Below, piece by piece: positions 1-64,000 of a stretch of 64,000 nt of DNA. The notes beneath the pieces were generated by a model that was not told the origin of the DNA, did no database searches, and saw only the letters and a program-made list of their open reading frames with translations. Position 1 is the stretch's first letter, and every line of letters starts with the position of its first letter. Origin of the DNA: Pseudomonadales bacterium (lineage in GTDB: Bacteria > Pseudomonadota > Gammaproteobacteria > Pseudomonadales > Ketobacteraceae). The position numbers and the translations under genes were made by a program. Where the stretch lies: contig JAGUVW010000045.1 in assembly GCA_020062665.1 (NCBI GenBank), forward strand, positions 1 through 64,000, read 5' to 3'.

Positions 1-38
1 AAGCTCCTATTCAGGCGCTGGAAAACAGCGTTTCGTAA
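1..38 (+). CDS. possible C-terminal tail of an upstream gene
   Basis: An open frame enters from the left edge (codons from base 3) and ends at TAA 36-38, reading APIQALENSVS. It could be the end of a gene outside the window, such as the integrase that often accompanies KfrA-like genes, but eleven residues cannot identify it. The following bases to 195 are AT-rich with a small CCGCG/CGCGG hairpin near 58-73 and no gene. Confidence 0.2.
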   Translation, partial: APIQALENSVS

Positions 39-195
39 TGGCTGAGCCCGAGTTTACCGCGAAAAAACGCGGAACCGATGCGATAACACTTTATTACCCT
101 ATCTATAATTATCATGATTATTGCGCTTAGTCAGGATGTATTTTAGTATGTATATACATGGTATGTAATATATTATCTTAAAGGCGGAGACCGGT

Positions 196-1173
196 ATGTC
201 ACGTGCAGGCTTGAACAAGTTCAATGTGCAGCAGGCGCGGGACACATTGTTGGCGCGGGGTATCAACCCCTCGGTGGACGCGGTGCGCGTCGAGCTGGGC
301 AATACTGGCTCGAAAACCACAATCCACCGCTATCTGAAGGAGCTGGAAGCTGAAGATGCCACCCAACTGGGCGACGAAGCTTTACTGTCCAGCGCCCTGA
401 CGGACATGATTGCCCGTATGGCCGCCAAGCTGCGTGATGAAGCCCTGCAACGGGCCGATGAAGCTAACCGCGTCTGGCAGACCGAAAAAACACAGCTGGT
501 GGCGCAGCTCGGTGCCGCACAGGCCCGGCTCAAAGAGCTGGGTGCTGACAATGCTGCCCTTACGAGCCGCCTGGAACGCGAAAGCGTCGCGCACGACGAG
601 ACCAAAGACCGACTCCACCATGCGGAACTTCGGGCCGAACGCTGCGAGCAGCAAGTGAAAGGGTTGGAACAACAGCTCGACGAAAACCAGAAGCACCTGA
701 TATCGCTAGAAGAAAAGCATCGGAACGCACGGGACGCCTTGGAACACTTCCGCACCGCCGCCCAGGAGCAACGTCAACAGGAGCAATTACGCCACGACAC
801 CCAAGTCCAGCAGCTACAGGCTGAACTACGCAACCTCAATCAAACCCTGATCGTCAAACAGAGTGAACTCACCCAGCTCAACCGGGATAACGCCAGCCTG
901 GTCGGCGAAGTGGGCGAACACCGGAAACAGCTGAAGCAACTGGAAAGGAGTCTCGCTGAGAAAACGAAGCAAACGGAGCTCGCCAGTGAAACCAATGCAA
1001 AGCTCATTGCCGTGACCGAGGAAAAGAACGCGCTTGATTCTAAGCTTCAGTCGTTGTCACGGGCGCATGACGTTGAGATTGAAAAAGCCAGGGGGCTGGA
1101 ACTGAGTCTAGCCAAAACGCAGACAGAGCTGGATGTGAAAAATGGACTGCTTGAAAAGCTTTCCATCAGATAA
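196..1173 (+). CDS. KfrA-like DNA-binding coiled-coil protein
   Basis: This 325-residue protein has a KfrA-type N-terminal DNA-binding region at about residues 8-60 (KFNVQQARDTLLARGINPS, then GSKTTIHRYLKELE). From about residue 70 to the end it is one long, Glu/Gln/Leu-rich alpha-helical coiled coil. KfrA of IncP plasmids is an autoregulated, filament-forming DNA-binding protein that supports plasmid stability. Chromosomal and mobile-element relatives are common and often sit by tyrosine integrases. A GGAG box lies just upstream of the ATG. The AT-rich region before it (about 90-180) is a plausible promoter/operator. Its role here is inferred only from architecture. Confidence 0.7.
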   Translation: MSRAGLNKFNVQQARDTLLARGINPSVDAVRVELGNTGSKTTIHRYLKELEAEDATQLGDEALLSSALTDMIARMAAKLRDEALQRADEANRVWQTEKTQLVAQLGAAQARLKELGADNAALTSRLERESVAHDETKDRLHHAELRAERCEQQVKGLEQQLDENQKHLISLEEKHRNARDALEHFRTAAQEQRQQEQLRHDTQVQQLQAELRNLNQTLIVKQSELTQLNRDNASLVGEVGEHRKQLKQLERSLAEKTKQTELASETNAKLIAVTEEKNALDSKLQSLSRAHDVEIEKARGLELSLAKTQTELDVKNGLLEKLSIR

Positions 1174-1349
1174 ATCATCAGAATCAGACCTTCGCGCGTG
1201 CACTACTCACAGTCAAAAACCGGCCAATTGCGGACATTGGCGATTTGAACATCAACAGCTCCTAGGGGCGAAAAGCAGTCCTTCGCCCGAACACCCACGC
1301 ACTTTAAGCAAGATTGAAAGCGGACCTTCCTTCAAGATGCAAAATGTCG

Positions 1350-2789
1350 TTAAACATTGGCACCTGGATAGGGATTGAATAGCTGTACATTGATATCCGT
1401 ACTGATGACCGTTCCCGCCATGGGAAAAGCCCTTTGTGAGCAGTCCTGACGGGGGCACAACCGGCAGCCGGGGCCAATGCGATCTACGCTTTTATCGCAA
1501 GTAAGATTCAGTCCATCGGAATACACCAGACGATTGGCGTGTTGCACTTCACACCCCAAACCAATTGCAAAACGCTTTCCTATCGCATGAAACGCAGCAC
1601 CGCGCGATACCACCTGCAACGCAATGCAGAAATAGCGCTGCCCGTCGGGCATTTCGGCCACCTGCCGGACGATCCGGTCAGGATAGGCAAACGCTTCATG
1701 CACGTTCCACAACGGACAGGCGCCACCAGTTTTTGCAAAGTGAAAACTGGTCGCACTCTGACGCTTGGAAATGTTGCCGGCCTGATCCACCCGGACAAAA
1801 TAAAACGGAATACCTTCGTTGCCTTTGCGCTGCAATGTGCTCAGGCGGTGGCAAACCTGTTCGGTACTGACACCAAACATGGCTTCCAGCGTGTGTATGT
1901 CATAGCGGCAATGTTCTGCCGCCTGCAGAAAAGCCCGATACGGCATCAGTACGGCTCCAGCAAAATAGCTGGCCAATCCCGTCATCGTCAGTTTGAAAGC
2001 CTGCGCACTCAACGCGCCTTTGGAACATAAAGCCTCCATGTCATCCTGGTGTTTGAGTAACGCGATGGTAGTCGCCAGTTGAAAGGTTTTCTGATGTGAT
2101 CGTTGCTGGGCCGCAATTTTCAGTAGTTTGCGTTCTGGCAAATAGATTCGCAGGGAGTTACCCATTGCGCTGATGTCTTCAGTCACGACAGAAACATCAA
2201 AATGCGACTGCAGATAGTCCTCCATGGCAGTCATCTGGTTATCCAGATTCAACTGCAAGCGCTTGGCGAGATCTTCTGCTGCTCTGTCCAGCTCGTCGAT
2301 ATGATTGTTGTGACGAAAGAAGAAATCGCGCACTTCCTCGTGCGGCAGTGGCGCCAACTTGAATTCGTGTTGCTCGCCATAAAAGCGGGTCACCAGTTGT
2401 TGAAACTCTCCCTCCAGACGCTGAAAGCGGTCATACATCAGCGCAAATTGCTGCGCCAACACTGGCTGGGTTTCGACAAAATCCAGCACATCCTGCCGCC
2501 CCACCTTGGATACAAACAACGCATCCTGCTGAGCGTTCATCAGGTGCTGCACCAGTTGTCCGCCCTGCTCCTGCGCCAGCGCTGCAATGTCCAGCCCGAA
2601 CTTTTCCGTCAGCTTTACCAATACAGAGGCACTGACCGGCCGCTGGTTGTTCTCCAGCTGATTCAGGTAGCTGTGGGAAATACCTAGTTGCTGGGAGAAT
2701 GCGTTCTGGGCGAGGCTGTTCTGCTCGCGGATACGCCGTATATGAGCACCGATGAATAACTTTCGCGACATGATGCGCTGACCTTTCAA
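1350..2789 (-). CDS. XRE-family short-chain fatty acyl regulator (ScfR/RamB type)
   Basis: Residues about 8-70 form an XRE helix-turn-helix (IRRIREQNSLAQNAFSQQLG, then SHSYLNQLENNQRPV). The middle is an IrrE-like/DUF955-type region and the C-terminus is the Cys-rich short-chain fatty-acyl-CoA regulator domain (CRLCPRQDCSQRAFP). Full length (about 475 aa) matches the family, whose members sense acyl-CoA and control propionate or glyoxylate genes. It is divergent from acnD. The spacer carries TTTGCAA repeats and a second set lies before prpC, so it probably regulates both units and itself. Two starts are possible: ATG 2789 (MKGQRI) and ATG 2771 (MSRKLF). Each has an AAAGGT-like ribosome site, so the choice is open. 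Confidence 0.85.
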   Translation of the reverse strand: MKGQRIMSRKLFIGAHIRRIREQNSLAQNAFSQQLGISHSYLNQLENNQRPVSASVLVKLTEKFGLDIAALAQEQGGQLVQHLMNAQQDALFVSKVGRQDVLDFVETQPVLAQQFALMYDRFQRLEGEFQQLVTRFYGEQHEFKLAPLPHEEVRDFFFRHNNHIDELDRAAEDLAKRLQLNLDNQMTAMEDYLQSHFDVSVVTEDISAMGNSLRIYLPERKLLKIAAQQRSHQKTFQLATTIALLKHQDDMEALCSKGALSAQAFKLTMTGLASYFAGAVLMPYRAFLQAAEHCRYDIHTLEAMFGVSTEQVCHRLSTLQRKGNEGIPFYFVRVDQAGNISKRQSATSFHFAKTGGACPLWNVHEAFAYPDRIVRQVAEMPDGQRYFCIALQVVSRGAAFHAIGKRFAIGLGCEVQHANRLVYSDGLNLTCDKSVDRIGPGCRLCPRQDCSQRAFPMAGTVISTDINVQLFNPYPGANV

Positions 2790-2826
2790 TCTTACCTTTC
2801 AAGAGGTTAACTGCAGGCAAACCGTG

Positions 2827-2920
2827 ATTTGCAAATGTTTGCAAATTGACAAAACAAAAAGCAAATATATATGCAAATTCAATGATTTACCTTTGCCTAC
2901 CATTCGAGTTTGCAAAATAT
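2827..2920. promoter_or_regulatory. TTTGCAAA-type operator repeats, regulator/acnD spacer
   Basis: The divergent spacer contains ATTTGCAAATGTTTGCAAAT (2827-2846), then GCAAATATATATGCAAATT (2861-2879) and TTTGCAAAATATGCAG (from 2909). RamB/ScfR-family proteins are known to bind TTTGCAAA-like sites, and the same words recur before prpC. Confidence 0.65.
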
Positions 2921-3026
2921 GCAGCGATACTGCAAGCCGTTTGATTCCCTGTTTTGGCCAATCATTGGCCTCAATCCGTTTGCCGTAGGCAAAAACAAGC
3001 AACCTGTTGTAGCGGGCAAAACCACC

Positions 3027-5618
3027 ATGAATACTGACTATCGCAAAAAGCTGCCGGGCACCGATCTGGATTACTTCGATGCACGGGCGGCGGTGAACGC
3101 CATTCAACCTGGCGCCTGGGAAAAGCTGCCGTACACGTCCCGCATTCACGCGGAAAACCTGGTCCATCGCTGCGAACCCGAAGCCTTGGTGGATTCCCTC
3201 AAGCAGTTGATCGAATGCAAGACCGAACTGGATTTTCCCTGGTACCCGGCACGCGTGGTGTGCCACGACATTCTGGGGCAGACCGCGCTGGTGGATCTGG
3301 CGGGCCTTCGCGATGCGATCGCGGAAAAAGGCGGTGATCCTTCAAAAGTAAATCCGGTAGTACCTGTGCAATTAATTGTGGATCACTCACTCGCGGTGGA
3401 GCATCCCGGTTTCGAAGAAAATGCCTTTGAAAAAAATCGCGCGGTGGAAGATCGCCGCAACGAAGATCGCTTCCACTTCATCAACTGGACCAAGACCGCG
3501 TTCGACAACATGGACGTGATTCCCCCCGGCAACGGCATCATGCACCAGATCAATCTGGAAAAGATGTCGCCGGTGATTCAGGTGCGCAACGGCGTTGCAT
3601 TTCCCGACACTTGTGTAGGAACCGATTCCCATACACCGATGGTGGATGCGCTAGGCGTGATTTCTGTCGGCGTGGGTGGTCTGGAAGCCGAGAACGTAAT
3701 GCTGGGCAATCCGTCGATGATGCGTCTGCCGGATATTATTGGCGTGGAACTGACTGGCAAGCTGCAACCGGGCATCACCGGTACCGATCTGGTGCTGGAA
3801 CTGACCCAGTTTCTGCGCAAGGAACGCGTGGTGGGAGCTTATCTGGAATTTTACGGTGAAGGCGCTGACAGTTTGTCGGTAGGCGATCGCGCCACCATTG
3901 CCAATATGACGCCGGAATACGGCGCCACCGCCGGCATGTTCTTCATCGACGATCAAACGCTTGAATATCTGCGTCTGACCGGCCGCGAAGAAGTGCAGGT
4001 GAAACTGGTGGAGATCTACGCCAAGCAGGCGGGCCTGTGGGCGGACACACTGAAAAACGCCAAATATCCACGGGTGCTGACATTCGATCTGTCCACCGTG
4101 GGCCGTAATCTGGCTGGCCCGTCCAACCCGCACGCCCTGCTGCCGGTATCGGAACTGCAGAATCGCGGCATCGCTAAAGAGTGGAAAGAAGAAGCAGGCC
4201 TGATGCCTGACGGCGCTGTGATCATCGCCGCCATCACCAGCTGCACCAACACGTCCAATCCGCGCAACATCATCGGCGCGGGTTTGCTGGCGCGTAATGC
4301 CAACCGCCTGGGCCTGATTCGCAAGCCATGGGTAAAATCATCACTGGCGCCCGGCTCCAAAACCGTGAAGCTGTATCTGGAAGAAGCTGGCCTTCTGACG
4401 GAGCTGCAAAAACTGGGCTTCGACGTGGTAGCGTTTGCCTGCACCACCTGCAACGGCATGTCTGGTGCGTTGGACCCGAAAATCCAGCAGGAAGTGATCG
4501 AACGAGATTTGTATGCCACTGCAGTACTGTCCGGTAACCGCAACTTTGATGGCCGGATTCACCCGTATGCCAAACAGGCATTCCTGGCATCGCCGCCGCT
4601 GGTGGTCGCCTACGCCATCGCCGGCACTGTGCGTTTCGACATCGAGAAAGATGTGCTGGGTCACGACAAAGATGGCAATCCGATTCGTCTGATGGACATC
4701 TGGCCTTCCGATGCGGAAATCGATGCCATCGTGAAAGCCGCCGTGAAACCGGAACAATTCCGCAACGTCTATATTCCGATGTTCGAGCGTAACGGTGGTA
4801 ACGAACGCGCAGCGAGCCCGCTGTACGACTGGCGCCCGCAATCCACCTATATCCGCCGCCCGCCCTACTGGGAAGGCACCATGGCGGGCAAGCGCGCCAT
4901 GAAAGGCATGCGTCCGCTGGCGCTGCTGCCGGACAACATCACCACCGATCACCTGTCGCCATCGAATGCGATTCTGCCGGCATCGGCAGCGGGTGAATAC
5001 CTGGGCAAAATGGGTCTGCCGGAAGAGGATTACAACTCTTACGCTACTCACCGCGGCGATCACCTGACCGCGCAGCGCGCAACACTGGCCAACCCAAAAC
5101 TGTTCAACGAAATGGTGCTGGATGCCAACGGGAAAGTGAAACAAGGCTCGCTGGCTCGCGTGGAACCGGAAGGCCAGGTGATGCGCATGTGGGAAGCGAT
5201 CGAAACCTACATGAACCGCAAGCAGCCGCTGATCATCATCGCCGGTGCTGACTATGGCCAGGGTTCTTCCCGCGACTGGGCGGCCAAAGGCGTTGCGTTG
5301 GCCGGTGTGGAAGCGATTGTGGCGGAAGGCTTCGAGCGCATTCACCGCACCAACTTGATCGGCATGGGCGTAATGCCGCTGCAGTTCCACGAAGGCACCA
5401 CGCGCAAAACGCTGGAACTGGATGGCACTGAAATGTACGACGTGGAAGGTGAGCTATCACCGCGCACTACCTTGGCACTGGTGATCACCCGCAAGGATGG
5501 ATCAGTTCAGCGCGTGCCGGTATTGTGCCGCCTCGACACCGCAGAAGAAGTATCCGTGTACAACGCGGGCGGCATTCTGCAGAAATTCGCCAACGAACTG
5601 ATCGGCCAAGCCACCTAA
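3027..5618 (+). CDS. acnD: Fe/S-dependent 2-methylisocitrate dehydratase AcnD
   Basis: This is an aconitase-superfamily enzyme of the 2-methylcitrate cycle that dehydrates 2-methylcitrate to the 2-methylaconitate isomer used by PrpF. I place the start at ATG 3027 (MNTDYRKKLPG), where AcnD homologues begin, giving 863 aa; an earlier in-frame start at 2910 would run through operator sequence. Cluster cysteines are seen at C406 (ITSCTNTSNP) and at C472 and C475 (ACTTCNG). The swivel domain is complete at the C-terminus (GSSRDWAAKG). Only 13 nt separate it from prpF, the obligate partner in organisms that use AcnD instead of PrpD. Confidence 0.95.
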   Translation: MNTDYRKKLPGTDLDYFDARAAVNAIQPGAWEKLPYTSRIHAENLVHRCEPEALVDSLKQLIECKTELDFPWYPARVVCHDILGQTALVDLAGLRDAIAEKGGDPSKVNPVVPVQLIVDHSLAVEHPGFEENAFEKNRAVEDRRNEDRFHFINWTKTAFDNMDVIPPGNGIMHQINLEKMSPVIQVRNGVAFPDTCVGTDSHTPMVDALGVISVGVGGLEAENVMLGNPSMMRLPDIIGVELTGKLQPGITGTDLVLELTQFLRKERVVGAYLEFYGEGADSLSVGDRATIANMTPEYGATAGMFFIDDQTLEYLRLTGREEVQVKLVEIYAKQAGLWADTLKNAKYPRVLTFDLSTVGRNLAGPSNPHALLPVSELQNRGIAKEWKEEAGLMPDGAVIIAAITSCTNTSNPRNIIGAGLLARNANRLGLIRKPWVKSSLAPGSKTVKLYLEEAGLLTELQKLGFDVVAFACTTCNGMSGALDPKIQQEVIERDLYATAVLSGNRNFDGRIHPYAKQAFLASPPLVVAYAIAGTVRFDIEKDVLGHDKDGNPIRLMDIWPSDAEIDAIVKAAVKPEQFRNVYIPMFERNGGNERAASPLYDWRPQSTYIRRPPYWEGTMAGKRAMKGMRPLALLPDNITTDHLSPSNAILPASAAGEYLGKMGLPEEDYNSYATHRGDHLTAQRATLANPKLFNEMVLDANGKVKQGSLARVEPEGQVMRMWEAIETYMNRKQPLIIIAGADYGQGSSRDWAAKGVALAGVEAIVAEGFERIHRTNLIGMGVMPLQFHEGTTRKTLELDGTEMYDVEGELSPRTTLALVITRKDGSVQRVPVLCRLDTAEEVSVYNAGGILQKFANELIGQAT

Positions 5619-5631
5619 ACAGGAGCGAGCA

Positions 5632-6819
5632 ATGGCTTTTGCACCTCAAATCAAAATTCCCGCCACCTACATGCGTGGCGGCACCAGCAAGGGCGTGTTC
5701 TTCCGCCTGCAGGATTTGCCTGTCAGCTGTCAGCAGCCCGGTGAGGCCCGCGACAAACTGTTCATGCGTGTGATCGGTAGCCCTGATCCTTATGCAGCAC
5801 ATATCGACGGCATGGGTGGCGCCACGTCCAGCACCAGCAAGTGCGTGATTCTGTCGAAAAGTTCGCAGCCGGATCACGATGTGGATTATCTCTACGGTCA
5901 GGTGTCCATCGAGAAGGAGTTTGTCGACTGGAGCGGTAACTGCGGCAATCTGTCCACTGCAGCAGGAGCGTTTGCCATTCACGCAGGCCTGATCGATCCA
6001 GCCCGCGTTCCTCAGAACGGCATCTGCGTCGTGCGCATCTGGCAGGCCAACATCCAGAAAACCATCATCGCGCATGTGCCTGTCACCAACAGCCAGGTGC
6101 AAGAAACCGGCGATTTCGAGCTGGACGGTGTGATCTTTCCAGCCGCAGAAATTGTACTGGAATTCATCGATCCATCGGATGATAGCGAAGATGGAGGGAC
6201 ACTGTTCCCCACTGGCAATCTGGTGGACGATCTGGAAGTGCCCGGCATCGGCACGTTGAATGCCACTATGATCGCCGCCGGGATTCCCACCGTGTTCGTC
6301 AATGCAGAGGAAATCGGCTACACCGGCACCGAGCTGCGCGAGCACATCAACAACGACGCAAAAGCGCTGGAAAAGCTGGAACAGATTCGTATCGCCGGTG
6401 CATTGCGAATGGGCCTGATCAAAACGCCTGAAGAGGCACAGAAGCGTCAGCACACGCCGAAAATTGCGTTTGTTGCCAAGCCAAAAGATTACAAGGCAGC
6501 GAGTGGCAAAACCATCTCAGCCAGTGATGTGGATCTGCTGGTGCGTGCCCTGTCCATGGGCAAACTGCACCACGCCATGATGGGCACAGCCGCGGTGGCA
6601 ATCGGCACTGCAGCGGCAATTCCCGGCACGCTGGTGAATCTGGCGGCGGGCGGTGGTGAGCGCGAAGCGGTACGTTTCGGCCATCCGTCGGGCACGTTGC
6701 GGGTTGGCGCCCAGGCAAAACAGATAGAAGGCGAATGGGCTGTCACCAAGGCCATCATGAGCCGCAGCGCGCGGATTCTGATGGAAGGTGTGGTGCGCAT
6801 TCCTGGCGATGCCATCTGA
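5632..6819 (+). CDS. prpF: 2-methylaconitate cis-trans isomerase PrpF
   Basis: The 395-aa protein belongs to the PrpF/DapF-fold isomerase family and begins with the hallmark MRGGTSKGVFF at about residues 14-24. It converts the AcnD product to the 2-methyl-cis-aconitate isomer hydrated by aconitase. A strong ribosome site (AGGAGCGAGCA) precedes the ATG. Directly downstream of acnD and co-oriented with the next gene, it is clearly in the propionate operon. Confidence 0.95.
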   Translation: MAFAPQIKIPATYMRGGTSKGVFFRLQDLPVSCQQPGEARDKLFMRVIGSPDPYAAHIDGMGGATSSTSKCVILSKSSQPDHDVDYLYGQVSIEKEFVDWSGNCGNLSTAAGAFAIHAGLIDPARVPQNGICVVRIWQANIQKTIIAHVPVTNSQVQETGDFELDGVIFPAAEIVLEFIDPSDDSEDGGTLFPTGNLVDDLEVPGIGTLNATMIAAGIPTVFVNAEEIGYTGTELREHINNDAKALEKLEQIRIAGALRMGLIKTPEEAQKRQHTPKIAFVAKPKDYKAASGKTISASDVDLLVRALSMGKLHHAMMGTAAVAIGTAAAIPGTLVNLAAGGGEREAVRFGHPSGTLRVGAQAKQIEGEWAVTKAIMSRSARILMEGVVRIPGDAI

Positions 6820-6853
6820 TTTCAACATTCAACAAATTCGTAATGGAGTATTT

Positions 6854-7717
6854 ATGCCTACAGGAAAAACACTGAGATCACTGGTCAATGCCCGTCGCGC
6901 CACCCTGGTTCCCGGCGCTTTCAATGCGATGTCTGCGCGAGTTGTCGCCGATCTGGGTTTTGAAGCCATCTATATTACCGGTGCCGGTGTCACCAACATG
7001 CACATTGGTTTGCCTGACATGGGATTCATGGGGCTGGCGGAAATTGCTGAGCAAACGGGCCGCATTCGTGAAGTTGTCGAAGTGCCACTGATAGTCGATG
7101 CCGATACCGGTTTTGGCAACGCGCTGAACGTGCGCCACACCATCAGAACCTTGGAGCGTGCCGGCGCGGATTGCGTACAACTGGAAGACCAGGTCAGCCC
7201 GAAACGCTGCGGCCATTTCAATGGCAAAGCTGTCATCAGCACTGACGAAATGGTGGGCAAAATCAAAGCGGCAGTGGACGCTCGCCGTAGCGACGATCTG
7301 CTGATCATGGCTCGCACCGATGCCCGTCAGGTTGAAGGCTTTGAAGGTGCACTGGAGCGTGCCCAGCGTTATCAGGAAGCCGGCGCAGATATCCTGTTTG
7401 TGGAAGCACTGGAAAGCGCCGATGAAGTTCGCCGCCTGCCGCAGTTTCTGCAGGCACCGCTATTGATGAACATGGTGATCGGCGGCAAAACGCCAATCGC
7501 CACCGCCAGCGAACTGGCTGATTTTGGCTATGGAATTGTTCTGTATGCCAACGCCGCGTTGCAAGGTGCTGTCGCAGGTATGCAACGCGCTTTGACCGTA
7601 CTGCGAGATCAGCGTCACCTCAACGAAGATCCCACATTGGTGGCACCGTTCAAGGAACGTCAACGCTTGGTGGGCAAGGATCTGATCGACGAACTGGAAC
7701 AACGCTACAAAGGCTGA
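6854..7717 (+). CDS. isocitrate lyase/PEP mutase superfamily protein (PrpB paralogue)
   Basis: This 287-aa alpha/beta-barrel lyase has VDADTGFG (Mg2+ site), the catalytic loop KRCGH (here SPKRCGHFNGK) and MARTDAR. I chose ATG 6854 because TGGAG lies 5 nt upstream; an upstream in-frame start at 6788 would overlap prpF. It differs from the canonical prpB at 16334: it is shorter at both ends and has NMVIGGKTP where PrpB has NMTEFGKS. It could cleave 2-methylisocitrate, act on dimethylmalate-like substrates, or decarboxylate oxaloacetate. The superfamily is sure, the substrate is not. Confidence 0.8.
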   Translation: MPTGKTLRSLVNARRATLVPGAFNAMSARVVADLGFEAIYITGAGVTNMHIGLPDMGFMGLAEIAEQTGRIREVVEVPLIVDADTGFGNALNVRHTIRTLERAGADCVQLEDQVSPKRCGHFNGKAVISTDEMVGKIKAAVDARRSDDLLIMARTDARQVEGFEGALERAQRYQEAGADILFVEALESADEVRRLPQFLQAPLLMNMVIGGKTPIATASELADFGYGIVLYANAALQGAVAGMQRALTVLRDQRHLNEDPTLVAPFKERQRLVGKDLIDELEQRYKG

Positions 7718-7767
7718 TCAGTTTCTTACAATCCAATTTTTACTGGTTTGGATTAAACGCTTCCCAC

Positions 7768-7804
7768 AAAAAAGGCACGCAGCATTCGTTGCGTGCCTTT
7801 TTTG
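7768..7804 (+). terminator. rho-independent terminator after the acnD unit
   Basis: The perfect stem GGCACGC (7774-7780) / GCGTGCC (7791-7797) is flanked by an A-run and followed by a run of T. It separates the acnD-prpF-lyase unit from prpC. Confidence 0.9.
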
Positions 7805-7861
7805 TTTTCACGTTAAATCCCTGTTCTGTAAATGCTTGATTTCCCACTTTACGTTCGCCGG

Positions 7862-7955
7862 ATTTGCAAACATTTGCAACTTAGCAAACACTGCAAACCA
7901 TTCATTTGCACATCCAACCATTTACACCCACTGCGGGTATGAGTTTGCAAAATTC
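7862..7955. promoter_or_regulatory. TTTGCAA-type operator repeats upstream of prpC
   Basis: Sites include ATTTGCAAACATTTGCAAC (7862-7880), TGCAAACC (about 7892), ATTTGCA (about 7904) and GTTTGCAAAATTCGCAC (about 7943). They match the words in the regulator/acnD spacer, which suggests the same acyl-CoA-responsive regulator. Confidence 0.65.
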
Positions 7956-8032
7956 GCACTGAAACTGCCATTCATCGAAAGGCCGTCAGGCCATGACCCT
8001 GAAAATCCTGATTGTTGGCAGAGGAAAAATCC

Positions 8033-9187
8033 ATGAATGCGATCCCGCAAACGCAACCCAAACCAAAAAAATCTGTAGCGCTGTCGGGTGTTACTGCGGG
8101 CAATACTGCCCTGTGTACCGTCGGCAAATCCGGCAACGATTTGCACTATCGCGGCTACGACATTCTGGATCTGGCTGAAGCCTGTGAATTCGAGGAAGTG
8201 GCTCATTTGCTGGTTCACGGCAAATTGCCCAACAAAGCGGAACTGCAACAGTACAAAGCGCGCCTGAAAGAATTTCGCGGATTACCATCCGGCGTAAAAG
8301 CCGTTCTGGAGAGCCTGCCTGCCTCCAGTCACCCGATGGATGTGATGCGCAGTGGTGTGTCTACGCTCGGCTGCATTCTTCCCGAAAAAGATGATCACAA
8401 TCTTGCAGGCGCCCGCGAGATTGCCGATCGCTTGATGGCATCACTGGGTTCCATGCTGCTGTATTGGTATCACTTCAGCCACAATGGCCGCCGTATCGAA
8501 GTGGAAACCAATGATGAATCCATCGGTGCACACTTCCTGCATCTGCTCCATGGCCGCAAGCCGTCGGCACTGTGGGAGCGGGCCATGCACACATCCCTGA
8601 TCCTGTACGCCGAGCACGAGTTCAATGCGTCCACTTTTACGGGTCGCGTGATTGCCGGTACAGGTTCCGATGTGTATTCCGCTGTCACCGGTGCTATCGG
8701 CGCACTGCGCGGCCCCAAACACGGTGGCGCCAATGAAGTGGCATTCGATATTCAGCAACGCTATGACAATCCCGATGAAGCCGAAGCCGATATTCGCCGC
8801 CGGGTTGAAAACAAGGAAGTGATCATTGGTTTTGGCCACCCTGTTTATACCGTCAGCGATCCACGCAACACCGTCATCAAGAATGTTGCCCTGGAACTAT
8901 CCAAGGACAACGGCTCCACCAAGATGTTCGACATCGCTGCGCGGTTGGAAAACGTCATGTGGGACAGCAAGAAAATGTTCCCCAACCTGGACTGGTTCTC
9001 GGCGGTTTCTTATAACGCCATGCGCGTACCCACTGCCATGTTCACGCCACTATTCGTGATTGCACGCACCTCGGGCTGGGCTGCTCACATTATCGAACAA
9101 CGCATCGATAATAAAATCATTCGTCCGTCGGCCAATTATACGGGGCCTGAAGATCGCGTATTCGTTTCTATCGATCAGCGTTCCTGA
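8033..9187 (+). CDS. prpC: 2-methylcitrate synthase PrpC
   Basis: The 384-aa protein is a citrate-synthase-fold enzyme condensing propionyl-CoA with oxaloacetate, the entry step of the methylcitrate cycle. It has [20 protein letters not shown] at the N-terminus, active-site His regions ([18 protein letters not shown]) and the C-terminal Arg region. The start is ATG 8033 (MNAIPQ) with GAGGAAA upstream; an in-frame codon at 8012 has no such site. It has its own promoter region with operator repeats and is followed 38 nt later by pyruvate carboxylase. Confidence 0.95.
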
Positions 9188-9225
9188 TCCTGTGATCTTG
9201 GCCTGAAACTGTTGAGTGGTAATCG

Positions 9226-12200
9226 ATGACAAGCACCCCTTCAAACTTGCAACCGATTCGCCGTCTGCTGGTGGCGAATCGTGGCGAAATCGCCATCCGT
9301 ATCTGTCGCGCCGCGCGGGAACTGGGCATTTTTACCATTGCCATTCACTCCCGCGAAGACCGGGATCTGGCCCATTGCTTTGCGGCTGACGTGCACTGCG
9401 AAGTGGGCGTAGGCAAGCATCCGGTTGCGGCCTATCTGGATATGGATGACATTCTGCGAGTGGCGAAGGAGCAGGACGCCGAGGCAGTTCATACCGGTTA
9501 TGGTTTCCTTTCAGAGAACCCGGATTTTGCTGAAGCCTGTGAACGCAACGATATTCGTTTTGTAGGGCCGCGTCCTGCAACCCTGCGCACGCTAGGTAAC
9601 AAAGTCGAAGCGCGGGTACTGGCGCAAAGTGTCAATGTGCCCATGGTGCCGGCTACCAGTGCGCTTCCCCATGACATGACGGCGTGTCAGCAACTGGCGC
9701 AGCAAATTGGTTATCCCGTAATGGTCAAAGCCAGTTGGGGTGGTGGCGGCCGCGGCATGCGGGTGATCGAAACAGTAGAGCAACTTGCACCGTTATTGGC
9801 AGAAGCCCGTCGCGAAACGTTGTCGGCGTTCGGCAATGACGAAGTCTATCTGGAAAAACTGGTGCGCAATGCACGCCATGTGGAAGTGCAGGTACTGGGC
9901 GACCAGCACGGCACTCTGGTACACCTGTTTGAGCGGGATTGTTCCGTGCAGCGGCGTCACCAGAAAGTCGTTGAGCGTGCCCCGGCTCCTTATCTGGATC
10001 AGCAGGGCCGCGACACCATTTGCTCTGCTGCGCTGCGTTTGTGCAGCTCGGTGAATTATGTTGGCGCGGGCACCGTGGAATTCCTGATGGATTCCGACAC
10101 CGGCGCTTTCTATTTCATCGAAGTGAATCCCCGCGTACAGGTGGAACACACCGTTACCGAACAGGTGACCGGCGTCGATATCATCAAGGCGCAGTTGCTG
10201 ATCGCGCAAGGTGGCCGCATTGGCCAGGAAGATGAAACCGGTGTTCCGGCGCAACACAATATCCGCCTGAATGGCCATGCGCTGCAATGCCGTATCACCT
10301 GTGAAAATCCCTGGCAGGGTTTCAGCCCAGATTTCGGCCGCGTCACATCGTACCGTGCACCCGGCGGTACCGGCGTACGCATCGATGGCGGCATTCTGTC
10401 GGCCGGCATGACCATCAGCCGACACTACGACAGCCTGCTGGAAAAACTCACGGTCTGGGGTAGCACGCCGGCCGAAGCAGCGCAACGAGCCACCCGTGCC
10501 TTGGCGGAATATCGTATAGCTGGCGTGCAAACCAATATTCCGTTTCTGCACGCCATCGTCCAACACGCAGCGTTTATTGATGGAACCGTAACAACCCGGT
10601 TTGTGGACTCCGCGCCTTCGCTGCTACCCAAACGCCAGGCGGTGGACGCGATATCACGCCTGCTGGATTTTATTGCGGATGTCACACTCAATGGCAATCC
10701 CGATATGCGCGGCAGACAAATTCCGGCTGTTATCGTGCAACCTTCGCAGCCTGTGCGGATGCACGATTCCATCAAGCCCGGCACCCGACAATTGTTGGAA
10801 CAGCTCGGCCCAGTGGGCTTTTCCAACTGGATGTTGCAACAGGAACGCCTGCTGATTACCGACACCACCCTGCGCGACGCTCACCAATCGTTACTGGCCA
10901 CCCGCATGCGCAGCCACGATTTATTGTCGGCCGCCGATGCCTATGCCCACAACATGCCGCAACTGCTGTCACTGGAATGCTGGGGCGGCGCAACGTTCGA
11001 TGTGGCCATGCGGTTCCTGCGCGAAGATCCGTGGGAACGCTTGCACGGCCTGCGTGAACGGGTACCTAACCTGTTGCTGCAAATGCTGTTGCGCGGCGCC
11101 AACGGTGTCGGCTACACCAGTTATCCTGAAAACGTGGTGCGATTCTTTGTGCGTCACGCGGCGGAAAGCGGCATCGATTTATTCCGCGTTTTCGACAGCC
11201 TCAACTTGGTGGACAACATGCGCGTGTCCATCGACGCGATTCTGGAAAGCGGCAAGCTGTGCGAAGGCACTCTGTGCTACACCGGCGATGTACTTAATCC
11301 ATCGGCCGATAACAAATACAACCTGCAATACTACGTAAAACTGGCTGAGTCGTTGAAAGCGGCCGGTTGTCACATTATCGGCATCAAGGATATGGCGGGC
11401 GTGTGTCGCCCCGCTGCTGCGCGTCTGTTAGTGACCACGCTGAAACAGGAAATCGGCCTGCCCGTTCATTTCCATACCCACGACACATCAGGATTTGCAG
11501 CCGCGTCGATTCTGGCCGCAGTGGAAGCCGGTGTGGATGCAGTGGATGTTGCGATCGATGCGATGAGCGGCTTCACCAGTCAGCCGAGCCTGGGATCGCT
11601 GGTTAATGCGTATCGGCACCAACCCCGCGACACCGGCATCGACATGGGCGCGGTGCGTTTGATGGCGTCCTGGTGGGAGCAGACCCGCGAACTGTATCAA
11701 CCTTTTGAAAGCCCGATTCATGCGGCTACGTCCGATGTTTATCGTCATGCCATGCCCGGTGGCCAGTACACTAACCTGCGTGAGCAGGCGCGCGGTATCG
11801 GCCTGGGCGATGATCGCTGGGTTGAAGTGGCTGACGCCTACGCCACCGTCAACCGGCTGTTTGGTGACATCGTCAAAGTGACGCCCAGTTCGAAAGTGGT
11901 GGGTGATATGGCGCTGATGATGGTCAGTGCCGGCATCACTGAACAGGACGTGGTTGATCCGAAAAAAGATATTCCGTTTCCAGCGTCAGTAGTGGGTTTG
12001 TTCAAGGGCGAACTGGGTCTTCCACCGGATGGGTTCCCTGCAGCGCTCAGCCGCAAAATTATCAAAACGGATCAAAAACCCAAACCGTTGCCCGCGCCCG
12101 CACCGGTGGATTTAGAAAAAGCGCGCACACAACGCAACAGTGACGATGATCTGGCGTCGTGGCTGATGTACCCCGTGGTATTCGACGAGTTCGATCGCCA

Positions 12201-12666
12201 TCGCCAACGTTATGGTGATGTCAGCCTGCTGCCCACATCCGTATTTCTCTACGGCATGAAGCCCGGGCAATCAGTACAGATCAATCTTGCTGATGGCCAT
12301 GCCACCTCGATCCGCCTGGATGCCATCAGCGAGCCCGCCGCTGATCAGTCACGCATTCTGTTTTTCCGCGTGGATGGTGCACAGCATCAGGTTCGGGTGT
12401 TGCCGCTACAAACCGCGGGCGCGCAGCAACGCCCGAAAGCTGATCCAGCGCAGGAAGGTCATGTGGGCGCGCCGATAGCGGGTGTTATTACTGCAATCAA
12501 TGTTGCCCAGGGCGCAAAGGTAAAAGTCGGCGACCGCCTGATGACAGTGGAAGCCATGAAGATGGAAACCGCTATCACGGCCACCCGAGCAGGCGTGATC
12601 GAAAAGCTGCTGGCCACTCAGCACGAGCAGGTGGAAGTCGGTGAGCTGCTGGTGCAGATCGCCTGA
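9226..12666 (+). CDS. pyc: pyruvate carboxylase, single-chain
   Basis: The 1146-aa biotin enzyme converts pyruvate and bicarbonate to oxaloacetate with ATP. Its domains in order are: N-terminal biotin carboxylase (LLVANRGEIAIRI near residue 11; ATP-grasp GGGGRGMR near 170), carboxyltransferase (DTTLRDAHQSLLATRMR near 545; metal-binding HFHTHD), and the C-terminal biotinyl domain with AMKM, biotinyl lysine K1112. The chain resembles single-polypeptide PycA. Methylcitrate lyase yields pyruvate and PrpC consumes oxaloacetate, so in this cluster the enzyme would recycle pyruvate into the PrpC acceptor. The ribosome site is weak. No frameshift is seen. Confidence 0.93.
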   Translation: MTSTPSNLQPIRRLLVANRGEIAIRICRAARELGIFTIAIHSREDRDLAHCFAADVHCEVGVGKHPVAAYLDMDDILRVAKEQDAEAVHTGYGFLSENPDFAEACERNDIRFVGPRPATLRTLGNKVEARVLAQSVNVPMVPATSALPHDMTACQQLAQQIGYPVMVKASWGGGGRGMRVIETVEQLAPLLAEARRETLSAFGNDEVYLEKLVRNARHVEVQVLGDQHGTLVHLFERDCSVQRRHQKVVERAPAPYLDQQGRDTICSAALRLCSSVNYVGAGTVEFLMDSDTGAFYFIEVNPRVQVEHTVTEQVTGVDIIKAQLLIAQGGRIGQEDETGVPAQHNIRLNGHALQCRITCENPWQGFSPDFGRVTSYRAPGGTGVRIDGGILSAGMTISRHYDSLLEKLTVWGSTPAEAAQRATRALAEYRIAGVQTNIPFLHAIVQHAAFIDGTVTTRFVDSAPSLLPKRQAVDAISRLLDFIADVTLNGNPDMRGRQIPAVIVQPSQPVRMHDSIKPGTRQLLEQLGPVGFSNWMLQQERLLITDTTLRDAHQSLLATRMRSHDLLSAADAYAHNMPQLLSLECWGGATFDVAMRFLREDPWERLHGLRERVPNLLLQMLLRGANGVGYTSYPENVVRFFVRHAAESGIDLFRVFDSLNLVDNMRVSIDAILESGKLCEGTLCYTGDVLNPSADNKYNLQYYVKLAESLKAAGCHIIGIKDMAGVCRPAAARLLVTTLKQEIGLPVHFHTHDTSGFAAASILAAVEAGVDAVDVAIDAMSGFTSQPSLGSLVNAYRHQPRDTGIDMGAVRLMASWWEQTRELYQPFESPIHAATSDVYRHAMPGGQYTNLREQARGIGLGDDRWVEVADAYATVNRLFGDIVKVTPSSKVVGDMALMMVSAGITEQDVVDPKKDIPFPASVVGLFKGELGLPPDGFPAALSRKIIKTDQKPKPLPAPAPVDLEKARTQRNSDDDLASWLMYPVVFDEFDRHRQRYGDVSLLPTSVFLYGMKPGQSVQINLADGHATSIRLDAISEPAADQSRILFFRVDGAQHQVRVLPLQTAGAQQRPKADPAQEGHVGAPIAGVITAINVAQGAKVKVGDRLMTVEAMKMETAITATRAGVIEKLLATQHEQVEVGELLVQIA

Positions 12667-12751
12667 AGTCCGCGTTCAGCCATTGTTGCTGTCGTTTCTG
12701 TCTTTTAGATAAATAGTTGCCGTTGTCGCATTCTCAGTCGAGGAATTTGTA

Positions 12752-15364
12752 GTGCTTGAATCCTATCTTGATCACTGCGCCGAGCGCGCGCAGCAGGGCC
12801 TGCCACCCAAACCGCTGGACGAACAGCAGACTGCACAGCTTGTTGCATTGCTGCAATCACCGCCACAAGGTGAAGAAGAATTTCTGCTGGATTTGCTGGA
12901 AAACCGGATTCCCGCTGGCGTTGATCCTGCTGCGTACGTCAAAGCCGGATTCCTGGCGGCGATCGCACGGGGCGAAACCACTTGCTCGCTGATCGACAAA
13001 CCCCGCGCGATATTTTTGCTGGGCACCATGCTGGGCGGCTACAACGTGGAACCGCTGGTGAATCTGCTGGATGACACGGAACTGGCACCCCTGGCGGCGG
13101 AAGCGCTCAAGGGCATTCTGCTGATGTTCGATACGTTTTTCGACGTGGAAACCCGCGCTCGCAACGGTAACGTTCACGCGCAGGCGGTATTGCAATCCTG
13201 GGCCGATGCAGAATGGTTTACCCGCCGCCCCGCCGTGGCAGAAGCAGTTACTGTCACCGTTTTTAAAGTCACGGGTGAAACCAATACCGACGATCTTTCA
13301 CCTGCGCAGGATGCCTGGAGCCGTCCGGATATTCCTCTGCACGCGAAATCCATGCTGAAGAATGCGCGCGATGGAATCACGCCGGATGAAGCCGGCAGCG
13401 TCGGTCCGATTTTACAGATCGAAGCATTAAAGCGCCGCGGCCATACCGTAGCCTACGTGGGCGATGTGGTGGGCACCGGTTCTTCCCGCAAATCCGCCAC
13501 CAATTCCGTGCTCTGGTTTACCGGCGACGACATCCCCTTCATTCCCAACAAACGTGGTGGCGGCATCTGCCTCGGCGGCAAGATTGCACCGATCTTTTTC
13601 AACACCATGGAAGATGCGGGCGCGCTGCCTATCGAAGCGGATGTCAGCGCGCTGAACATGGGCGATGTGGTGGACATTCTGCCTTATGCCGGCACCATCG
13701 TTCGCCACGGTAGTGATGAGGTGCTGAGCCGCTTCACCCTGAAAAGCGCCACGCTGCTGGATGAAGTCCGCGCTGGCGGTCGTATCAACCTGATTATCGG
13801 CCGTGGCCTCACCGCCCGTGCACGGCAATCACTGGGGCTGGGGGATCATCCGCTGTTCAAGCATGACGATTCTTCACCGGCAACTGCTCCCGCGAAAAAA
13901 TCCGGCTTCAGCCTGGCGCAGAAAATGGTGGGCAAAGCCTGCGGTGTCACCGGTATCCGCCCCGGCGAATATTGCGAACCGAAGATGACCACCGTCGGCT
14001 CACAGGACACCACTGGCCCCATGACCCGGGACGAACTGAAGGATCTTGCCTGCCTCGGATTTTCTGCTGATCTGGTGATGCAGTCCTTCTGCCACACTGC
14101 TGCCTATCCCAAACCGGTGGATGTGGAAACCCAGCACACACTGCCGGATTTCATTATGAATCGTGGCGGTGTGTCACTGCGTCCTGGCGATGGCATCATT
14201 CATTCCTGGATCAACCGCATGCTGCTGCCCGACACCGTCGGCACCGGCGGTGATTCCCATACGCGTTTTCCGCTGGGCATTTCGTTCCCTGCCGGTTCTG
14301 GCCTGGTGGCGTTTGCCGCTGCCACCGGCGTAATGCCGCTGGATATGCCGGAATCCGTACTTGTGCGTTTCAAAGGTGACATGCAGCCGGGCATCACATT
14401 GCGGGATCTGGTGCATGCCATTCCCTATTACGCAATTCAGCAAGGTCTGCTCACGCTGGGAAAACAGAACAAACAGAATATTTTCAACGGTCGTATTCTG
14501 GAAATTGAAGGGCTGGAACAGCTCACGGTAGAACAGGCCTTTGAACTATCGGATGCGTCGGCGGAACGCTCCGCAGCAGGTTGTACCATCACGCTGAGCG
14601 AAGAGTCGGTCGCAGAATATCTGACATCCAATATCACACTGCTGAAATGGATGATCGACAGTGGCTACGGCGATGCCCGCACCCTCGCCCGCCGCATTCG
14701 CGCGATGGAAGACTGGTTGGCCAAACCAGAATTGCTGCGCGCCGATGCTGATGCGAAATACAGCGCCATCATCGAAATCGATCTGAATGACATTCGCGAG
14801 CCGATTCTGTGCTGCCCCAATGATCCCGACGACGCACGCCTACTTTCGCAGGTGGCCGGAGATCGCATCGACGAAGTCTTTATCGGTTCCTGCATGACGA
14901 ACATTGGCCATTTCCGCGCCGCAGGTGAACTGCTCCGTAATCTGGACAGCCACATGTTAAGCACGCGCCTGTGGTTAGCACCGCCCACGCGAATGGATCA
15001 GCAACGGCTGATGGACGAAGGCTACTACAACGTGTTTGGCCGTGTAGGTGCGCGCACGGAAATGCCCGGTTGTTCCCTATGCATGGGTAATCAGGCACGG
15101 GTGGCGCCAAATTCCAACGTCGTTTCTACATCGACACGTAATTTTCCTAACCGGTTGGGCCAGGGCGCACACGTCTATCTGGCATCGGCAGAACTCGCAG
15201 CAGTGGCCGCATTACTCGGCCGTCTGCCTACCGTTGCGGAATATCAAACCTACGCACGCGACATTCACAGCCGCAGCAAAACCATCTACCGCTATCTCAA
15301 CTTCGATCGCTTGCCAGAATTTGCAGAAAAGGCCGGCAAGATCGATGTGCAACAACTGGCGTAA
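12752..15364 (+). CDS. acnB: bifunctional aconitate hydratase 2 / 2-methylisocitrate dehydratase AcnB
   Basis: The 870-aa AcnB starts at GTG 12752 ([18 protein letters not shown]) with GAGGAA upstream. It has the AcnB layout: N-terminal HEAT-like domain, swivel domain ([13 protein letters not shown]), then the Fe/S catalytic domains with cysteines in [11 protein letters not shown] and in CSLCMGNQA. It works in the TCA cycle and hydrates 2-methyl-cis-aconitate to 2-methylisocitrate, completing the AcnD-PrpF route. If it is the only aconitase in the genome this locus is essential, which matters for the nearby plasmid-type replication genes. Confidence 0.95.
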
Positions 15365-15380
15365 AACGAGAACGACAGCC

Positions 15381-16322
15381 ATGAACGACTCAATTCAACA
15401 TCGCCACACCATTCAGGATCTGCTGCGGTTGGCAACCACCTCCCGCGCGCTCAGCGAATCCCGGATCACATCCGCGATCAGTTTGCTGGTGCAGAACGCC
15501 CGCTACGCATTGCAGGCACTGGACCGCGACGAAGTGGCCATCGCCCGGGTGCAGGCTTTATCTCATCCCCGCTGTCTGCATCCACGCTCCCACGGCGCCA
15601 CAGTGTTCGGCCTGAGCAATGACGTACTGATCAGCGCCGACTGGGCGGCCTGGGCCAACACGCTGGCTGTGGTGAGTTCAGCGCCACCGCGCAAAGCACA
15701 GCCGACACAACGCATCTTCGATAGCGCCCTGGTGCCCACACTGATCGCCGTAGCGCAACAGGCTGGCACCAATGGTAATGATCTGTTTCAGGGGATCGCT
15801 GCCACCTCCGCAGCTTTCCATGGATTGCAACGGACACTGGACGGCAAAATTGTCGACGGCCAGGAACGGATGAAGCTTCAGGGTATCTGGGCAGCACAGG
15901 CAATGGCCTGTGGCATTGGGCGCTGTCTTCATCTGTCCTCATCGACTGTCCAGCAGGTGTTGCAACAGATTCAACAGGATTCCGTGATTCCCCACGCACC
16001 GGTGGCAGACATTGCGCGGCAGGTGATCGGACTTGTTGATCTGTGTATGCGTGGAGAGGAATCAGACGCTCCCCAGTTCCCGGAACGTGCAGAAAACGGT
16101 TACTCGCTCAACGACGCCACGCCGAGCGCTGCGCTAGAGGACGAGTTCACGTTGTTCGCAGCCGACACCGCAAATTGGCTGAGCACAAGCGCACAGCAAA
16201 ACTTCCTCGCGTGCGTGCGCCAATTACCGCAACAGCCACACGCCGGCATCATGCGCATCAACCCCGCACCGGATCTTGCACAACCACAGTATCGCGCACC
16301 CGATGGGCGTGGCATTTTCTGA
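15381..16322 (+). CDS. shortened, diverged MmgE/PrpD-like protein
   Basis: I place the start at ATG 15381, 16 nt after acnB, giving 313 aa; earlier in-frame codons lie inside acnB. The region around LSHPRCLHPRSHGATVFG and the helical stretch to about residue 200 resemble the MmgE/PrpD fold (VISADWAAWANTLAVVSS; LFQGIAATSAAFHGLQRTLDGK). It is much shorter than PrpD (about 480 aa) and lacks its recognisable substrate-site motifs. In an AcnD/PrpF organism PrpD is dispensable, so this may be a relic or a repurposed non-catalytic subunit. The frame is intact, so I do not call it a pseudogene. Family assignment is moderate. Confidence 0.55.
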   Translation: MNDSIQHRHTIQDLLRLATTSRALSESRITSAISLLVQNARYALQALDRDEVAIARVQALSHPRCLHPRSHGATVFGLSNDVLISADWAAWANTLAVVSSAPPRKAQPTQRIFDSALVPTLIAVAQQAGTNGNDLFQGIAATSAAFHGLQRTLDGKIVDGQERMKLQGIWAAQAMACGIGRCLHLSSSTVQQVLQQIQQDSVIPHAPVADIARQVIGLVDLCMRGEESDAPQFPERAENGYSLNDATPSAALEDEFTLFAADTANWLSTSAQQNFLACVRQLPQQPHAGIMRINPAPDLAQPQYRAPDGRGIF

Positions 16323-16333
16323 CGGAGTTCATC

Positions 16334-17266
16334 ATGTTCAACCTTAACGCTACACCCTCGTACAAACGCGAAATTTTTCGTGTTCAGCTCAACAGTGGTC
16401 GCCTGCTGCAATTTCCTGGCGCCTATTCGCCACTGGTGGCACGCATGATCGAACAAACCGGTTTCGATGGCGTTTACCTTTCCGGCGCGGCCCTGGCGGC
16501 CGAGCTGGGTTTACCCGATATTGGACTCACCACCATGACGGAGATAACCCAGCGCGGTTACCAGATCAGCCGCGCCACCAATTTGCCCGCCCTGATCGAC
16601 ATCGACACCGGCTTTGGTGAACCGATGAACCTGGCCCGCACGATTTTCGAATTGGAAAATCTGGGGCTGGCGGGCTGTCATATCGAAGATCAGGTAAATC
16701 CCAAACGTTGCGGTCATCTGGATGGCAAGCAGGTAGTGGACACCGCCACTATGATGAAACGGATTCGCACCGCAGTGGATGCACGCCGCGATCGTAACTT
16801 TATCATCATGGCTCGCACCGATGCCCGAGCCATCGAAGGACTGGAAGCCGCCATTGCCCGTGCACAGGCCTATGTGGATGCAGGTGCCGATGCAATTTTT
16901 CCCGAAGCATTGGCCAATGAACAGGAATTCGAGCGATTCCGCGCAGCCATCAAAGTCCCCATGCTGGCCAACATGACGGAATTCGGAAAATCAACGCTGC
17001 TAACGGCACAACAACTCCGCAATCTAGGCGTTAATCTGGTGATCTATCCAGTGTCCACGCTACGCGCATCCATGGGCGCGACAGAACGACTGCTCACCAC
17101 TATTCGCAGCACAGGCAGCCAGAACGACGCTGTACCCCAGATGCAGACCCGCGCCGAGCTGTATCAACTGCTGCAGTACGAAGCCTACAACCAGTTTGAT
17201 CAGGATATTTTCAATTTTACTCTGGGGGCCGGAACTGCCGACAGGGAAGTCGAAATCACAACGTGA
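16334..17266 (+). CDS. prpB: methylisocitrate lyase PrpB
   Basis: This 310-aa canonical PrpB cleaves 2-methylisocitrate to pyruvate and succinate. It shows YLSGAALAAELGLPDIG, IDIDTGFG (metal site), the catalytic PKRCGH loop, MARTDARAIEG and the C-terminal TRAELYQLLQYEAYNQFDQ typical of the family. The ATG at 16334 has CGGAG 6 nt upstream and lies 11 nt after the preceding stop. It is the last gene of the propionate cluster and is convergent with folK, 12 nt away. Confidence 0.93.
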   Translation: MFNLNATPSYKREIFRVQLNSGRLLQFPGAYSPLVARMIEQTGFDGVYLSGAALAAELGLPDIGLTTMTEITQRGYQISRATNLPALIDIDTGFGEPMNLARTIFELENLGLAGCHIEDQVNPKRCGHLDGKQVVDTATMMKRIRTAVDARRDRNFIIMARTDARAIEGLEAAIARAQAYVDAGADAIFPEALANEQEFERFRAAIKVPMLANMTEFGKSTLLTAQQLRNLGVNLVIYPVSTLRASMGATERLLTTIRSTGSQNDAVPQMQTRAELYQLLQYEAYNQFDQDIFNFTLGAGTADREVEITT

Positions 17267-17278
17267 ACATGTTGCTTG

Positions 17279-17857
17279 TCAATCCATAAGAAACACTTTC
17301 TGCAATGACTGTGGTGGATTCCCAAATATCTGCCACAGTTCAGCAAAAGATCGATTAAGCCTGGGATGCATCAACGTCGGTGCTATCTGCGACAATGGCA
17401 GCAACACATAGGCCCGAGAATCAACATCCGGGTGTGGGAACGTGAAGCCGTCCACCTGCCCCACAATATCGCCATACAGCAAAATATCTATATCCAAGGG
17501 ACAAGAGAGAGCTTCTGAGCCACCTTGAATGCGCCCACAGAGTCGCTCGATCTCCCTCAGCCGGCTTTTTATGGCTGATGCAGACAGTGCAGTTTTGATT
17601 TCCACCACCAGATTAAAATAACGAAACTGATCGCAATCCCCATTTGATACCGCTGGAAAATGATTTGGAGCGGATGCATATACAGGCGAGATTCGAATAC
17701 ATGCGAAGGTGCTTTTTAACTGGCATATTGCAATCCGCAAATTCTGATCGCGATTGCGATTACTACCTAGCCCAAGAAATACATGCCTGCTCAAACGATC
17801 TCCATGATTCGAATTTTCACTGAGATGCAGGAACACTTCGCAAACGACGCATCTCAT
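17279..17857 (-). CDS. folK: HPPK (folate biosynthesis)
   Basis: 2-amino-4-hydroxy-6-hydroxymethyldihydropteridine pyrophosphokinase transfers pyrophosphate from ATP to the pterin precursor of folate. Seen are HVFLGLGSN at about residues 25-33, FRYFNLVV, and CPLDIDILLYGD, the family signature with the metal-binding DxD. The C-terminal PHPDVDSRAYVLLPLSQIAP also fits. The first 22 residues are unusual for the family, so translation may start nearer residue 20. Being diverged and away from folate genes, it may be a second FolK in the genome. Confidence 0.85.
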   Translation of the reverse strand: MRCVVCEVFLHLSENSNHGDRLSRHVFLGLGSNRNRDQNLRIAICQLKSTFACIRISPVYASAPNHFPAVSNGDCDQFRYFNLVVEIKTALSASAIKSRLREIERLCGRIQGGSEALSCPLDIDILLYGDIVGQVDGFTFPHPDVDSRAYVLLPLSQIAPTLMHPRLNRSFAELWQIFGNPPQSLQKVFLMD

Positions 17858-17878
17858 CCAGCATCAAATGCGCCTGAG

Positions 17879-18499
17879 TCACACGAACCTCATCCAGCCA
17901 AGGCAGGGCAAGCTCCAGCAATTGGATGCAATTTTCAGAAGTTTGAGATGTGTTACCCAAGCCCCATTGCGTCCTCGGGGGAGACGAATTCGTTTTGCTA
18001 GCAGTTTGATATGCTCAGCAGCAGTCAAACAATGCGGTGCAGCAAGAGATGGTTCGGTTGCAACCATTTTCTGGCAAAACAGGAACACCAGCTCGACATG
18101 CCCAATCGCCGCTGATAGCTCGATCGCTTCCAGTATCGCTTCAGGTTGAGATGCAATGGTTGATTCAGTCGCCAGCTTTTCCGCCCACTTTCTCGCGGTT
18201 CTTTTTTTCCCCGAGTTCAGACAGGTCCGAATGATATCCAGTTGCAAGGACACTGCATTCTTGCATTGTTTGTCCAAATGGCTTTGGTAGACACGATTCA
18301 AATGTTCCGGGCGACCCGTTGTCAGTGCAACGGCCACTGCGTGGCCAAATTCCGACAAATTACAATCCTGACCAGTGTTGACTGAAGTCGTTGATTCCTG
18401 CATTTGACTACTACTCCGGACTATATCGGCACGAAAAGTGCGATATACATTATCCGCAATCAGCAAATCGGTTTGCAATAAAATCAAGCAATCATCCAA
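17879..18499 (-). CDS. hypothetical alpha-helical protein
   Basis: The 206-residue open frame lies 21 nt upstream of folK on the same strand, so the two may be co-transcribed. It is helical and TPR-like in texture (EFGHAVAVALTTGRPEHLN; KWAEKLATESTIASQPEAI) and ends with basic residues. No signal peptide or membrane segment is evident and I recognise no family. The N-terminus is uncertain: in-frame ATGs about 30 residues in could also serve. Confidence 0.5.
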   Translation of the reverse strand: MDDCLILLQTDLLIADNVYRTFRADIVRSSSQMQESTTSVNTGQDCNLSEFGHAVAVALTTGRPEHLNRVYQSHLDKQCKNAVSLQLDIIRTCLNSGKKRTARKWAEKLATESTIASQPEAILEAIELSAAIGHVELVFLFCQKMVATEPSLAAPHCLTAAEHIKLLAKRIRLPRGRNGAWVTHLKLLKIASNCWSLPCLGWMRFV

Positions 18500-18532
18500 A
18501 GTGAAGTTTGATCACATCAACTGATAGTGCAA

Positions 18533-18561
18533 TGGCTGCGCATCTTACGAATGCGCAGCCA
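18533..18561 (-). terminator. stem-loop after metE
   Basis: A perfect 11-bp stem, TGGCTGCGCAT (18533-18543) with ATGCGCAGCCA (18551-18561), lies just beyond the metE stop on the minus strand. No strong U-run follows, so termination is likely but unproven. Confidence 0.55.
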
Positions 18562-18569
18562 CTCGCGGA

Positions 18570-20867
18570 TCACACGGATTTGCGCAGCGTTTTGGCTGCC
18601 TCAACCATATTGGTCAATGCAGGAATCACCTCATTCCACTGGCGGGTTTTAAGGCCGCAATCCGGGTTTACCCATAAGCGCTCAGCCGGAACACGCTCGG
18701 CAGCCAGTTTCATCAGCTTCACCATGTAGTCCTGATTGGGAATATTGGGCGAGTGAATATCATAAACACCGGGTCCGATTTCATTGGGGTACTCGAAGTT
18801 TTTGAACGCATCCAGCAGCTCCATATCAGAACGCGACGTTTCGATAGTGATCACGTCAGCATCCAGATCAGCGATGGACTTGATGATGTCGTTGAACTCG
18901 GAGTAACACATGTGCGTGTGGATCTGGGTTTCGTCTTCCACGCCGTTGGCCGTGATGCGGAACGATTCCACCGCCCAGTCCAGGTATTCCTGCCATTGGG
19001 CGCGACGCAAAGGCAGACCTTCACGCAGGGCTGCTTCGTCGATCTGGATCACGCTGATGCCGGCCTTTTCCAGATCCAGCACTTCTGCACGCATCGCAAG
19101 CGCAAGTTGATAGCAGGAAATAGATCGCGGCTGATCGTCGCGCACGAAGGACCAGTTCAAAATAGTCACCGGGCCGGTGAGCATTCCTTTCATGGGTTTC
19201 CTGGTGAGCGACTGCGCGTACTTGCTCCACTCCACCGTCATCGCTTTCGGGCGGCTGATGTCGCCGAACAGAATCGGCGGCTTCACGCAGCGGGAACCGT
19301 AGGATTGCACCCAACCGAACTGGCTGAAGGTGTAACCGTCGAGCTGCTCGCCGAAGTATTCCACCATATCGTTACGCTCGGCTTCGCCGTGTACCAGCAC
19401 ATCCAGATCCAATAATTCCTGCTCACGTACGCTGTACGCGATTTCTGCCCGCATGGCTTGCAGATAACTGGCTTCCGATATTTCCCCAGCTTTGAATCGG
19501 CGGCGCGCCTGCCGAATGTCTGACGTTTGTGGAAACGATCCAATGGTAGTGGTGGGAAATTTTGGCAGTTTGAGCAGCGCAGCCTGTTTAGCCGCGCGAG
19601 TGGCGTAGGGACTCTTGCGCTGACCCAGCTTGGCGTCAAGTTTGGCAATCGCCGCTTTCACAGCCGGATTATTTACACGCGGCGAATTGCGACGTGCTGC
19701 GATGGCAGCAGCGTTGGCTTCCAGCTCGGCCTTAACCGCAGCCGGGCCCTGGTTGATGGCAGTCGCCAACACTGACAATTCAGTCAGCTTTTGCTTGGCG
19801 AAAGCCAGCCAGGATTTGATCTCGGCATCCAGTTTCACTTCACTGTCCAGATCCACCGGCACATGCAGCAGCGAACAGGACGGCGCAATCCACAGCCGAT
19901 CACCCAGTTGCTTGGAAACCGGCAGCAACCATTCCAACACGGCATTCAGATCCGTCTTCCAGATATTGCGGCCGTTGATCACACCCAGCGAAATCACGCG
20001 GTCAGCAGGCAGTTTTGCAATCAGTGCGTCCACTTCGTTGCCGGCATTGATGGCATCCAGATGCACGCCCTGCACCGGAAGGCTCGCCACCAGTTCCAGA
20101 TTGCTTTGTAGCTGGCCGAAGTAAGTAGCCAGCAATAACTTGACCTTTGTGTCCGACAGCGCTTGATACGCCTGAGTAAAGGCTTTGACCCAGTCCGCTT
20201 CCAGTTCAGTCACCAGAATGGGTTCATCGATCTGCACCCATTCCACGCCTTGCGCAGCCAGGGCGTTCAGCAGTTCCACATACACCGGCAACAGGCGGCC
20301 CAGCAGTTCCAGACGGTTGGAGTCATCCTTTTCTTTACCGATTGAAAGATACGTCACCGGGCCAATGATGACTGGCTTGGCTTTCACACCCTGTGCTTTG
20401 GCTTCCGCCAGTTGCGCCAGCAGGCGCGAAGCGTCCAGCTTGAATTCGGTATCGGCTTTGAAATCGGGCACGATGTAGTGGTAGTTGGTATCAAACCACT
20501 TGGTCATTTCCCCTGCCGCTACACCCCCGTGGTTGCCGCCACAGCAGCCTTCTTCAGACGACTTTGCCGAGCGGCCACGAGCCACACGAAAGTAGTTGTC
20601 CAGCGCATCACCATGGAAGTCACGCACTCGATTAGGCAGACAGCCCAGGGTGAAGCTCATATCCAGCACCTGATCGTAGAACGAGAAATCGCCCACGGGG
20701 GCCAGATCCAGCTGGTTCTGCAGCGCCCAGTTCTGTTGACGCAGGCCAGCGGCCACAGCCTTGAGTTCGTCACGTGAGGACTGATCCTTCCAATAGGATT
20801 CGAGGGCAAATTTCAGTTCGCGCTTGGCGCCAATACGGGGAAAGCCGAGGTTGTGCGTGCGTGCCAT
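18570..20867 (-). CDS. metE: cobalamin-independent methionine synthase MetE
   Basis: The 765-aa enzyme transfers a methyl group from methyl-tetrahydrofolate polyglutamate to homocysteine without B12. I chose ATG 20867 ([19 protein letters not shown]) because GGAGG lies 8 nt upstream. The two-barrel architecture is complete. Zinc ligands are visible in the C-terminal barrel: [10 protein letters not shown] (His and Cys) and NPDCGLKTR (Cys). It is divergent from metR, the usual arrangement for MetR-activated metE. Confidence 0.96.
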
Positions 20868-20914
20868 GGGTGCAGCCTCCATGTAGTGAATGTGGGGCCA
20901 TGCTACGCTGGCGA

Positions 20915-20924
20915 ATTCATGAAT
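20915..20924. promoter_or_regulatory. candidate MetR operator in the metE/metR spacer
   Basis: ATTCATGAAT is a perfect palindrome made of TTCA/TGAA half sites, in the 95-bp divergent spacer where a MetR box (TGAA-N5-TTCA type) is expected. The half-site order and spacing are not the classical ones. Confidence 0.35.
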
Positions 20925-20962
20925 AAAAATGGTACGATTTCATTACTCGATTATTTTTTCTC

Positions 20963-21880
20963 ATGGATATTTCCCCCATGGCCAAGCTGGAACGCACGCA
21001 TCTTGAAATCATTCGCGCCGTGGACGAGCACGGCTCACTGACAGCGGCGGCGGAAAAACTGCATTTAACCCAGTCCGCGCTAAGCCACACCATGCGCAAG
21101 CTGGAAAGCCAGCTGGATCTGGCCATATGGTCCCGGGAGCGCCGCGGATTGCGCCTGACCCAGGCCGGGGAATATCTGCTGGCGGTGGCCAATCGCCTGG
21201 TGCCGCAACTGGATTTTGCCGAGGAACGCCTGCGCCAGTTTGCCTGCGGGGAACGAGGCGCCCTGCGAATCGGCATGGAGTGCCACCCCTGCTATCAATG
21301 GCTGCTGAAAATCGTGTCGCCCTACCTGGCGGCCTGGCCGGCGGTGGATGTGGATGTGAAACAGAAATTCCAGTTCGGCGGCATCGGTGCCCTGTTCGGT
21401 TACGAGATCGACATGCTGGTAACGCCCGACCCTCTCTACAAGGCGGGGTTGCAGTTCGTCCCCGTATTCGACTACGAACAAGTGCTGGTGGTGGGCCCCA
21501 GGCATCCTCTGCTGGGCGCGGCCTACGTACAACCCGCCCAACTGGTAGATGAGACATTGATTACCTATCCTGTCGCCGTCGACCGGCTCGATATCTACAC
21601 CCAGTTCCTGACCCCCGCCGGTATCAGCCCCAAACGCCACAAACCCATCGAAACCACCGACATTATGTTGCAGATGGTGGCCAGCGGCCGCGGCGTTGCA
21701 GCACTGCCACGTTGGCTGGTGGAGGAATACAGCGACAAGCTGAATGTCACGCCAATCAAACTCGGCCGCAAGGGTGTAGCGAAACAGATTTTCCTGGGAT
21801 TTCGCGAAACGGATGCAGAAGTGGACTATCTGCGCGCCTTTATCGAACTGGCCCGCGCGCATCGCAAACAGTCAGGGTGA
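20963..21880 (+). CDS. metR: LysR-family regulator MetR
   Basis: The 305-aa LysR-type regulator has an N-terminal winged helix-turn-helix (SLTAAAEKLHLTQSALSHTM at about residues 24-43) and a periplasmic-binding-like effector domain. MetR uses homocysteine as co-effector to activate metE. The divergent position next to metE and the MetR-like sequence (ECHPCYQWL; IETTDIMLQMVASGRGVAAL) support the name. Translation may begin at ATG 20963 or at ATG 20978 (MAKLERTHL), the usual LysR-like beginning. Confidence 0.88.
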   Translation: MDISPMAKLERTHLEIIRAVDEHGSLTAAAEKLHLTQSALSHTMRKLESQLDLAIWSRERRGLRLTQAGEYLLAVANRLVPQLDFAEERLRQFACGERGALRIGMECHPCYQWLLKIVSPYLAAWPAVDVDVKQKFQFGGIGALFGYEIDMLVTPDPLYKAGLQFVPVFDYEQVLVVGPRHPLLGAAYVQPAQLVDETLITYPVAVDRLDIYTQFLTPAGISPKRHKPIETTDIMLQMVASGRGVAALPRWLVEEYSDKLNVTPIKLGRKGVAKQIFLGFRETDAEVDYLRAFIELARAHRKQSG

Positions 21881-21956
21881 GTCGCGCCGATACGGAAACC
21901 AGGATTTCCGGAAATAGTAGATGCATCCTTTCCCGTCAAGCCAATACGGCCTAATA

Positions 21957-22004
21957 AATACCAAATATGGGGCTTTACCTTCAACCTTCCACAATATATT
22001 GTGT
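21957..22004. promoter_or_regulatory. tandem NrdR boxes upstream of nrdA
   Basis: CCACAATATATTGTGT (21989-22004) matches the NrdR box consensus. A weaker box centred on CCAAATATGG (21961-21970) lies 31 bp upstream centre-to-centre, the three-turn spacing normal for cooperative NrdR binding. They sit immediately before the riboswitch, so transcription from here would be nucleotide-responsive. Confidence 0.7.
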
Positions 22005-22009
22005 GCCTA

Positions 22010-22234
22010 TCTGGTTGATGGGCCTATAACCCGTCTGAAAAGGGAATCCGGTGAGAATCCGGAACTGACGCGCAGCGGTATGGAAGAACGAACGCGACAG
22101 GGGAAATCCCCAGGCACTGTTTCCAGGCCTCACATGGGCAGAAACAGCAAGCCGTCGCCGTAGGTGTACCCGTTTTAGCAGAATACGTTTTAGCTGAAAT
22201 AAGGGTACGTGCTTCCGAGTCCGAAGACCTGCCA
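22010..22234 (+). promoter_or_regulatory. cobalamin riboswitch controlling nrdAB
   Basis: The leader contains hallmark cobalamin-aptamer elements in order: AAAAGGGAATCCGGTGAGAA (22038-22057), AATCCGGAACTGACGCGCAG (22056-22075), GGCACTG (22113-22119) and the 3' B12 box with GAGTCCGAAGACCTGCC (about 22216-22232). It lies about 150 nt upstream of nrdA. By family knowledge it would repress this B12-independent class Ia reductase when adenosylcobalamin is plentiful, as in bacteria that also have class II NrdJ. Confidence 0.92.
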
Positions 22235-22384
22235 GAGATCACTTCAGTCCTCGCGTAATGGGACAATGGAGCTGACTGTCGTTGGCGGGATCTCATGTGT
22301 TGGCGGGATTCCTTGCCGCATTGTCACGCCCTGCACCTGTACGCCGGACTGGTTTCTCGCGAGCCAGAACAAGGACAGGCCACC

Positions 22385-25195
22385 ATGAATACCCCTTTCC
22401 CGGCACCATCATCCAATCGCCAGTTTATCGCTTCGAATGTTCGTCAACCGCTGTTTGTCGTCAAGCGCACCGGTCAGGCCGTGCCGTTCGATGCCAGCAA
22501 AATTGCCATCGCTCTGACCAAGGCGTTTCTCGCGGTGGAAGGCCAGCAAGCCTCCGGATCGGCCCGGGTGCGTGGCGCGGTGGACGCCATTTCCCAGGAT
22601 ATTGCCCAGCGTATTCAACGTCGCCTGCCCGATGGCGGCAGCGTGCATATCGAAGATATTCAGGATCTGGCAGAACTGGGTTTGATGCGCCACGGCTTTC
22701 AGAAAATCGCCCGCGCCTATGTGTTGTATCGCGAAGCCCAGCACCAAAAGCGCCAGAGTGAACAGCCTGCCCAGCCGGTGGATGGCATCGAGGTGGTGGA
22801 CAGCCAGGGCAACCGCAGCGTGCTGGATCTGGCCCAGGTGGGTGACATTGTGCGCTGGGCCTGCTCGGGTATTGCCGATGTGGATGTGGATCTGCTGCTG
22901 CAAAACAGTCGCAAGGCGTTGTTCAACGGCATGAAGGCCGACGATGTGTCCACCGCGTTGATCATGGCCGCCCGCCCGCTGATTGAAACCGATCCCGGCT
23001 ATTCCAATGTGTGCGCGCAACTGCTGCTGCACAAACTGTGGGGCGAAGTGGTGAACGGCCTGCAACTCAACAACATTGTGCCGACACATTACGAAGGTGA
23101 ATGTTACGGCGATATTTTTCGCATCGCATTGCAAGCCGGCATCGAACATGAATTGCTGACGCCAGAGCTGGAACAGCTATTCGATCTGGATCGACTGGCG
23201 GCCGCATTGCAACCGGAGCGGGATCGCCAGTTCACCTATCTGGGCCTGCAAACCCTCTACGACCGTTATTTTTTGCATACTCAAAAAACACGACTGGAGT
23301 TGCCGCAAACCTTTTTTATGCGGGTGGCCATGGGCCTTGCCTTGCGGGAGGACGATCCCAACGCACGGGCGATTGAATTCTATGATGTGCTGTCCCGTTT
23401 TGATTACATGGCCTCGACGCCAACGCTATTCAATGCGGGCACGTTGCGCTCACAGCTTTCCTCCTGCTATCTCACCACAGTGCCCGATGATCTCGATGGC
23501 ATTTACAACGCAGTGAAGGAAAATGCACTGCTGTCGAAGTGGGCCGGCGGCCTGGGCAATGACTGGACACCGGTGCGTGCATTGGGCGCCCATATCAAAG
23601 GCACCAATGGTGAGTCGCAAGGCGTTGTGCCGTTTCTGAAAGTGGTGAACGACACTGCCGTGGCGGTGAATCAAGGTGGCAAACGCAAAGGCGCCGTGTG
23701 CGCCTATCTGGAAAGCTGGCATCTGGATATCGAAGAATTTCTGGAGCTGCGAAAAAACACCGGCGATGAACGCCGCCGCACCCACGACATGAACACCGCC
23801 AACTGGATTCCCGATCTGTTTATGAAGCGGGTGATCAACGAACAGGAGTGGACGCTGTTTTCCCCCAGCGATGTGCCAGATCTGCACGACCTTTTTGGCA
23901 TGGCGTTTGAAGAGCGCTACACCCATTACGAAGCGCTAGCGAAAGCGGGCGAGATTTCATTGTATCGCTCAGTGCCGGCCACCCAGTTGTGGCGCAAAAT
24001 GCTCACCATGCTGTTCGAAACAGGCCATCCCTGGATCACCTTTAAAGATCCCTGCAACCTGCGTTCGCCCCAGCAGCATGTGGGTGTGGTGCACTCCTCC
24101 AACCTGTGTACCGAAATCACGCTGAACACCAACGACAACGAAATCGCGGTGTGCAACCTGGGATCGGTGAATCTGGTGCAGCACGTGCACAATGGCACAC
24201 TGGATCAGGCGCGGCTGGAACGCACTATCACCACTGCCGTCCGCATGCTCGACAACGTGATCGACATTAATTACTACGCGGTAGAAAAAGCCCGCAATGC
24301 GAATCTGCAACATCGCCCGGTGGGCTTGGGTTTGATGGGCTTTCAGGATGCGCTGCATGTGCTGGAAATTCCTTACGCCAGTGCCGATGCCGTGCACTTT
24401 GCCGATCAATCCATGGAACTGATCAGCTACTACGCCATTCGCGCCTCGGCATTGCTGGCGCAAGAGCGGGGCCGCTATCCGAGCTACCACGGATCATTGT
24501 GGGATCAGGGCATGCTGCCCATCGACTCGCTGCAATTGCTGGCGGAGCAGCGTGGCGGCAATTTCTGTACCTTCGACACCCAGGTTCATCTGGACTGGCA
24601 ACCGGTGCGACAACTGGTGCAGCAACACGGCATGCGCAATTCCAACGTGATGGCCATTGCCCCCACCGCCACCATTTCCAACATTATCGGCGTGTCGCAA
24701 TCCATCGAGCCCAATTATCAAAACCTGTTTGTAAAATCGAATCTGTCCGGCGAATTTGCGGTGATTAATCCCTGGCTGGTGCAGGCACTGAAACAGCGCG
24801 GCTTGTGGGATTCGGTGATGATCAGTGATCTGAAATATTTCGACGGCTCGCTGAATGCGATCGAGCGCGTGCCGGAAGAGCTAAAACAGATCTTCGCCAC
24901 TGCGTTTGAAATCGATCCGCGCTGGCTGGTGGAAGCGGCAGCACGCCGTCAAAAGTGGATTGATCAGGGTCAGAGTCTGAACCTGTATCTGGCGGAGCCC
25001 TCCGGTAAAAAGCTGGACAATCTGTACAAGCTGGCGTGGTCCCGCGGGTTGAAAACCACCTATTACTTGCGTTCCCTGGGTGCCACTCATGCGGAAAAGA
25101 ACAGCGATCGAGAAAGCAGCACGTTGAATGAAAGCAACGTTGAAGACGTGAAATTCTGCTCCATCGACAACCCGGATTGCGAGGCCTGCCAATAA
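22385..25195 (+). CDS. nrdA: class Ia ribonucleotide reductase, large subunit
   Basis: The 936-aa R1 subunit reduces ribonucleoside diphosphates using a radical from NrdB. There is an ATP-cone near residues 20-115 (VVKRTGQAVPFDASKIAIAL) and probably a second cone near 135-230. Catalytic residues visible are C361 (SSCYL), C575 (NLCTE), C590 (CNLGS), the radical-relay YY in KTTYYLRSLGATHAEK, and the C-terminal reducing pair in DCEACQ. I place the start at ATG 22385, after the riboswitch leader. The stop overlaps the nrdB start (TAATG). Confidence 0.96.
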   Translation: MNTPFPAPSSNRQFIASNVRQPLFVVKRTGQAVPFDASKIAIALTKAFLAVEGQQASGSARVRGAVDAISQDIAQRIQRRLPDGGSVHIEDIQDLAELGLMRHGFQKIARAYVLYREAQHQKRQSEQPAQPVDGIEVVDSQGNRSVLDLAQVGDIVRWACSGIADVDVDLLLQNSRKALFNGMKADDVSTALIMAARPLIETDPGYSNVCAQLLLHKLWGEVVNGLQLNNIVPTHYEGECYGDIFRIALQAGIEHELLTPELEQLFDLDRLAAALQPERDRQFTYLGLQTLYDRYFLHTQKTRLELPQTFFMRVAMGLALREDDPNARAIEFYDVLSRFDYMASTPTLFNAGTLRSQLSSCYLTTVPDDLDGIYNAVKENALLSKWAGGLGNDWTPVRALGAHIKGTNGESQGVVPFLKVVNDTAVAVNQGGKRKGAVCAYLESWHLDIEEFLELRKNTGDERRRTHDMNTANWIPDLFMKRVINEQEWTLFSPSDVPDLHDLFGMAFEERYTHYEALAKAGEISLYRSVPATQLWRKMLTMLFETGHPWITFKDPCNLRSPQQHVGVVHSSNLCTEITLNTNDNEIAVCNLGSVNLVQHVHNGTLDQARLERTITTAVRMLDNVIDINYYAVEKARNANLQHRPVGLGLMGFQDALHVLEIPYASADAVHFADQSMELISYYAIRASALLAQERGRYPSYHGSLWDQGMLPIDSLQLLAEQRGGNFCTFDTQVHLDWQPVRQLVQQHGMRNSNVMAIAPTATISNIIGVSQSIEPNYQNLFVKSNLSGEFAVINPWLVQALKQRGLWDSVMISDLKYFDGSLNAIERVPEELKQIFATAFEIDPRWLVEAAARRQKWIDQGQSLNLYLAEPSGKKLDNLYKLAWSRGLKTTYYLRSLGATHAEKNSDRESSTLNESNVEDVKFCSIDNPDCEACQ

Positions 25196-26382
25196 TGAAT
25201 AAAGCTGATTCTTCACTGAATGGTTGGGATGATCCATTTGCAGTGGCGGTACCTGCCGCCACTCGCAGTTTGTTTAATACCGGCGGCATCGCACCTGCGC
25301 TGAAAACAGCAGAAATGGTTGTGCCGCCACCCGTGGCACCAGAAAAAAAGACGCTGCTGGCGGAACAGGATATTGCGTCCCTGCCGCCGATCAATCCCGA
25401 GGACAAACGCATCGTCAACGCCAAAACCGATATCAACCAGTTGGCGCCATTCAAATATCCCTGGGGCTGGGAATTTTTTCTCAACGCCAACAAGAATCAC
25501 TGGACGCCGCTGGACATCAACATGTCCCGCGACATTCATGATTTTCATCACCGCCTCACCACCGAGGAGCGCCACGTTTATACCAACGTGCTGGCCTATC
25601 TGACCACCTCGGATATTCTGGCCATGCGCAATATCGGGCTGGCGGTGATGGAAAAAATGAGCGCGCCGGAATTGCAGATCTATCAGGCCCGCCAGGTGTA
25701 CGAAGAAGCCTTACACACCTGGACCTACCAGCACTGCATCGAAACCATCGGCCTGGATCAAAGCGAAATCTACAACCGTTATCGGGTGGTGCCGGAAATT
25801 CATGGCAAAATCCGCCTGGCGAATGCACGGCTGAGCAGTGTGCTGCGTTCGGATCTGAATCTGGATAACCGCGATGATTTGGAACAGTTCGCCATGTCGT
25901 ATCTGTTCTTCGCCGCGATTTTTGAAGGCTGCTGGTTCTACAACGGCTTCAGCCCCATCTTTGCACTGCAGCGGCGCGGTTTGATGACCGGTACCGGCGA
26001 GCAGCTGCAATACATTCTGCGCGATGAAGTGCAGCATTGTGCATTTGGTCTGCGTGTGGTTCGCCAGTTGTTGCAGGAAGAATCACTGAGACTGGACCCG
26101 AAAGCGGTGCAAGCGTTGTTCGAAGAATCCGAAGCGGCTGAAGGAGCCTACGCCCACTATCTGCTGAAAGAACCGATCCTAGGTTACAGCGCCGAAGATC
26201 ATATCGGCCAGTTCCGCTTTGTTGCCAATCGTCGCGCCAAGCAATTGCAGTTGCCGGAGCCATTCCCCGGCGCCACCAACAAACTGGATTGGCTGGATGA
26301 ACAAGCGAGCATGCGCAAAGAGAAGAATTTCTTTGAAACGCGGGTGACGGAGTATCAAACGGGAGCGTCACTAAGCTGGTGA
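25195..26382 (+). CDS. nrdB: class Ia ribonucleotide reductase, small subunit
   Basis: The 395-aa R2 subunit houses the di-iron tyrosyl radical cofactor. Ligands and radical residues are visible in EEALHTWTYQHCIE (Glu, His and the radical Tyr), EGCWFYNGF and DEVQHCAFG. The ATG at 25195 overlaps the nrdA stop by one base (TAATG), with GAGG upstream, so the subunits are translationally coupled. It is the last recognisable core-metabolism gene before the plasmid-like origin. Confidence 0.96.
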   Translation: MNKADSSLNGWDDPFAVAVPAATRSLFNTGGIAPALKTAEMVVPPPVAPEKKTLLAEQDIASLPPINPEDKRIVNAKTDINQLAPFKYPWGWEFFLNANKNHWTPLDINMSRDIHDFHHRLTTEERHVYTNVLAYLTTSDILAMRNIGLAVMEKMSAPELQIYQARQVYEEALHTWTYQHCIETIGLDQSEIYNRYRVVPEIHGKIRLANARLSSVLRSDLNLDNRDDLEQFAMSYLFFAAIFEGCWFYNGFSPIFALQRRGLMTGTGEQLQYILRDEVQHCAFGLRVVRQLLQEESLRLDPKAVQALFEESEAAEGAYAHYLLKEPILGYSAEDHIGQFRFVANRRAKQLQLPEPFPGATNKLDWLDEQASMRKEKNFFETRVTEYQTGASLSW

Positions 26383-26387
26383 TAGTC

Positions 26388-26413
26388 ACAAGAGGGAGCA
26401 ACCTCCCTCTTGT
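26388..26413 (+). terminator. stem-loop after nrdB
   Basis: An 11-bp perfect stem ACAAGAGGGAG/CTCCCTCTTGT with a CAAC loop begins 6 nt after the nrdB stop. There is no U-tract, so it is a probable but not certain terminator. The following 26414-26700 shows no gene. Confidence 0.6.
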
Positions 26414-26769
26414 CTCGTCGTAGGAACGAATAATTGCGAATGACCGCTATCGGTAAAATGGCGCATATGATTCGATTGTCACAGATGTCCGCAATCAGCT
26501 TGGAGTGTCCATAGTGGTGGAGTAGATCGACTGTCTTCTACGGGTCGAATTCACCCCTTCGAGCTGCAGCTTGGTGAGCAGATACAGGAGGATCTTGTAG
26601 TATTCCACCTCCACCAAATGTTACAACACGCGCACACGCACACAACTTCCAAGATCTCATTGGAAACACCCGCCGAAGAAACAAGTCTTATGAGTCGGTA
26701 GTTATCCACAAACGTAACTATGCCAAACAGCTTTTTCAGAGATAACCGTGATTTTGCAGTAATCACGAA

Positions 26770-26937
26770 ACGCAACTGATCCGAAACCAACGCAACCAAG
26801 CCAAAACCCGCGATACATGCAATTTGGGGCGGACGTAACCAATCCAAAGGACAACGTAACCAACCTGAATTTAGACATAACCAAGATGAATAGAGACGCA
26901 ACCGAGCCAGAAAAGGACGTAACCAATACAAAAGATG
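26770..26937 (+). repeat. 21-bp iterons (ACRYAACC core)
   Basis: ACGTAACC, ACGTAACC, ACATAACC, ACGCAACC and ACGTAACC begin at 26833, 26854, 26875, 26896 and 26917, an exact 21-bp period. Weaker units (ACGCAACT, ACGCAACC) occur at 26770 and 26790. Two helical turns per unit fits binding of a Rep protein on one DNA face. Confidence 0.85.
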
Positions 26938-27032
26938 CTCTATCTTTCTGATTATAAAGGATAAATTAGGCCCCCAATTATCAATATTCAACTATCAATA
27001 ATTACACAGTTATCCACAGATACCGTACCTCC

Positions 27033-27049
27033 GTTTCAACCGTTGAAAC
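27033..27049. other. parS-like palindrome, copy 1
   Basis: GTTTCAACCGTTGAAAC is a perfect 17-bp palindrome (odd centre) between the DnaA box and rep. It has the same arms as the copies at 29046, 30130 and 30834. Confidence 0.6.
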
Positions 27050-27129
27050 TCTACTGAACAGCTAGGAAATCACCTAAAAATCATTAGTAATCAATAATAT
27101 ATATAACGTTTTTACAGCAATATCTTTTC

Positions 27130-27390
27130 ATTCACTTGTGTTAGTTATATTTATGGCATCGAAACGTTTATAGCCAGTACAGAAAACCTAATATGTTCAA
27201 TGATTTAAGCGACATACCTTAGTTATATTTTCGAAACCAAAACGTCCAACTGGCTGCTGTATATATTGTTAGTTGTCGTTCTGGAATTAAAACGTCTTGC
27301 TAGTTAGCCAGCTAGATGCTATACGTTTATATGGTTGCTTTCAGAGCACATAAACGTCTCAATGGTTAATAGATGAGAATCTGTACGTCC
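27130..27390 (+). repeat. degenerate AACGT-centred repeats before rep
   Basis: Units such as TTAGTTATATTT followed by GAAACGT, AAAACGT, AAAACGT and TAAACGT (AACGT at about 27163, 27241, 27291 and 27353) recur at 50-80 bp intervals up to the rep gene. They differ from the 21-bp iterons and could be rep autoregulation or handcuffing sites. Confidence 0.4.
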
Positions 27391-27418
27391 ATTCTTCAGG
27401 AGAAACAAGGAAATCAAG

Positions 27419-29029
27419 ATGACAACTGATTGGCCATGGAGCGGACAGATCTACGAGGTACCGGAACCTCGACTTGAGCAGCTTGCTTTAATGAGAAACA
27501 TTCCAGGGCTAACGGAAGACGAAAGATATTTTCTGTTGGGTATTGTTTCGTTGGCTGCTTCAAATCCTGAACGGCGTACCGACCAAAGTAAAATACAAGC
27601 CTATTTGAATGCCAATAACAAACCCTTGGCACCTGCCACCATTAAGCTGCGAGTACTACACTTGCATGATCTTGGCATTTTCAATCGATATGAGATACCT
27701 AGACCAAAAACACGGAATGCCGTTGTTTTCCAATTGGAAGACCTTGCAAAGCTAATACAGTCTGAAAAGCTGGTTGCAAGAGAAGCCACTCTGAATCGTC
27801 CCCAAACCGCGTTCAACGGTCGAACAATCGTTCCTGACGAGCCCCATTTATTGCTGGAAGGTTCCGATGATCACAAACATGCGTACTCACGCAAAATAAA
27901 TCACGTCATCCTCAGACGTTGTTCAGCCGATCCCACCCACTTGGGGAAAAAAATCCCCATTGTGTTACCAGGTTACAAGGAAACCGTTTTTGTGACCCAG
28001 CGTGTAGCGTCTGGAATACCGCCCATGGATGGCACAGAAGATCGATTACAACAGGCTCTGCTTACTATGTTCAAAGAGCACCTAATCAAATACAGGATGC
28101 TCAATCCGCACCTTCAACCCCACGACATCAAGAACGAGTGGTTACTGGATATGCGGGAAGTCTGCAGAAGCATGAAGCTCCGTCCCAGCTCTGGAAACAT
28201 TGTCGTTCAGGCAAAACGCCTCTACCAGCTTCGCTACAATACGTTCGAGATTCACTTTGACCCTTCAGGTGCCGCCGCCAAAGCATTGAACTTGCTCAGG
28301 GGAGAAGGCATACCGGAGTTTTTCAAGGACGAACGCGAAGGAACACTGCATCAACTTCACAATGATAGAATTGACCAGTATTTCCTTTCACTTTTGGAGC
28401 CTGTGCGGGATGAAATTGTATGGTCTGCCGATCAACAAGCACTGGCACTTGAAGACAAGAGCTCGCAAGAACCTGTTAACCCCACATCAATCGATGACCG
28501 GGATCTTATCTACGACCGCAGTGGCCGACTTTACAGATTCTACCGGGTATCCTTTCACCCTTTAGTTTTCCAGGAATGCCTGGACGATGCATTAGGGCAA
28601 CTCCACAAGCAACCGCCAAGTTTGCTGGAGGAGGAACGAGTGGTTGCACGATTGTTGGTTTACCTGGCCCAAAGGGTAATTGGTAAAACCCGGGATCGAC
28701 CTTTTGAAGCCAGCTGGGGCGATATCGCGACAGAACTTCAACCCCTTCAGGATAACCAGAAGCTAGTTTTTCAACAGATGGAAAAGGTATTTAAAGCTGA
28801 GAATCCTCATTGGAAACCGTCGGATGATGAATCCGGTGGGCTCGCAGCCAATCTACACGGGTACATTTTTGAGACGATCATTCCACCTGGTAAGCAACGG
28901 CGGCGTAGACAGTGGAAACTCAGAATCTCCAGGGATCAAAACCACCCTTATAATGGCGATACAGGTCCAGCGGCAGTTGCCCGGTATCTTGCTGATGCAC
29001 GTCGTGCGGCAGGGTTGCCATCGGGTTAA
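27419..29029 (+). CDS. putative replication initiator (Rep)
   Basis: This 536-aa protein follows the iteron/DnaA-box region and has an AAGGAAA-type ribosome site. Features seen: an N-terminal helical region with a winged-helix-like pattern (DQSKIQAYLNANNKPLAPAT, then IKLRVLHLHDLGIFNRYE), a central region (HDIKNEWLLDMREVC; SSGNIVVQAKRLYQLRYNTF), and a basic C-terminus (GKQRRRRQWKLRISRDQN). Initiator function is inferred from context; sequence alone does not let me name a Rep family, although RctB-type or other large plasmid initiators are possible. GC content is visibly lower than in the upstream metabolic genes, consistent with transfer. Confidence 0.6.
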   Translation: MTTDWPWSGQIYEVPEPRLEQLALMRNIPGLTEDERYFLLGIVSLAASNPERRTDQSKIQAYLNANNKPLAPATIKLRVLHLHDLGIFNRYEIPRPKTRNAVVFQLEDLAKLIQSEKLVAREATLNRPQTAFNGRTIVPDEPHLLLEGSDDHKHAYSRKINHVILRRCSADPTHLGKKIPIVLPGYKETVFVTQRVASGIPPMDGTEDRLQQALLTMFKEHLIKYRMLNPHLQPHDIKNEWLLDMREVCRSMKLRPSSGNIVVQAKRLYQLRYNTFEIHFDPSGAAAKALNLLRGEGIPEFFKDEREGTLHQLHNDRIDQYFLSLLEPVRDEIVWSADQQALALEDKSSQEPVNPTSIDDRDLIYDRSGRLYRFYRVSFHPLVFQECLDDALGQLHKQPPSLLEEERVVARLLVYLAQRVIGKTRDRPFEASWGDIATELQPLQDNQKLVFQQMEKVFKAENPHWKPSDDESGGLAANLHGYIFETIIPPGKQRRRRQWKLRISRDQNHPYNGDTGPAAVARYLADARRAAGLPSG

Positions 29030-29045
29030 TGGTTGGTTAACGCGC

Positions 29046-29062
29046 GTTTCAACGGTTGAAAC
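29046..29062. other. parS-like palindrome, copy 2
   Basis: The GTTTCAACGGTTGAAAC core, extended by flanking GCGC/GCGC to a 25-bp palindrome (29042-29066), lies between the convergent ends of rep and the ParB-like gene. Confidence 0.6.
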
Positions 29063-29068
29063 GCGCAA

Positions 29069-29986
29069 TCATCGATTGGGTAATAGCGCCATCAAATCAT
29101 TCGCATCGCGGTATTTGAAAGTAAGCTCCACTCCCCACCTTTTTTTGGTCACCTTCGGTTTGTGATGAAGTTGGGCACTATCTACGATTTGAGCAATCAA
29201 TTCTGAATCTAAATCGCTGACAAGAATCTTGCACCACCCTCCCCTACCTGTACTTCGAAATCGGATCTCGCAACCATAATGATTGCTGAGCTCATCAGCG
29301 TACTGTTGGCTTAGTACCTTCCCTACACGAAAGTCCCCTGCTCCATCTCCAATAAACCGAATAGCCTGTTCCAGCTCCCTGATCGTCGGTTTTGGATTGG
29401 ATGTTTCATACCAGTGAAGCATCCGTAATTGGTGCTTCGCATCTGTCAGTGCAATTGTTCTGGCAACAGATTCTGAAATATCCCGGTTAATGAGGGCATT
29501 CTGCACTTCAGGCCTGAGTTTCAGCAGTTGAACTGTATTATTGATAACGGATCGCTTGATGCCCAACTGATAGGCGGCTTTCTCCTGAGAACCATGGACT
29601 CGGATCTGTTCAGCGAAATAGTCTGCCCGTTGTAACGGGTTAAGATCAGTAGGTGAAGACTGTTCCGAACTGGATTGATGGGAAGGTGTAACAGCGACTG
29701 TTTCTAAAATGGAACCCAGCGGAAGTAGATCTGGCATTGATGAAGGCCATTCACCAATCAAAGCCCAAACTGACACTTCGCCTGCCAGCACTGCTGCATG
29801 CACAACTTCTACATTCGTAGCTGGCCTGTAGCGATCCATGTCGCTCTTTCTCGGGTAAAGCAGGACAGTTCCTTGGGGACCACCTAATTGCTGGATCATC
29901 TGAGTCAAGTAGGCGACCAGCCGTCGGTCAGGCTTGGAAAAGCTCAAGTTGATCAGTTGCGTACTAACCAGTCTGCGCTCAATCAT
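29069..29986 (-). CDS. ParB/KorB-like DNA-binding protein
   Basis: The 305-aa frame from ATG 29986 (MIERRLVSTQLINLSF; GGAG 7 nt upstream) contains a ParB/KorB-type helix-turn-helix block (HGSQEKAAYQLGIKRSVINN, then TVQLLKLRPEVQNAL and ESVARTIALTD) at about residues 130-200. Upstream in-frame starts read through palindromic operator sequence and are less likely. A canonical GERR nucleotide motif is not obvious, unlike the second ParB at 30557. It may be an accessory regulator of rep or par, or a second partition protein. It is convergent with rep. Confidence 0.65.
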   Translation of the reverse strand: MIERRLVSTQLINLSFSKPDRRLVAYLTQMIQQLGGPQGTVLLYPRKSDMDRYRPATNVEVVHAAVLAGEVSVWALIGEWPSSMPDLLPLGSILETVAVTPSHQSSSEQSSPTDLNPLQRADYFAEQIRVHGSQEKAAYQLGIKRSVINNTVQLLKLRPEVQNALINRDISESVARTIALTDAKHQLRMLHWYETSNPKPTIRELEQAIRFIGDGAGDFRVGKVLSQQYADELSNHYGCEIRFRSTGRGGWCKILVSDLDSELIAQIVDSAQLHHKPKVTKKRWGVELTFKYRDANDLMALLPNR

Positions 29987-30001
29987 TGTCATGCTCCAGC
30001 A

Positions 30002-30073
30002 GTTCTGTCTCATGTGAGACAGAACAATTCTAGCATTGTATTTCATGAGATGCATATTCCCATGAAATACAAT
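30002..30073. promoter_or_regulatory. two perfect inverted repeats upstream of the ParB-like gene
   Basis: GTTCTGTCTCA / TGAGACAGAAC (30002-30025, 2-nt spacer) and ATTGTATTTCATG / CATGAAATACAAT (30035-30047 and 30061-30073) are perfect inverted repeats just upstream of the chosen start. They look like repressor operators in the promoter. Confidence 0.55.
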
Positions 30074-30116
30074 TACTTACTGGATGTAACAACGGAGAAG
30101 GGATCGTGAAAAGATA

Positions 30117-30557
30117 CTACTTTGTTCCCGTTTCAACGGTTGAAACGGGAACACCTTCAACATAGTCTCGGTAGTTGATGCCTTGAAGCTTCAGTGCCTG
30201 TCGTATAGCAATACAAGCTACCCGAGTGCGAAAGTCAGAAAACTCACAGCCTGTTGATACAGTCATTTCTCCAAAAAGTTGAAGCTGGCGGGAGCAGCTG
30301 GGCGACATTTTGACCCGTACAGGAAGAATGTTGGCAACCAACGGAGGATGTAACTTGAGCGTGTCTATTACCTCAGGCATAGGCATGTCCCGCCAGGATT
30401 CAAATAGCTCCTCTATGGCTTCTGAGACCCAGCGACTTCTCGACTTGAGATTGTATTGTTTTTGTACCATAGCCGCAGATACTGCTTTCCAAATTTCAGG
30501 CTTAAGCCGGAGCGACAATGCTGCATTATGCTTTCTAAGAGACAGCCCTTTACGCAT
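30117..30557 (-). CDS. ribbon-helix-helix-like protein of the par operon
   Basis: This protein of about 146 aa from ATG 30557 has a basic N-terminus and a stretch (NAALSLRLKPEIWKAVSAAM, then SRSRWVSEAIEELFES) that looks like a ribbon-helix-helix DNA-binding domain. Its start overlaps the parB stop by one base (TGATG), so it is coupled to parA-parB. The last residues, VPVSTVETGTK, are encoded by a parS-like palindrome. It could be an operon autorepressor or copy-control protein. The function is inferred. Confidence 0.6.
   Translation of the reverse strand: MRKGLSLRKHNAALSLRLKPEIWKAVSAAMVQKQYNLKSRSRWVSEAIEELFESWRDMPMPEVIDTLKLHPPLVANILPVRVKMSPSCSRQLQLFGEMTVSTGCEFSDFRTRVACIAIRQALKLQGINYRDYVEGVPVSTVETGTK
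30130..30146. other. parS-like palindrome, copy 3
   Basis: The GTTTCAACGGTTGAAAC core, extended by TCCC/GGGA to a 25-bp palindrome at 30126-30150, lies within the last codons of the RHH-like gene. Confidence 0.6.
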
Positions 30558-31828
30558 CAATCCAATTCCTTGAAGACATCTGCGAGCTCGCACCAGGCAT
30601 CCAACACAGCATCGCGGCTCTCGTAATCAACTGATCGCAATGCTTTGCTGAGTCGTTTCGGTAATCTATTGGATTCTGCAAGGGTGCTCAAAACACCTTT
30701 GATAACCGTCAGGTCTGTGTTCTTCCGAATGCTAAGGCCCAACCTGGCGGCCTTAGCTTCATTGCTAGCAGCCTCTTTCAATTGTTTTCTCACAGACGCC
30801 GCAGACTGAGTAGCAGGGGTATCTTTGGGGTCTGTTTCAACGGTTGAAACCGGTCGGTGAGCGGATGGATTAGCTGAGATTACATCATGGGCGTCCTGCT
30901 GGTTCCCCGCCTCTGCGGCGATACTAATACCGGGGTCAAAGCCGGACTCTTCTTTTAAAACAGCTTCCATGCTGGCGGTTGTATCCTCTAGGTGGGCAAC
31001 CCTGCCGCTTACTACTGCGTTGATTTCACGCCACCCCAATTTTTCCTTTCGAATGGTTTCAAGATAAGAAGCTTGAAGGGGATGGTTGAACAGCCTTCGC
31101 AGCACAGATGCGGTTCCTATGGCCACGTGCCAGATACGGGCAAGGTCTTTAACCTCAAGTTCATCCTTGTCGTCACCCAGTTCCTCCCAGATGGCAAGTT
31201 TGGCTGCAACAGTTTCATGGGGCTTTAGCGCTTTTCCAGTGTTTTCTTGGTCGGTGACTTTCCGGCACTGAAGAGGGGAGAGTCCTGTGTAGACCTTTGC
31301 CATCAGCACAGGAATCAGCCCTCGACTGTACAGCGCCGCGATCACACGGCGCTCACCTGCCAGTAGAACAAATCGATTGTCTTGAGGTCTAACCCTATTC
31401 AGCACGATATTGTGTATTTGGTCTTCCCGTAGCATCAGGGCAAGGCTATGGATCTCCTCAAAGAAGAGAATGATTTCGTCCTGCCGACCTTCTCGCTTTG
31501 CCAGATTCCACCACTCCTGCCGACAGCTATCCAGTGCCGACAACAATGCATCCCGCACTGCATCATCCGGGATATCCAGGCTTGGCCACGCTATCGCCCT
31601 GATTTCATGAAGCGTGCAGGGGATGTCGCGGGGGTTAAACAGGTGATCGATCTGGGTAACATCAACATGCATGAAAGCCGGTAGGAGACCTTCAACGGCT
31701 GAAATCTCTGCAAGCGCGCGCTTGATAGGAGGCATTGCATCGGACGTTTGGGGTTGTTGGTCTTTCAATTTCGCCTTTGCTGCAGCCAATTTACTTTTGT
31801 TTTGTTCCATTCTGCTGATAGTCGTCAT
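30557..31828 (-). CDS. parB: ParB partition protein
   Basis: The 423-aa protein from ATG 31828 (MTTISRMEQNKSK) contains a ParB N-terminal nucleotide-binding domain with RFVLLAGERRVIAALYSRG near residues 165-185, followed by a helix-turn-helix region (LEVKDLARIWHVAIGTASVL) and a long, less conserved C-terminus. Its start overlaps the parA stop. A parS-like palindrome lies inside its own frame, encoding PVSTVET. By family knowledge it loads on parS and works with the ParA ATPase to segregate the replicon. Confidence 0.82.
   Translation of the reverse strand: MTTISRMEQNKSKLAAAKAKLKDQQPQTSDAMPPIKRALAEISAVEGLLPAFMHVDVTQIDHLFNPRDIPCTLHEIRAIAWPSLDIPDDAVRDALLSALDSCRQEWWNLAKREGRQDEIILFFEEIHSLALMLREDQIHNIVLNRVRPQDNRFVLLAGERRVIAALYSRGLIPVLMAKVYTGLSPLQCRKVTDQENTGKALKPHETVAAKLAIWEELGDDKDELEVKDLARIWHVAIGTASVLRRLFNHPLQASYLETIRKEKLGWREINAVVSGRVAHLEDTTASMEAVLKEESGFDPGISIAAEAGNQQDAHDVISANPSAHRPVSTVETDPKDTPATQSAASVRKQLKEAASNEAKAARLGLSIRKNTDLTVIKGVLSTLAESNRLPKRLSKALRSVDYESRDAVLDAWCELADVFKELD
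30834..30850. other. parS-like palindrome, copy 4
   Basis: GTTTCAACGGTTGAAAC lies inside the parB coding region. A degenerate fifth copy (TTCAACGGCTGAAAT) is at about 31691-31705. Confidence 0.6.
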
Positions 31829-32820
31829 GCTACCTCCGGCGAGAAGATTCCATTGTACAAACACTCAAAAAATACCTCGGCATCTCGACGTGCCGGGTTG
31901 GATGGCTTCTCGTGAAAAATGGAATAGGGTTTTGGACGACGCTCGACATCGTCGGTTAGGGTGCGGTAGGCCGTAAGACGGCGCAACCAGATGCCTTCAT
32001 CCAAGTGAAATGATCCCGCATCCTCCATCGCCCTGGCGATGCACTGAATATGATCAGCACTGCGAGAGTCCACTATGTTTGGGGCTATCCCAAGTAACTG
32101 AAGTTTCTCCGGTCGATATTTGTAAATCACACGATTTTGCATAGCTGTTTTCACGGCATCGATTAATGCCTCGATACCGCTGACTGATTTGCTTTCTGGG
32201 ATGTAGGGGCAAAAAACATGCGTCGCGGCATTCAGTGCAGCATTGAACAGCGGGCTATCGGACGGACCTGTGTCAATGATAACCAGGTCGTACTGTTCTG
32301 CTAGTGATGGATCAGAAACGAAATCGACTAGATGTTGAATTATTTGATCTGAGCCAATTTCAGCCAATCGGTGGTAGGGCGAGTTCTTCATTTCTGTTGG
32401 ACTGGATTCCAGCAGATATTTAATGCCCATGTAGTTACCTGCCACGATATCAATGCGGGGTGACGCAACGTCATCTGGATCGCCATAGCAGAAGCGGGTA
32501 GGGTAGGGCATCACGCATTTATTGGCCTCAAAGATGTCCGTGATGGTAGAGCGCAGATTGTAGATTTCTAGTGCAGAAGGATCTTCAGCAGCCATTGCAG
32601 CCACAATGGGATTAGGTACCGGAAGACGCCCCCACCCAGGAACAGTTTCAACTCCTACATAAGATTTAGTCAGGTTCATTTGACCATCCCAATCTAACAA
32701 CAACACCCGTTTTCGATGGTTGATACAGGCGTACTCTGCACTCAGTGATGCCAAGGTTGTCTTTCCAACCCCACCCTTATTATTCAAAACGGTATAACAA
32801 GGCACACCATTGGTAATCAA
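31825..32820 (-). CDS. parA: ParA partition ATPase
   Basis: The 331-aa deviant-Walker ATPase has NNKGGVGKTTLASLSAEYA at residues 13-31 (Walker A), LLLDWDGQMNLT (A') and DLVIIDTGPSDSP (Walker B). There is no N-terminal HTH extension, so it resembles type Ib or chromosomal-size ParA. It is first in the parA-parB-RHH operon, with coupled starts. Three direct repeats in the promoter region are likely operator sites. Confidence 0.92.
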   Translation of the reverse strand: MITNGVPCYTVLNNKGGVGKTTLASLSAEYACINHRKRVLLLDWDGQMNLTKSYVGVETVPGWGRLPVPNPIVAAMAAEDPSALEIYNLRSTITDIFEANKCVMPYPTRFCYGDPDDVASPRIDIVAGNYMGIKYLLESSPTEMKNSPYHRLAEIGSDQIIQHLVDFVSDPSLAEQYDLVIIDTGPSDSPLFNAALNAATHVFCPYIPESKSVSGIEALIDAVKTAMQNRVIYKYRPEKLQLLGIAPNIVDSRSADHIQCIARAMEDAGSFHLDEGIWLRRLTAYRTLTDDVERRPKPYSIFHEKPSNPARRDAEVFFECLYNGIFSPEVA

Positions 32821-32854
32821 AGCGAATCTCCTTTTGCGCGGGTTGTCTTGATCA

Positions 32855-32924
32855 ATATACTACGTAAAACAACTACATTTATATACTACGTAAAACAACT
32901 ACGCAAATATACTACGTAAAATGC
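32855..32924 (-). repeat. three 26-bp-spaced direct repeats upstream of parA
   Basis: ATATACTACGTAAAAC begins at 32855 and 32881, and ATATACTACGTAAAA at 32907. Each contains palindromic TACGTA. The regular 26-bp spacing immediately upstream of parA suggests an operator for the RHH-like or another par protein. Confidence 0.7.
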
Positions 32925-33007
32925 TCAGCGTCGCTTGACGCTGGTCTATCACCACAGCTAATCTACTAAGGCGTATCTCGTTGCCTATATGGCAACGCCC
33001 CCCCAAG

Positions 33008-33158
33008 CCACACCTGAACCTGCAATGTGGCAAGGCCAACTGGTCTGGTTCACTTTCACAAAACTGCCTCAAACGTTTTCACTCACCCCAATGGGAGAAC
33101 CACCTCTCGCTGCCGGGCTCATGTGTCTCCCGTTTTCATTTGTAAACAGGCGAATCAC
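33008..33158 (+). promoter_or_regulatory. SD-sequestering leader L1 with conserved upstream block
   Basis: The conserved block ACACCTGAACCTGCAATGTG and following bases (33010-33056) is followed by GGGAGA/TCTC-type pairing near 33093-33107. CATGTGTCTCC (33120-33130) then faces the ribosome-site region GGCGAATCACATG (33149-33161). It is the most degenerate member and precedes a 23-codon frame. The preceding 32925-33007 has no gene. Confidence 0.5.
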
Positions 33159-33230
33159 ATGGGCTGGAAATCCCGCGATGGGTCGATTGGGTATGTAGTA
33201 TCACCTACGCACTTTTACACGGGCTACTAG
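33159..33230 (+). CDS. 23-aa mini-ORF behind leader L1
   Basis: ATG 33159 to TAG 33230 encodes MGWKSRDGSIGYVVSPTHFY plus three residues. It occupies the position held by real genes behind the other leaders, so it is either a tiny gene or the truncated start of a lost one. Confidence 0.3.
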   Translation: MGWKSRDGSIGYVVSPTHFYTGY

Positions 33231-33480
33231 TAGTTCAAACAAGTATTGTCGGCATCAACTGGAGCCTGGTTGCGGCGCCGAGATGGCAGCATCTCTGATA
33301 TGAACTCTATCTGGTTAGGATGTTTCGAAAGAAAGGGCAGTCTACTGAGTGGGGCTAACTGACAACGCCCAGCTTGTCACGTAGAAGCTGGTTCGTGATA
33401 GAAGTCGATTCAGGCAATCAGTATTTAATAAGTCATGGTCAGGTTTGCAACGGCGACCTGGTGACAGATCAATAAATTTT

Positions 33481-33559
33481 CATTTTCAACCTACCTCCCA
33501 AGGGGATCACCCCTTGGGGCACTCTCCTTGGTTTTTTACCCATCATCAAGGAGAACGCT
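33481..33559 (+). promoter_or_regulatory. SD-sequestering leader L2
   Basis: An upstream hairpin CCCAAGGGG/CCCCTTGGGG (about 33497-33519) is followed by TCTCCTTG (33533-33540), exactly complementary to CAAGGAGA (33547-33554), the ribosome site of the next gene. I see no gene in 33231-33480. Confidence 0.7.
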
Positions 33560-33775
33560 ATGGATCAGGACGAAAAGTTTGCTTTCAAACGCTGGCTCAA
33601 GACGGCGACCGATCAGGAACTGCAGACAACAGAAGTACAACTTCTGGCAATGCGGGGACGTATTAAGGAACCGGGAGCCCTGTCAGACTTGCGCTTTATC
33701 AAGCGTAATCTGTATCAGGAGATTCGGGCGCGTCGCGAGTTAGCGGCTGTTATCAACAACCAACGAGAAAAGTGA
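33560..33775 (+). CDS. small hypothetical protein
   Basis: A 71-aa charged, helical protein (DEKFAFKRWLKTATDQELQT; RFIKRNLYQEIRARRELAAV) behind an AGGAGA ribosome site that is sequestered in leader L2. No family is recognised. Its 3' end overlaps the convergent gene at 33740 by 36 bp. Confidence 0.6.
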   Translation: MDQDEKFAFKRWLKTATDQELQTTEVQLLAMRGRIKEPGALSDLRFIKRNLYQEIRARRELAAVINNQREK

Positions 33776-34072
33776 TCTGTTTTGGTGTTTGGTGAGCATT
33801 CGCTTGGCTTCGTCCAGCGAATGCTTGCCCAATACCATATCCAGCATGATCCGTGTTTCGGGATTGCTTTGGTTTGAACCACACTCTCCGGACAACCATT
33901 TTTCATTCAGAAAATAGGGCCGTACCCGCAAGCGCGCCAATACATAAGCTCGGCGGGTTTTCAGTTGGCTTAGGATGATGCCGTGGTTGGAAAATATCGG
34001 CTTCAGTACACGCTGGCCTAGTCGGGTGAATCGAATATTGCCCTGGTCATCTGAAATATAGTATCGCCGCAT
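33740..34072 (-). CDS. hypothetical protein
   Basis: The 110-aa basic protein begins with MRRYYISDDQGNIRFTRLGQ and has a possible DNA-binding segment (ILSQLKTRRAYVLARLRVRP). AAGGAGC lies upstream of the ATG, which supports translation. It is convergent with the preceding small gene. No family is recognised. Confidence 0.5.
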   Translation of the reverse strand: MRRYYISDDQGNIRFTRLGQRVLKPIFSNHGIILSQLKTRRAYVLARLRVRPYFLNEKWLSGECGSNQSNPETRIMLDMVLGKHSLDEAKRMLTKHQNRSLFSLVVDNSR

Positions 34073-34204
34073 GGCGGTGCGCTCCTTGCCCTGAACTGAA
34101 AACGAAGGGTTATTCTAGCAATGTCAGGTCGTTTTGTGATGCTGCGTAGCTAGAATGATTCTTCCGGTTAATGCCTACTGGCCAGAAATCGCGTTATATC
34201 AAGG

Positions 34205-34404
34205 CTCACAGCGCTGTCCTGCCTGGCAGCATCCAGACCACGCCACACCTGAAACCTGTAATGTGGCAAGGCCGGTACCATCGGCCCGGTTTCGCTTTGC
34301 ACGTCCAGCTACACTTCTCATCCAACCCCTGCGGGAGATTTCACGTTCCCGTCCGGGCATCGTGCTTCTCCTGTTTTTGTTTTTTTCTTACGGGAGAACA
34401 TTCA
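34205..34404 (+). promoter_or_regulatory. SD-sequestering leader L3 with conserved upstream block
   Basis: CAGCGCTGTCCTG (from 34209) and the conserved CACACCTGAAACCTGTAATG block through CGGCCCGGTTTCGCTTT (34244-34298) precede hairpin CGGGAG...TTCCCG (34332-34351). TTCTCC (34366-34371) is complementary to GGAGAA (34393-34398). Confidence 0.7.
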
Positions 34405-34710
34405 ATGGCTTACCGTCAATATGTCTACTTCGGTCGAGAGCAGACGCCGCGCTATCGCGTCAAAATCGTAGCATCATCGCGCTGCATTGACTGGAATCGC
34501 GAAGGAACCGCTTTTACCCGGTTTGTCTATGTAACTTTTCCTCGCAGCATGAATCTGGCCTCTATCTGGGAGTGCGCAGACGAGTTGTTTGCGACGGAAT
34601 GTCAGCACTGCCACGATTGCTGCGGCCACTGGTATGCCCGCACAGCAAAGCCCAAGCGCCAGCGTAGCCGCACCTGGGCCATTCCTGTGCGTTTCATCCA
34701 GAACATCTGA
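34405..34710 (+). CDS. small Cys-rich hypothetical protein
   Basis: The 101-aa protein from ATG 34405 has GGGAGAA as ribosome site and a possible zinc site, CQHCHDCCGHW, near residues 73-83. It is very basic (TAKPKRQRSRTW) toward the end, consistent with nucleic-acid binding. No family is recognised. Confidence 0.6.
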   Translation: MAYRQYVYFGREQTPRYRVKIVASSRCIDWNREGTAFTRFVYVTFPRSMNLASIWECADELFATECQHCHDCCGHWYARTAKPKRQRSRTWAIPVRFIQNI

Positions 34711-34804
34711 ATAACCCTACACAGAATTTTCACTCTCTATTGACTTGATAAACCACCCGCTCTAGGGGCCTTCTCCTCTAGAGAGGGCCTTTCATTTGTC
34801 ATTG

Positions 34805-34941
34805 CCTTAACTGAAATATGGCAGGGTCTTCCGGCCCGGTTCGCTTTCATCATCCTTTTTTCAATCACCCCTGCGGGAGAAACACCTCTCCCTGCCGGGC
34901 GTCGTATTTCTCCAGTTTCAACTCACAATGGAGAAGCAATA
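34805..34941 (+). promoter_or_regulatory. SD-sequestering leader L4 with partial upstream block
   Basis: CCGGCCCGGTTCGCTTTC (34831-34848) is the end of the conserved block. Hairpin GCGGGAGA/TCTCCCTGC (34873-34894) is followed by TTCTCCA (34908-34914), complementary to TGGAGAA (34929-34935) before the methyltransferase start. Confidence 0.7.
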
Positions 34942-36327
34942 ATGCCAACGTTGATCAACACCACAGTACAGCAGCACCGGCGCGGTTCACGCATCTGGCT
35001 GGAAGGTCAGAAGATTTTGCGCGAGGGTTTTGTGCCAGGTCTGCGTTACACCATCAGCGAAGAAAATGGTTGCCTGATCCTGAGCGTTTGCGAAGACGGA
35101 CGCCACCAGATCTCTCGGCGCCATCGACATGGGCGTGATACACCCATCATCGATATAACCAGCCGTACACTGGATGCCCTGTTCAATGGGGTAGAGCGTA
35201 TACGGGTATTGGTGCGACCCGGTTGTATTGTCATCAGTGCCCACTATCACTGCCTTGATCGTAGGGATCGCGAAGTGCGGATTACCAACAAGCTTCGCGC
35301 TAACACGCCACTTTCAATCGGTTCCTTGTTTCATGGTGGTGGCGTACTGGATAAGGCTATTCATCACGGGTTTGCTGACGCGGGTATCAACTCGCACATC
35401 AGTATTGCCGTCGAAATAGAAGGTCAGTATCTGGATTCTTCCATTGCAAACAACCCGGAGCTATGGGATGGCGAATCCATTCCGATGGAGTCAGGCGTTC
35501 AATATCTCCAGCTGTCAGATAACACGCCTCGTCTGGACGGTGTTTGTGCGGGAATCCCTTGCACTGGGGCATCCCCCAGCGGTCGCAGTAAGCTGAAGTT
35601 GGCCTTTGCTGAAGATCATGCGAGTGCGGGCGCCTGCTTTTTCTGGTGTCTGCTTTTTGTGCAAAAAGTTAACCCGGCATTCATCATCATCGAAAATGTT
35701 CCCGCTTACTCCAACACCGCTTCTGCTTCGGTCATTCGATCGGTTCTCAACACGCTGGGTTATCGGCTACAGGAACGGGTGTTTGGTGGAAACGCTTTCG
35801 GTGCATTGGAAGATAGAAACCGATGGGTGCTGGTTGCGTTGTCGAAAGGGCTGTCTTCCGATTTTGATCTAGATTCAGTTCAGCCTGTCTGCACGAAACC
35901 GGGAACGATTGGCGATGTACTCGATCAGGTGTCTGCTGATGCGGACGCCTGGAAGCCGTACGAGTACTTGGCTGAAAAAGAACTGAAAGATCAGCAGGCG
36001 GGAAAGGGATTTCGGCGACAGCTATTGTCTCCGGAAGACCAAAGATGCGGCACCATCGGCAGGTCGTATAACAAGGCCCGATCGACAGAGCCATTTCTGA
36101 AACACCCGACTGATGGTTCGCTCTCCAGGTTGTTCACGCCCGGCGAGCATGCGCGTCTGAAAGGTATCCCAGAGTCTGTTGTTCACGGTTTGAGTACTAC
36201 AACTGCCCACGAAGTATTGGGGCAAAGCGTTATTTATCCCGTGTTTGTTGCAATCGCGCAGGCGCTGGCTCGGCATCTTGTGTCAGTCGCCCGTATATCA
36301 CCCCACCAGGTCGATGTAGCAGCCTGA
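34942..36327 (+). CDS. DNA C5-cytosine methyltransferase with SymE/AbrB-like N-terminus
   Basis: In this 461-aa protein, residues about 125-450 form a C5 methyltransferase: SIGSLFHGGG (AdoMet motif I), GIPCTGAS (motif IV with the catalytic Pro-Cys), IIIENVP (VI), DRNRWVLVAL (VIII) and VLGQSVIYPVF (X). Residues about 12-110 do not belong to that fold. RGSRIWLEGQKILREGFVPG, then LRYTISEENGCLILSV and later VRPGCIVIS, resemble the SymE/SpoVT-AbrB swapped-hairpin module. Leader L4 precedes it. No partner endonuclease is adjacent, so protective or regulatory methylation is more likely than a classic R-M system. Confidence 0.85.
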   Translation: MPTLINTTVQQHRRGSRIWLEGQKILREGFVPGLRYTISEENGCLILSVCEDGRHQISRRHRHGRDTPIIDITSRTLDALFNGVERIRVLVRPGCIVISAHYHCLDRRDREVRITNKLRANTPLSIGSLFHGGGVLDKAIHHGFADAGINSHISIAVEIEGQYLDSSIANNPELWDGESIPMESGVQYLQLSDNTPRLDGVCAGIPCTGASPSGRSKLKLAFAEDHASAGACFFWCLLFVQKVNPAFIIIENVPAYSNTASASVIRSVLNTLGYRLQERVFGGNAFGALEDRNRWVLVALSKGLSSDFDLDSVQPVCTKPGTIGDVLDQVSADADAWKPYEYLAEKELKDQQAGKGFRRQLLSPEDQRCGTIGRSYNKARSTEPFLKHPTDGSLSRLFTPGEHARLKGIPESVVHGLSTTTAHEVLGQSVIYPVFVAIAQALARHLVSVARISPHQVDVAA

Positions 36328-36334
36328 TCTGTAG

Positions 36335-36372
36335 CGATCTACACACATCTTGCGATGGATGTGTGTAGATCG
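36335..36372 (+). terminator. 15-bp perfect stem-loop after the methyltransferase
   Basis: CGATCTACACACATC (36335-36349) and GATGTGTGTAGATCG (36358-36372) form a perfect stem with an 8-nt loop, 7 nt after the stop. No T-run follows, so it may be a processing or attenuation hairpin rather than a terminator. Confidence 0.6.
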
Positions 36373-36404
36373 TCACGGCTGATTTTCGACATCTAAATTC
36401 TTTC

Positions 36405-36468
36405 CCTCGTCGGGAGGCATACCCTCCCTGACGGGAGCGGTGTGTCTTCCTCTTTTAGGAGACACACC
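36405..36468 (+). promoter_or_regulatory. SD-sequestering leader L5
   Basis: GGTGTGTCTTCCT (36439-36451) pairs with AGGAGACACACC (36457-36468) with one bulge and a 5-nt loop, directly against the ATG. Upstream, CGGGAGG/CCTCCCTGACGG elements form the first hairpin. This is the tightest example of the family. Confidence 0.8.
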
Positions 36469-37503
36469 ATGGATAGTTTTGAAAAATATCAGCTTGAAGC
36501 ACTAACGGAAGCGGATAGACAGTGCGATTTCTGCTGGAACGAGATAGATAAATATGAGCGGATTGTCGTTGCGTTTTCCGGTGGAAAAGACAGTTTGGCC
36601 TGTCTGTTGTTGCTGCTGGAACAGGGCGTCTCGCCACGATGCATTGAGCTGTGGCATCATTGTGTTGACGGATTCGGGTCAGCCAATGCGCTGATGGATT
36701 GGCCTGTGACGGAGGACTATTGCCGACAAGTGGCCAATGCGTTTGGTATCCCGATCTATTATTCCTGGAAGGAGGGTGGCTTCGAAACCGAAATGCTGCG
36801 TTCGGATGCGTTGACAATGCCGGTTTGGTTTGAATCCCCCGACGGTGTTGTCAGAATTGCCGGTACGGGAGGTTCTCGTTCTACCCGGCTCAGGTTTCCC
36901 CAGGTAAGCGCGTCACTGTCAACCCGGTGGTGTAGTGCTTATCTGAAGATCGACGTTGCCTCCAAGGCGTTGAATCATCAATCCAGATTCAACCAATCCA
37001 GGACGTTGTTCATAACGGGAGAGCGAGCCCAGGAGAGCGCATCAAGAGCCCGTTATGCAGTGTTTGAGCCGCATCGCAATGACCGGCGATCCGGTAAGCT
37101 CAAACGACACGTCGATCATTTCAGACCGGTGCATGCATGGTCTGAGCATGAAGTCTGGGACATTATTGGCCGTCATAAGGTGAATCCCCACCCAGCCTAC
37201 CGATTGGGATTTGGGCGCTTAAGCTGCATGACCTGCATTTTCGGATCAGCTAATCAGTGGGCCAGTGTGCAAAAAATCGCGCCTGACCGATTTTCACGGA
37301 TTGCAAAATACGAAGAGCAGTTCGGCTATACGATCAACAGGAAACACAGCGTACATGGCATGGCTGATCGGGGCGTTCCCTATGATGCAATACCGCAAGA
37401 GCTTGTCGCGTCGGCGATGTCAGCCTCGTTCGGCGAACCGGTGATAGTGTCGGATTGGAAACTACCTGCAGGTGCCTTTGGTGAAGCCAGTGGGCCGGCT
37501 TGA
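36469..37503 (+). CDS. PP-loop / PAPS-reductase-family protein (DndC-like)
   Basis: The 344-aa protein has the PP-loop ATP-pyrophosphatase motif VVAFSGGKDSLACLLLLLEQ near residues 30-50. It also has Cys-containing motifs TRWCSAYLKIDV and LSCMTCIFGSANQW, as in the DndC/phosphoadenosine-phosphosulfate reductase family. Known members activate or transfer sulfur, reduce PAPS, or modify DNA. No dndB, dndD or dndE neighbours are seen, but a C5 methyltransferase precedes it, so a DNA-modification role is conceivable. Its ribosome site is buried in leader L5. Confidence 0.8.
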   Translation: MDSFEKYQLEALTEADRQCDFCWNEIDKYERIVVAFSGGKDSLACLLLLLEQGVSPRCIELWHHCVDGFGSANALMDWPVTEDYCRQVANAFGIPIYYSWKEGGFETEMLRSDALTMPVWFESPDGVVRIAGTGGSRSTRLRFPQVSASLSTRWCSAYLKIDVASKALNHQSRFNQSRTLFITGERAQESASRARYAVFEPHRNDRRSGKLKRHVDHFRPVHAWSEHEVWDIIGRHKVNPHPAYRLGFGRLSCMTCIFGSANQWASVQKIAPDRFSRIAKYEEQFGYTINRKHSVHGMADRGVPYDAIPQELVASAMSASFGEPVIVSDWKLPAGAFGEASGPA

Positions 37504-37559
37504 TCATCCTGGCGGTTCTATTTGACTGTCAATTGGTCCGATTGATAGCATTCTTCAGT

Positions 37560-37745
37560 CGAAACTGCCTGTCAGGCAGCCCAACAGTCACACCTGAACC
37601 TGCGATGTGACAAGGCCAGTATCACCGGCCCGGTTCGCTTTTAATTCACAGATCCATTCTATCCATCAACCCTTCCAGGGAGAAATCATTCTCCCGAGTG
37701 GGAAAGTGTTTCTCCTCGATTTAAATTCAATCAAGGAGAACACCT
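37560..37745 (+). promoter_or_regulatory. SD-sequestering leader L6 with conserved upstream block
   Basis: CTGCCTGTCAGGCAG (37565-37579) and the conserved CACACCTGAACCTGCGATGT block through CGGCCCGGTTCGCTTTT (37589-37642) precede GGGAGAA/TTCTCCC (about 37679-37694). GTGTTTCTCCT (37706-37716) is complementary to AGGAGAACAC (37734-37743). Confidence 0.8.
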
Positions 37746-38042
37746 ATGTCATCTGCCCAAAAACTATCTTTTCCACTGTTCCAGCGTGGCAAGCTGGTCA
37801 TGACCCGTGGAATCAGCAAACTGATCGAACAGGGCATGCTGGACCCGTTGCCCTATTTCCAACGTCATCAGCATGGCGATTGGGGTGATCTCAGTGAAGA
37901 TGTTCGGTGTGCCAATGACGCCGCGCTCAAGCACGGAGATCGCCTGTTTTCGTCCTATCAGATCAATCCTCAATTGGAACTCTGGATCATTACCGAATGC
38001 GATCGCAGTGTTACTACGCTGCTGTTGCCTGGCGAGTACTGA
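37746..38042 (+). CDS. plasmid/ICE-associated hypothetical protein, paralogue A
   Basis: The 98-aa protein has the pattern FPLFQRGKLVMTRGISKLIE ... YFQRHQHGDWGDLSEDVRCA ... LWIITECDRSVTTLLLPGEY. This arrangement is widespread in ICEs and plasmids as a conserved protein of unknown function. The neighbour at 38133 keeps the RHQ-GDWG core, so the two are tandem paralogues, each with its own leader. Confidence 0.7.
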   Translation: MSSAQKLSFPLFQRGKLVMTRGISKLIEQGMLDPLPYFQRHQHGDWGDLSEDVRCANDAALKHGDRLFSSYQINPQLELWIITECDRSVTTLLLPGEY

Positions 38043-38061
38043 TCCGACTTTCACAACTCAA

Positions 38062-38132
38062 CCCCCCTTGGGAGACACGTATCTCCCACAGGGCGGACGT
38101 GTGTCTCCTAATAGCGTCAAGGAGAACACGTT
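38062..38132 (+). promoter_or_regulatory. SD-sequestering leader L7
   Basis: GGGAGACACGTATCTCCC (38070-38087) is the first hairpin. GTGTCTCCT (38101-38109) is complementary to AGGAGAACACG (38120-38130) before ATG 38133. The first-hairpin arm GGGAGACACGT could alternatively pair with ACGTGTGTCTCC, which would free the ribosome site. Confidence 0.8.
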
Positions 38133-38408
38133 ATGTCATCCAACCTGATCTTTCGCGTTCTGGAAAGCCAGGTAACCGATTATGCCCTCGGACTGTCACC
38201 TCAGTTCCCGCTGCTGGATTTCCTCGATCGCCATCAGCGTGGTGATTGGGGTATGGCGTCGGGTAACGTTCGCCACCAAAACGATGATGCTGTTCGTAAT
38301 GGTGGAGAGGTTGTATCCCGATTCCAGGTCGGTGCTTTTTATCTTGTCATTGTTAGCCAGGTGCTTGCCGGTTTCGCGCGATCGCGCATTACCATTGAGC
38401 GCATGTAA
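38133..38408 (+). CDS. plasmid/ICE-associated hypothetical protein, paralogue B
   Basis: The 91-aa protein shares LLDFLDRHQRGDWGMASGNV with paralogue A just upstream, and the following helix (RHQNDDAVRNGGEVVSRFQV) aligns as well. The C-terminal strand differs (FARSRITIERM instead of the LLLPGEY ending). Its function is unknown. Confidence 0.65.
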   Translation: MSSNLIFRVLESQVTDYALGLSPQFPLLDFLDRHQRGDWGMASGNVRHQNDDAVRNGGEVVSRFQVGAFYLVIVSQVLAGFARSRITIERM

Positions 38409-38424
38409 ATAACATCACTCAACC

Positions 38425-38488
38425 TCTACGGGAGAAATTGCGTCTCCCCAGGGGACGTGTTTCTTCCTCACTATCATGGAGAAACACA
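38425..38488 (+). promoter_or_regulatory. SD-sequestering leader L8
   Basis: CGGGAGA/TCTCCCC (about 38429-38449) forms the first hairpin. GTGTTTCTTCC (38457-38467) pairs with GGAGAAACAC (38478-38487) just before ATG 38489, with one bulge. Confidence 0.8.
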
Positions 38489-38923
38489 ATGTCATTGCCC
38501 GCCACAACCTATCCTTCCATTACCCGTTCAGGCGTCGAGAATCTGGCGCTGAAACGTTATGTTGAAACAGTATCGCAACGGAGCTTTCAGTTTGCCGTAC
38601 CAGAAGTAAAATATCGCTTTCATCGCGACAGCCGAATGGCTTTGCGAATACTCGCGCGAAAGCTGGGTTTACCAGTCGGTAGTTATTCCATTCGATCGCA
38701 CATGGGCGAACTATCGGAGCCAGGTCATATCACGCTGGAGCTGGCTAAAGGATCGATCCAGATCTTTCAGTCGGGATTGCATAAGGATATTCAGATCAAG
38801 ATCCGCCGTTTCGATGGGGAGCGCCATCGATTACTGGTGGCAAGCCTTACCTCTCCAATAGCGGCTTTGCTTGATGTTGATCAACTGGTAGACCGAATAA
38901 TTCCCACTCTTTCATTAGCTTGA
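38489..38923 (+). CDS. hypothetical protein
   Basis: The 144-aa soluble protein starts at ATG 38489 (MSLPATTYPSITRSGVENLA) behind leader L8. It is basic, with alternating helix and strand (RDSRMALRILARKLGLPVGS; HKDIQIKIRRFDGERHRLLV). I recognise no family. A terminator follows the stop within 10 nt. Confidence 0.6.
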   Translation: MSLPATTYPSITRSGVENLALKRYVETVSQRSFQFAVPEVKYRFHRDSRMALRILARKLGLPVGSYSIRSHMGELSEPGHITLELAKGSIQIFQSGLHKDIQIKIRRFDGERHRLLVASLTSPIAALLDVDQLVDRIIPTLSLA

Positions 38924-38929
38924 AACCAG

Positions 38930-38960
38930 GCCACTGACTCTAACGAGCAGTGGCTTTTTT
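38930..38960 (+). terminator. rho-independent terminator
   Basis: Stem GCCACTG (38930-38936) / CAGTGGC (38948-38954) is followed by TTTTTT. It separates the preceding gene from the RadC-like gene. Confidence 0.85.
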
Positions 38961-38983
38961 CATTTTATGGAGCACAACAAATC

Positions 38984-39505
38984 ATGAACCTTGATGGATT
39001 AACCACTTCAACCGACCTGATCTGGGCAGCAGCCAATGATGCGCTTGATCTGGATTCACTAACGGATGCTCAGGTGAATATCATTGTCGATCTGGCATGC
39101 TTGCTGATGGCGAGGCGCGGGCAGCGGCAAGATGGGTTGTCATCGCCTAATGATGCCAAGCGCATTCTAAGAACCTTTATCGGTAACGAACGGCACGAAG
39201 TTTTTGTGGTGATCTATCTCGACATTCGAAATCGGATGTTGGGCATGGTCAAACACTTTCAGGGCACCATTGATTCTGCGCAGGTACATCCCAGGGTCGT
39301 TCTGCAAAAGGCGCTGGAATTGAACGCTGCGGCCGCGATCGTGGCTCACAACCATCCCAGTGGCATTGCAGAGCCTAGTATGGCGGATCGGCGCCTGACC
39401 AAAGACTTGGCGCTGGCGCTTCGCTACTGTGATGTTCGGCTGCTGGATCACATCATCGTAACAACTAGTGAAACGTATTCTTTTGCAGAAAATAGTTTGA
39501 TTTAA
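38984..39505 (+). CDS. RadC-like JAB/MPN-domain protein
   Basis: The 173-aa protein carries the RadC/MPN core with the metal motif VAHNHPSGIAEPSMADRRLT at about residues 119-138, and YLDIRNRMLG and HFQGTIDSAQVHPR before it. It lacks the N-terminal HhH region of full-length RadC. This short form is typical of mobile elements. The molecular role of RadC proteins is not settled. A GGAG site precedes the ATG. Confidence 0.85.
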   Translation: MNLDGLTTSTDLIWAAANDALDLDSLTDAQVNIIVDLACLLMARRGQRQDGLSSPNDAKRILRTFIGNERHEVFVVIYLDIRNRMLGMVKHFQGTIDSAQVHPRVVLQKALELNAAAAIVAHNHPSGIAEPSMADRRLTKDLALALRYCDVRLLDHIIVTTSETYSFAENSLI

Positions 39506-39569
39506 AAGAGATGAATCACAATGACACCAACGTGGGCCCTTAGTGGCACTGCTGTTCCACAGGTTGAAT

Positions 39570-39720
39570 CTAATAGCGAGCCTCATTTGAGGCTCGTTCC
39601 TTTTTCTGATGTGGTGGTCCAGGGACCAGTATAGCTTTGAGGCTTATCCGCTCAAACAGATTGAGGTGGATGACTCGCAGTGACCAATAGGCTAGGGATT
39701 TGTCAGCAATCTGCGGCTCA
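39570..39720 (-). pseudogene. IS4-family transposase C-terminal remnant (minus)
   Basis: On the minus strand the frame reads LRVIHLNLFERISLKAILVP followed by GPPHQKKERASNEARY and a stop. This matches the LxLLQLNLFER...LF/LxPPP tail typical of IS4-family transposases. The rest of the transposase is missing. Its last codons contain the palindrome GAGCCTCAAATGAGGCTC, like the remnant at 40185. Confidence 0.55.
39577..39605 (+). terminator. palindromic terminator at the IS-remnant end
   Basis: CGAGCCTC (39577-39584) / GAGGCTCG (39589-39596) followed by TTCCTTTTT can terminate the RadC-like gene. It probably derives from the IS end. Confidence 0.7.
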
Positions 39721-40059
39721 GTGAGCCGGTTTTTTATCACATGGGTACCGTTCATTAAGGTAGTTAATAACCAGCATTTCGATTGGGACGTCGTTATTCT
39801 TAGCACTCATGGCCAAGGTATCCGCAATCGATAGCAGCTGGTCGGTCAATTCCATTGCGCCGACCTTCTGCGGGGCGCAGTTCAACATCGCACCCGTATA
39901 CGTTCCGCTGATCTGGGTTCCAACAATGACCCCGGCCATGTAATAACGGAACGTTTCTCGTGCTTCAAGCCCTTAGCTGCGATACTGATCCACGGTTTCT
40001 GCAACTGTAATCGCCGGCAGCAGGGTTATCGCTGCAGCCACCACCGACTTCTTCATCAT
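39718..40059 (-). pseudogene. secreted Tai/Rap1a-like small protein interrupted by an in-frame stop
   Basis: From ATG 40059 (AGGAGGTG ribosome site) the frame reads MMKKSVVAAAITLLPAITVA, a clear signal peptide, then ETVDQYRS and TAA at 39975-39973. The same frame continues as GLEARETFRYYMAGVIVGTQ and ends with MLVINYLNERYPCDKKPAH at 39718. The Y-xx-G-xxx-G, Cys-Ala-Pro and terminal YLxxRYP pattern resembles Tai/Rap1a-type small periplasmic proteins. One nonsense codon breaks a 113-codon gene, unless it is a sequencing error. It lies between two IS4 remnants. Confidence 0.6.
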
Positions 40060-40184
40060 TCACCTCCTAGCTATAAATGAAACAAAGCGTACAGCACTTT
40101 CGAGGATACTCGCAAGCCCTGCCACACTAGCGTCAATGAAGATAAGCCTGGAGAATCCGCTACCCATGGTTCCACAATTACGAT

Positions 40185-40445
40185 TTGGCGCTAACCAGCA
40201 CAAACGATTGCGGCCATTTGTCGGTACATCACGCAATGCGGTGTTGTACTCAGCTATGGATTGCCTTGATTGTCTATCTGCTGGTGGCGATTGCACGCCA
40301 TAGCGCGAAAAATGGCTGGACGATACAGCGGGTGTTGCGGGTGTTACAGCTTAGTTTTTTTGAGAAAACGGGTCTGTCGGAGATCTTTAACCCGAGCCCG
40401 CCACCCAATCAAAAAGACCAACCTCAAATGAGGTTGGTCTCATGA
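40185..40445 (+). pseudogene. IS4-family transposase C-terminal remnant (plus)
   Basis: The frame reads MRCCTQLWIALIVYLLVAIA, then RHSAKNGWTIQRVLRVLQLS and FFEKTGLSEIFNPSPPPNQK. This closely follows the C-terminus of IS4-family transposases (LWIALIAYLLLAYLK...LQQILRLLQLNLFER...LF.PPP). The N-terminal catalytic part is absent. It points away from the minus-strand remnant at 39570, and both end in an NCCTCAAATGAGG palindrome. Confidence 0.6.
40415..40440 (-). terminator. palindromic stem-loop, U-run on the minus strand
   Basis: AGACCAACCTCA / TGAGGTTGGTCT has AAAAA on its plus-strand left side, so it reads as stem plus TTTTT on the minus strand. It lies at the end of the plus-strand IS4 remnant. 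Confidence 0.6.
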
Positions 40446-40550
40446 CTGTCAAACTGTGGGACAGCAGTGGCCATAGTGGCCCTTTTTTTATAACCAACCA
40501 ACCACCATTTGACGCTTTGCGCAAGAACTGGTTATAGTTATTCGGCAAAC

Positions 40551-40745
40551 AGCGCTGTCCTGTCTGACAGCACATGATCAGCCGCACTTGAACCTGCAAT
40601 GTGGCGCGCCCTTCCGGCCCGGTTCGCTATCGTACGACCCTCTTTCTTTAACCACATTCACTTTTCCAACCTACCCACCAGGGGATGCCAATTCCCTATG
40701 GGGTCATTGCGTCTCCGGTTTTACTTGCGTTCACAGGAGTACACA
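40551..40745 (+). promoter_or_regulatory. SD-sequestering leader L9 with conserved upstream block
   Basis: CAGCGCTGTCCTG (40551-40563) and GCACTTGAACCTGCAATGTG through CGGCCCGGTTCGCTAT (40584-40630) repeat the L3/L6 blocks. CATTGCGTCTCC (40705-40716) can pair with GGAGTACACAATG (40736-40748), including the start codon. Confidence 0.65.
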
Positions 40746-41450
40746 ATGTCAATCATGCTAGAAGGCACCCTTGCGGTTCAGCGCATTTCCGGGATCCACG
40801 GTGAATTTTCCGTTGGCAAACTGGAAACGGAAGTGGGGGTTCTCAATCTCAAGGATCCACACCTCGACCAGTATGAAACCGGAAAGTATGCTGGACGATT
40901 CCTCGTTGATCGCATATTTCCGCACGGGTACATGTCCAAAACCAATTGCTTTATCGTGGAAATCCGGGCCGTCGTGAAGGAGTACATCATTCACACAGAC
41001 GAACCTGAGGAACTCGATACGGATGTGGGTCTGACGGAAATGGATCCGCTGGAAGCTACACCATCTCCTGTTCCAACCTCATTAGACTCACCTGTATTGC
41101 CATCGGTTAATCCCTCACAGGATGCTGTGGCGCCAAAACAGGATCAATCCAACCGCGCTAAACCGGTGACGCAACCCAATGCAGAACCGAGAGAAACCGC
41201 ACCTGTCAGTGACAAACCTCAGGTACCGCAAGGTTCACCTGATGCGGCGCTGGCGGAACTGTTTGGCGAGTTGTGGCCGTTAGCTCAAACGGTAACGCTG
41301 GATCCGACGACGATACGCTCCGATGCGGAAAACCACCGCAAAAGGACACAGTATCTGAAGTCCCAAGGTTACCTGTTCAAAGCGACAAGTCAGTCCTGGG
41401 TCAAGCAGAGTAGCAACGACAACCAAAAAGAAGAGGTTACGGTTCTATGA
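40746..41450 (+). CDS. DUF3275-family ICE protein
   Basis: The 234-aa protein from ATG 40746 has the N-terminal beta-rich domain of DUF3275 (GIHGEFSVGKLETEVGVLNL, then KDPHLDQYETGKYAGRFLV and RIFPHGY at about residues 14-65). A Pro/Gln-rich linker and a conserved tail (LDPTTIRSDAENHRKRTQYL, then KSQGYLFKATSQSWVKQ) follow. DUF3275 is a recurrent cargo or maintenance protein of SPI-7/PAPI-1-type ICEs with unknown function. Its stop overlaps the next start (ATGA). Confidence 0.8.
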   Translation: MSIMLEGTLAVQRISGIHGEFSVGKLETEVGVLNLKDPHLDQYETGKYAGRFLVDRIFPHGYMSKTNCFIVEIRAVVKEYIIHTDEPEELDTDVGLTEMDPLEATPSPVPTSLDSPVLPSVNPSQDAVAPKQDQSNRAKPVTQPNAEPRETAPVSDKPQVPQGSPDAALAELFGELWPLAQTVTLDPTTIRSDAENHRKRTQYLKSQGYLFKATSQSWVKQSSNDNQKEEVTVL

Positions 41451-41752
41451 GCCACACCTTTCTTGATGGATACCGTTGCGACATTGAGACACTTGAAGCC
41501 GGAAAGATGTACTTGCGCCTGACCGGTGGCAGGGAAGATCTCTCAGAGCGACCGGATCGCCCACAGGATAATGATCCCGTTTTTGGGCCGTTGACCTGGT
41601 TCAAACTGTTTGATTCGGAGGCCTGCGGGATTGAGTTTCAGGATGGCAACAGCTACCTGATTATCGAGAATGGTCCTGTATTGCATATCCGCAATGGCAT
41701 GGTCTGGTATCTGGATCTCTATCATAGCCCGGTTCTGTTTGTGGCCGGTTAG
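41447..41752 (+). CDS. hypothetical protein coupled to DUF3275
   Basis: The 101-aa acidic, beta-rich protein (MSHTFLDGYRCDIETLEAGK; GNSYLIIENGPVLHIRNGMV) overlaps the DUF3275 stop by 4 nt, indicating translational coupling. No family is recognised. It may form a complex with its neighbour, which is only inferred from the coupling. Confidence 0.65.
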   Translation: MSHTFLDGYRCDIETLEAGKMYLRLTGGREDLSERPDRPQDNDPVFGPLTWFKLFDSEACGIEFQDGNSYLIIENGPVLHIRNGMVWYLDLYHSPVLFVAG

Positions 41753-41769
41753 CGTTAGCTCTTTCATCC

Positions 41770-41845
41770 CCTTACGCCATCGGCGGTTCACTACCGTCAG
41801 GTGGTGCTCCGTCGCTGGTCTCTTTTATTCACACGGAGCAATCTC
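41770..41845 (+). promoter_or_regulatory. SD-sequestering leader L14
   Basis: TGCTCCGT (41805-41812) is exactly complementary to ACGGAGCA (41833-41840), the ribosome site of the methyltransferase-like gene at 41846. CGGCGGTTCACTACCGTC upstream can form the first hairpin. Confidence 0.65.
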
Positions 41846-42997
41846 ATGGCATTAATGTTCTCACGCATCGCACGCAATTTTATCAAGAACGGCTATTTTC
41901 CCACGGATGAAGATACCTTGCAGCGGGTGTTATCAGCTCTGGTACCGCAGTCGGAACAACCGATTCGTCTCTGTGATCCCTGTTGCGGTGAAGGTGTTGC
42001 GCTGGCAGAAGCACAGCACTATCTGACAGGCCTGGGGGCATCGGTTACGTCCTACGGAATAGAGTATGACGAAGAGCGTGCCTGGCATGCAAAGCAGTTG
42101 TTGAATCGGTGCATTCATGCCGATCTCAATGATTGCAAGGTCAGCCTGCGCTCTATGTCGTTGCTCTGGCTGAATCCACCCTACGGTGATCTGGTCAGCG
42201 ACTCCGAACGATCAATGACCCATCGAAGTGGTGGACGCAAGCGCCTGGAGAAGGAGTTTTTCCAGCGCTGTATCCACCTGCTGCAACCCGGTGGGGTCCT
42301 GGTGCTCATTGTGCCGTATACCGTGTTGGATGAAGAGTTCTCTGGCTGGATTTCAAAGTATTGCCGGGATATTTCTCTTCACGCCGCTCCGGAGCAACAG
42401 TTTCGCCAGACCGTGATTCTGGGTATTAAACGGTCTCGTGCTGTTGAGCCAGATAAGCGCGTGGTACTGCAGCTGACACAGGCCCAGAAGAACCTCTACT
42501 GCAATACGGAGGGTCAATGGGTCGATGGTTTCAACACACACTGTCAATTGCCGGAGATCTGGAGCAGGGCGCCTTATGAGGTACCCGCCAGCGCAGGATC
42601 ACCGGAGATTGATTTCAGCACCATCAAACTCGATGTCAAGCAACTGGAAGCGGAAATCGTGGCCGCTCCAGTGTTGTGGGGGCGCTTCGATACACTCTTT
42701 CGCACTCGTACCGATACGGCACGCCAACCTTTACGCAAGCTGTCTGAATGGCACCTGGCGTTGATGTTGGCTGCAGGGCAAGTCTCGGGTGTAGTGACGG
42801 GAAAATCCGGCCGAACGCTCTTGGTAAAAGGTGATACCTTCAAAGCCAAGAGCATCCGCCGGGAGACTGAGTTCAACGAAGAAACGGGGAGTGTGACCGT
42901 AACACGAATCGCGACGGATAAGTTTGTGCCGTTGATTCGTGGAATTGACTTCACTCCGGGCAGTTCCAGCTTTGGCCGTATCATCCATATTGAGTGA
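41846..42997 (+). CDS. DUF6094-like SAM-dependent methyltransferase
   Basis: The 383-aa protein has CDPCCGEGVALAEAQHYLTG (AdoMet-binding motif I, residues about 44-63), an acidic motif II (YGIEYDEERAWHAKQ) and LLWLNPPYGDL, the N6-amino-methyltransferase motif IV. This DUF6094-type architecture is common in ICEs and plasmids. DNA or RNA may be the substrate. The ATG at 41846 lies behind leader L14. No restriction partner is adjacent. Confidence 0.75.
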   Translation: MALMFSRIARNFIKNGYFPTDEDTLQRVLSALVPQSEQPIRLCDPCCGEGVALAEAQHYLTGLGASVTSYGIEYDEERAWHAKQLLNRCIHADLNDCKVSLRSMSLLWLNPPYGDLVSDSERSMTHRSGGRKRLEKEFFQRCIHLLQPGGVLVLIVPYTVLDEEFSGWISKYCRDISLHAAPEQQFRQTVILGIKRSRAVEPDKRVVLQLTQAQKNLYCNTEGQWVDGFNTHCQLPEIWSRAPYEVPASAGSPEIDFSTIKLDVKQLEAEIVAAPVLWGRFDTLFRTRTDTARQPLRKLSEWHLALMLAAGQVSGVVTGKSGRTLLVKGDTFKAKSIRRETEFNEETGSVTVTRIATDKFVPLIRGIDFTPGSSSFGRIIHIE

Positions 42998-43006
42998 GGT
43001 ATTAAC

Positions 43007-43588
43007 ATGTTGAATCTGGATTTCAGTTCATCGGTGTTCTGCGACGGTCTGCTCACCACCCAGGATGGCGAACTGCTGTTCCTGTCGGTGTGGGGACGTG
43101 ATACGGACATAACCGAGCTGTTGGCCCGGTTGACGCTGCCGGATCATCCTGATGGCATTCGTAGCTTTACTGCCAAGGGGGATGGGCATGCAATGAAAGT
43201 GGTCGTCCCGAACCCGAAACTGCTGGACAAACAGCAGGGCAGGGCAGCGGGCAGTGTTTTCGGCGAGTTAATTCAGTTGTTCGTTTTCGCGCGATCGTTG
43301 CAGCAACCGGATCGTGTCAGCCGAGAGGCCTGGGCATTGTTCAGGGTTCGGGATGACCAACCGGATATTCCCGATGTCTGGCCCTTGGTGATGGAAACCT
43401 GCCATGTCCCGTTACTGCCACAATGGCGGGAACCGGTGCTGGCAGCATTTCGGTACCGGGGCTGGATTTCCCAGGTCGCGGGTTACCGCATGGGCGCTCT
43501 AGGTGTTCATCTGGGTGACGATAATGTCGAGCTTTGCATCGAGGATCTGGTGCGTACTCGTCAAATCGGTCTCAGTAACGTTATTTAG
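43007..43588 (+). CDS. hypothetical protein
   Basis: The 193-aa protein begins 9 nt after the methyltransferase and is probably co-transcribed. It reads FCDGLLTTQDGELLFLSVWG, then DIPDVWPLVMETCHVPLLPQ and REPVLAAFRYRGWISQ. No signal peptide or membrane segment is seen. I do not recognise a family. Confidence 0.65.
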   Translation: MLNLDFSSSVFCDGLLTTQDGELLFLSVWGRDTDITELLARLTLPDHPDGIRSFTAKGDGHAMKVVVPNPKLLDKQQGRAAGSVFGELIQLFVFARSLQQPDRVSREAWALFRVRDDQPDIPDVWPLVMETCHVPLLPQWREPVLAAFRYRGWISQVAGYRMGALGVHLGDDNVELCIEDLVRTRQIGLSNVI

Positions 43589-43609
43589 TTCATCGTTCCC
43601 TATTTCAAT

Positions 43610-43691
43610 CAACCACCCTGGCGGGATCAGTACATCCCGTTGGGGTGTGCTGTTGCTGTCGGGGTTTCTTTTTTTTCAAAAGGAGAAAACC
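43610..43691 (+). promoter_or_regulatory. SD-sequestering leader L10
   Basis: GCGGGAT/ATCCCGT (43621-43640) is the first hairpin. GGGTTTCTTTTTTTT (43662-43676) can pair, partly through G-U pairs, with AAAAGGAGAAAACC (43678-43691) before the helicase ATG. Confidence 0.65.
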
Positions 43692-46028
43692 ATGACTGCT
43701 ACAGCCATTCAATCCGTATTCGGCGAAACCCATCACGATCTGTTGGTAGAGCCTGCTTCAGAAGAATGTCAGACACCCAAACTATCCCTGCATCAGTTTA
43801 TTGCCGATTTCGGTGATGATCTGCTTCAGGCGGTGGAGCGGGAGTTACCACCGGTGTACCAGGGGCAACGGCCAGCGGTACGTGATCTTGCCCTGGACGG
43901 ACTCAAGCGTCAGCCATTCGACGCGCAGCGTGATACGGTTCATGCGGCGACCACCTTGCTGGTCGATCGCAATGAACAGGCCTGTGTGTTGAACTGCGAT
44001 ATGGGCACGGGCAAGACCATGATGGCCATTTGCATCTCGGTTTTGCTGCATCAGGCGGGTTACCGGCGCATGCTGGTTCTGTCACCACCGCACCTGGTCT
44101 ACAAGTGGCGGCGGGAGATCCTGGATACGGTGCCGGGCGCGGTGGTTTGGGTGCTCAATGGCCCGGATACCCTGGCCAAGCTGTTGAAGCTGCGGGAATC
44201 TCTGGCGGTAACGGTCAGAGGTCCGGAGTTTTTCATTCTGGGGCGTGTGCGCATGCGGATGGGCTTCCATTGGCGTGTCGCGCACGGTGTACGTCATCGC
44301 TATTCCATGGATGCGGAGGACGGCAACAACCCGAACAGCCGGAAAGTGCTCTCCAAAGAGACCTATGCCTGCTGTCCGGATTGTGCAGCACCCATTGTGA
44401 TTGATGAAAGCGGTCGGTATGCCACGACGAAGGATATGACTTTTTTTGATCGGCGTATTGGCTGTCCGGAATGCGGTGCAAGGCTGTGGACACTGATGCG
44501 CCCCAAAGCGCAACGGAGTCGGCGGGAGCTGGTGCTGGATACTGTGCAGCAACTACCGACTATCGGCCCGAAAACCGCCAATCGCCTGATCAATCTGTTT
44601 GGGGAGGACTCGTTGGCCGATATGTTGTCGGACAACCTGTACTCATTCATCAACCTGATGGACGATGACGGCAATCTGGTTTTTTCAGATCGACAGGCCA
44701 AACGGATGGAGCGGGCGCTTGCCAATATGGAGTTGAGCTTTGGCGACGGTCACTATCAGGCAACAGAATTCGTGAAGCGGTATTTACCGAAGAACGCGTT
44801 CGATGTGCTGGTGGTGGACGAAGGGCACGAGTATAAATCCGGCGATAGTGCCCAGGGTATGGCCATGGCGGTATTGACGACCCAGGTGCGCAAGACGCTG
44901 TTGTTGACGGGAACGTTGATGGCGGGTTATGCCGATGATCTGTTTTTCCTGCTGTGGCGTATTTTAACGCGCCGCATGCTGGAAGATGGTTATCGTTATA
45001 ACAGTCGCGGCACCTTGGGATCGGCATCGATGGCCTGGATGCGCGAACATGGCGTACTCAAGGACATCTATAAAGAAACCGAAGGTGGCGATCATCGCAC
45101 GGCCAAGGGAAAACGCATTACCGTGCGGACTTCCAAGGCACCCGGGTTTGGCCCCAAAGGTATTGCCCGTTACATCCTGCCTTTTACGGTGTTCCTGAAA
45201 CTAAAGGACATCGGGCAGAACGTCCTGCCATCTTATGATGAAATTTTTCATGAGGTGGCGATGACGGATGAAATGGGACGTATCTACCGGGATATGCAAA
45301 CCACGTTGTCAGACATGCTCAAGAAGGCCTTGCGCGCCGGGGATCATACCCTGATGGGTGTAGTGCTCAATGCGCTGCTGGCTTGGCCAGAGTGTTGTTT
45401 CCGGCCTGAGCAAATCACGCACCCGCGTGATCGTCGTAACGTGTTGCACTTCAATGCAGCACTGTTCGGCGATGGTGAACCGACTCCCAAAGAGCAGGCC
45501 CTGATAGACATCTGTCGAAACGAGCATGCGCAAGGGAGGAAGGTGCTGATCTATACCGTCTATAGCGGCACGCGGGATACCACCACCCGGCTCAAGACAC
45601 TGCTGGCTCGCGAGGGCTTTCAGGCGTCAGTGTTGAAAGCCACGGTACCCACGGACAAGCGGGAAGACTGGATCATTGATCAGGTGGAGCGGGGATGCGA
45701 TGTGCTCATCACCAATCCTGAACTGGTCAAGACCGGGCTCGACTTGCTGGACTTTCCGACCATTGTGTTTTTGCAGACAGGTTACAACGTTTACACCTTG
45801 CAGCAAGCTGCTCGCCGCTCCTGGCGGATCGGGCAGAAGTGGGCGGTCAGGGTGATTTTTCTGGGTTATCAAGGGACGGCACAGATTCAGTGCCTGCAGT
45901 TGATGGCCAAGAAGATCGCCGTGAGTCAAAGCACCTCAGGTGAGATGCCGGAATCCGGGTTGGATATTCTCAACCAGGAAGACGATTCCATCGAGGTCGC
46001 GTTGGCAAAACAACTGATCGCAGCTTGA
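43692..46028 (+). CDS. SNF2-like DEAD/DEAH helicase with zinc-ribbon and HhH insert
   Basis: In this 778-aa superfamily 2 enzyme, Walker A is NCDMGTGKTMMAICIS (residues about 97-112), Walker B is VLVVDEGHEYKSG, motif III is LLLTGTLMAGY and motif VI is QAARRSWRIGQKWAV, the SNF2-type ending. Between motifs Ia and II is an insert with CCPDC...CPECG (a likely zinc ribbon) and a helix-hairpin-helix-like segment (VQQLPTIGPKTANRLINLFG). It probably remodels DNA or displaces proteins during element maintenance or defence. It is preceded by leader L10 and followed by a hairpin. Confidence 0.88.
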   Translation: MTATAIQSVFGETHHDLLVEPASEECQTPKLSLHQFIADFGDDLLQAVERELPPVYQGQRPAVRDLALDGLKRQPFDAQRDTVHAATTLLVDRNEQACVLNCDMGTGKTMMAICISVLLHQAGYRRMLVLSPPHLVYKWRREILDTVPGAVVWVLNGPDTLAKLLKLRESLAVTVRGPEFFILGRVRMRMGFHWRVAHGVRHRYSMDAEDGNNPNSRKVLSKETYACCPDCAAPIVIDESGRYATTKDMTFFDRRIGCPECGARLWTLMRPKAQRSRRELVLDTVQQLPTIGPKTANRLINLFGEDSLADMLSDNLYSFINLMDDDGNLVFSDRQAKRMERALANMELSFGDGHYQATEFVKRYLPKNAFDVLVVDEGHEYKSGDSAQGMAMAVLTTQVRKTLLLTGTLMAGYADDLFFLLWRILTRRMLEDGYRYNSRGTLGSASMAWMREHGVLKDIYKETEGGDHRTAKGKRITVRTSKAPGFGPKGIARYILPFTVFLKLKDIGQNVLPSYDEIFHEVAMTDEMGRIYRDMQTTLSDMLKKALRAGDHTLMGVVLNALLAWPECCFRPEQITHPRDRRNVLHFNAALFGDGEPTPKEQALIDICRNEHAQGRKVLIYTVYSGTRDTTTRLKTLLAREGFQASVLKATVPTDKREDWIIDQVERGCDVLITNPELVKTGLDLLDFPTIVFLQTGYNVYTLQQAARRSWRIGQKWAVRVIFLGYQGTAQIQCLQLMAKKIAVSQSTSGEMPESGLDILNQEDDSIEVALAKQLIAA

Positions 46029-46033
46029 AAATA

Positions 46034-46062
46034 CCCCCACCTGACGTCCTGTCGGGTGGGGG
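46034..46062 (+). terminator. stem-loop after the helicase
   Basis: CCCCCACCTGAC (46034-46045) pairs with GTCGGGTGGGGG (46051-46062), a 12-bp stem with one G-U. No T-run follows. Confidence 0.5.
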
Positions 46063-46096
46063 ACTTCTGCGGGCACCGCTTATCAGAATATTCAGA

Positions 46097-46609
46097 TCAC
46101 TCTTCCCATTCCGCTAAATACTTGCGCGCTGTTGTAATGCTGATTCCGTAGTGCTTGGCCAGTTTCACCTGGCTCATCCGCTTGGCATCCGCCAGAAATG
46201 CCGCTTTGTCCGTCAACTTGCGGCGCGAGGGGGCTCGTGCGATGCCGGTCTTGACGGCCCGTGAGCGGGAGACAGAGCGCAATCCCTCCAGGGCCGATAC
46301 CCATCGCAGCACCAGTTCCCCGGTCTTATCGGCGGGAAGCGATAACCCATCCAGATCCAGACAAGACAGCGTGATACCTGCACGGTTTATCTTTTCCAGT
46401 AATTCGATCAGTTCGGCAGGCTTGATGTCCAGATCGGTCAGTGAAGCAACCGTGATTGAGTCGCCGGACTGGAGAGTATCCACGAGTTTCGACAGATCGC
46501 CCGCATTTCCGTGAATCACTTTACTACAACCTGCAGATTTCAACTTCCGTTTCACGTTCTCTGGAATTTCGTCCGCTTCCTGATCAGTCCAAAACCCGAT
46601 TTTGGCCAT
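46097..46609 (-). CDS. serine-resolvase-like protein lacking catalytic residues
   Basis: The 170-aa protein follows the resolvase/invertase fold (KRKLKSAGCSKVIHGNAGDL; LVDTLQSGDSITVASLTDLD; LIELLEKINRAGITLSCLDL) and ends with an HTH (SQVKLAKHYGISITTARKYL). The N-terminal RVSTxxQ motif is GFWTDQE, losing the nucleophilic Ser, and the KLDRLGR motif is SLTDLD, losing the Arg residues. It therefore cannot be a normal recombinase and may have become a DNA-binding regulator. It is divergent from the 46813 gene across an AT-rich spacer. Confidence 0.75.
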   Translation of the reverse strand: MAKIGFWTDQEADEIPENVKRKLKSAGCSKVIHGNAGDLSKLVDTLQSGDSITVASLTDLDIKPAELIELLEKINRAGITLSCLDLDGLSLPADKTGELVLRWVSALEGLRSVSRSRAVKTGIARAPSRRKLTDKAAFLADAKRMSQVKLAKHYGISITTARKYLAEWEE

Positions 46610-46812
46610 GAATCCCCCTTGGATGGCTGGCTGGTGACTTCATCTAATCCCGAATCCTGTTATGAGTCAATCCATATAACCATAAAACTAACTATGTACA
46701 TAAATATAGAGTTAATATTCTAGTTATATATGTGCCTTCATAAAGGGGGCAGGCATATACTCATGTTCGATCCCCTTAACCAGCGCGGATCGCCAACACC
46801 AGGAGGATTGCC

Positions 46813-47070
46813 ATGCTGACCATTCCAATCACCACACTGATGTCCCAGGGGCTCTACGAGGAATATTTGTTTTGGCTACAGCGTCACGGGTGCGATGAAG
46901 AACATGCGGGAAAAGAAATGGCTTATGCGTTTATTCGCGATGTGGAAGCAGGCGGCTATGAAGTGCCCTGTGACGTGAAAACGGACGCCCATCGCCTCTA
47001 TCTGGAAGTCAGTGGTGGCCTACCTAAAGCGGCCAGAACCACCCGAGCATTGATCGAATCCGGTCTCTGA
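46813..47070 (+). CDS. hypothetical protein
   Basis: The 85-aa protein has a good AGGAGG ribosome site and reads GLYEEYLFWLQRHGCDEEHA, then GKEMAYAFIRDVEAGGYEV. It is acidic and helical. The AT-rich spacer 46670-46735 shared with the degenerate resolvase gene is probably a divergent promoter region. No family is recognised. Confidence 0.6.
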   Translation: MLTIPITTLMSQGLYEEYLFWLQRHGCDEEHAGKEMAYAFIRDVEAGGYEVPCDVKTDAHRLYLEVSGGLPKAARTTRALIESGL

Positions 47071-47411
47071 TTCGATCAAGAAAAGACCACGAAAGGGATT
47101 GAATCATTTCGCGCGAAATTTTTGGCTGCGATGACTATGTTGGCGGAATTCAATGAAAGCCCAGCCGGCGGTGGCATCAGCAACACCAGCAGTGCGCGCA
47201 AGACCACTATGTTCATAGGTGGGCCTCTCACAACAGCACGGCAATATGGTTCCCGAAACCGGAAGAACTTCTGTGTTGTTCGTGCTTCCTTGTGTTTTGT
47301 GAGCGCATGGATAGCCCGGAAAGACGGGCATCTCGATCTACGAACGTTATGTTTGTATGGAATATCCGGTGATACCGAGCGAGTGAAGAGCCAATGACAG
47401 GGAGCATGTAA
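47071..47411 (+). other. 341-bp stretch without a supported gene
   Basis: Both strands contain open frames, but none has a convincing ribosome site or family resemblance. A minus-strand frame from about 47213 has a signal-peptide-like start (MNIVVLRALLVLLMPPP) but no good start context. I see no clear hairpin or repeat. Confidence 0.5.
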
Positions 47412-48110
47412 ATGACCAACGTCGAGATTGATCGCGTGATGCGAAAGATACAGAAATGCCTGGCACTTTCTGCGTCCAGTAACCAGCATGAGGCCGCCGC
47501 TGCATTGCGTCAGGCAAAGGCCCTGATGGACATGTATCAAGTGACCATGGAAGACATTGAACTGAGCAGAATCGAGGTTGAAGAGGTTGGTCAAGGATAT
47601 TCCAGGCCTCCCAAATGGAAAGCCAATCTGTATTTGGTAGTGGCAAGGGCGTTTGGCAGCTCCCAGTTCCTTCGTGGTGGTCGGCCGGTTTTCGTGGGGG
47701 CTGCCCCAGGTCCTGCCGTGGCGAAATACGCGCTGGAAGTTCTCCTTCGGCAATTGGAAATGAACAAAAGGGATTTTATGGCTGCAATAGCCATTGAACG
47801 TCCATGGCTGGATCGTTCTGTAAAGGTTCGATTGGGCAAGGGGTATGCTGAAGGCTGGGTGCATGGTTGCTATCGAATTGTAGAGCAATTCTCGGCGGCG
47901 CTTTCTCCCGCCACGCATGAAAAGCACCGTGACCGCCTGCGTCAACACCTGCAGATTGAAAAGATTCATATCTCAACGCCACGTAAATCGGCGCTGGATG
48001 ACCAGATTGGCCTGATCGCTGGCAAGGACGGATTTTTAGATGGGCAACAAGCAAAGATTCATGCGGGCATGACGACGGCTGGCGGGCCTGCTTTGCTCGA
48101 ACGCGACTGA
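47412..48110 (+). CDS. DUF2786-domain protein
   Basis: The 232-aa protein starts with the DUF2786 segment (RVMRKIQKCLALSASSNQHE, then AAAALRQAKALMDMYQVTME, residues 8-48), common in phage and mobile-element proteins. A second conserved region follows (ARAFGSSQFLRGGRPVFVGA; GKGYAEGWVHGCYRIVEQFS). The function is unknown. GGGAG precedes the ATG. It is upstream of the ASCH-like and D12 methylase genes and may be co-transcribed with them. Confidence 0.8.
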   Translation: MTNVEIDRVMRKIQKCLALSASSNQHEAAAALRQAKALMDMYQVTMEDIELSRIEVEEVGQGYSRPPKWKANLYLVVARAFGSSQFLRGGRPVFVGAAPGPAVAKYALEVLLRQLEMNKRDFMAAIAIERPWLDRSVKVRLGKGYAEGWVHGCYRIVEQFSAALSPATHEKHRDRLRQHLQIEKIHISTPRKSALDDQIGLIAGKDGFLDGQQAKIHAGMTTAGGPALLERD

Positions 48111-48145
48111 AGAATCACCGAAGATAAGCCACAAGGAAGTCACGT

Positions 48146-48517
48146 ATGAAAAACATGAGTTTCGCACTCACCACGCAGCAAATTCTGGACGGCACCAAAA
48201 CGGTGACTCGCCGGTTGGGCTGGTTGCAACTGAAGCCAGGTGATCATATCCGGCCAGTTCATAAATGCATGGGGTTGAAGAAGGGCGAAGTCGTCCAAGC
48301 CATTCGTGCTCCACTGGTCGTGGTATCCGTCCGGCAGGAATCGCTTGGCCTCTTATTGCAGGATCTGGCGTACGGCATGTTGGAATGTGCGCGGGAAGGC
48401 TTTGGTGATCACCCGGTTTACCGGTGGCCCCAAAATTTTGTGGATTTCTTTTGTTCAACCCATCGAGGCTGCACATCGACCACCGTCATTACTCGTATTG
48501 AGTTTGCCTACACATGA
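48146..48517 (+). CDS. ASCH-like domain protein
   Basis: The 123-aa protein has the ASCH/YqfB-like pattern SFALTTQQILDGTKTVTRRL, then GWLQLKPGDHIRPVHKCMGL and KKGEVV. ASCH proteins bind nucleic acids or act as N4-acetylcytidine amidohydrolases and are often found on phages. Its last codons overlap the start of the D12 adenine methylase (ATGA), so the two are translationally coupled. Confidence 0.65.
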   Translation: MKNMSFALTTQQILDGTKTVTRRLGWLQLKPGDHIRPVHKCMGLKKGEVVQAIRAPLVVVSVRQESLGLLLQDLAYGMLECAREGFGDHPVYRWPQNFVDFFCSTHRGCTSTTVITRIEFAYT

Positions 48518-49407
48518 AAACGACTCTGCTTGAAACTGTCGATAGGCCGGTCATGCGTTACCATGGTGCCAAGTTTCGTCTGGCCCCCTGGATTCTGAGT
48601 TTCTTTCCCCCGCATCAGACCTACGTTGAACCTTATGGTGGGGCAGCCGGTGTTCTGATGCAGAAGCCGCGCACGTATGCTGAGGTCTATAACGATCTGG
48701 ACGACGATATCGTTAATGTGTTCCGCGTTCTGCAGGACAGGACTACCAGCGAGATACTCACGCGCCTGCTAACGCTCACACCCTACGCGCGCCGGGAATT
48801 TGAGCTGGCCTATGAACCGAGCCTGGAGCCCGTTGAGCGTGCCAGGCGTACCCTTGTGAGGGTTGCCATGGGGTTTGGCTCCAGTGGCAGCACCAAGGGC
48901 AGCACGGGCTTCAGAAGTGATATGCAACGTACCTACGGTACGGCGTCTCATCTCTGGGCAGAGTACCCGGATCTGATCGCCCGCTTTTGTCAGCGACTCC
49001 AGGGCGTGCTGATTGAGAACAGACCTGCGTTGGCGTGTATCCGACAGTATGACCATGTGGACACGCTGCATTACATCGATCCGCCCTATGTGCTCGATAC
49101 CAGGGTCACCCTGGGGCACCACTATTACCGCCACGAAATGAGCGATGCCGAACATGAGGAACTACTGAACGTTCTGCTTGCGCTGGATGGCTTCGTCATC
49201 GTGTCGGGATACGAAACCGACTTGTACGATGACTATTTGAGCGGATGGGAAAAGCACCGTACCCAGTCACGCATTTCATCTGGCCGTGGCACGTCGCTTC
49301 GTACAGAATGCGTCTGGTTGAATCCTCGCTGCGCGGACTTGCAACGCCAGCAGCGCTTTGACTGGGACGCCGAACATGCCAGCCATGTCCGTCAAACGGT
49401 TAGGTAA
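48514..49407 (+). CDS. D12-class DNA adenine methyltransferase (Dam-like)
   Basis: In the 297-aa protein, MRYHGAKFRLAPWILSFFP and YVEPYGGAAGVLMQKP form the AdoMet motif X/I region, and YIDPPYV is motif IV (DPPY) at about residues 189-195. It should methylate adenine N6 in a short duplex site. The start overlaps the ASCH-like gene by 4 nt. No cognate endonuclease is seen, so it is probably an orphan methylase that protects the element or alters host methylation. Confidence 0.9.
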   Translation: MKTTLLETVDRPVMRYHGAKFRLAPWILSFFPPHQTYVEPYGGAAGVLMQKPRTYAEVYNDLDDDIVNVFRVLQDRTTSEILTRLLTLTPYARREFELAYEPSLEPVERARRTLVRVAMGFGSSGSTKGSTGFRSDMQRTYGTASHLWAEYPDLIARFCQRLQGVLIENRPALACIRQYDHVDTLHYIDPPYVLDTRVTLGHHYYRHEMSDAEHEELLNVLLALDGFVIVSGYETDLYDDYLSGWEKHRTQSRISSGRGTSLRTECVWLNPRCADLQRQQRFDWDAEHASHVRQTVR

Positions 49408-49448
49408 TTGGACATTATTCAACATCAACACACCACAAGGATGAGTAC

Positions 49449-50657
49449 ATGAAGACAACACCTTTCGATTTCCGCAAATCACTGACAGGCGTTGTGCTGG
49501 TCGCCTCACTGTCCATCGGCGGCTGCGGCACTGTGCTGCCACCGATGGATTTCAAAGTGCTGGACGCCAAGGCAACACCGGACGAACTACTACAGCCCAG
49601 CGTCGATCCGATCGATGCGGGCACTGCCCAGCCTTTTACACCGGCCGCCTTTATCCCGGTGGAAATCAGCCAGCCCAAGGCGGACAAGCTGTTCGGGCTG
49701 AGTGCGATTACCGGAAACGACACGTCAGGTAGTTGGGCCAAAACCCAAAACACCTCGCAACTGTTGGTCAATGGAAAACGCCTGGTCGATCCCGAGGGCA
49801 GCATCACCCATTGGTCGTTGATGTCCAATACCGGTTACATCACTTATCTGGTACGCAATGATCGGGTCGAAGAAACGCCCGATAAGCTATCGCACTACGA
49901 CCTGAAATTGCTGGATGTGCGGGCGCCCGGCCAGCAGCCCCAAAAAATTGCCTCGTTGGCCACGAACGGCTTCCGTCATCTGTGGCGCTTCGGTGATGAT
50001 CCCACACCCATACAGGCAGATGTGTATTCGCTGACCTCCCGAGGGGTGGTGCTGATGCGGGAAGACAATTCCGTGATCACCTACTTTGAGGCAGGCAAGG
50101 CGCCGGTCACCACGGCGCTGCCGGTGGGATTCAAGGCGACTTCCTTTGGCATCACGACGGATTTTGCCTACGGCCGCCATATCCGCGTCATTCAACACCG
50201 GGGTGTTCACAAGCTGCTGGGATTCCTGCCCTCGGCCCAGGAAGAACTGTATGACGTGGGCTTCTGGAACATGGAGCGGGGCGAGCTGACAGCCATTGCC
50301 AAGGATGTGGTGGTGAATGTCGATAACGAGCAAGCCTTCAAGAACTACATCAATGGGACAGCGCAGATGGTGGATTCGGCGTCTGGGCCCCTGGTCATCA
50401 CAGTGGAAGATACATTGAAAAAGACCGTGGCGCGTAACCTTGCGACGCTGCAGAAGGTGACGTTGGTGGAAACGCCAATCAAGCAGGGCCATGGCTTTGA
50501 CAGCGGCTTTGAGATGAAGCGTGCCGGAGGCATCGGTGAATACCACAAGGTCTGGGTACGTTTCAGTATTGCCAACGGTAGCATGTCCAATTCCCAGATC
50601 AACGATCTGGAAAAGTGGATGCGGGAAAAGTCGGCCAATATCGCGCAGGTGCAATAA
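49449..50657 (+). CDS. predicted lipoprotein, function unknown
   Basis: The 402-aa protein has a basic N-region, the hydrophobic core LTGVVLVASLSIGG and the lipobox SIGGCG, so Cys26 should be lipidated. The mature part is beta-rich with repeated strand/turn units (FRHLWRFGDDPTPIQADVYS; VITYFEAGKAPVTTALPVGF), suggestive of a propeller-like or sandwich fold. I do not recognise a family. A role in surface exclusion or defence is possible but unsupported. Confidence 0.75.
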   Translation: MKTTPFDFRKSLTGVVLVASLSIGGCGTVLPPMDFKVLDAKATPDELLQPSVDPIDAGTAQPFTPAAFIPVEISQPKADKLFGLSAITGNDTSGSWAKTQNTSQLLVNGKRLVDPEGSITHWSLMSNTGYITYLVRNDRVEETPDKLSHYDLKLLDVRAPGQQPQKIASLATNGFRHLWRFGDDPTPIQADVYSLTSRGVVLMREDNSVITYFEAGKAPVTTALPVGFKATSFGITTDFAYGRHIRVIQHRGVHKLLGFLPSAQEELYDVGFWNMERGELTAIAKDVVVNVDNEQAFKNYINGTAQMVDSASGPLVITVEDTLKKTVARNLATLQKVTLVETPIKQGHGFDSGFEMKRAGGIGEYHKVWVRFSIANGSMSNSQINDLEKWMREKSANIAQVQ

Positions 50658-50741
50658 GGCGGTAATCACGCGCTGCCCAGTCTAGGCTGAGCGGCGCGAG
50701 GAACAAAGGTTGATACTGAGCTTGTAGTTTCGGGAGGCATC

Positions 50742-51395
50742 ATGAATGAATTTGAATACCAATGCGATGGACTGATCATCCGTGAGATTAATGAGGCGGC
50801 AAAACGCGATGTTATGGCTCAGCCATTAACCCAAGTGGAACTCCGCGAGTTGCAGGCAGAGGTAGATTTGATTTCCGCCAGGCATAGGCGAAATTTGGTG
50901 ATCGCGACTCTGCTTTCGGTGGTCTTATTGGTTGCTTGGATTGGTATTCTCATGACTGGATACCTCGACATAGGGCTGGCTCCTCTGCTTGCGACGATAA
51001 CATTATTTGGTTTGAGCTTTGTTTTGTTGTCGGTACAAATGGAGCGGCTTAATCAGGCAGTTTGTGATGCGTGGAAAAAGGCGGGACTTGAATTCAACGG
51101 GCTTGCGCTGGAACGTTGCAGTGATGGCAGTGATGGCAGTGATGGCAGTGATGAAGGAGGAGTTGGCTTGTTGCAACCCGCCAAGCCAGGCGAGATCATC
51201 AAGCTGGCGGAGATTGTCCGTGATCCCGGCATGCTTGGGACTGGCGTTGGTCTTTTCCTGACGACCATCAAACAGGAAAGAGAGATTACGTCCCTTGAGG
51301 TTCATCTCTGCATTGCGCTGTCGGAGGTCTGGGGCAAACGTGAAGAGTATCGTGTAGCGTGTGCCGATATAGCACACGCAATCCAGCGATCCTGA
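50742..51395 (+). CDS. membrane-anchored hypothetical protein with 9-bp repeats
   Basis: In this 217-aa protein two transmembrane helices (VIATLLSVVLLVAWIGILM; LAPLLATITLFGLSFVLLSV) lie at about residues 52-92, with soluble regions on both sides. An in-frame run of GATGGCAGT repeats encodes SDGSDGSDGSD in a likely flexible linker. GGGAGG precedes the ATG. It is the first of three consecutive small membrane-protein genes. No family is recognised. Confidence 0.65.
   Translation: MNEFEYQCDGLIIREINEAAKRDVMAQPLTQVELRELQAEVDLISARHRRNLVIATLLSVVLLVAWIGILMTGYLDIGLAPLLATITLFGLSFVLLSVQMERLNQAVCDAWKKAGLEFNGLALERCSDGSDGSDGSDEGGVGLLQPAKPGEIIKLAEIVRDPGMLGTGVGLFLTTIKQEREITSLEVHLCIALSEVWGKREEYRVACADIAHAIQRS
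51122..51154 (+). repeat. 9-bp tandem repeat in coding sequence
   Basis: GTGATGGCA repeats in tandem about three and a half times. The unit is a multiple of three, so slippage changes linker length without a frameshift. Confidence 0.85.
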
Positions 51396-51452
51396 TATGC
51401 CATCGAAATCTCGCATGTTTCAACCTCCTAACCTAATGAGTGATCAACACGT

Positions 51453-51776
51453 ATGATGACAAACTACCTATCCGCCATTCGGTTCTTCGCTTATGTCAGG
51501 CTGTTTTCGTGGCCTCTATATTTGGCGTTTTTGTGGGGTTGTATAGGCATATTTATGGATGTCCATAGCGCACTGGAAAGTCGGTTGCCGTGGGAATCAA
51601 TGTTCGATGCTTTAGGATTTGTCGATACGGTAAGGGTGATGATATTTCCGATCGTGCTTTGTGGTGCTTCGTATTTCGGTTATCGCTGTGTTGCCAATGA
51701 GTGTCAGGACGATGTTGTCGATCTGAACCGTCACATCAATGTCATAGTAATCAACGCAGTTTTGTCGAAAAGATAG
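51453..51776 (+). CDS. small membrane protein
   Basis: The 107-aa protein has at least two predicted membrane segments (LFSWPLYLAFLWGCIGIFMD; VRVMIFPIVLCGASYFGYR). It lies between two other membrane-protein genes on the same strand. No family is recognised. The start is ambiguous by one or two codons (MMTNYLS/MTNYLS). Confidence 0.55.
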   Translation: MMTNYLSAIRFFAYVRLFSWPLYLAFLWGCIGIFMDVHSALESRLPWESMFDALGFVDTVRVMIFPIVLCGASYFGYRCVANECQDDVVDLNRHINVIVINAVLSKR

Positions 51777-51836
51777 CAGAACATGGAAATGGCGGCCTAA
51801 TGGAGGCATGGAAACTTGCAAACAGGATTAATATTC

Positions 51837-52313
51837 ATGGCTAATAATATGGAGATACGCTTTGGATCGATTGACATCGATGCGTTGCTGAAGCGGAACT
51901 CTGAGCTGTTGCCGGATTGCGTTGCTGAAAGCCTGATGCGACCCGATCGGATTGTCAGTTTTGGAATCATTGCGCAGGTTCGTGACAAGGCCTCATTACC
52001 CGAGGATGGGCAGAAAATCGAATATCTCCGCTGGGGGATTTTGCTCTCGCTGGTCGGCTACATGATCAGCGTGTATCTGGCTTTGAAGGCAGCGTTTATA
52101 AGTCCTGGTTCGATGCCGGTGGCTTCGTGGCTTTACGACAATACGTCGCTATTGTTTTGGATGGTGGGTCGATTCGGTATCTTCCTGGGATACCTCTTGG
52201 TCGGACATTTTGCTACCGGAGGCCTTGTCGCTCTGGTTGGGCTTGTCTTGGGAAAAAAACCAGTTCTGTATGGGTATCGCTACCCCCTTGTCGTACTGAT
52301 GAATCGCCAATGA
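51837..52313 (+). CDS. small membrane protein
   Basis: I place the start at ATG 51837 (MANNMEIRFGSIDIDALLKR), giving 158 aa. An N-terminal soluble part is followed by about three membrane segments (WGILLSLVGYMISVYLALKA; FWMVGRFGIFLGYLLVGHF; GGLVALVGLVLG). Its 3' end overlaps the convergent gene at 52149 by 165 bp, so one of the two ends may be longer than the real product. Confidence 0.55.
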   Translation: MANNMEIRFGSIDIDALLKRNSELLPDCVAESLMRPDRIVSFGIIAQVRDKASLPEDGQKIEYLRWGILLSLVGYMISVYLALKAAFISPGSMPVASWLYDNTSLLFWMVGRFGIFLGYLLVGHFATGGLVALVGLVLGKKPVLYGYRYPLVVLMNRQ

Positions 52314-52817
52314 CTGCGGCTCATAAAAGCTAAGCGGATCGTTCTTAGGCTGATAGTTCTTCGGTGTCCCGATGGGCTTCCGTGAATGGGCATGCGTGAG
52401 GACGTAGCGCCAGCCATCGACCACCTTTCTTACGGCCTGCCAGTATTCGGCGGGCAATAAGCCAAACTTGTTCAGCAGCGGTGCGTCACAGATGGTGCGT
52501 TCCAGGTCCACCAGGCGCGCCAGCATGTCCAGCCGCTGTACGGTAAGGCTCTTCAATTGCAGGGATTTGTGGCGCCCAATGGGCACTGGTGGGCAGATTA
52601 CCGGTGCCACGGATTCATTGCTGACCAGAGTGAAGTCGACATCACTGGCCAGGATCTTCTGCCCCTGAAAACGGCGTTCTTCTTCTGCCGCCTGCTCGGG
52701 CGTCATCATCTGCGCATTGCGATTCTTGCCGCTTCGGTTTTGGCGGGCTGTATGCTGCGGGAGAGGGTGAGCTTTTTCATATAACGCTTTACCGTTTATT
52801 GATGCATTCAAACGCAT
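52149..52817 (-). CDS. hypothetical protein
   Basis: The 222-aa protein has a long helical core (LKSLTVQRLDMLARLVDLER; EYWQAVRKVVDGWRYVLTHA) and a polar, low-complexity C-terminus (SDQEVSQEDTESTHHPKQ). It lies 24 nt downstream of a minus-strand terminator. Its tail is antiparallel to the membrane-protein gene at 51837. No family is recognised. The start could be further in (MMTPEQAAEEERRFQGQ). Confidence 0.5.
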   Translation of the reverse strand: MRLNASINGKALYEKAHPLPQHTARQNRSGKNRNAQMMTPEQAAEEERRFQGQKILASDVDFTLVSNESVAPVICPPVPIGRHKSLQLKSLTVQRLDMLARLVDLERTICDAPLLNKFGLLPAEYWQAVRKVVDGWRYVLTHAHSRKPIGTPKNYQPKNDPLSFYEPQSLAIHQYDKGVAIPIQNWFFSQDKPNQSDKASGSKMSDQEVSQEDTESTHHPKQ

Positions 52818-52840
52818 TTGGATTATAAGCGCCGTCAGAC

Positions 52841-52869
52841 AAAAGAAAACCCGCCGTTGAGAGGGCGGG
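52841..52869 (-). terminator. rho-independent terminator on the minus strand
   Basis: Read on the minus strand, CCCGCCC and GGCGGG form a stem followed by TTTTCTTTT. It would end transcripts arriving from the 53.0-53.6 kb region. Confidence 0.8.
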
Positions 52870-53036
52870 CGTGTCTTACAGTGGCGCGCAGCGGAAAGTC
52901 GGTTGTGCCATTACCTGTCTCCGGCGTGTGATCCTGATAGCGCCTGATCACGTCATACCCGTGCACGGTTGCCCGCACAAAAGGCCCACGTATTTTGTCG
53001 TCCGCCCGTGGAGGCGATGTGTTTGAAGGCAGCGCA

Positions 53037-53147
53037 AGGCGCTGGTTGAAGCGCCTGAACCAAGCACTTCAACCAGCGCCTCGACGACTGGCTAAAAAGG
53101 AGTGGGGAAACCACAGCGACCAGAATAAATCCTGGTATCGCTGTGGT
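53037..53147 (-). other. two strong stem-loops in a gene-free stretch
   Basis: GGCGCTGGTTGAAG (53038-53051) pairs perfectly with CTTCAACCAGCGCC (53067-53080). ACCACAGCGA (53110-53119) with inner CCAG pairs with CTGG and TCGCTGTGGT (53138-53147). They lie in the 560-bp stretch 52818-53377, where I see no credible gene and whose minus strand ends in a terminator at 52841. A structured non-coding RNA or long 3' UTR is plausible. Confidence 0.55.
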
Positions 53148-53377
53148 ATCAAAGCGCCACCGGAGGTGACAGGCATAACACCCATCTATCTGACGTTTTT
53201 TGAGGTCGTGTCTCGTATGTAACACGAACGTCATCAAGTGGGTAAGAAGCCCTCCAGCCAGAAGCAGGAGACGTGATCACAGGCTCAGGTCACATTCATC
53301 TGGGTGAGCAAGGCCACGACAGATGACGTAATGATAACCTATTTTCTACATCGTTGCCTGATTGGGTTGTTTTGTAA

Positions 53378-53626
53378 TCAGGCAGGCCTGGCTGTGGAAT
53401 GACAGACCTCTGAAATACTGATCAGGGTATAACCACACCCTTCCATCAAAAGCGCTTCGTATTCAGCATCTGTCCGATACGATTCAGTGAAACTCCACTC
53501 CTGTCCCTGTGAATCTCGCAGAGTCACCTTGTAGCGGGGGGCCGTGGTGGGTTCCGGCCGTTCCGGATCGGGCAGTGTGTTCACAACGGAGGGTTGGTTG
53601 GGTCGGTTGATAGATCGCAGTAGCAT
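53378..53626 (-). CDS. small hypothetical protein
   Basis: The 82-aa protein begins with a Pro-rich stretch (NRPNQPSVVNTLPDPERPEP) and continues as a compact domain (YKVTLRDSQGQEWSFTESYR, TDAEYEALLMEGCGYTLISI). It lies directly downstream of the STY4534-type gene, from which a terminator hairpin separates it. No family is recognised. Confidence 0.6.
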   Translation of the reverse strand: MLLRSINRPNQPSVVNTLPDPERPEPTTAPRYKVTLRDSQGQEWSFTESYRTDAEYEALLMEGCGYTLISISEVCHSTARPA

Positions 53627-53642
53627 GCGGTTGTCCTCGTGT

Positions 53643-53674
53643 AAAAAGAAAACCCCGCGTGTGACGGCGGGGTT
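53643..53674 (-). terminator. rho-independent terminator after the STY4534-type gene
   Basis: On the minus strand CCCCGCC and GCGGGG pair and are followed by TTTTCTTTTT, shortly after the stop at 53689. Confidence 0.8.
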
Positions 53675-53688
53675 CCAGGGTGGTTCGA

Positions 53689-54399
53689 TCAGGCAGCGTT
53701 GGCACTGGGTTTAATCAGCGCAAACGCAACACAATCGTCGCGGCCTGCCGGGATGGATTGATAACAGCCGGTGGTGTTGATGGCCCAGATTTTATCCATC
53801 GCCTCCGGATCGTTTTTTTGAAGCACAATCCGTTCAGGGCGGGCTTTGAGCCGTTCCTGCCAGGACAGTGGCTGGTCAGCGGGGGAAGTCGCTTCAGATG
53901 CCACGGACTCTGCAGCGGGGGCCTGGTGGGTACCGGATGCATCGTCGCTGGACTCGTCAGATACCTCGTCCTGATCCGGCTGCTGGCTGGTATCGATCAC
54001 CAGTTCACCGTTGACCCAGGCCTTGCGCAGTTGCAGCAGAGTTCCTTTGATACAGGAACCCCATTGTCCGGCGCGTTGGCCCTTCTTGTACTGAAAGTGT
54101 TCCGCGCGGCTATCACCGGCCTTGAATTCGACGAAGATTTTTTTACCTTCGTTGAATGCGGCCTGCAACGCTTGTACGGATTCCTTCGCTGCCTTACCGA
54201 CGACGTTCAGATCGAAAAGTGACGATTCACTCCGTCCATTTTCGTCTTCAACGCCATAGAGTGCACCGATGGAAACACACCAATAACCTTTGCCTTTGCC
54301 TTCGGGTTTCACAAACCGCAAGCGGTTCACGAATCCCATTCCAACAGTGTGCAGGTTGTAGGCTTTGGGTTGAGCGTGAGAGGTAGTTTGAGTAGTCAT
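53689..54399 (-). CDS. STY4534-family ICE replication protein (DUF3577)
   Basis: The N-terminal 150 residues of this 236-aa protein match the STY4534/DUF3577 family: YNLHTVGMGFVNRLRFVKPE, YWCVSIGALYGVEDENGRSE, FEFKAGD-type strands and KGQRAGQWGSCIKGTLLQL. The C-terminus is an acidic linker plus a short conserved end. These proteins occur in the replication module of SPI-7/PAPI-1 ICEs; the biochemical role is not established. Leader L11 precedes it, and DUF3577 genes are the namesake of a published candidate RNA motif. Confidence 0.85.
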   Translation of the reverse strand: MTTQTTSHAQPKAYNLHTVGMGFVNRLRFVKPEGKGKGYWCVSIGALYGVEDENGRSESSLFDLNVVGKAAKESVQALQAAFNEGKKIFVEFKAGDSRAEHFQYKKGQRAGQWGSCIKGTLLQLRKAWVNGELVIDTSQQPDQDEVSDESSDDASGTHQAPAAESVASEATSPADQPLSWQERLKARPERIVLQKNDPEAMDKIWAINTTGCYQSIPAGRDDCVAFALIKPSANAA

Positions 54400-54480
54400 G
54401 GTATTTCTCCTGGGTAATGAAAGTCCGCAAGGCGAAATACCAGCCCTTACGGGTGGTGGTTCGCCCGCAAGTGGGTGGTT
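54400..54480 (-). promoter_or_regulatory. SD-sequestering leader L11
   Basis: On the plus strand GGTATTTCTCC (54400-54410) is the complement of the ribosome site GGAGAAATACC. GGCGAAATACC (54431-54441) is the complement of its pairing partner, so the two pair in the RNA with one mismatch. CCCTTACGGG (54444-54453) is the upstream hairpin. Confidence 0.75.
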
Positions 54481-54563
54481 TGAAAGTATTGAACGGCAAT
54501 GAAATAGACGAAATCGGCGTGAATCAGAATGTCATCTTTGTGGACAGCGCTCCTATCTGGCAT

Positions 54564-54824
54564 TTACCAAACATCTTCACCGTACTGTGTTCCCTGTTGC
54601 ATAGGGTCTGATTGCTTGGATTCCTGCAGCTTGGTGGCGTGCAGTTCCATCAGAATCAAAATCGCTTCGACCAGCACGCAGACAGCAAAAATTGCTTTCA
54701 GGTACATCTCATCATTTCCTTGGTAGATCTTGATCAGCTCCGGCTTGAACAGAACGAAGGCGACAATCAATACCAGGATATGGGTGTAGCGCGGAAACAC
54801 GTCTTTGATGATTGAAATGAACAT
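54564..54824 (-). CDS. small membrane protein
   Basis: I place the start at 54824 (MFISIIKDVFPRYTHILVLI), giving 86 aa with AAGGAGA upstream. Two membrane segments (HILVLIVAFVLFKPELI; AIFAVCVLVEAILILMELHA) are followed by a polar tail. Its ribosome site is sequestered in leader L12. No family is recognised. Confidence 0.65.
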   Translation of the reverse strand: MFISIIKDVFPRYTHILVLIVAFVLFKPELIKIYQGNDEMYLKAIFAVCVLVEAILILMELHATKLQESKQSDPMQQGTQYGEDVW

Positions 54825-54895
54825 GATGTTCTCCTTGATAGTAGTGAAAGGGAACATCGCAACCCCGTAGGGAAGAGAATGTTCCCATCAGGGTG
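54825..54895 (-). promoter_or_regulatory. SD-sequestering leader L12
   Basis: Plus-strand GATGTTCTCCTT (54825-54836) is the complement of the ribosome site AAGGAGAACATC. AAGGGAACATC (54848-54858) is the complement of its partner. GGGAAGAGAATGTTCCC (about 54870-54886) forms the upstream hairpin. Confidence 0.8.
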
Positions 54896-54920
54896 GCGAG
54901 TGAAAAAAACGATATCGGAA

Positions 54921-55217
54921 CTAAGGTTGAATCCACTTTACGATAGGGTATTGGGCGAATCCGCTACGTGCGTATCGACCGGTAAACATCACAATGTTGG
55001 CTTCTTCCAGTTCCTTGATCAGATCTTCATAGTGTTCGCGGAGAATCGTTTCGCCGGGTGCTAAAACCGCTTCCGGAATACAGAGGGTCATCCGGCCTGC
55101 CTTGGCGTTGTCTTCATCTCTTACCAGATCCAGAATCGGCTGTTCGCGATTCGCGGCGTACTGGTCAGTGGATTTTTCAACGCGATAACGCACGTCGTAC
55201 AACATAAACGTATTCAT
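54921..55217 (-). CDS. hypothetical protein
   Basis: The 98-aa protein from ATG 55217 (MNTFMLYDVRYRVEKSTDQY) has AGGAG upstream, so I prefer this over an upstream in-frame codon. It is an alpha/beta-looking soluble protein (RMTLCIPEAVLAPGETILRE; DLIKELEEANIVMFTGRYAR). No family is recognised. It starts 11 nt after the membrane-protein gene at 55229. Confidence 0.65.
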   Translation of the reverse strand: MNTFMLYDVRYRVEKSTDQYAANREQPILDLVRDEDNAKAGRMTLCIPEAVLAPGETILREHYEDLIKELEEANIVMFTGRYARSGFAQYPIVKWIQP

Positions 55218-55228
55218 GTCAGATACTC

Positions 55229-55450
55229 CTAGAGGTAGTTGGTTAAAGGGCCGAGCACGGCTGCAACCAGGCAGGTCAGTATTCCCATGGAGGGAATAAG
55301 CCAAAGTGCCTGAATGCCGGGTGCGCTGCTGAACAGAATCAGTATCAAAACCAGACCATTGAGCAGGGCCAACGTCAGCATCAGTACCTGATAGCCATCG
55401 GGTTGTCTCAAGGACGCTTTGAGGGTGTGAAAAACAATACGGTTTTGCAT
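55229..55450 (-). CDS. small membrane protein
   Basis: I place the start at ATG 55450 (MQNRIVFHTLKASLRQPDGY), giving 73 aa. GGAG lies 6 nt upstream. Two hydrophobic segments (VLMLTLALLNGLVLILILF; LWLIPSMGILTCLVAAVLG) suggest an inner-membrane protein. Leader L13 precedes it. No family is recognised. Confidence 0.6.
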   Translation of the reverse strand: MQNRIVFHTLKASLRQPDGYQVLMLTLALLNGLVLILILFSSAPGIQALWLIPSMGILTCLVAAVLGPLTNYL

Positions 55451-55515
55451 GTGCATCTCCGGGTGAAGTGAAAACGCGGAGCATGCAAATCCCCGTGCGG
55501 GTTTTGGCATTTCCC
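55451..55515 (-). promoter_or_regulatory. SD-sequestering leader L13
   Basis: Plus-strand TGCATCTCCG (55452-55461) is the complement of the ribosome-site region. CGGAGCATGCA (55477-55487) is the complement of its partner, so the RNA can pair with one bulge. CCCCGTGCGGG and neighbouring bases form the upstream hairpin. Confidence 0.65.
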
Positions 55516-55773
55516 GCAAGGTGGATGATAGGAGGTGTGACTGAGCAGAAAGGTAGAGCGTGCGAAAAGGGAGTCAGGCGATGTGCCGCGAGGATTGCAG
55601 ACTCAAGTCCTCATCAAGGACGGCCATGGGCCGTACAGGTTTTTTCAAACTAGTATACTCGCGTGTTGTAGTCAATCATCGAACGCCTCATGCGGTATGT
55701 GCTTATGCTGATTTTTCGCGTGATCAACAAAATCAGCAGATTGGTGTTATAACGCATGGCTCTACAATTAATG

Positions 55774-56223
55774 TCATGAATGTGATAGCTGTTCGCTGTG
55801 TGCTGACGGTTTCATATCGAATAGAGCCTGCTGCACTGGACGCACGTCAAACTCATACCCGATCGCTGGCGTTACCAATCCGATCTGAGCACCGGCAGCG
55901 CATCCTCGCGCATTCTCTGCTTCGTCACGTGCCAGCCAGAGCACGGGCAGTGCATGAGTGTCACGATGACGTTTAAGGCGTTCGATCAGCAAGGTGCCAT
56001 GACGCACGGACGCGTCGATCACAATCCGCGATGGCAACAGGAGGCTTGCTAGGGTCAATCCCAGTTCCAGATCGGACGCTACGCTGCACAGCCACCGGGA
56101 TTGCAGCAACAGCCGTAATTGGATAACCGATTCCTCTTCCGCCACCAGGAGTACGTGCGGTCGGTGGCGCAGGCGGTACTCCCAGCGCCAGTGGACGGTG
56201 CGACGGGACTTACGGGGTGCCAT
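55774..56223 (-). CDS. receiver-like (pseudo-receiver) protein
   Basis: The 149-aa protein contains a response-regulator-receiver-like fold at about residues 22-115: HVLLVAEEESVIQLRLLLQS, then a strand with RIVIDASVRHGTLLIERLKR (the Asp in the phospho-acceptor position), LPVLWLARDEAENARGCAAG and AQIGLVTP. The acidic pocket after the first strand is AEEES rather than DDE, and the usual Lys before Pro is missing, so phosphorylation is doubtful. Its ATG overlaps the stop of the CsrA-like gene, so the two are coupled. Confidence 0.55.
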   Translation of the reverse strand: MAPRKSRRTVHWRWEYRLRHRPHVLLVAEEESVIQLRLLLQSRWLCSVASDLELGLTLASLLLPSRIVIDASVRHGTLLIERLKRHRDTHALPVLWLARDEAENARGCAAGAQIGLVTPAIGYEFDVRPVQQALFDMKPSAHSEQLSHS

Positions 56224-56621
56224 CAGTCCATCAGCTCCGCCTGATTCGGCTCCATCGCGCGCTGCCAGGCCTGGCGCGACAGAGTTTCGAACTGCTGGTT
56301 GTCCAGCACTGTCCTGGCGATATCGACGAATGCCCGTCGATAGGCTTCTTCCCGCAAGGCGGGGGCCGGTGCAAAGGCGTTTCCATTGCGGCGGTAGATT
56401 TCGTCACGGACGACCACCAGTTGCTTGTCCGCAACAATACGGGCATGCACATCGTCACGTGGCCCCACTGAATCCACGATGATTTCGATGGGTTCGGCGA
56501 ATAGATCCCGTGCCGAAACGGCCATCGCTCTGGTTTTGGGATAAATCAGGATGGACTGGCCAGGATAGCGCATCAGGTTGAGTGAACCGCGCTGACGTTG
56601 GGTGGGGTCGGTGTCGTGCAT
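56223..56621 (-). CDS. CsrA-like RNA-binding protein
   Basis: In this 132-aa protein, residues about 17-80 resemble CsrA/RsmA: PIEIIVDSVGPRDDVHARIV aligns with the EVTVTVLGVKGNQVRIGV core, and QLVVVRDEIYRRN with EVAVHREEIYQRI. It is longer than CsrA (about 60 aa), with an N-terminal extension and a helical C-terminus. CsrA proteins bind GGA in hairpin loops or over ribosome sites and repress translation. Fourteen leaders in this element have GGA-containing sequestered ribosome sites, so it is an attractive partner. The assignment is by eye and moderate. Confidence 0.55.
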   Translation of the reverse strand: MHDTDPTQRQRGSLNLMRYPGQSILIYPKTRAMAVSARDLFAEPIEIIVDSVGPRDDVHARIVADKQLVVVRDEIYRRNGNAFAPAPALREEAYRRAFVDIARTVLDNQQFETLSRQAWQRAMEPNQAELMD

Positions 56622-56661
56622 AAAAATCCTTTCGGTGAATGTTTAGAATGGGCAGGTGCCA

Positions 56662-58656
56662 TCAGGAGGCCTGAGCGGCCCAGGCAAAGAACCGGCAGTT
56701 GCGATCCGTGCATCCGTACATGGGCTTGCCTGCGTTTTTCCCGGATTGCACGGTCTTGTAGCGAATCTTGCCTGCCTTGCAGACCGGGCAGGGATCACCA
56801 TCGTGATACGGGCCGCCCGAAAAATTCGTGTTTTTCATATTCCTCGGATTTTTCGGATTTGTTTGTGTGCCACCTGTCTTATTGTTAGAGGCCTTCTTTT
56901 TTCGGGTTATCGTCGCCGCTGGCGGCGTGCTGTCCGGTGGCAATTCCCGTTTCTGCAGGGCGAGAGCGGCAATCTCACTATCCAGCTGCTGGTTGACCGT
57001 GCTCACCAATACCAGAAAGCGATCCTTGCGCTGGGCGATCTGATCGAGTCGTTCCTCGATGTTGGCGGTATAGGACGTTTCCGCAAACGCACAGGGTTGC
57101 ACCACATCATACAGCGCCATCCCCAACGGGGTCGCATGCAGCTTGCGCTTCTGCAATTCCAGATACTGCCGATCCAGCAATCCCTTGAGAATGGCCGCGT
57201 AGGTGGAAGGCCGACCGATACCGAGGGATTCCAGTTCTTTCACCAGGGAAGCCTCCGTATACCGACTGGGTGGCTTGGTCTTGCACGCCACTACCATTCC
57301 ACGCGAGGCCTGAATGGATTGTCCCGGTGCCAGAACGGGTAATTGCCGGTTTTGCGGCAATCCTGCAGCGGCACGTTCATCCTCGTTATCCTGCTCTGGT
57401 TCGTTGTCTGACTCTGGCAACAGTTTCATCCAACCGGCATAGCGCAAGGCGCGGGCACGGGCCGTGAACGTCAGGTTCTTCCCATGCAGCGAGGCCTGCA
57501 GCGCCAGCGCCTGCGTATCGTACACGGCAGGCTTCATCTGGGACGCTACCGCCCGTGTCCAGATCAGGTCATACAAGGCCTGCAGACGGACACGATCGGA
57601 ATCTGCCAAGCCAATATCACGGATTGCAAAATCCACAGGACGGATCGCCTCATGGGCTTCCTGGGCACCATCCTTTGACGCCCAGCGCGGCGGGGTGGGA
57701 TTGATGTCCTGGGCAAAGCCATTGGCACTAAGCCAGCCTCTGGCAAGCTGACCTGCGTCAGCGGACAGATTGGGATTGTCAGTCCGCATGTAGGTAATCA
57801 GGCCCTGCTCATAGAGGGTCTGAGCCAGTTTCATGGCATCTGCGGGTGATAGTTTCAGTGCGACACTGGCAGCCTGTTGCAGCGACGATGTGATCAGGGG
57901 CGGGTAAGGCATCCGGTTCTGTGGTTTCGCCTCGTAGAGCGCCACCTGGACGGTCTGAACCTGAGCCACTTGCTGAGCGAAGGCGCGGTCTGTCCAATGC
58001 GTCTGTCCTTCGGGCAGCAAGGGTGAGGCATCCCATTTCGCACACCAGGGAAAGGGATTGCCAGCCTGCTCGCCAAACAACAGATAAACATCGAAATAGT
58101 CGGTCACGACGAACGTTTGTATGGCAATTTCCCGCTTCACCACCAGCCCCAGGGCCGGGGTCTGCACCCGCCCGGCGGACAAACCGCGACGGTTGAACAC
58201 ATTACCCACCACCGGTGAAACCCGGTAGCCCACCAGCCGATCCAGCACGCGCCGTGTTTCCTGCGCGGCCACCAGATCCATATTCAGTTGGCGAGGCGTG
58301 GCCAACGCCTGCTGGATAGCCGCCTTGGAGATTTCCGCGAACGTCACGCGCTGGTACTGCTTCAACCCCAGAGCGACTTTCAAATGCCAAGCGATGGCCT
58401 CACCTTCACGATCCAGATCCGTGGCCAGGTAGACCTCGTCCGCCTGATCCGCCAGGGAGCGCAGTTGGCGAACGACATCCCGTCCCCGTTCGGTCAACAC
58501 ATACTGCGGGCGGAATCCGTTGTCGATGTCGATGGCCAGCTCATTCACCGGCAGGTCACGGACATGACCCACCGAGGCTTTGACTTTCCAGCAGTCACCC
58601 AGCATGGACTGGATTTTTTTCACCTTCCCCGGCGATTCCACGATCATGAGTTTCAT
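56662..58656 (-). CDS. type IA DNA topoisomerase of the ICE
   Basis: The 664-aa enzyme has an N-terminal Toprim domain (MKLMIVESPGKVKKIQSMLG; ATDLDREGEAIAWHLKVAL) and a catalytic Tyr in LITYMRTDNPNLSAD. A single C-terminal zinc finger (CPVCKAG ... YGCTDRNCRFFAW) follows a basic linker. The Toprim motif is TopA-like (GEAIAWHL) rather than TopB-like. Such topoisomerases are constant members of the SPI-7/PAPI-1 replication module and are thought to help replication or DNA processing during transfer. Confidence 0.9.
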   Translation of the reverse strand: MKLMIVESPGKVKKIQSMLGDCWKVKASVGHVRDLPVNELAIDIDNGFRPQYVLTERGRDVVRQLRSLADQADEVYLATDLDREGEAIAWHLKVALGLKQYQRVTFAEISKAAIQQALATPRQLNMDLVAAQETRRVLDRLVGYRVSPVVGNVFNRRGLSAGRVQTPALGLVVKREIAIQTFVVTDYFDVYLLFGEQAGNPFPWCAKWDASPLLPEGQTHWTDRAFAQQVAQVQTVQVALYEAKPQNRMPYPPLITSSLQQAASVALKLSPADAMKLAQTLYEQGLITYMRTDNPNLSADAGQLARGWLSANGFAQDINPTPPRWASKDGAQEAHEAIRPVDFAIRDIGLADSDRVRLQALYDLIWTRAVASQMKPAVYDTQALALQASLHGKNLTFTARARALRYAGWMKLLPESDNEPEQDNEDERAAAGLPQNRQLPVLAPGQSIQASRGMVVACKTKPPSRYTEASLVKELESLGIGRPSTYAAILKGLLDRQYLELQKRKLHATPLGMALYDVVQPCAFAETSYTANIEERLDQIAQRKDRFLVLVSTVNQQLDSEIAALALQKRELPPDSTPPAATITRKKKASNNKTGGTQTNPKNPRNMKNTNFSGGPYHDGDPCPVCKAGKIRYKTVQSGKNAGKPMYGCTDRNCRFFAWAAQAS

Positions 58657-58689
58657 GAAGCTCTCCCGCTTTCGCTATTCTGGGGTTGG

Positions 58690-59184
58690 TCAGGCGACAC
58701 CGGCTTTTTCGGTAAGTGCCGTACCCGTGCGCTCGCCAAAGGGAATATCATTGTCGAGTTCTGGATTTGGCGTGCCTGCACCCACCGCGCTGTCCGGATC
58801 CTGTGCGTCGGATTTCGGTGAACGGGGTTTCATGCGGAAACTTTCCAATGAACGCAGATCCAGCGTCACCGTGTTGATGTGCAGCTCCGGCTTGGAACGG
58901 GCTTCGCCGGTTTCCTTGTCAACCCAATGTCCAGCGGACAAATCGCCGACGATGTAGACTTTGTCACCTTTCTTCAGATGACGGGCGACCAGTTCGGCCT
59001 GCTCGTCCCACAAACTGCCATCGACCCACAAACCGCGATCGTCGTAGTCATCACCGCGCTTGCGGAAGTTGAGCAGGCACAGACGCAATTCTGCGACGGC
59101 ACGCGCCTCGTTGTCCTTGCGCCCTGGTACAAATTTAAGTTTGGGGTTTTCGCCCAGTCGGGCAAAGCCATGGATGTCAGTCAT
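58690..59184 (-). CDS. ssb: single-stranded DNA-binding protein
   Basis: I place the start at ATG 59184 (MTDIHGFARLGENPKLKFVP), with GGAG upstream, giving 164 aa. The OB-fold core follows (AVAELRLCLLNFRKRGDDYD; WVDGSLWDEQAELVARHLKK, then GDKVYIVGDLSAGHW). The usual acidic tip DDDIPF is present only as DNDIPFG and is followed by about 14 further residues, so interaction with host SSB-tip partners may be altered. It sits between DUF3158-like and topoisomerase genes, the standard ICE order. Confidence 0.85.
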   Translation of the reverse strand: MTDIHGFARLGENPKLKFVPGRKDNEARAVAELRLCLLNFRKRGDDYDDRGLWVDGSLWDEQAELVARHLKKGDKVYIVGDLSAGHWVDKETGEARSKPELHINTVTLDLRSLESFRMKPRSPKSDAQDPDSAVGAGTPNPELDNDIPFGERTGTALTEKAGVA

Positions 59185-59290
59185 GTGCAGCTCCAGTATC
59201 AGTTGTGTGCGATGTCGCAGCATCACTAGACCACAACGTCAACGGGCTGTCGTGCGAAATGCCTAGATTGGTTTGAGTTTCAAAAAATGA

Positions 59291-59476
59291 TCAGCGGAAT
59301 CGGAGAAATCTGATAGCCAAAGCAGCCATACCACTACCCTCAAAAATAAGAGGGTTCCCATAGCCAAGTGCTGGCAAGCCAATTGAAACCAGCCCGCTCT
59401 GCCACTTCCCTTTAACGTACTCATAAAACATTTTCGCCTCTCCATCTGTCCTAAAACCGCAATCCATGATTGGCAT
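59291..59476 (-). CDS. possible small hypothetical protein
   Basis: The 61-codon frame reads MPIMDCGFRTDGEAKMFYEY, VKGKWQSGLVSIGLPALGYG. It has no strong ribosome site. It lies in the 363-bp stretch between the 39-aa ORF and ssb (59185-59547), where nothing else is apparent. Confidence 0.3.
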   Translation of the reverse strand: MPIMDCGFRTDGEAKMFYEYVKGKWQSGLVSIGLPALGYGNPLIFEGSGMAALAIRFLRFR

Positions 59477-59547
59477 CAATCACCAATTGTTCCAACCCAA
59501 AATTTCGATCGGATCAAGGTTTGATCTGGAATTTGTTGTCTCCGGAT

Positions 59548-59667
59548 TCAAGATTCCGACACGCCTTTCTCGGCAAATACGGCTGTCAGTCGCTGCACCA
59601 GATCCCTATCGATCCGAACATGGCGGGTTACGATCATCTGCACATGCACCGGCCATTGCTCGATCAT
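59548..59667 (-). CDS. 39-aa ORF coupled to the DUF3158-like gene
   Basis: ATG 59667 overlaps the TGA of the upstream gene (ATGA). The frame reads MIEQWPVHVQMIVTRHVRID, then RDLVQRLTAVFAEKGVSES. Direct stop/start overlap in a tightly packed ICE operon suggests real translation. No family is recognised. Confidence 0.45.
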   Translation of the reverse strand: MIEQWPVHVQMIVTRHVRIDRDLVQRLTAVFAEKGVSES

Positions 59668-60305
59668 GACGCTGCCTCAGCTTCGTTCCAAGACCCCAAC
59701 GACCCCCTGGTTTCATGTGAGACCAACCCCCGCCAGGCGGCCAATCCATCCAGCTGCTCCAGGCACTCCTGACCGGTCGAAGACACCCACTGCTGCAGTG
59801 TCGCCAGATAATTCAGCGTCACGCGCCAGGCTTCCACCTCCAGCAGCGCGGCCAGCACCGGAGACGGCAACCGCTCCAGCATCGCTTGGCAATCCTCCCG
59901 CTCCCGATCGAACAGCGCCACTACCACCTGATTGCCTGCCTCATTCGGCATCCGCCAGACCAACTGGGGCGCCTTCCCGCGGGGTTTCATCCGCTTCAGG
60001 TTCGCCACCCTGGGCTCCGCCAGCAGCGTCTCATAAGTCTGCACCAGTGCCTCGAATTGCGCCTCAACCCAGTCCGCCGACTCCACCTGCTCCAGCCACC
60101 AGCGGCGAATGACAGTTTCTCTGCACCCTGCTACACCATCGCCCCCCTTATCCCTTAAAAGGCCTTTTAAAAGGTAGGTCTGTCTTCTGAGGAAGGTCTG
60201 ACAAAAAAAGTGACTCTGTCTTTCAGATCGACAGGGCCCGGAAACCTCCATAACCCCGGCAACCTCATCCGCGCGACCGCCAATTTCACTCGACACCTCA
60301 CTCAC
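59664..60305 (-). CDS. ICE protein, DUF3158-like by position
   Basis: The 213-aa protein includes WLEQVESADWVEAQFEALVQ, MKPRGKAPQLVWRMPNEAGN and VEAWRVTLNYLATLQQWVSS. It lies between the PFL_4669-type gene and ssb, where SPI-7/PAPI-1-class ICEs carry a DUF3158 protein. I base the name on this synteny plus general resemblance. The start overlaps the upstream stop by 8 nt, so the genes are coupled. Confidence 0.6.
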   Translation of the reverse strand: MSEVSSEIGGRADEVAGVMEVSGPCRSERQSHFFCQTFLRRQTYLLKGLLRDKGGDGVAGCRETVIRRWWLEQVESADWVEAQFEALVQTYETLLAEPRVANLKRMKPRGKAPQLVWRMPNEAGNQVVVALFDREREDCQAMLERLPSPVLAALLEVEAWRVTLNYLATLQQWVSSTGQECLEQLDGLAAWRGLVSHETRGSLGSWNEAEAAS

Positions 60306-61251
60306 CGCCTGCTCCTGCCCGCTTGGTGGGTTTGACTGCCTCTGTTTCCCTCGCCTCGGGTGCTGCTTCAGACTCCTTCACCCGGATAGGCGTTGCCACA
60401 GTTTCCCTCGCTGACGGCCCTACGCTGCCTACCCACTTCTGGTTCAGCGCCTTCAGGGATTGGGCCAGCATCGAGTCATCGCTGTCTCCCGCACTGGCAT
60501 CGTCACCGGCAAACACCAGCGACCGGCTGGGATTCGGCCCCAGCTTGGGTCGGCGAAGCCCCTGAAGAATATCTGCAGGCAGTTGGCCCAGTTTCTCCAA
60601 TGCCGCCCGTGCCCGTGCATTGTTGGCAGCGAAATCATCCCGCGCGGCACCACTGGCCCGGAAACGTGATAACTCGAACAAGTGCCGCATCGGTGTCACC
60701 GTCTGCGACAGAATCCGTTGCCAATCCTGCGCGGTCACCAACCCGAAATGACGTGCCGCCAATGCTTTCAGGATCACCCGATCCGTCATGCCCAAAAGCT
60801 GTACGGCCACTGCCGCATGCACTGCCCGAAAGCCGATGGGCACATCCACCGGACGCACACTGGACTGCGCTTCCGCCCGGATACCTGCATCCTCCATGGA
60901 CGTCAGCAACTCATCCATCAACGCCATCAGTTCCTTCAACTGAACCTTCACCCGGTCGATCTGTTCCTCGACCTGAATCAGACGGGCATCGGCATAGGGG
61001 TCATCCGCCATCGCACACGTCCACAACGAATTGAGATTGCTGGCAAACAATGTAAAACACTGTTCGCGCCCGCCACCGGGCCGAGTGTCCTGACGCCCAA
61101 AGAACAACTGATGCCCGATGAACGTATGCAAACGGATGGTCGCCTTGGGCTGCACCGGCCCAGGCCGTTCCTGCTCGGCAAGCCGTGGAAGATCCTCGGC
61201 GCCGCCGCGCTGCCGAATCATGGCAGCAGTGTCCTTATCTGATTTCGCCAT
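60298..61251 (-). CDS. PFL_4669/TIGR03761-family ICE protein
   Basis: The 317-aa protein matches the integrating-conjugative-element family PFL_4669: RPGPVQPKATIRLHTFIGHQ, SLWTCAMADDPYADARLIQV, EEQIDRVKVQLKELM and FRAVHAAVAVQLLGMTDRVI. The C-terminus is variable and charged. The family is a synteny marker of PFGI-1/PAPI-1/SPI-7 elements. The function is unknown. Confidence 0.85.
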   Translation of the reverse strand: MAKSDKDTAAMIRQRGGAEDLPRLAEQERPGPVQPKATIRLHTFIGHQLFFGRQDTRPGGGREQCFTLFASNLNSLWTCAMADDPYADARLIQVEEQIDRVKVQLKELMALMDELLTSMEDAGIRAEAQSSVRPVDVPIGFRAVHAAVAVQLLGMTDRVILKALAARHFGLVTAQDWQRILSQTVTPMRHLFELSRFRASGAARDDFAANNARARAALEKLGQLPADILQGLRRPKLGPNPSRSLVFAGDDASAGDSDDSMLAQSLKALNQKWVGSVGPSARETVATPIRVKESEAAPEARETEAVKPTKRAGAGGE

Positions 61252-61380
61252 AAAAAAATCCTCGTGAAAGTCTGTGATTGACGGTTGATCAGTGATGCCG
61301 GGCCTACGGTAAACAAACTGCCTCAGCCTCCACCACCGAAATGCCCCAATCGGTTACGTGTCCAATTCGTGATCATCTCT

Positions 61381-61449
61381 GGGTGAAGACATTGTCATCA
61401 GTCCATCGGTGCCAGTTTCTACCGGTTTGGGTGAAGACATTGTCATCAG
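61381..61449. repeat. 21-bp direct repeat in the gap before the PFL_4669-type gene
   Basis: A 21-bp sequence beginning GGGTGAAGACATTGTC occurs identically at 61381-61401 and 61429-61449, a period of 48 bp. It lies in the 218-bp gap between two co-oriented ICE genes, in promoter or operator position. Confidence 0.85.
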
Positions 61450-61469
61450 CTGGCACACGCTACCTCGCC

Positions 61470-62900
61470 TCATTTCCGCCACCCCATCTGCTGCTTGAGC
61501 TGGCCCAAGCGCTCGATGACCAGGTCTTTGTCCTCCTGGCTCATCGGCTTGACGTCGGCCTTGTCCTCGGGTTTCGGTTGGGTGGGGTTCGCTTGATGCG
61601 GATGTCGGGTACCCCAGGAGCTGGCGGCCAGTTCACCCTTGGCATGCAGGGCTGCGATCTGGCACAGGTAACCCACGGGATTGGGTACCGCTGGCGCTTC
61701 GCCACGGTTAGCAGCCCGCAGGCGATCAATCAGGTAATTCAGCAGGTACTGGGCATTGGCCTGGTCATGGGAACACAGGGCAGGCAGCATCAGGTTGCGT
61801 TCTGCAGGCTTGATCTGCGCTGGCCAGCGCAGGTGTTCCACCCAGTCGGGATAGGCCTCCAGTGGCTTGAAGTGAGGCCGGGTTTGACGATGCTGCGGTG
61901 TTTGCCGGGTTTCAGCGGGGCTGATCGGCGCGTCGGTGTTTTCTGCAGCCTCGCGCGCGGAATCTTGGTTTGTATGTTTTGTAGTAGTAGTTTTATTTAT
62001 ATTTTTATTATTTAAATAATTAATACTACCGCGCGCATGCGCGTAAATACCGGGCGCGCGCGAGGCGGAAAAATTTTCCGTGTGGGGAGAATTTTCTTCC
62101 GCAGGGGGAAATTTTTCTTCCGGTGTGGGGAAATTTGCCCCATTGTGGATAACTTTGGTTTGTCCTATGGGTAAATTTGCCCCATGTTCAATATTTGATC
62201 TGTTTTGTGGGCTGGTGGCATAGAACCCCAGGTATACAGACGAATCGCCGACGGTTTGGTTAGACCTGGATTCTGTCGTGAGCGATGGACTGGCTTCATG
62301 GAGGGCTGACATGCGACGGGCGATTTGCTCCAATGGTGCAACAGGCTGGCAGTAGTCCAGTCCGTTCGCCGTGTGTTGCTGAAGCGTTCGCAGGACACTT
62401 GTGCCGACTTCGCGCAGCCGTTTGATGTCACTCCGGCCACACTCCTGAATAAAGGCCATGTAGTCCGGATCCAGCAGCAATGTATCCGCCAGGGCCAGGG
62501 GCTCATCGTGCAATGCCCAGATGATGCCGCGTCCGTGGATCTTGGCACACTGGGTGATCCAGCGATTGGCCCGCAGGGCGTAGAGATAGCGACGCAGGGT
62601 TTTGCGATCCACACAGCAGTGGTGGGCCAGTTGCTGTTGGGTCAGCAGGCTGGCCGGTCTGGCAGGATCGGTGATGCAGATACGCATGATCTGCCAGACG
62701 CAGCGTTCCTCCAGCCGGAGTCCCTGATCGAGGATCAGCAGGCGGGGGATCGAGTCATGGACGGTGCCGAGATAGACCAGTCCCAACTGGTCGTCACCTG
62801 CCCCCTGTTGGGATGAGGGCAGGCTGGCGATGAGGTTATTGACCAGATGTTTCAGGGCATGCCCCCGGCTCTGCGCCGGGGAATTGCCAGATGGTGTCAT
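61470..62900 (-). CDS. STY4528-family replication protein
   Basis: The 476-aa protein matches the STY4528 pathogenicity-island replication family: GLVYLGTVHDSIPRLLILDQ, LRLEERCVWQIMRI, ASLLTQQQLAHHCCVDRKTL plus RRYLYALRANRWITQC (an HTH), and a C-terminal conserved part (WVEHLRWPAQIKPAERNLML; NPVGYLCQIAALHAKGEL). The middle (about 220-320) is low-complexity, and its DNA holds AT-rich and repeat sequence plus a DnaA box. The stop of the upstream DUF2857 gene overlaps its start. Confidence 0.85.
   Translation of the reverse strand: MTPSGNSPAQSRGHALKHLVNNLIASLPSSQQGAGDDQLGLVYLGTVHDSIPRLLILDQGLRLEERCVWQIMRICITDPARPASLLTQQQLAHHCCVDRKTLRRYLYALRANRWITQCAKIHGRGIIWALHDEPLALADTLLLDPDYMAFIQECGRSDIKRLREVGTSVLRTLQQHTANGLDYCQPVAPLEQIARRMSALHEASPSLTTESRSNQTVGDSSVYLGFYATSPQNRSNIEHGANLPIGQTKVIHNGANFPTPEEKFPPAEENSPHTENFSASRAPGIYAHARGSINYLNNKNINKTTTTKHTNQDSAREAAENTDAPISPAETRQTPQHRQTRPHFKPLEAYPDWVEHLRWPAQIKPAERNLMLPALCSHDQANAQYLLNYLIDRLRAANRGEAPAVPNPVGYLCQIAALHAKGELAASSWGTRHPHQANPTQPKPEDKADVKPMSQEDKDLVIERLGQLKQQMGWRK
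61971..62152. other. candidate origin elements inside the STY4528-type gene
   Basis: There is a strongly AT-rich block (61975-62028). A CGCGCGCATGCGCG palindrome (62031-62044) and spaced GGGGAAATTT/GAATTTTCTTCC-type repeats (62068-62140) follow. A perfect DnaA box (TTATCCACA on the minus strand) lies at 62144-62152. These are origin-like elements within coding sequence. Confidence 0.45.
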
Positions 62901-63640
62901 GCAGTGGCTCCTGCCGGTGCGGCATCCGGCTTATTGTTTTTGTTGTTTGGGTCGTCCTGGTTGGCGGGCGCAGCACTGGCAAAGGGAATGGGCCGCTCGC
63001 CCGGCATGGGGATGTCGTATTTGCGGTAGCTGGCGTGCAGGCGGCGGATGCTGATACCGGTGGCGCGGGCCACCGCGATCCAGTGCTCCATGGGCGGCAG
63101 ATGCCGGTGCTGTTTCCAGGCGGCATCGGTGATTTTCATTTCCTCGATGCTCAGTAAGGTGCTGCGGTGTGCCCCCTGGCCTTTGCCTACCAGTTGCAAC
63201 GCTTCCAGACGGGATTGGACTTCATAGGCGGAAAAGCCGGTTAACTGCATGACCAGGGACACGGTGGCGCCCAGTTGCAGCATCTCGTCTACCTGATTCT
63301 GGATCGCCAACTGTTTCACCTGGTGATCCAGCAGGCGCTCGATCTGGGTGGCGTCACCCTCGAACTGGGCAACCGGCGACCGGAATTGCCCGAGCCGATC
63401 CAGCACGATGCCGGGGGAGGTGGCCAGGCGCCGTGCCAGGGGGATGGGCAGCCCAAGCGCCTCAATCAACGTCAGCTGCTGTTCCTCCCAGGCCTGCACG
63501 ATGGCACGCAGATATGCCCGGTTGAGCTGGGCGACGATGGCGCAGGGTTTCAGGGCGGGCCGGGCTTGCTGTTCCAACCCGTTCTGGGGTGCGTCCTTGC
63601 CTGGGCCGTTGTCCGTGGTGCCGGTGTTGTCGAGATCCAT
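62897..63640 (-). CDS. DUF2857-family ICE protein
   Basis: The 247-aa protein matches the DUF2857 family of SPI-7/PAPI-1-type elements: AQLNRAYLRAIVQAWEEQQL, ALGLPIPLARRLATSP, QNQVDEMLQLGATVSLVMQL plus TGFSAYEVQSRLEALQLVG. A helix-turn-helix-like segment is likely in the middle. The stop overlaps the start of the STY4528-type gene by 4 nt (ATGA). Confidence 0.8.
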   Translation of the reverse strand: MDLDNTGTTDNGPGKDAPQNGLEQQARPALKPCAIVAQLNRAYLRAIVQAWEEQQLTLIEALGLPIPLARRLATSPGIVLDRLGQFRSPVAQFEGDATQIERLLDHQVKQLAIQNQVDEMLQLGATVSLVMQLTGFSAYEVQSRLEALQLVGKGQGAHRSTLLSIEEMKITDAAWKQHRHLPPMEHWIAVARATGISIRRLHASYRKYDIPMPGERPIPFASAAPANQDDPNNKNNKPDAAPAGATA

Positions 63641-63663
63641 GTAGTGCTCCTTGCTGATTAGCG

Positions 63664-64000
63664 TTATGGGTGTTGTGGCTGAGGGGTGATAGGCCCCAGG
63701 GGATTGAGGGTGGGATCGGCCTGCTGGCGCCGCACGAGCAGGAAGTCGTAGGCGGCCGCCTGCAGGCTGTGGAGGGCCTGATCCAGCCAGGTATGGACAG
63801 GATCGGCAAATACGAGAGGCGAGACGGCGTACAGGTGGAGTAATTGACCCACTTGAAACTCGGGGTACTCGGGCTCGACCCGGAGGCTGACGATCACCCT
63901 CTCGATCAGCGTCTGCATGCTTGGCTGGTCACCTTCGAGGATGGTGGGGCCATACAAAATCTGGGCAATGCGCAGCCATACAAAGTCGAATATATGGTTG
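63664..64000 (-). CDS. partial ICE hypothetical protein running off the right edge
   Basis: The frame is open to the window end (first full codon at 63999) and reads NHIFDFVWLRIAQILYGPTI, LEGDQPSMQTLIERVIVSLR, ... WLDQALHSLQAAAYDFLLVR. The TTG at 63957 is therefore not necessarily the start. It lies upstream of DUF2857 in the same operon, where ICEs of this class carry DnaB/ParB-associated conserved genes. I cannot name a family. Confidence 0.6.
   Translation of the reverse strand, partial: NHIFDFVWLRIAQILYGPTILEGDQPSMQTLIERVIVSLRVEPEYPEFQVGQLLHLYAVSPLVFADPVHTWLDQALHSLQAAAYDFLLVRRQQADPTLNPLGPITPQPQHP

Follow-up and report, generated by a model that had tools for sequence, protein, structure and literature searches.

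The window, that is, the first 64,000 nucleotides of contig C52, contains a replication and partition unit of the plasmid type at 26.7-32.8 kb that is well supported by its sequence features. A preliminary description of this DNA had listed iterons, two DnaA boxes, an initiator gene, par genes and parS-like sites, and all of them are present in this interval. Several have counterparts in G010:C1 (PAPM01000001.1), a 67-kb contig of Pseudomonadales SP163.

26702..26710 (+): DnaA box 1, TTATCCACA, exact match
26770..26947 (no strand): iteron array, copies 21 bp apart from 26832 onwards, with the core TGGTTRCGT on the reverse complement, from repeat analysis; same core in G010
27010..27018 (+): DnaA box 2, TTATCCACA, exact match
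27033..27049 (no strand): parS-like palindrome inside the origin, GTTTCAACSGTTGAAAC, exact
27055..27154 (no strand): AT-rich stretch, possible unwinding element; 76% AT, the highest-AT 100 bp in 26.6-27.4 kb
27142..27388 (+): six split repeats TRGTT-N18-CGT, putative autorepression or copy-control sites, starting at 27142, 27220, 27270, 27301, 27332 and 27363
27419..29029 (+): rep, predicted RctB-superfamily replication initiator, 536 aa, from an hhalign profile chain
29046..29062 (no strand): parS-like palindrome, GTTTCAACSGTTGAAAC, exact
29069..30055 (-): protein with ParB HTH domain (PF17762, 8.1e-15); the HTH resembles Noc/ParB structures
30117..30593 (-): small protein, RHH-like by eye; 34% over 50 aa (E 9e-5) to its equivalent in the G010 par cluster
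30130..30146 (no strand): parS-like palindrome, GTTTCAACSGTTGAAAC, exact
30557..31864 (-): divergent ParB-like protein (TIGR00180, E 0.009, below cut-off)
30834..30850 (no strand): parS-like palindrome, GTTTCAACSGTTGAAAC, exact
31825..32820 (-): parA, partition ATPase (AAA_31, 8.7e-19)

The array comprises five iteron copies from 26832 at a spacing of exactly 21 bp, with related copies at 26770 and 26790. Period-21 self-match is 0.453 over 26770-26940, a stretch for which 2000 mononucleotide shuffles do not exceed 0.429; over the wider interval 26700-27000 it is 0.371, which lies above the 99th percentile (0.362) and below the maximum (0.395) of the shuffles. The DnaA box sequence has a single further exact copy in the window, at 62144. 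As in iteron plasmids, direct repeats are found beside an initiator gene together with DnaA boxes and an AT-rich stretch. The initiator would bind the iterons with the assistance of DnaA, the AT-rich stretch would be melted, and the replisome would be loaded.

The split repeats, an array absent from the preliminary description, occur six times at one spacing. With half-motifs picked by eye from the sequence before the test, none of 1000 dinucleotide shuffles reached six copies at any spacing from 0 to 39. Chance copies elsewhere number three in the remainder of C52 and four in the remainder of G010:C1, which has four split repeats at the matching position. Split repeats and iterons appear to be built from the same two half-motifs, separated by 18 bp in the split repeats, and the copies before rep may be autorepression or copy-control sites, the role of the Vibrio 29/39-mers. 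This pair of repeat classes is simple and amenable to testing.

We place the initiator in the RctB superfamily, as a probable distant relative of the Vibrio chromosome 2 initiator, through a chain of profile comparisons. The protein alone has no match in Pfam (including PF11826), NCBIfam or PHROG families, and PF11826 was not found in its G010 relative either, with which it shares 63% identity over nearly its full length. Using hhalign, the two-row initiator profile A1 matched profile A3, made from five RctB-like plasmid initiators, at 98.4% and 4.3e-15, and none of the controls fell below 0.055. Profile A3 matches the RctB structure 5ubf at 2e-15, and profile A2, in which the initiator is included, matches it at 1e-13; A1 by itself found no RctB structure. 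The AlphaFold model of the initiator has a mean pLDDT of 34 and is unusable for the winged-helix fold. Repeat arrays lie upstream of the RctB-like genes in all seven cases examined. With this placement, RctB-type replication, so far described mostly for Vibrio chromosome 2 and plasmids related to it, would have a divergent branch in the Pseudomonadales.

We compared the origin with that of Vibrio cholerae chromosome 2. The cited portions of the literature describe six 12-mers in ori2 that lie 10-11 bp apart (PMC6090056, PMC11711613, PMC3688505), and the period is therefore 22-23. As far as these portions describe ori2, both origins combine an RctB-superfamily initiator, regular iterons, a DnaA box, an AT-rich stretch and a nearby ParAB system, and both have a second, longer repeat class with at least one member before the initiator gene. 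Unlike ori2, the origin described here has an initiator too divergent for PF11826, two DnaA boxes rather than the one described for Vibrio, and six split repeats rather than two 39-mers and one 29-mer. Its regular iterons lack GATC, which occurs once in 26700-27420, at 26778. Its two repeat classes have half-motifs in common, whereas PMC6090056 describes the Vibrio classes as without similarity. The replicon here also differs from Vibrio chromosome 2 in probably not being essential.

In G010:C1, the initiator is accompanied by the same iteron core, a DnaA box and the split repeats. Over the whole stretch the 21-bp self-match of its iterons is 0.283, not significant against the shuffle 99th percentile of 0.351, though six near-copies are present. 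The gene order ParA, ParB-like, small protein, ParB is the same, and a different 17-bp palindrome occurs in five copies in and around the par cluster. G010:C1 differs in that rep and the par cluster are 23 kb apart, it has a CRISPR-Cas set and a different group of conjugation genes, each recognised by eye, and blastp did not find the vitamin B12 cargo described below. The Teredinibacter purpureus plasmid Bs12_MP likewise has an RctB-superfamily initiator with repeats mostly 21-23 bp apart, and its nrdB-nrdA genes directly adjoin rep (NrdA 61% identical); however, its initiator is only 18% identical, and its nrdAB genes come without a cobalamin riboswitch, prp genes or metE within the 25 kb examined.

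A scan of all 5,779,219 bases of the 5.78-Mb genome, allowing up to two mismatches, found the 17-bp palindrome at these four sites only, and the palindrome read backwards, as a control, gave zero matches in the same scan. With ParA present and the palindromes both clustered and unique, the locus resembles a ParABS system in which any of three candidate proteins could be the centromere binder. The ParA of the parA-parB-RHH arrangement given in the preliminary description holds up; the remainder is not as named there, being three genes, of which one is weakly ParB-like, one is RHH-like by eye and one has a ParB HTH. The small protein has no match in the profile libraries searched. ParA has matches in 86 plasmid records, every one below 60% identity. 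The ParB-like protein has no PLSDB match and the ParB-HTH protein has two weak records only, so that both are near-orphans; neither matches its counterpart in G010. ParA and one ParB-like protein would partition the replicon through the palindromes, and the palindrome inside the origin may couple partition with initiation. Taken together, the iterons, exact DnaA boxes, RctB-superfamily initiator, ParA and locus-unique palindromes bear out the earlier proposal of a plasmid-type origin.

We read this unit as the probable replication and partition core of an element of 128 kb or more, either a large conjugative plasmid or a plasmid-ICE hybrid. The window also holds a kfrA-like gene and two genes of the element backbone:

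196..1173 (+): kfrA-like gene, plasmid-associated DNA-binding protein (PF11740 KfrA_N, 94.5 bits, cut-off 26.1)
56662..58656 (-): type I topoisomerase (TIGR01051, 505.4 over cut-off 456.4)
58690..59226 (-): single-stranded DNA-binding protein (TIGR00621, E 4e-14, 53.1 bits, slightly below cut-off 53.95)

The statement that conjugation genes are lacking nearby is correct for the 64-kb window and fails for the contig, where a conjugation module of the PFGI-1/TOL class has family matches at 73.4-95.1 kb. Profile searches of C52 found a MobH relaxase (297.6 over cut-off 200) and transfer genes matching TIGR03760 (165.1 over 161.4), TIGR03754 (821.7 over 647.55), TIGR03744 (888 over 520.6) and TIGR03752 (279.3 over 241); relatives of TIGR03755 and TIGR03756 score under their cut-offs. 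When the ends of all 92 contigs were compared for exact overlaps, C52 had a single one, which joins C86 to it and gives a chain of 128 kb with repeats at both ends, one of them common to C25, a contig with chromosomal genes. No closed circle emerged from the contig-end overlaps of the assembly.

An integrated element, either an ICE or a plasmid within the chromosome whose origin is used only after excision, is the strongest alternative, and we regard it as unlikely. PFGI-1/TOL-class transfer genes are typical of ICEs, and both the MobH/TraI relaxase and the T4SS of the PFGI-1 class are present. Tyrosine recombinase genes occur on C52 and C86, but they score far under the Xer cut-offs. The first 99 bases are identical in C86 and C25, which bears the family's MetH and acnB, but a 99-mer shared by two contig starts also fits a short repeat absent from the assembly. 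Neither an att site nor a chromosomal junction was found on contigs that end in repeats, and a scan of C52 revealed no tRNA. Relative to PFGI-1-class ICEs and pKLC102, the relaxase and T4SS families, ParA and the topoisomerase/SSB set are alike, whereas the separate RctB-type origin, the second par locus and the att site not being found set the present element apart. It is very improbable that the locus is a degenerate plasmid relic within the chromosome whose origin no longer works: the assembly is fragmentary and function is read here from sequence, but the initiator frame is open and conserved across nearly its whole length in G010, repeats and palindromes are intact, and the transfer genes lie in long open frames.

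To the left of the origin lies a metabolic cargo, with counterparts on the IncP plasmid pAZI09 of Azospira sp. I09:

1350..2789 (-): RamB/ScfR-like regulator (NF038139, E 2.6e-145, 484.6 bits, below cut-off 700); 31% to the pAZI09 regulator
2910..5618 (+): acnD, 2-methylisocitrate dehydratase, methylcitrate cycle (TIGR02333, 1709 bits over 1419.85); 75% to pAZI09 acnD
5632..6819 (+): prpF, 2-methylaconitate isomerase (TIGR02334, 756.9 over cut-off 440.55)
6788..7717 (+): prpB-like gene resembling methylisocitrate lyase (TIGR02317, 291.9 bits against a cut-off of 354.4); pAZI09 counterpart 73% identical
8012..9187 (+): prpC, 2-methylcitrate synthase (NF009006, 717.7 over 550); 84% to pAZI09 prpC
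9226..12666 (+): pyc, pyruvate carboxylase (NF009554, 1605.3 over 965; TIGR01235, 1506.4 over 1114.45)
12752..15364 (+): additional copy of acnB (aconitase / 2-methylisocitrate dehydratase; TIGR00117, 1474 over 1287.2)
16043..17266 (+): prpB, methylisocitrate lyase (TIGR02317, 417.3 over 354.4; match from ORF residue 109, with a probable internal start)
18570..20882 (-): metE, B12-independent methionine synthase (TIGR01371, 1117.3 over cut-off 929.95)
20963..21880 (+): metR-like LysR regulator, divergent from metE (best match NF011950 MetR, 218 bits, below cut-off 382)
21995..22250 (+): cobalamin riboswitch upstream of nrdA (RF00174, 77.7 bits against a gathering score of 31.5, E 2.1e-17, covering the full model 1-189)
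22385..25195 (+): nrdA, class I RNR large subunit (NF005544, 1618.2 over 965); the ORF opens at 22295, and 22385 is the probable start from the sequence
25177..26382 (+): nrdB, class I RNR small subunit (NF005550, 328.6 over cut-off 309)

Leftward of the origin, the 26-kb segment starts with the KfrA gene and follows a contig on which a recombinase, a transposase and a further KfrA gene are found; therefore, nrdAB belongs to the cargo, and the suggestion of a plasmid integrated beside nrdB does not hold as stated. The preliminary description had also proposed a chromid, an essential second chromosome with a plasmid-type origin and core genes. By the definition quoted in PMC6090056, a chromid has plasmid-type maintenance, chromosome-like composition, and core genes that are chromosomal in relatives. 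Plasmid-type maintenance is indicated here by sequence, the initiator is of the RctB type as in Vibrio chromosome 2, and metabolic genes are aboard. Composition is mixed: the GC content of C52 is 0.533 versus 0.588 in 98 other genome pieces (1.73 Mb), 5.5 points lower than the rest of the genome, yet in 19 of 22 5-kb windows, among them all those in 1-25 kb, the tetranucleotide distance is below the chromosomal 95th percentile. The supposed core genes acnB, metE, nrdB and pyc, however, are second copies or accessory. Another acnB, 77% identical, lies on C25 (G000:C25:62898), and counterparts with 75-77% identity occur there and in eight of nine relatives. Three of 14 family genomes have metE, counting the present one, in which a single MetE was found; NrdB is full-length in one of 14 relatives, with a 43-aa fragment in another; and only the present genome, out of ten, has a full-length pyc. 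A duplicated acnB, a metE and an nrdB that few of the searched family genomes possess, and a full-length pyc that none of the others searched has do not support a chromid; with the initiator found in one of 56 relatives and missing from the other 55, the same-genus G001 among them, and with zero tRNA genes on C52, it is scarcely credible.

Returning to the conjugative plasmid or plasmid-ICE hybrid, its cargo of metE, metR, nrdAB, acnD-prpF-prpB-prpC-acnB and pyc looks, from the sequence, like a set of B12-independent counterparts of B12-dependent core enzymes. Counting the present genome, MetH, the methylmalonyl-CoA mutase family and CobS are each found in all 14 family genomes, and NrdJ in 13 of them. 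A host core with MetH, NrdJ and methylmalonyl-CoA mutase would gain B12-independent counterparts from the cargo, a spare enzyme set with which a B12-dependent host could probably do without the vitamin, and B12 scarcity is predicted to switch on nrdAB through the cobalamin riboswitch. A broader reading, whose chances we judge to be evenly balanced, is that of a recurrent, transferable B12-bypass island in proteobacteria, a single mobile, riboswitch-controlled block carried here on a conjugative replicon. The three B12-dependent steps it would replace at once, namely methionine synthase, ribonucleotide reductase and propionyl-CoA disposal, are put forward with the same reserve. So is the divergent RctB-type origin that forms part of this reading, in which half-motifs joined in the iterons would start replication and half-motifs split by an 18-bp spacer would restrain it. 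The reading suggests that one conjugative transfer could be enough to free a host from its dependence on vitamin B12; B12 is a main currency of microbial exchange, and such a bypass would connect plasmid ecology with vitamin ecology.

pAZI09 has ten cargo-gene counterparts, 31-84% identical, and two cobalamin riboswitches, one of which precedes a hotdog-domain gene and nrdA. It differs in replicon type and host class, in having prpC located elsewhere, and in carrying extra putative B12 uptake genes, nrdD, glyA and folB; acnB is not annotated within the stretch examined. The riboswitch at 21995-22250 did not figure in the preliminary description. A cobalamin riboswitch precedes nrdA in genome G005 as well, and the metR-like regulator is 61% identical to the neighbour of nrdAB in that genome.

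The preliminary description had claimed a plasmid-type origin with a partition locus, and this claim holds: iterons, DnaA boxes, an initiator gene, ParA/ParB-like genes and unique palindromes are all present on the contig (C52; 114,478 bases, the first 64,000 of them forming the window, in a genome of 5,779,219 bases and 92 contigs). These sequence features support a plasmid-type replicon, the more interesting parts of which are a divergent, putatively RctB-type origin and a cargo of B12-bypass genes. The origin is laid out as follows.

26702: DnaA box, downstream of nrdB
26770-26947, minus strand: 21-bp iterons, TGGTTRCGT
27010: second DnaA box
27033: 17-bp palindrome
27055-27154: AT-rich stretch, 76% AT
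27142-27388, plus strand: six split repeats, TRGTT-18 bases-CGT
27419-29029: gene for the predicted 536-aa initiator, P0001

Past the initiator gene, the opposite strand encodes, in order, a ParB-HTH protein, a small protein, a ParB-like protein and ParA. A sigma-70 scan from 21.8 to 27.45 kb revealed no promoter-like site.

P0001 has no match in Pfam, NCBIfam or PHROGs at an E-value of 0.1 or in PLSDB at 1e-3, and no relative in viral_contigs. It is present in two of 57 genomes (its own and 56 relatives), the second being the family member Pseudomonadales SP163 (G010; 67-kb contig PAPM01000001.1), whose protein is 63% identical by alignment (64% in the genome search). A class-wide draw of 369 genomes gave a match in one, its own, and scanning a single genome from each species by pattern returned one true relative, that of PAPM01000001.1, plus a Bacteroidetes sequence (L004) that was rejected as a chance match inside an unrelated 1665-aa protein. 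At a limit of 10, the SP163 protein matched one plasmid record in PLSDB, the match being weak (E = 4e-4): a protein from a plasmid of Teredinibacter purpureus, whose annotation is RctB-domain initiator and which passes the PF11826 RctB_central model (33.8 over 27). A profile of the T. purpureus protein and four more plasmid relatives matches the RctB structure 5ubf at 2e-15; a second structure, 5tbf, labelled in the table as a translation elongation factor, is matched by it at 1.6e-15. The same profile matches the two-row alignment of P0001 and the SP163 protein at 4.3e-15 over 462 columns, and at 2.6e-17 in a local rerun, while all seven reversed or column-shuffled controls for this comparison score 0.055 or worse. 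This chain of profiles places P0001 in the RctB superfamily; since the pair by itself finds no RctB structure, membership is by the chain only, with no direct match. AlphaFold run on the two-row alignment gave an unusable model. RctB-type chromids and plasmids are described in excerpts of PMC8826520.

Judged by their sequences, the two repeat classes of the origin consist of identical half-motifs, joined in the iterons and split in the second array. In 1000 dinucleotide shuffles covering all spacings from 0 to 39, the maximum was two split repeats, versus six in C52, and none of 1000 shuffles reached the four found at the matching place in SP163, although these figures flatter the case, as the half-motifs were picked by eye ahead of the shuffle test. 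Further matches to the split repeat occur elsewhere, three in C52 and four in the SP163 contig, one of the latter just upstream of the SP163 iterons. Excerpts of PMC6090056 and PMC3688505 report that in Vibrio cholerae iterons start replication and 29/39-mers inhibit it, and that a 29-mer ahead of rctB provides autorepression. The Vibrio iterons and 29/39-mers share no similarity, according to the excerpt of PMC6090056, whereas in C52 the half-motifs are common to both classes. We infer that the split repeats would restrain replication, the role of the Vibrio 29/39-mers.

Upstream of the RctB-like gene, near-copies of the commonest 9-base word exceed all 20 shuffles in seven of seven loci. In C52, SP163, T. 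purpureus, Marinobacter and Marinomonas the copies run at 21-23 bp; those of Neptuniibacter and Hydrocarboniclastica are mostly spaced otherwise. Taken as a whole, the SP163 iteron array is too irregular for a 21-bp period. A 31-bp step between repeats ahead of initiator genes also recurs (window 27270-27363; SP163 contig 21587-21649; Hydrocarboniclastica locus L077, upstream of 9659).

The palindrome GTTTCAACSGTTGAAAC has four exact copies, all in the origin/par region of C52, and a scan of the whole genome allowing up to two mismatches found no copy beyond these four. The gene order ParA, ParB-like, small protein, ParB is repeated in SP163, with identities to C52 of 31% for ParA and, over 50 aa, 34% for the small protein. 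The two ParB-like proteins, P0004 and P0002, gave best E-values of 0.003 over 18 aa and 0.026 against their positional counterparts; these are not significant, and homology was set aside. While the order is as in C52, the palindrome differs in sequence: the SP163 contig carries five copies of TGTCCGGACTCCGGACA at 46296-50129, within and around the par cluster, and another, single palindrome directly behind the ParB gene. Both repeated palindromes have an 8-1-8 form.

The preliminary description had further proposed, as one of two readings, a chromid, on the strength of core genes beside this origin. Base composition gives a mixed picture; the core-gene test carries the verdict here, and a chromid is not supported: the genes tested are duplicate (acnB) or accessory (nrdB, metE, pyc). 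The acnB of C52 has a 77% copy on C25, a contig with chromosomal genes, and the C25-type gene occurs at 75-77% in eight of nine relatives, the ninth (G005) having a 35% match only. Full-length pyc is confined to this genome (one of 10), and among 14 relatives (G001-G014) NrdB is represented by one full-length protein (G005, 80%) and a 43-aa fragment. In a sample of 14 genomes (our own, G001, G002 and G004-G014), MetE is found in three (our own, G002 and G005), and MetH, the methylmalonyl-CoA mutase family and CobS in all; NrdJ is found in 13 (not G007) with a model that is not exclusive, since it catches the C52 NrdA at its cut-off and seven of 14 control genomes pass. C52 supplies MetE beside a MetR-like gene, NrdAB, AcnD, PrpF, PrpB, PrpC, AcnB and Pyc. 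In established biochemistry, the last six cover the methylcitrate pathway for propionyl-CoA in full, including anaplerosis. By their distribution, the supposed core genes of C52 are cargo.

A cobalamin riboswitch (21995-22250; 77.7 bits, gathering score 31.5) lies about 135 bases upstream of the probable nrdA start. Cobalamin riboswitches ahead of B12-independent isozymes repress in the presence of B12, and by this established knowledge nrdAB of C52 is predicted to be repressed when B12 is present. G005 has the same order of metR, riboswitch (57.9 bits) and nrdAB, and the 40-kb stretch covered there includes neither prp nor metE. Thr_leader matches at 7.7 kb fell below the gathering score and were discarded.

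The initiator gene adjoins nrdAB in two of seven RctB-like loci, C52 and T. purpureus. Because only these two do so and plasmids often carry relatives of NrdA (1421 records at 1e-30), we do not claim a functional coupling. On the T. purpureus plasmid Bs12_MP (NZ_CP060093.1, locus L075, 11983-17591), nrdB and nrdA directly follow the RctB-like initiator gene, whereas the nrdAB of C52 lies immediately ahead of the origin.

A cargo-like set is found within about 31 kb of pAZI09, a plasmid of the betaproteobacterium Azospira sp. I09 that was found among the matches listed (40 of the 1421 NrdA records and 25 of 114 MetE records). It comprises a fatty-acyl regulator, prpC, acnD, prpF, a PrpB-like gene, pyc, a LysR gene, metE, nrdA and nrdB; pAZI09 also has two cobalamin riboswitches, as well as genes putatively for B12 uptake. 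Identities to C52 are 84% for PrpC, 77% for NrdB, 76% for PrpF, 75% for AcnD, 73% for the PrpB-like protein, 72% for MetR, 66% for NrdA, 60% for MetE, 58% for Pyc and 31% for the regulator. Such uneven values could stem either from an ancient island common to both or from assembly on more than one occasion. The pAZI09 riboswitches (locus L228, 22239-22823) are divergent, with about 180 bases between them; one points towards a hotdog-domain gene and nrdA, the other towards a TonB receptor gene. Azoarcus plasmid pAZKH was rejected as a second case, with pyc present and the set absent over 45 kb, and on a Massilia putida plasmid about 55 kb separates acnD from pyc. An Azotobacter plasmid with B12 synthesis genes is described in an excerpt of PMC4465626; among the open PubMed Central papers listed, no title or abstract opening describes a mobile set of B12-independent isozymes.

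Beyond the window, C52 encodes a second ParA-like protein (65.5-66.3 kb; below all NCBIfam cut-offs), a MobH relaxase with a PFGI-1 TraI domain, TOL/PFGI-1-class TraD, TraC and TIGR03752 proteins (each over its cut-off), TIGR03755 and TIGR03756 relatives (under theirs) with one neighboring gene lacking a match, a tyrosine recombinase and, by eye, a candidate CzcCBA-type efflux set. The exact 99 bases that open C52 end C86, a 13.5-kb contig with a KfrA gene, a recombinase and a transposase. C86 and C25 open with an identical 99 bases, and the 99-mer at the end of C52 is reversed at the start of contig C51. Exact overlaps among the ends of all 92 contigs, at eight set lengths from 21 to 127 bases, gave no missing link for the joined C86-C52, so the replicon is at least about 128 kb; C52 has no terminal overlap of 15-200 bases, and the circle is not closed this way. 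That the element is instead integrated in the chromosome we regard as less likely, and a plasmid-type replicon is the reading we prefer.

At 34942-36327 and 41801-42997 of the window, the accessory part of the element encodes a C-5 cytosine methylase and a DUF6094 methyltransferase. Several sites and contig ends (C52 99521-99684 and 114381-114478; C51 1-99; the end of the SP163 contig) share a short palindromic repeat, which is found near tyrosine recombinases and may mark where a mobile cassette ends. C51, which is low in GC and has this repeat end in common with C52, carries UmuC/UmuD-like genes at 17649-19336, and the SP163 contig a CRISPR-like array and Cas3/Cas1 genes (2418-2897 and 7414-11777), all recognized by eye.
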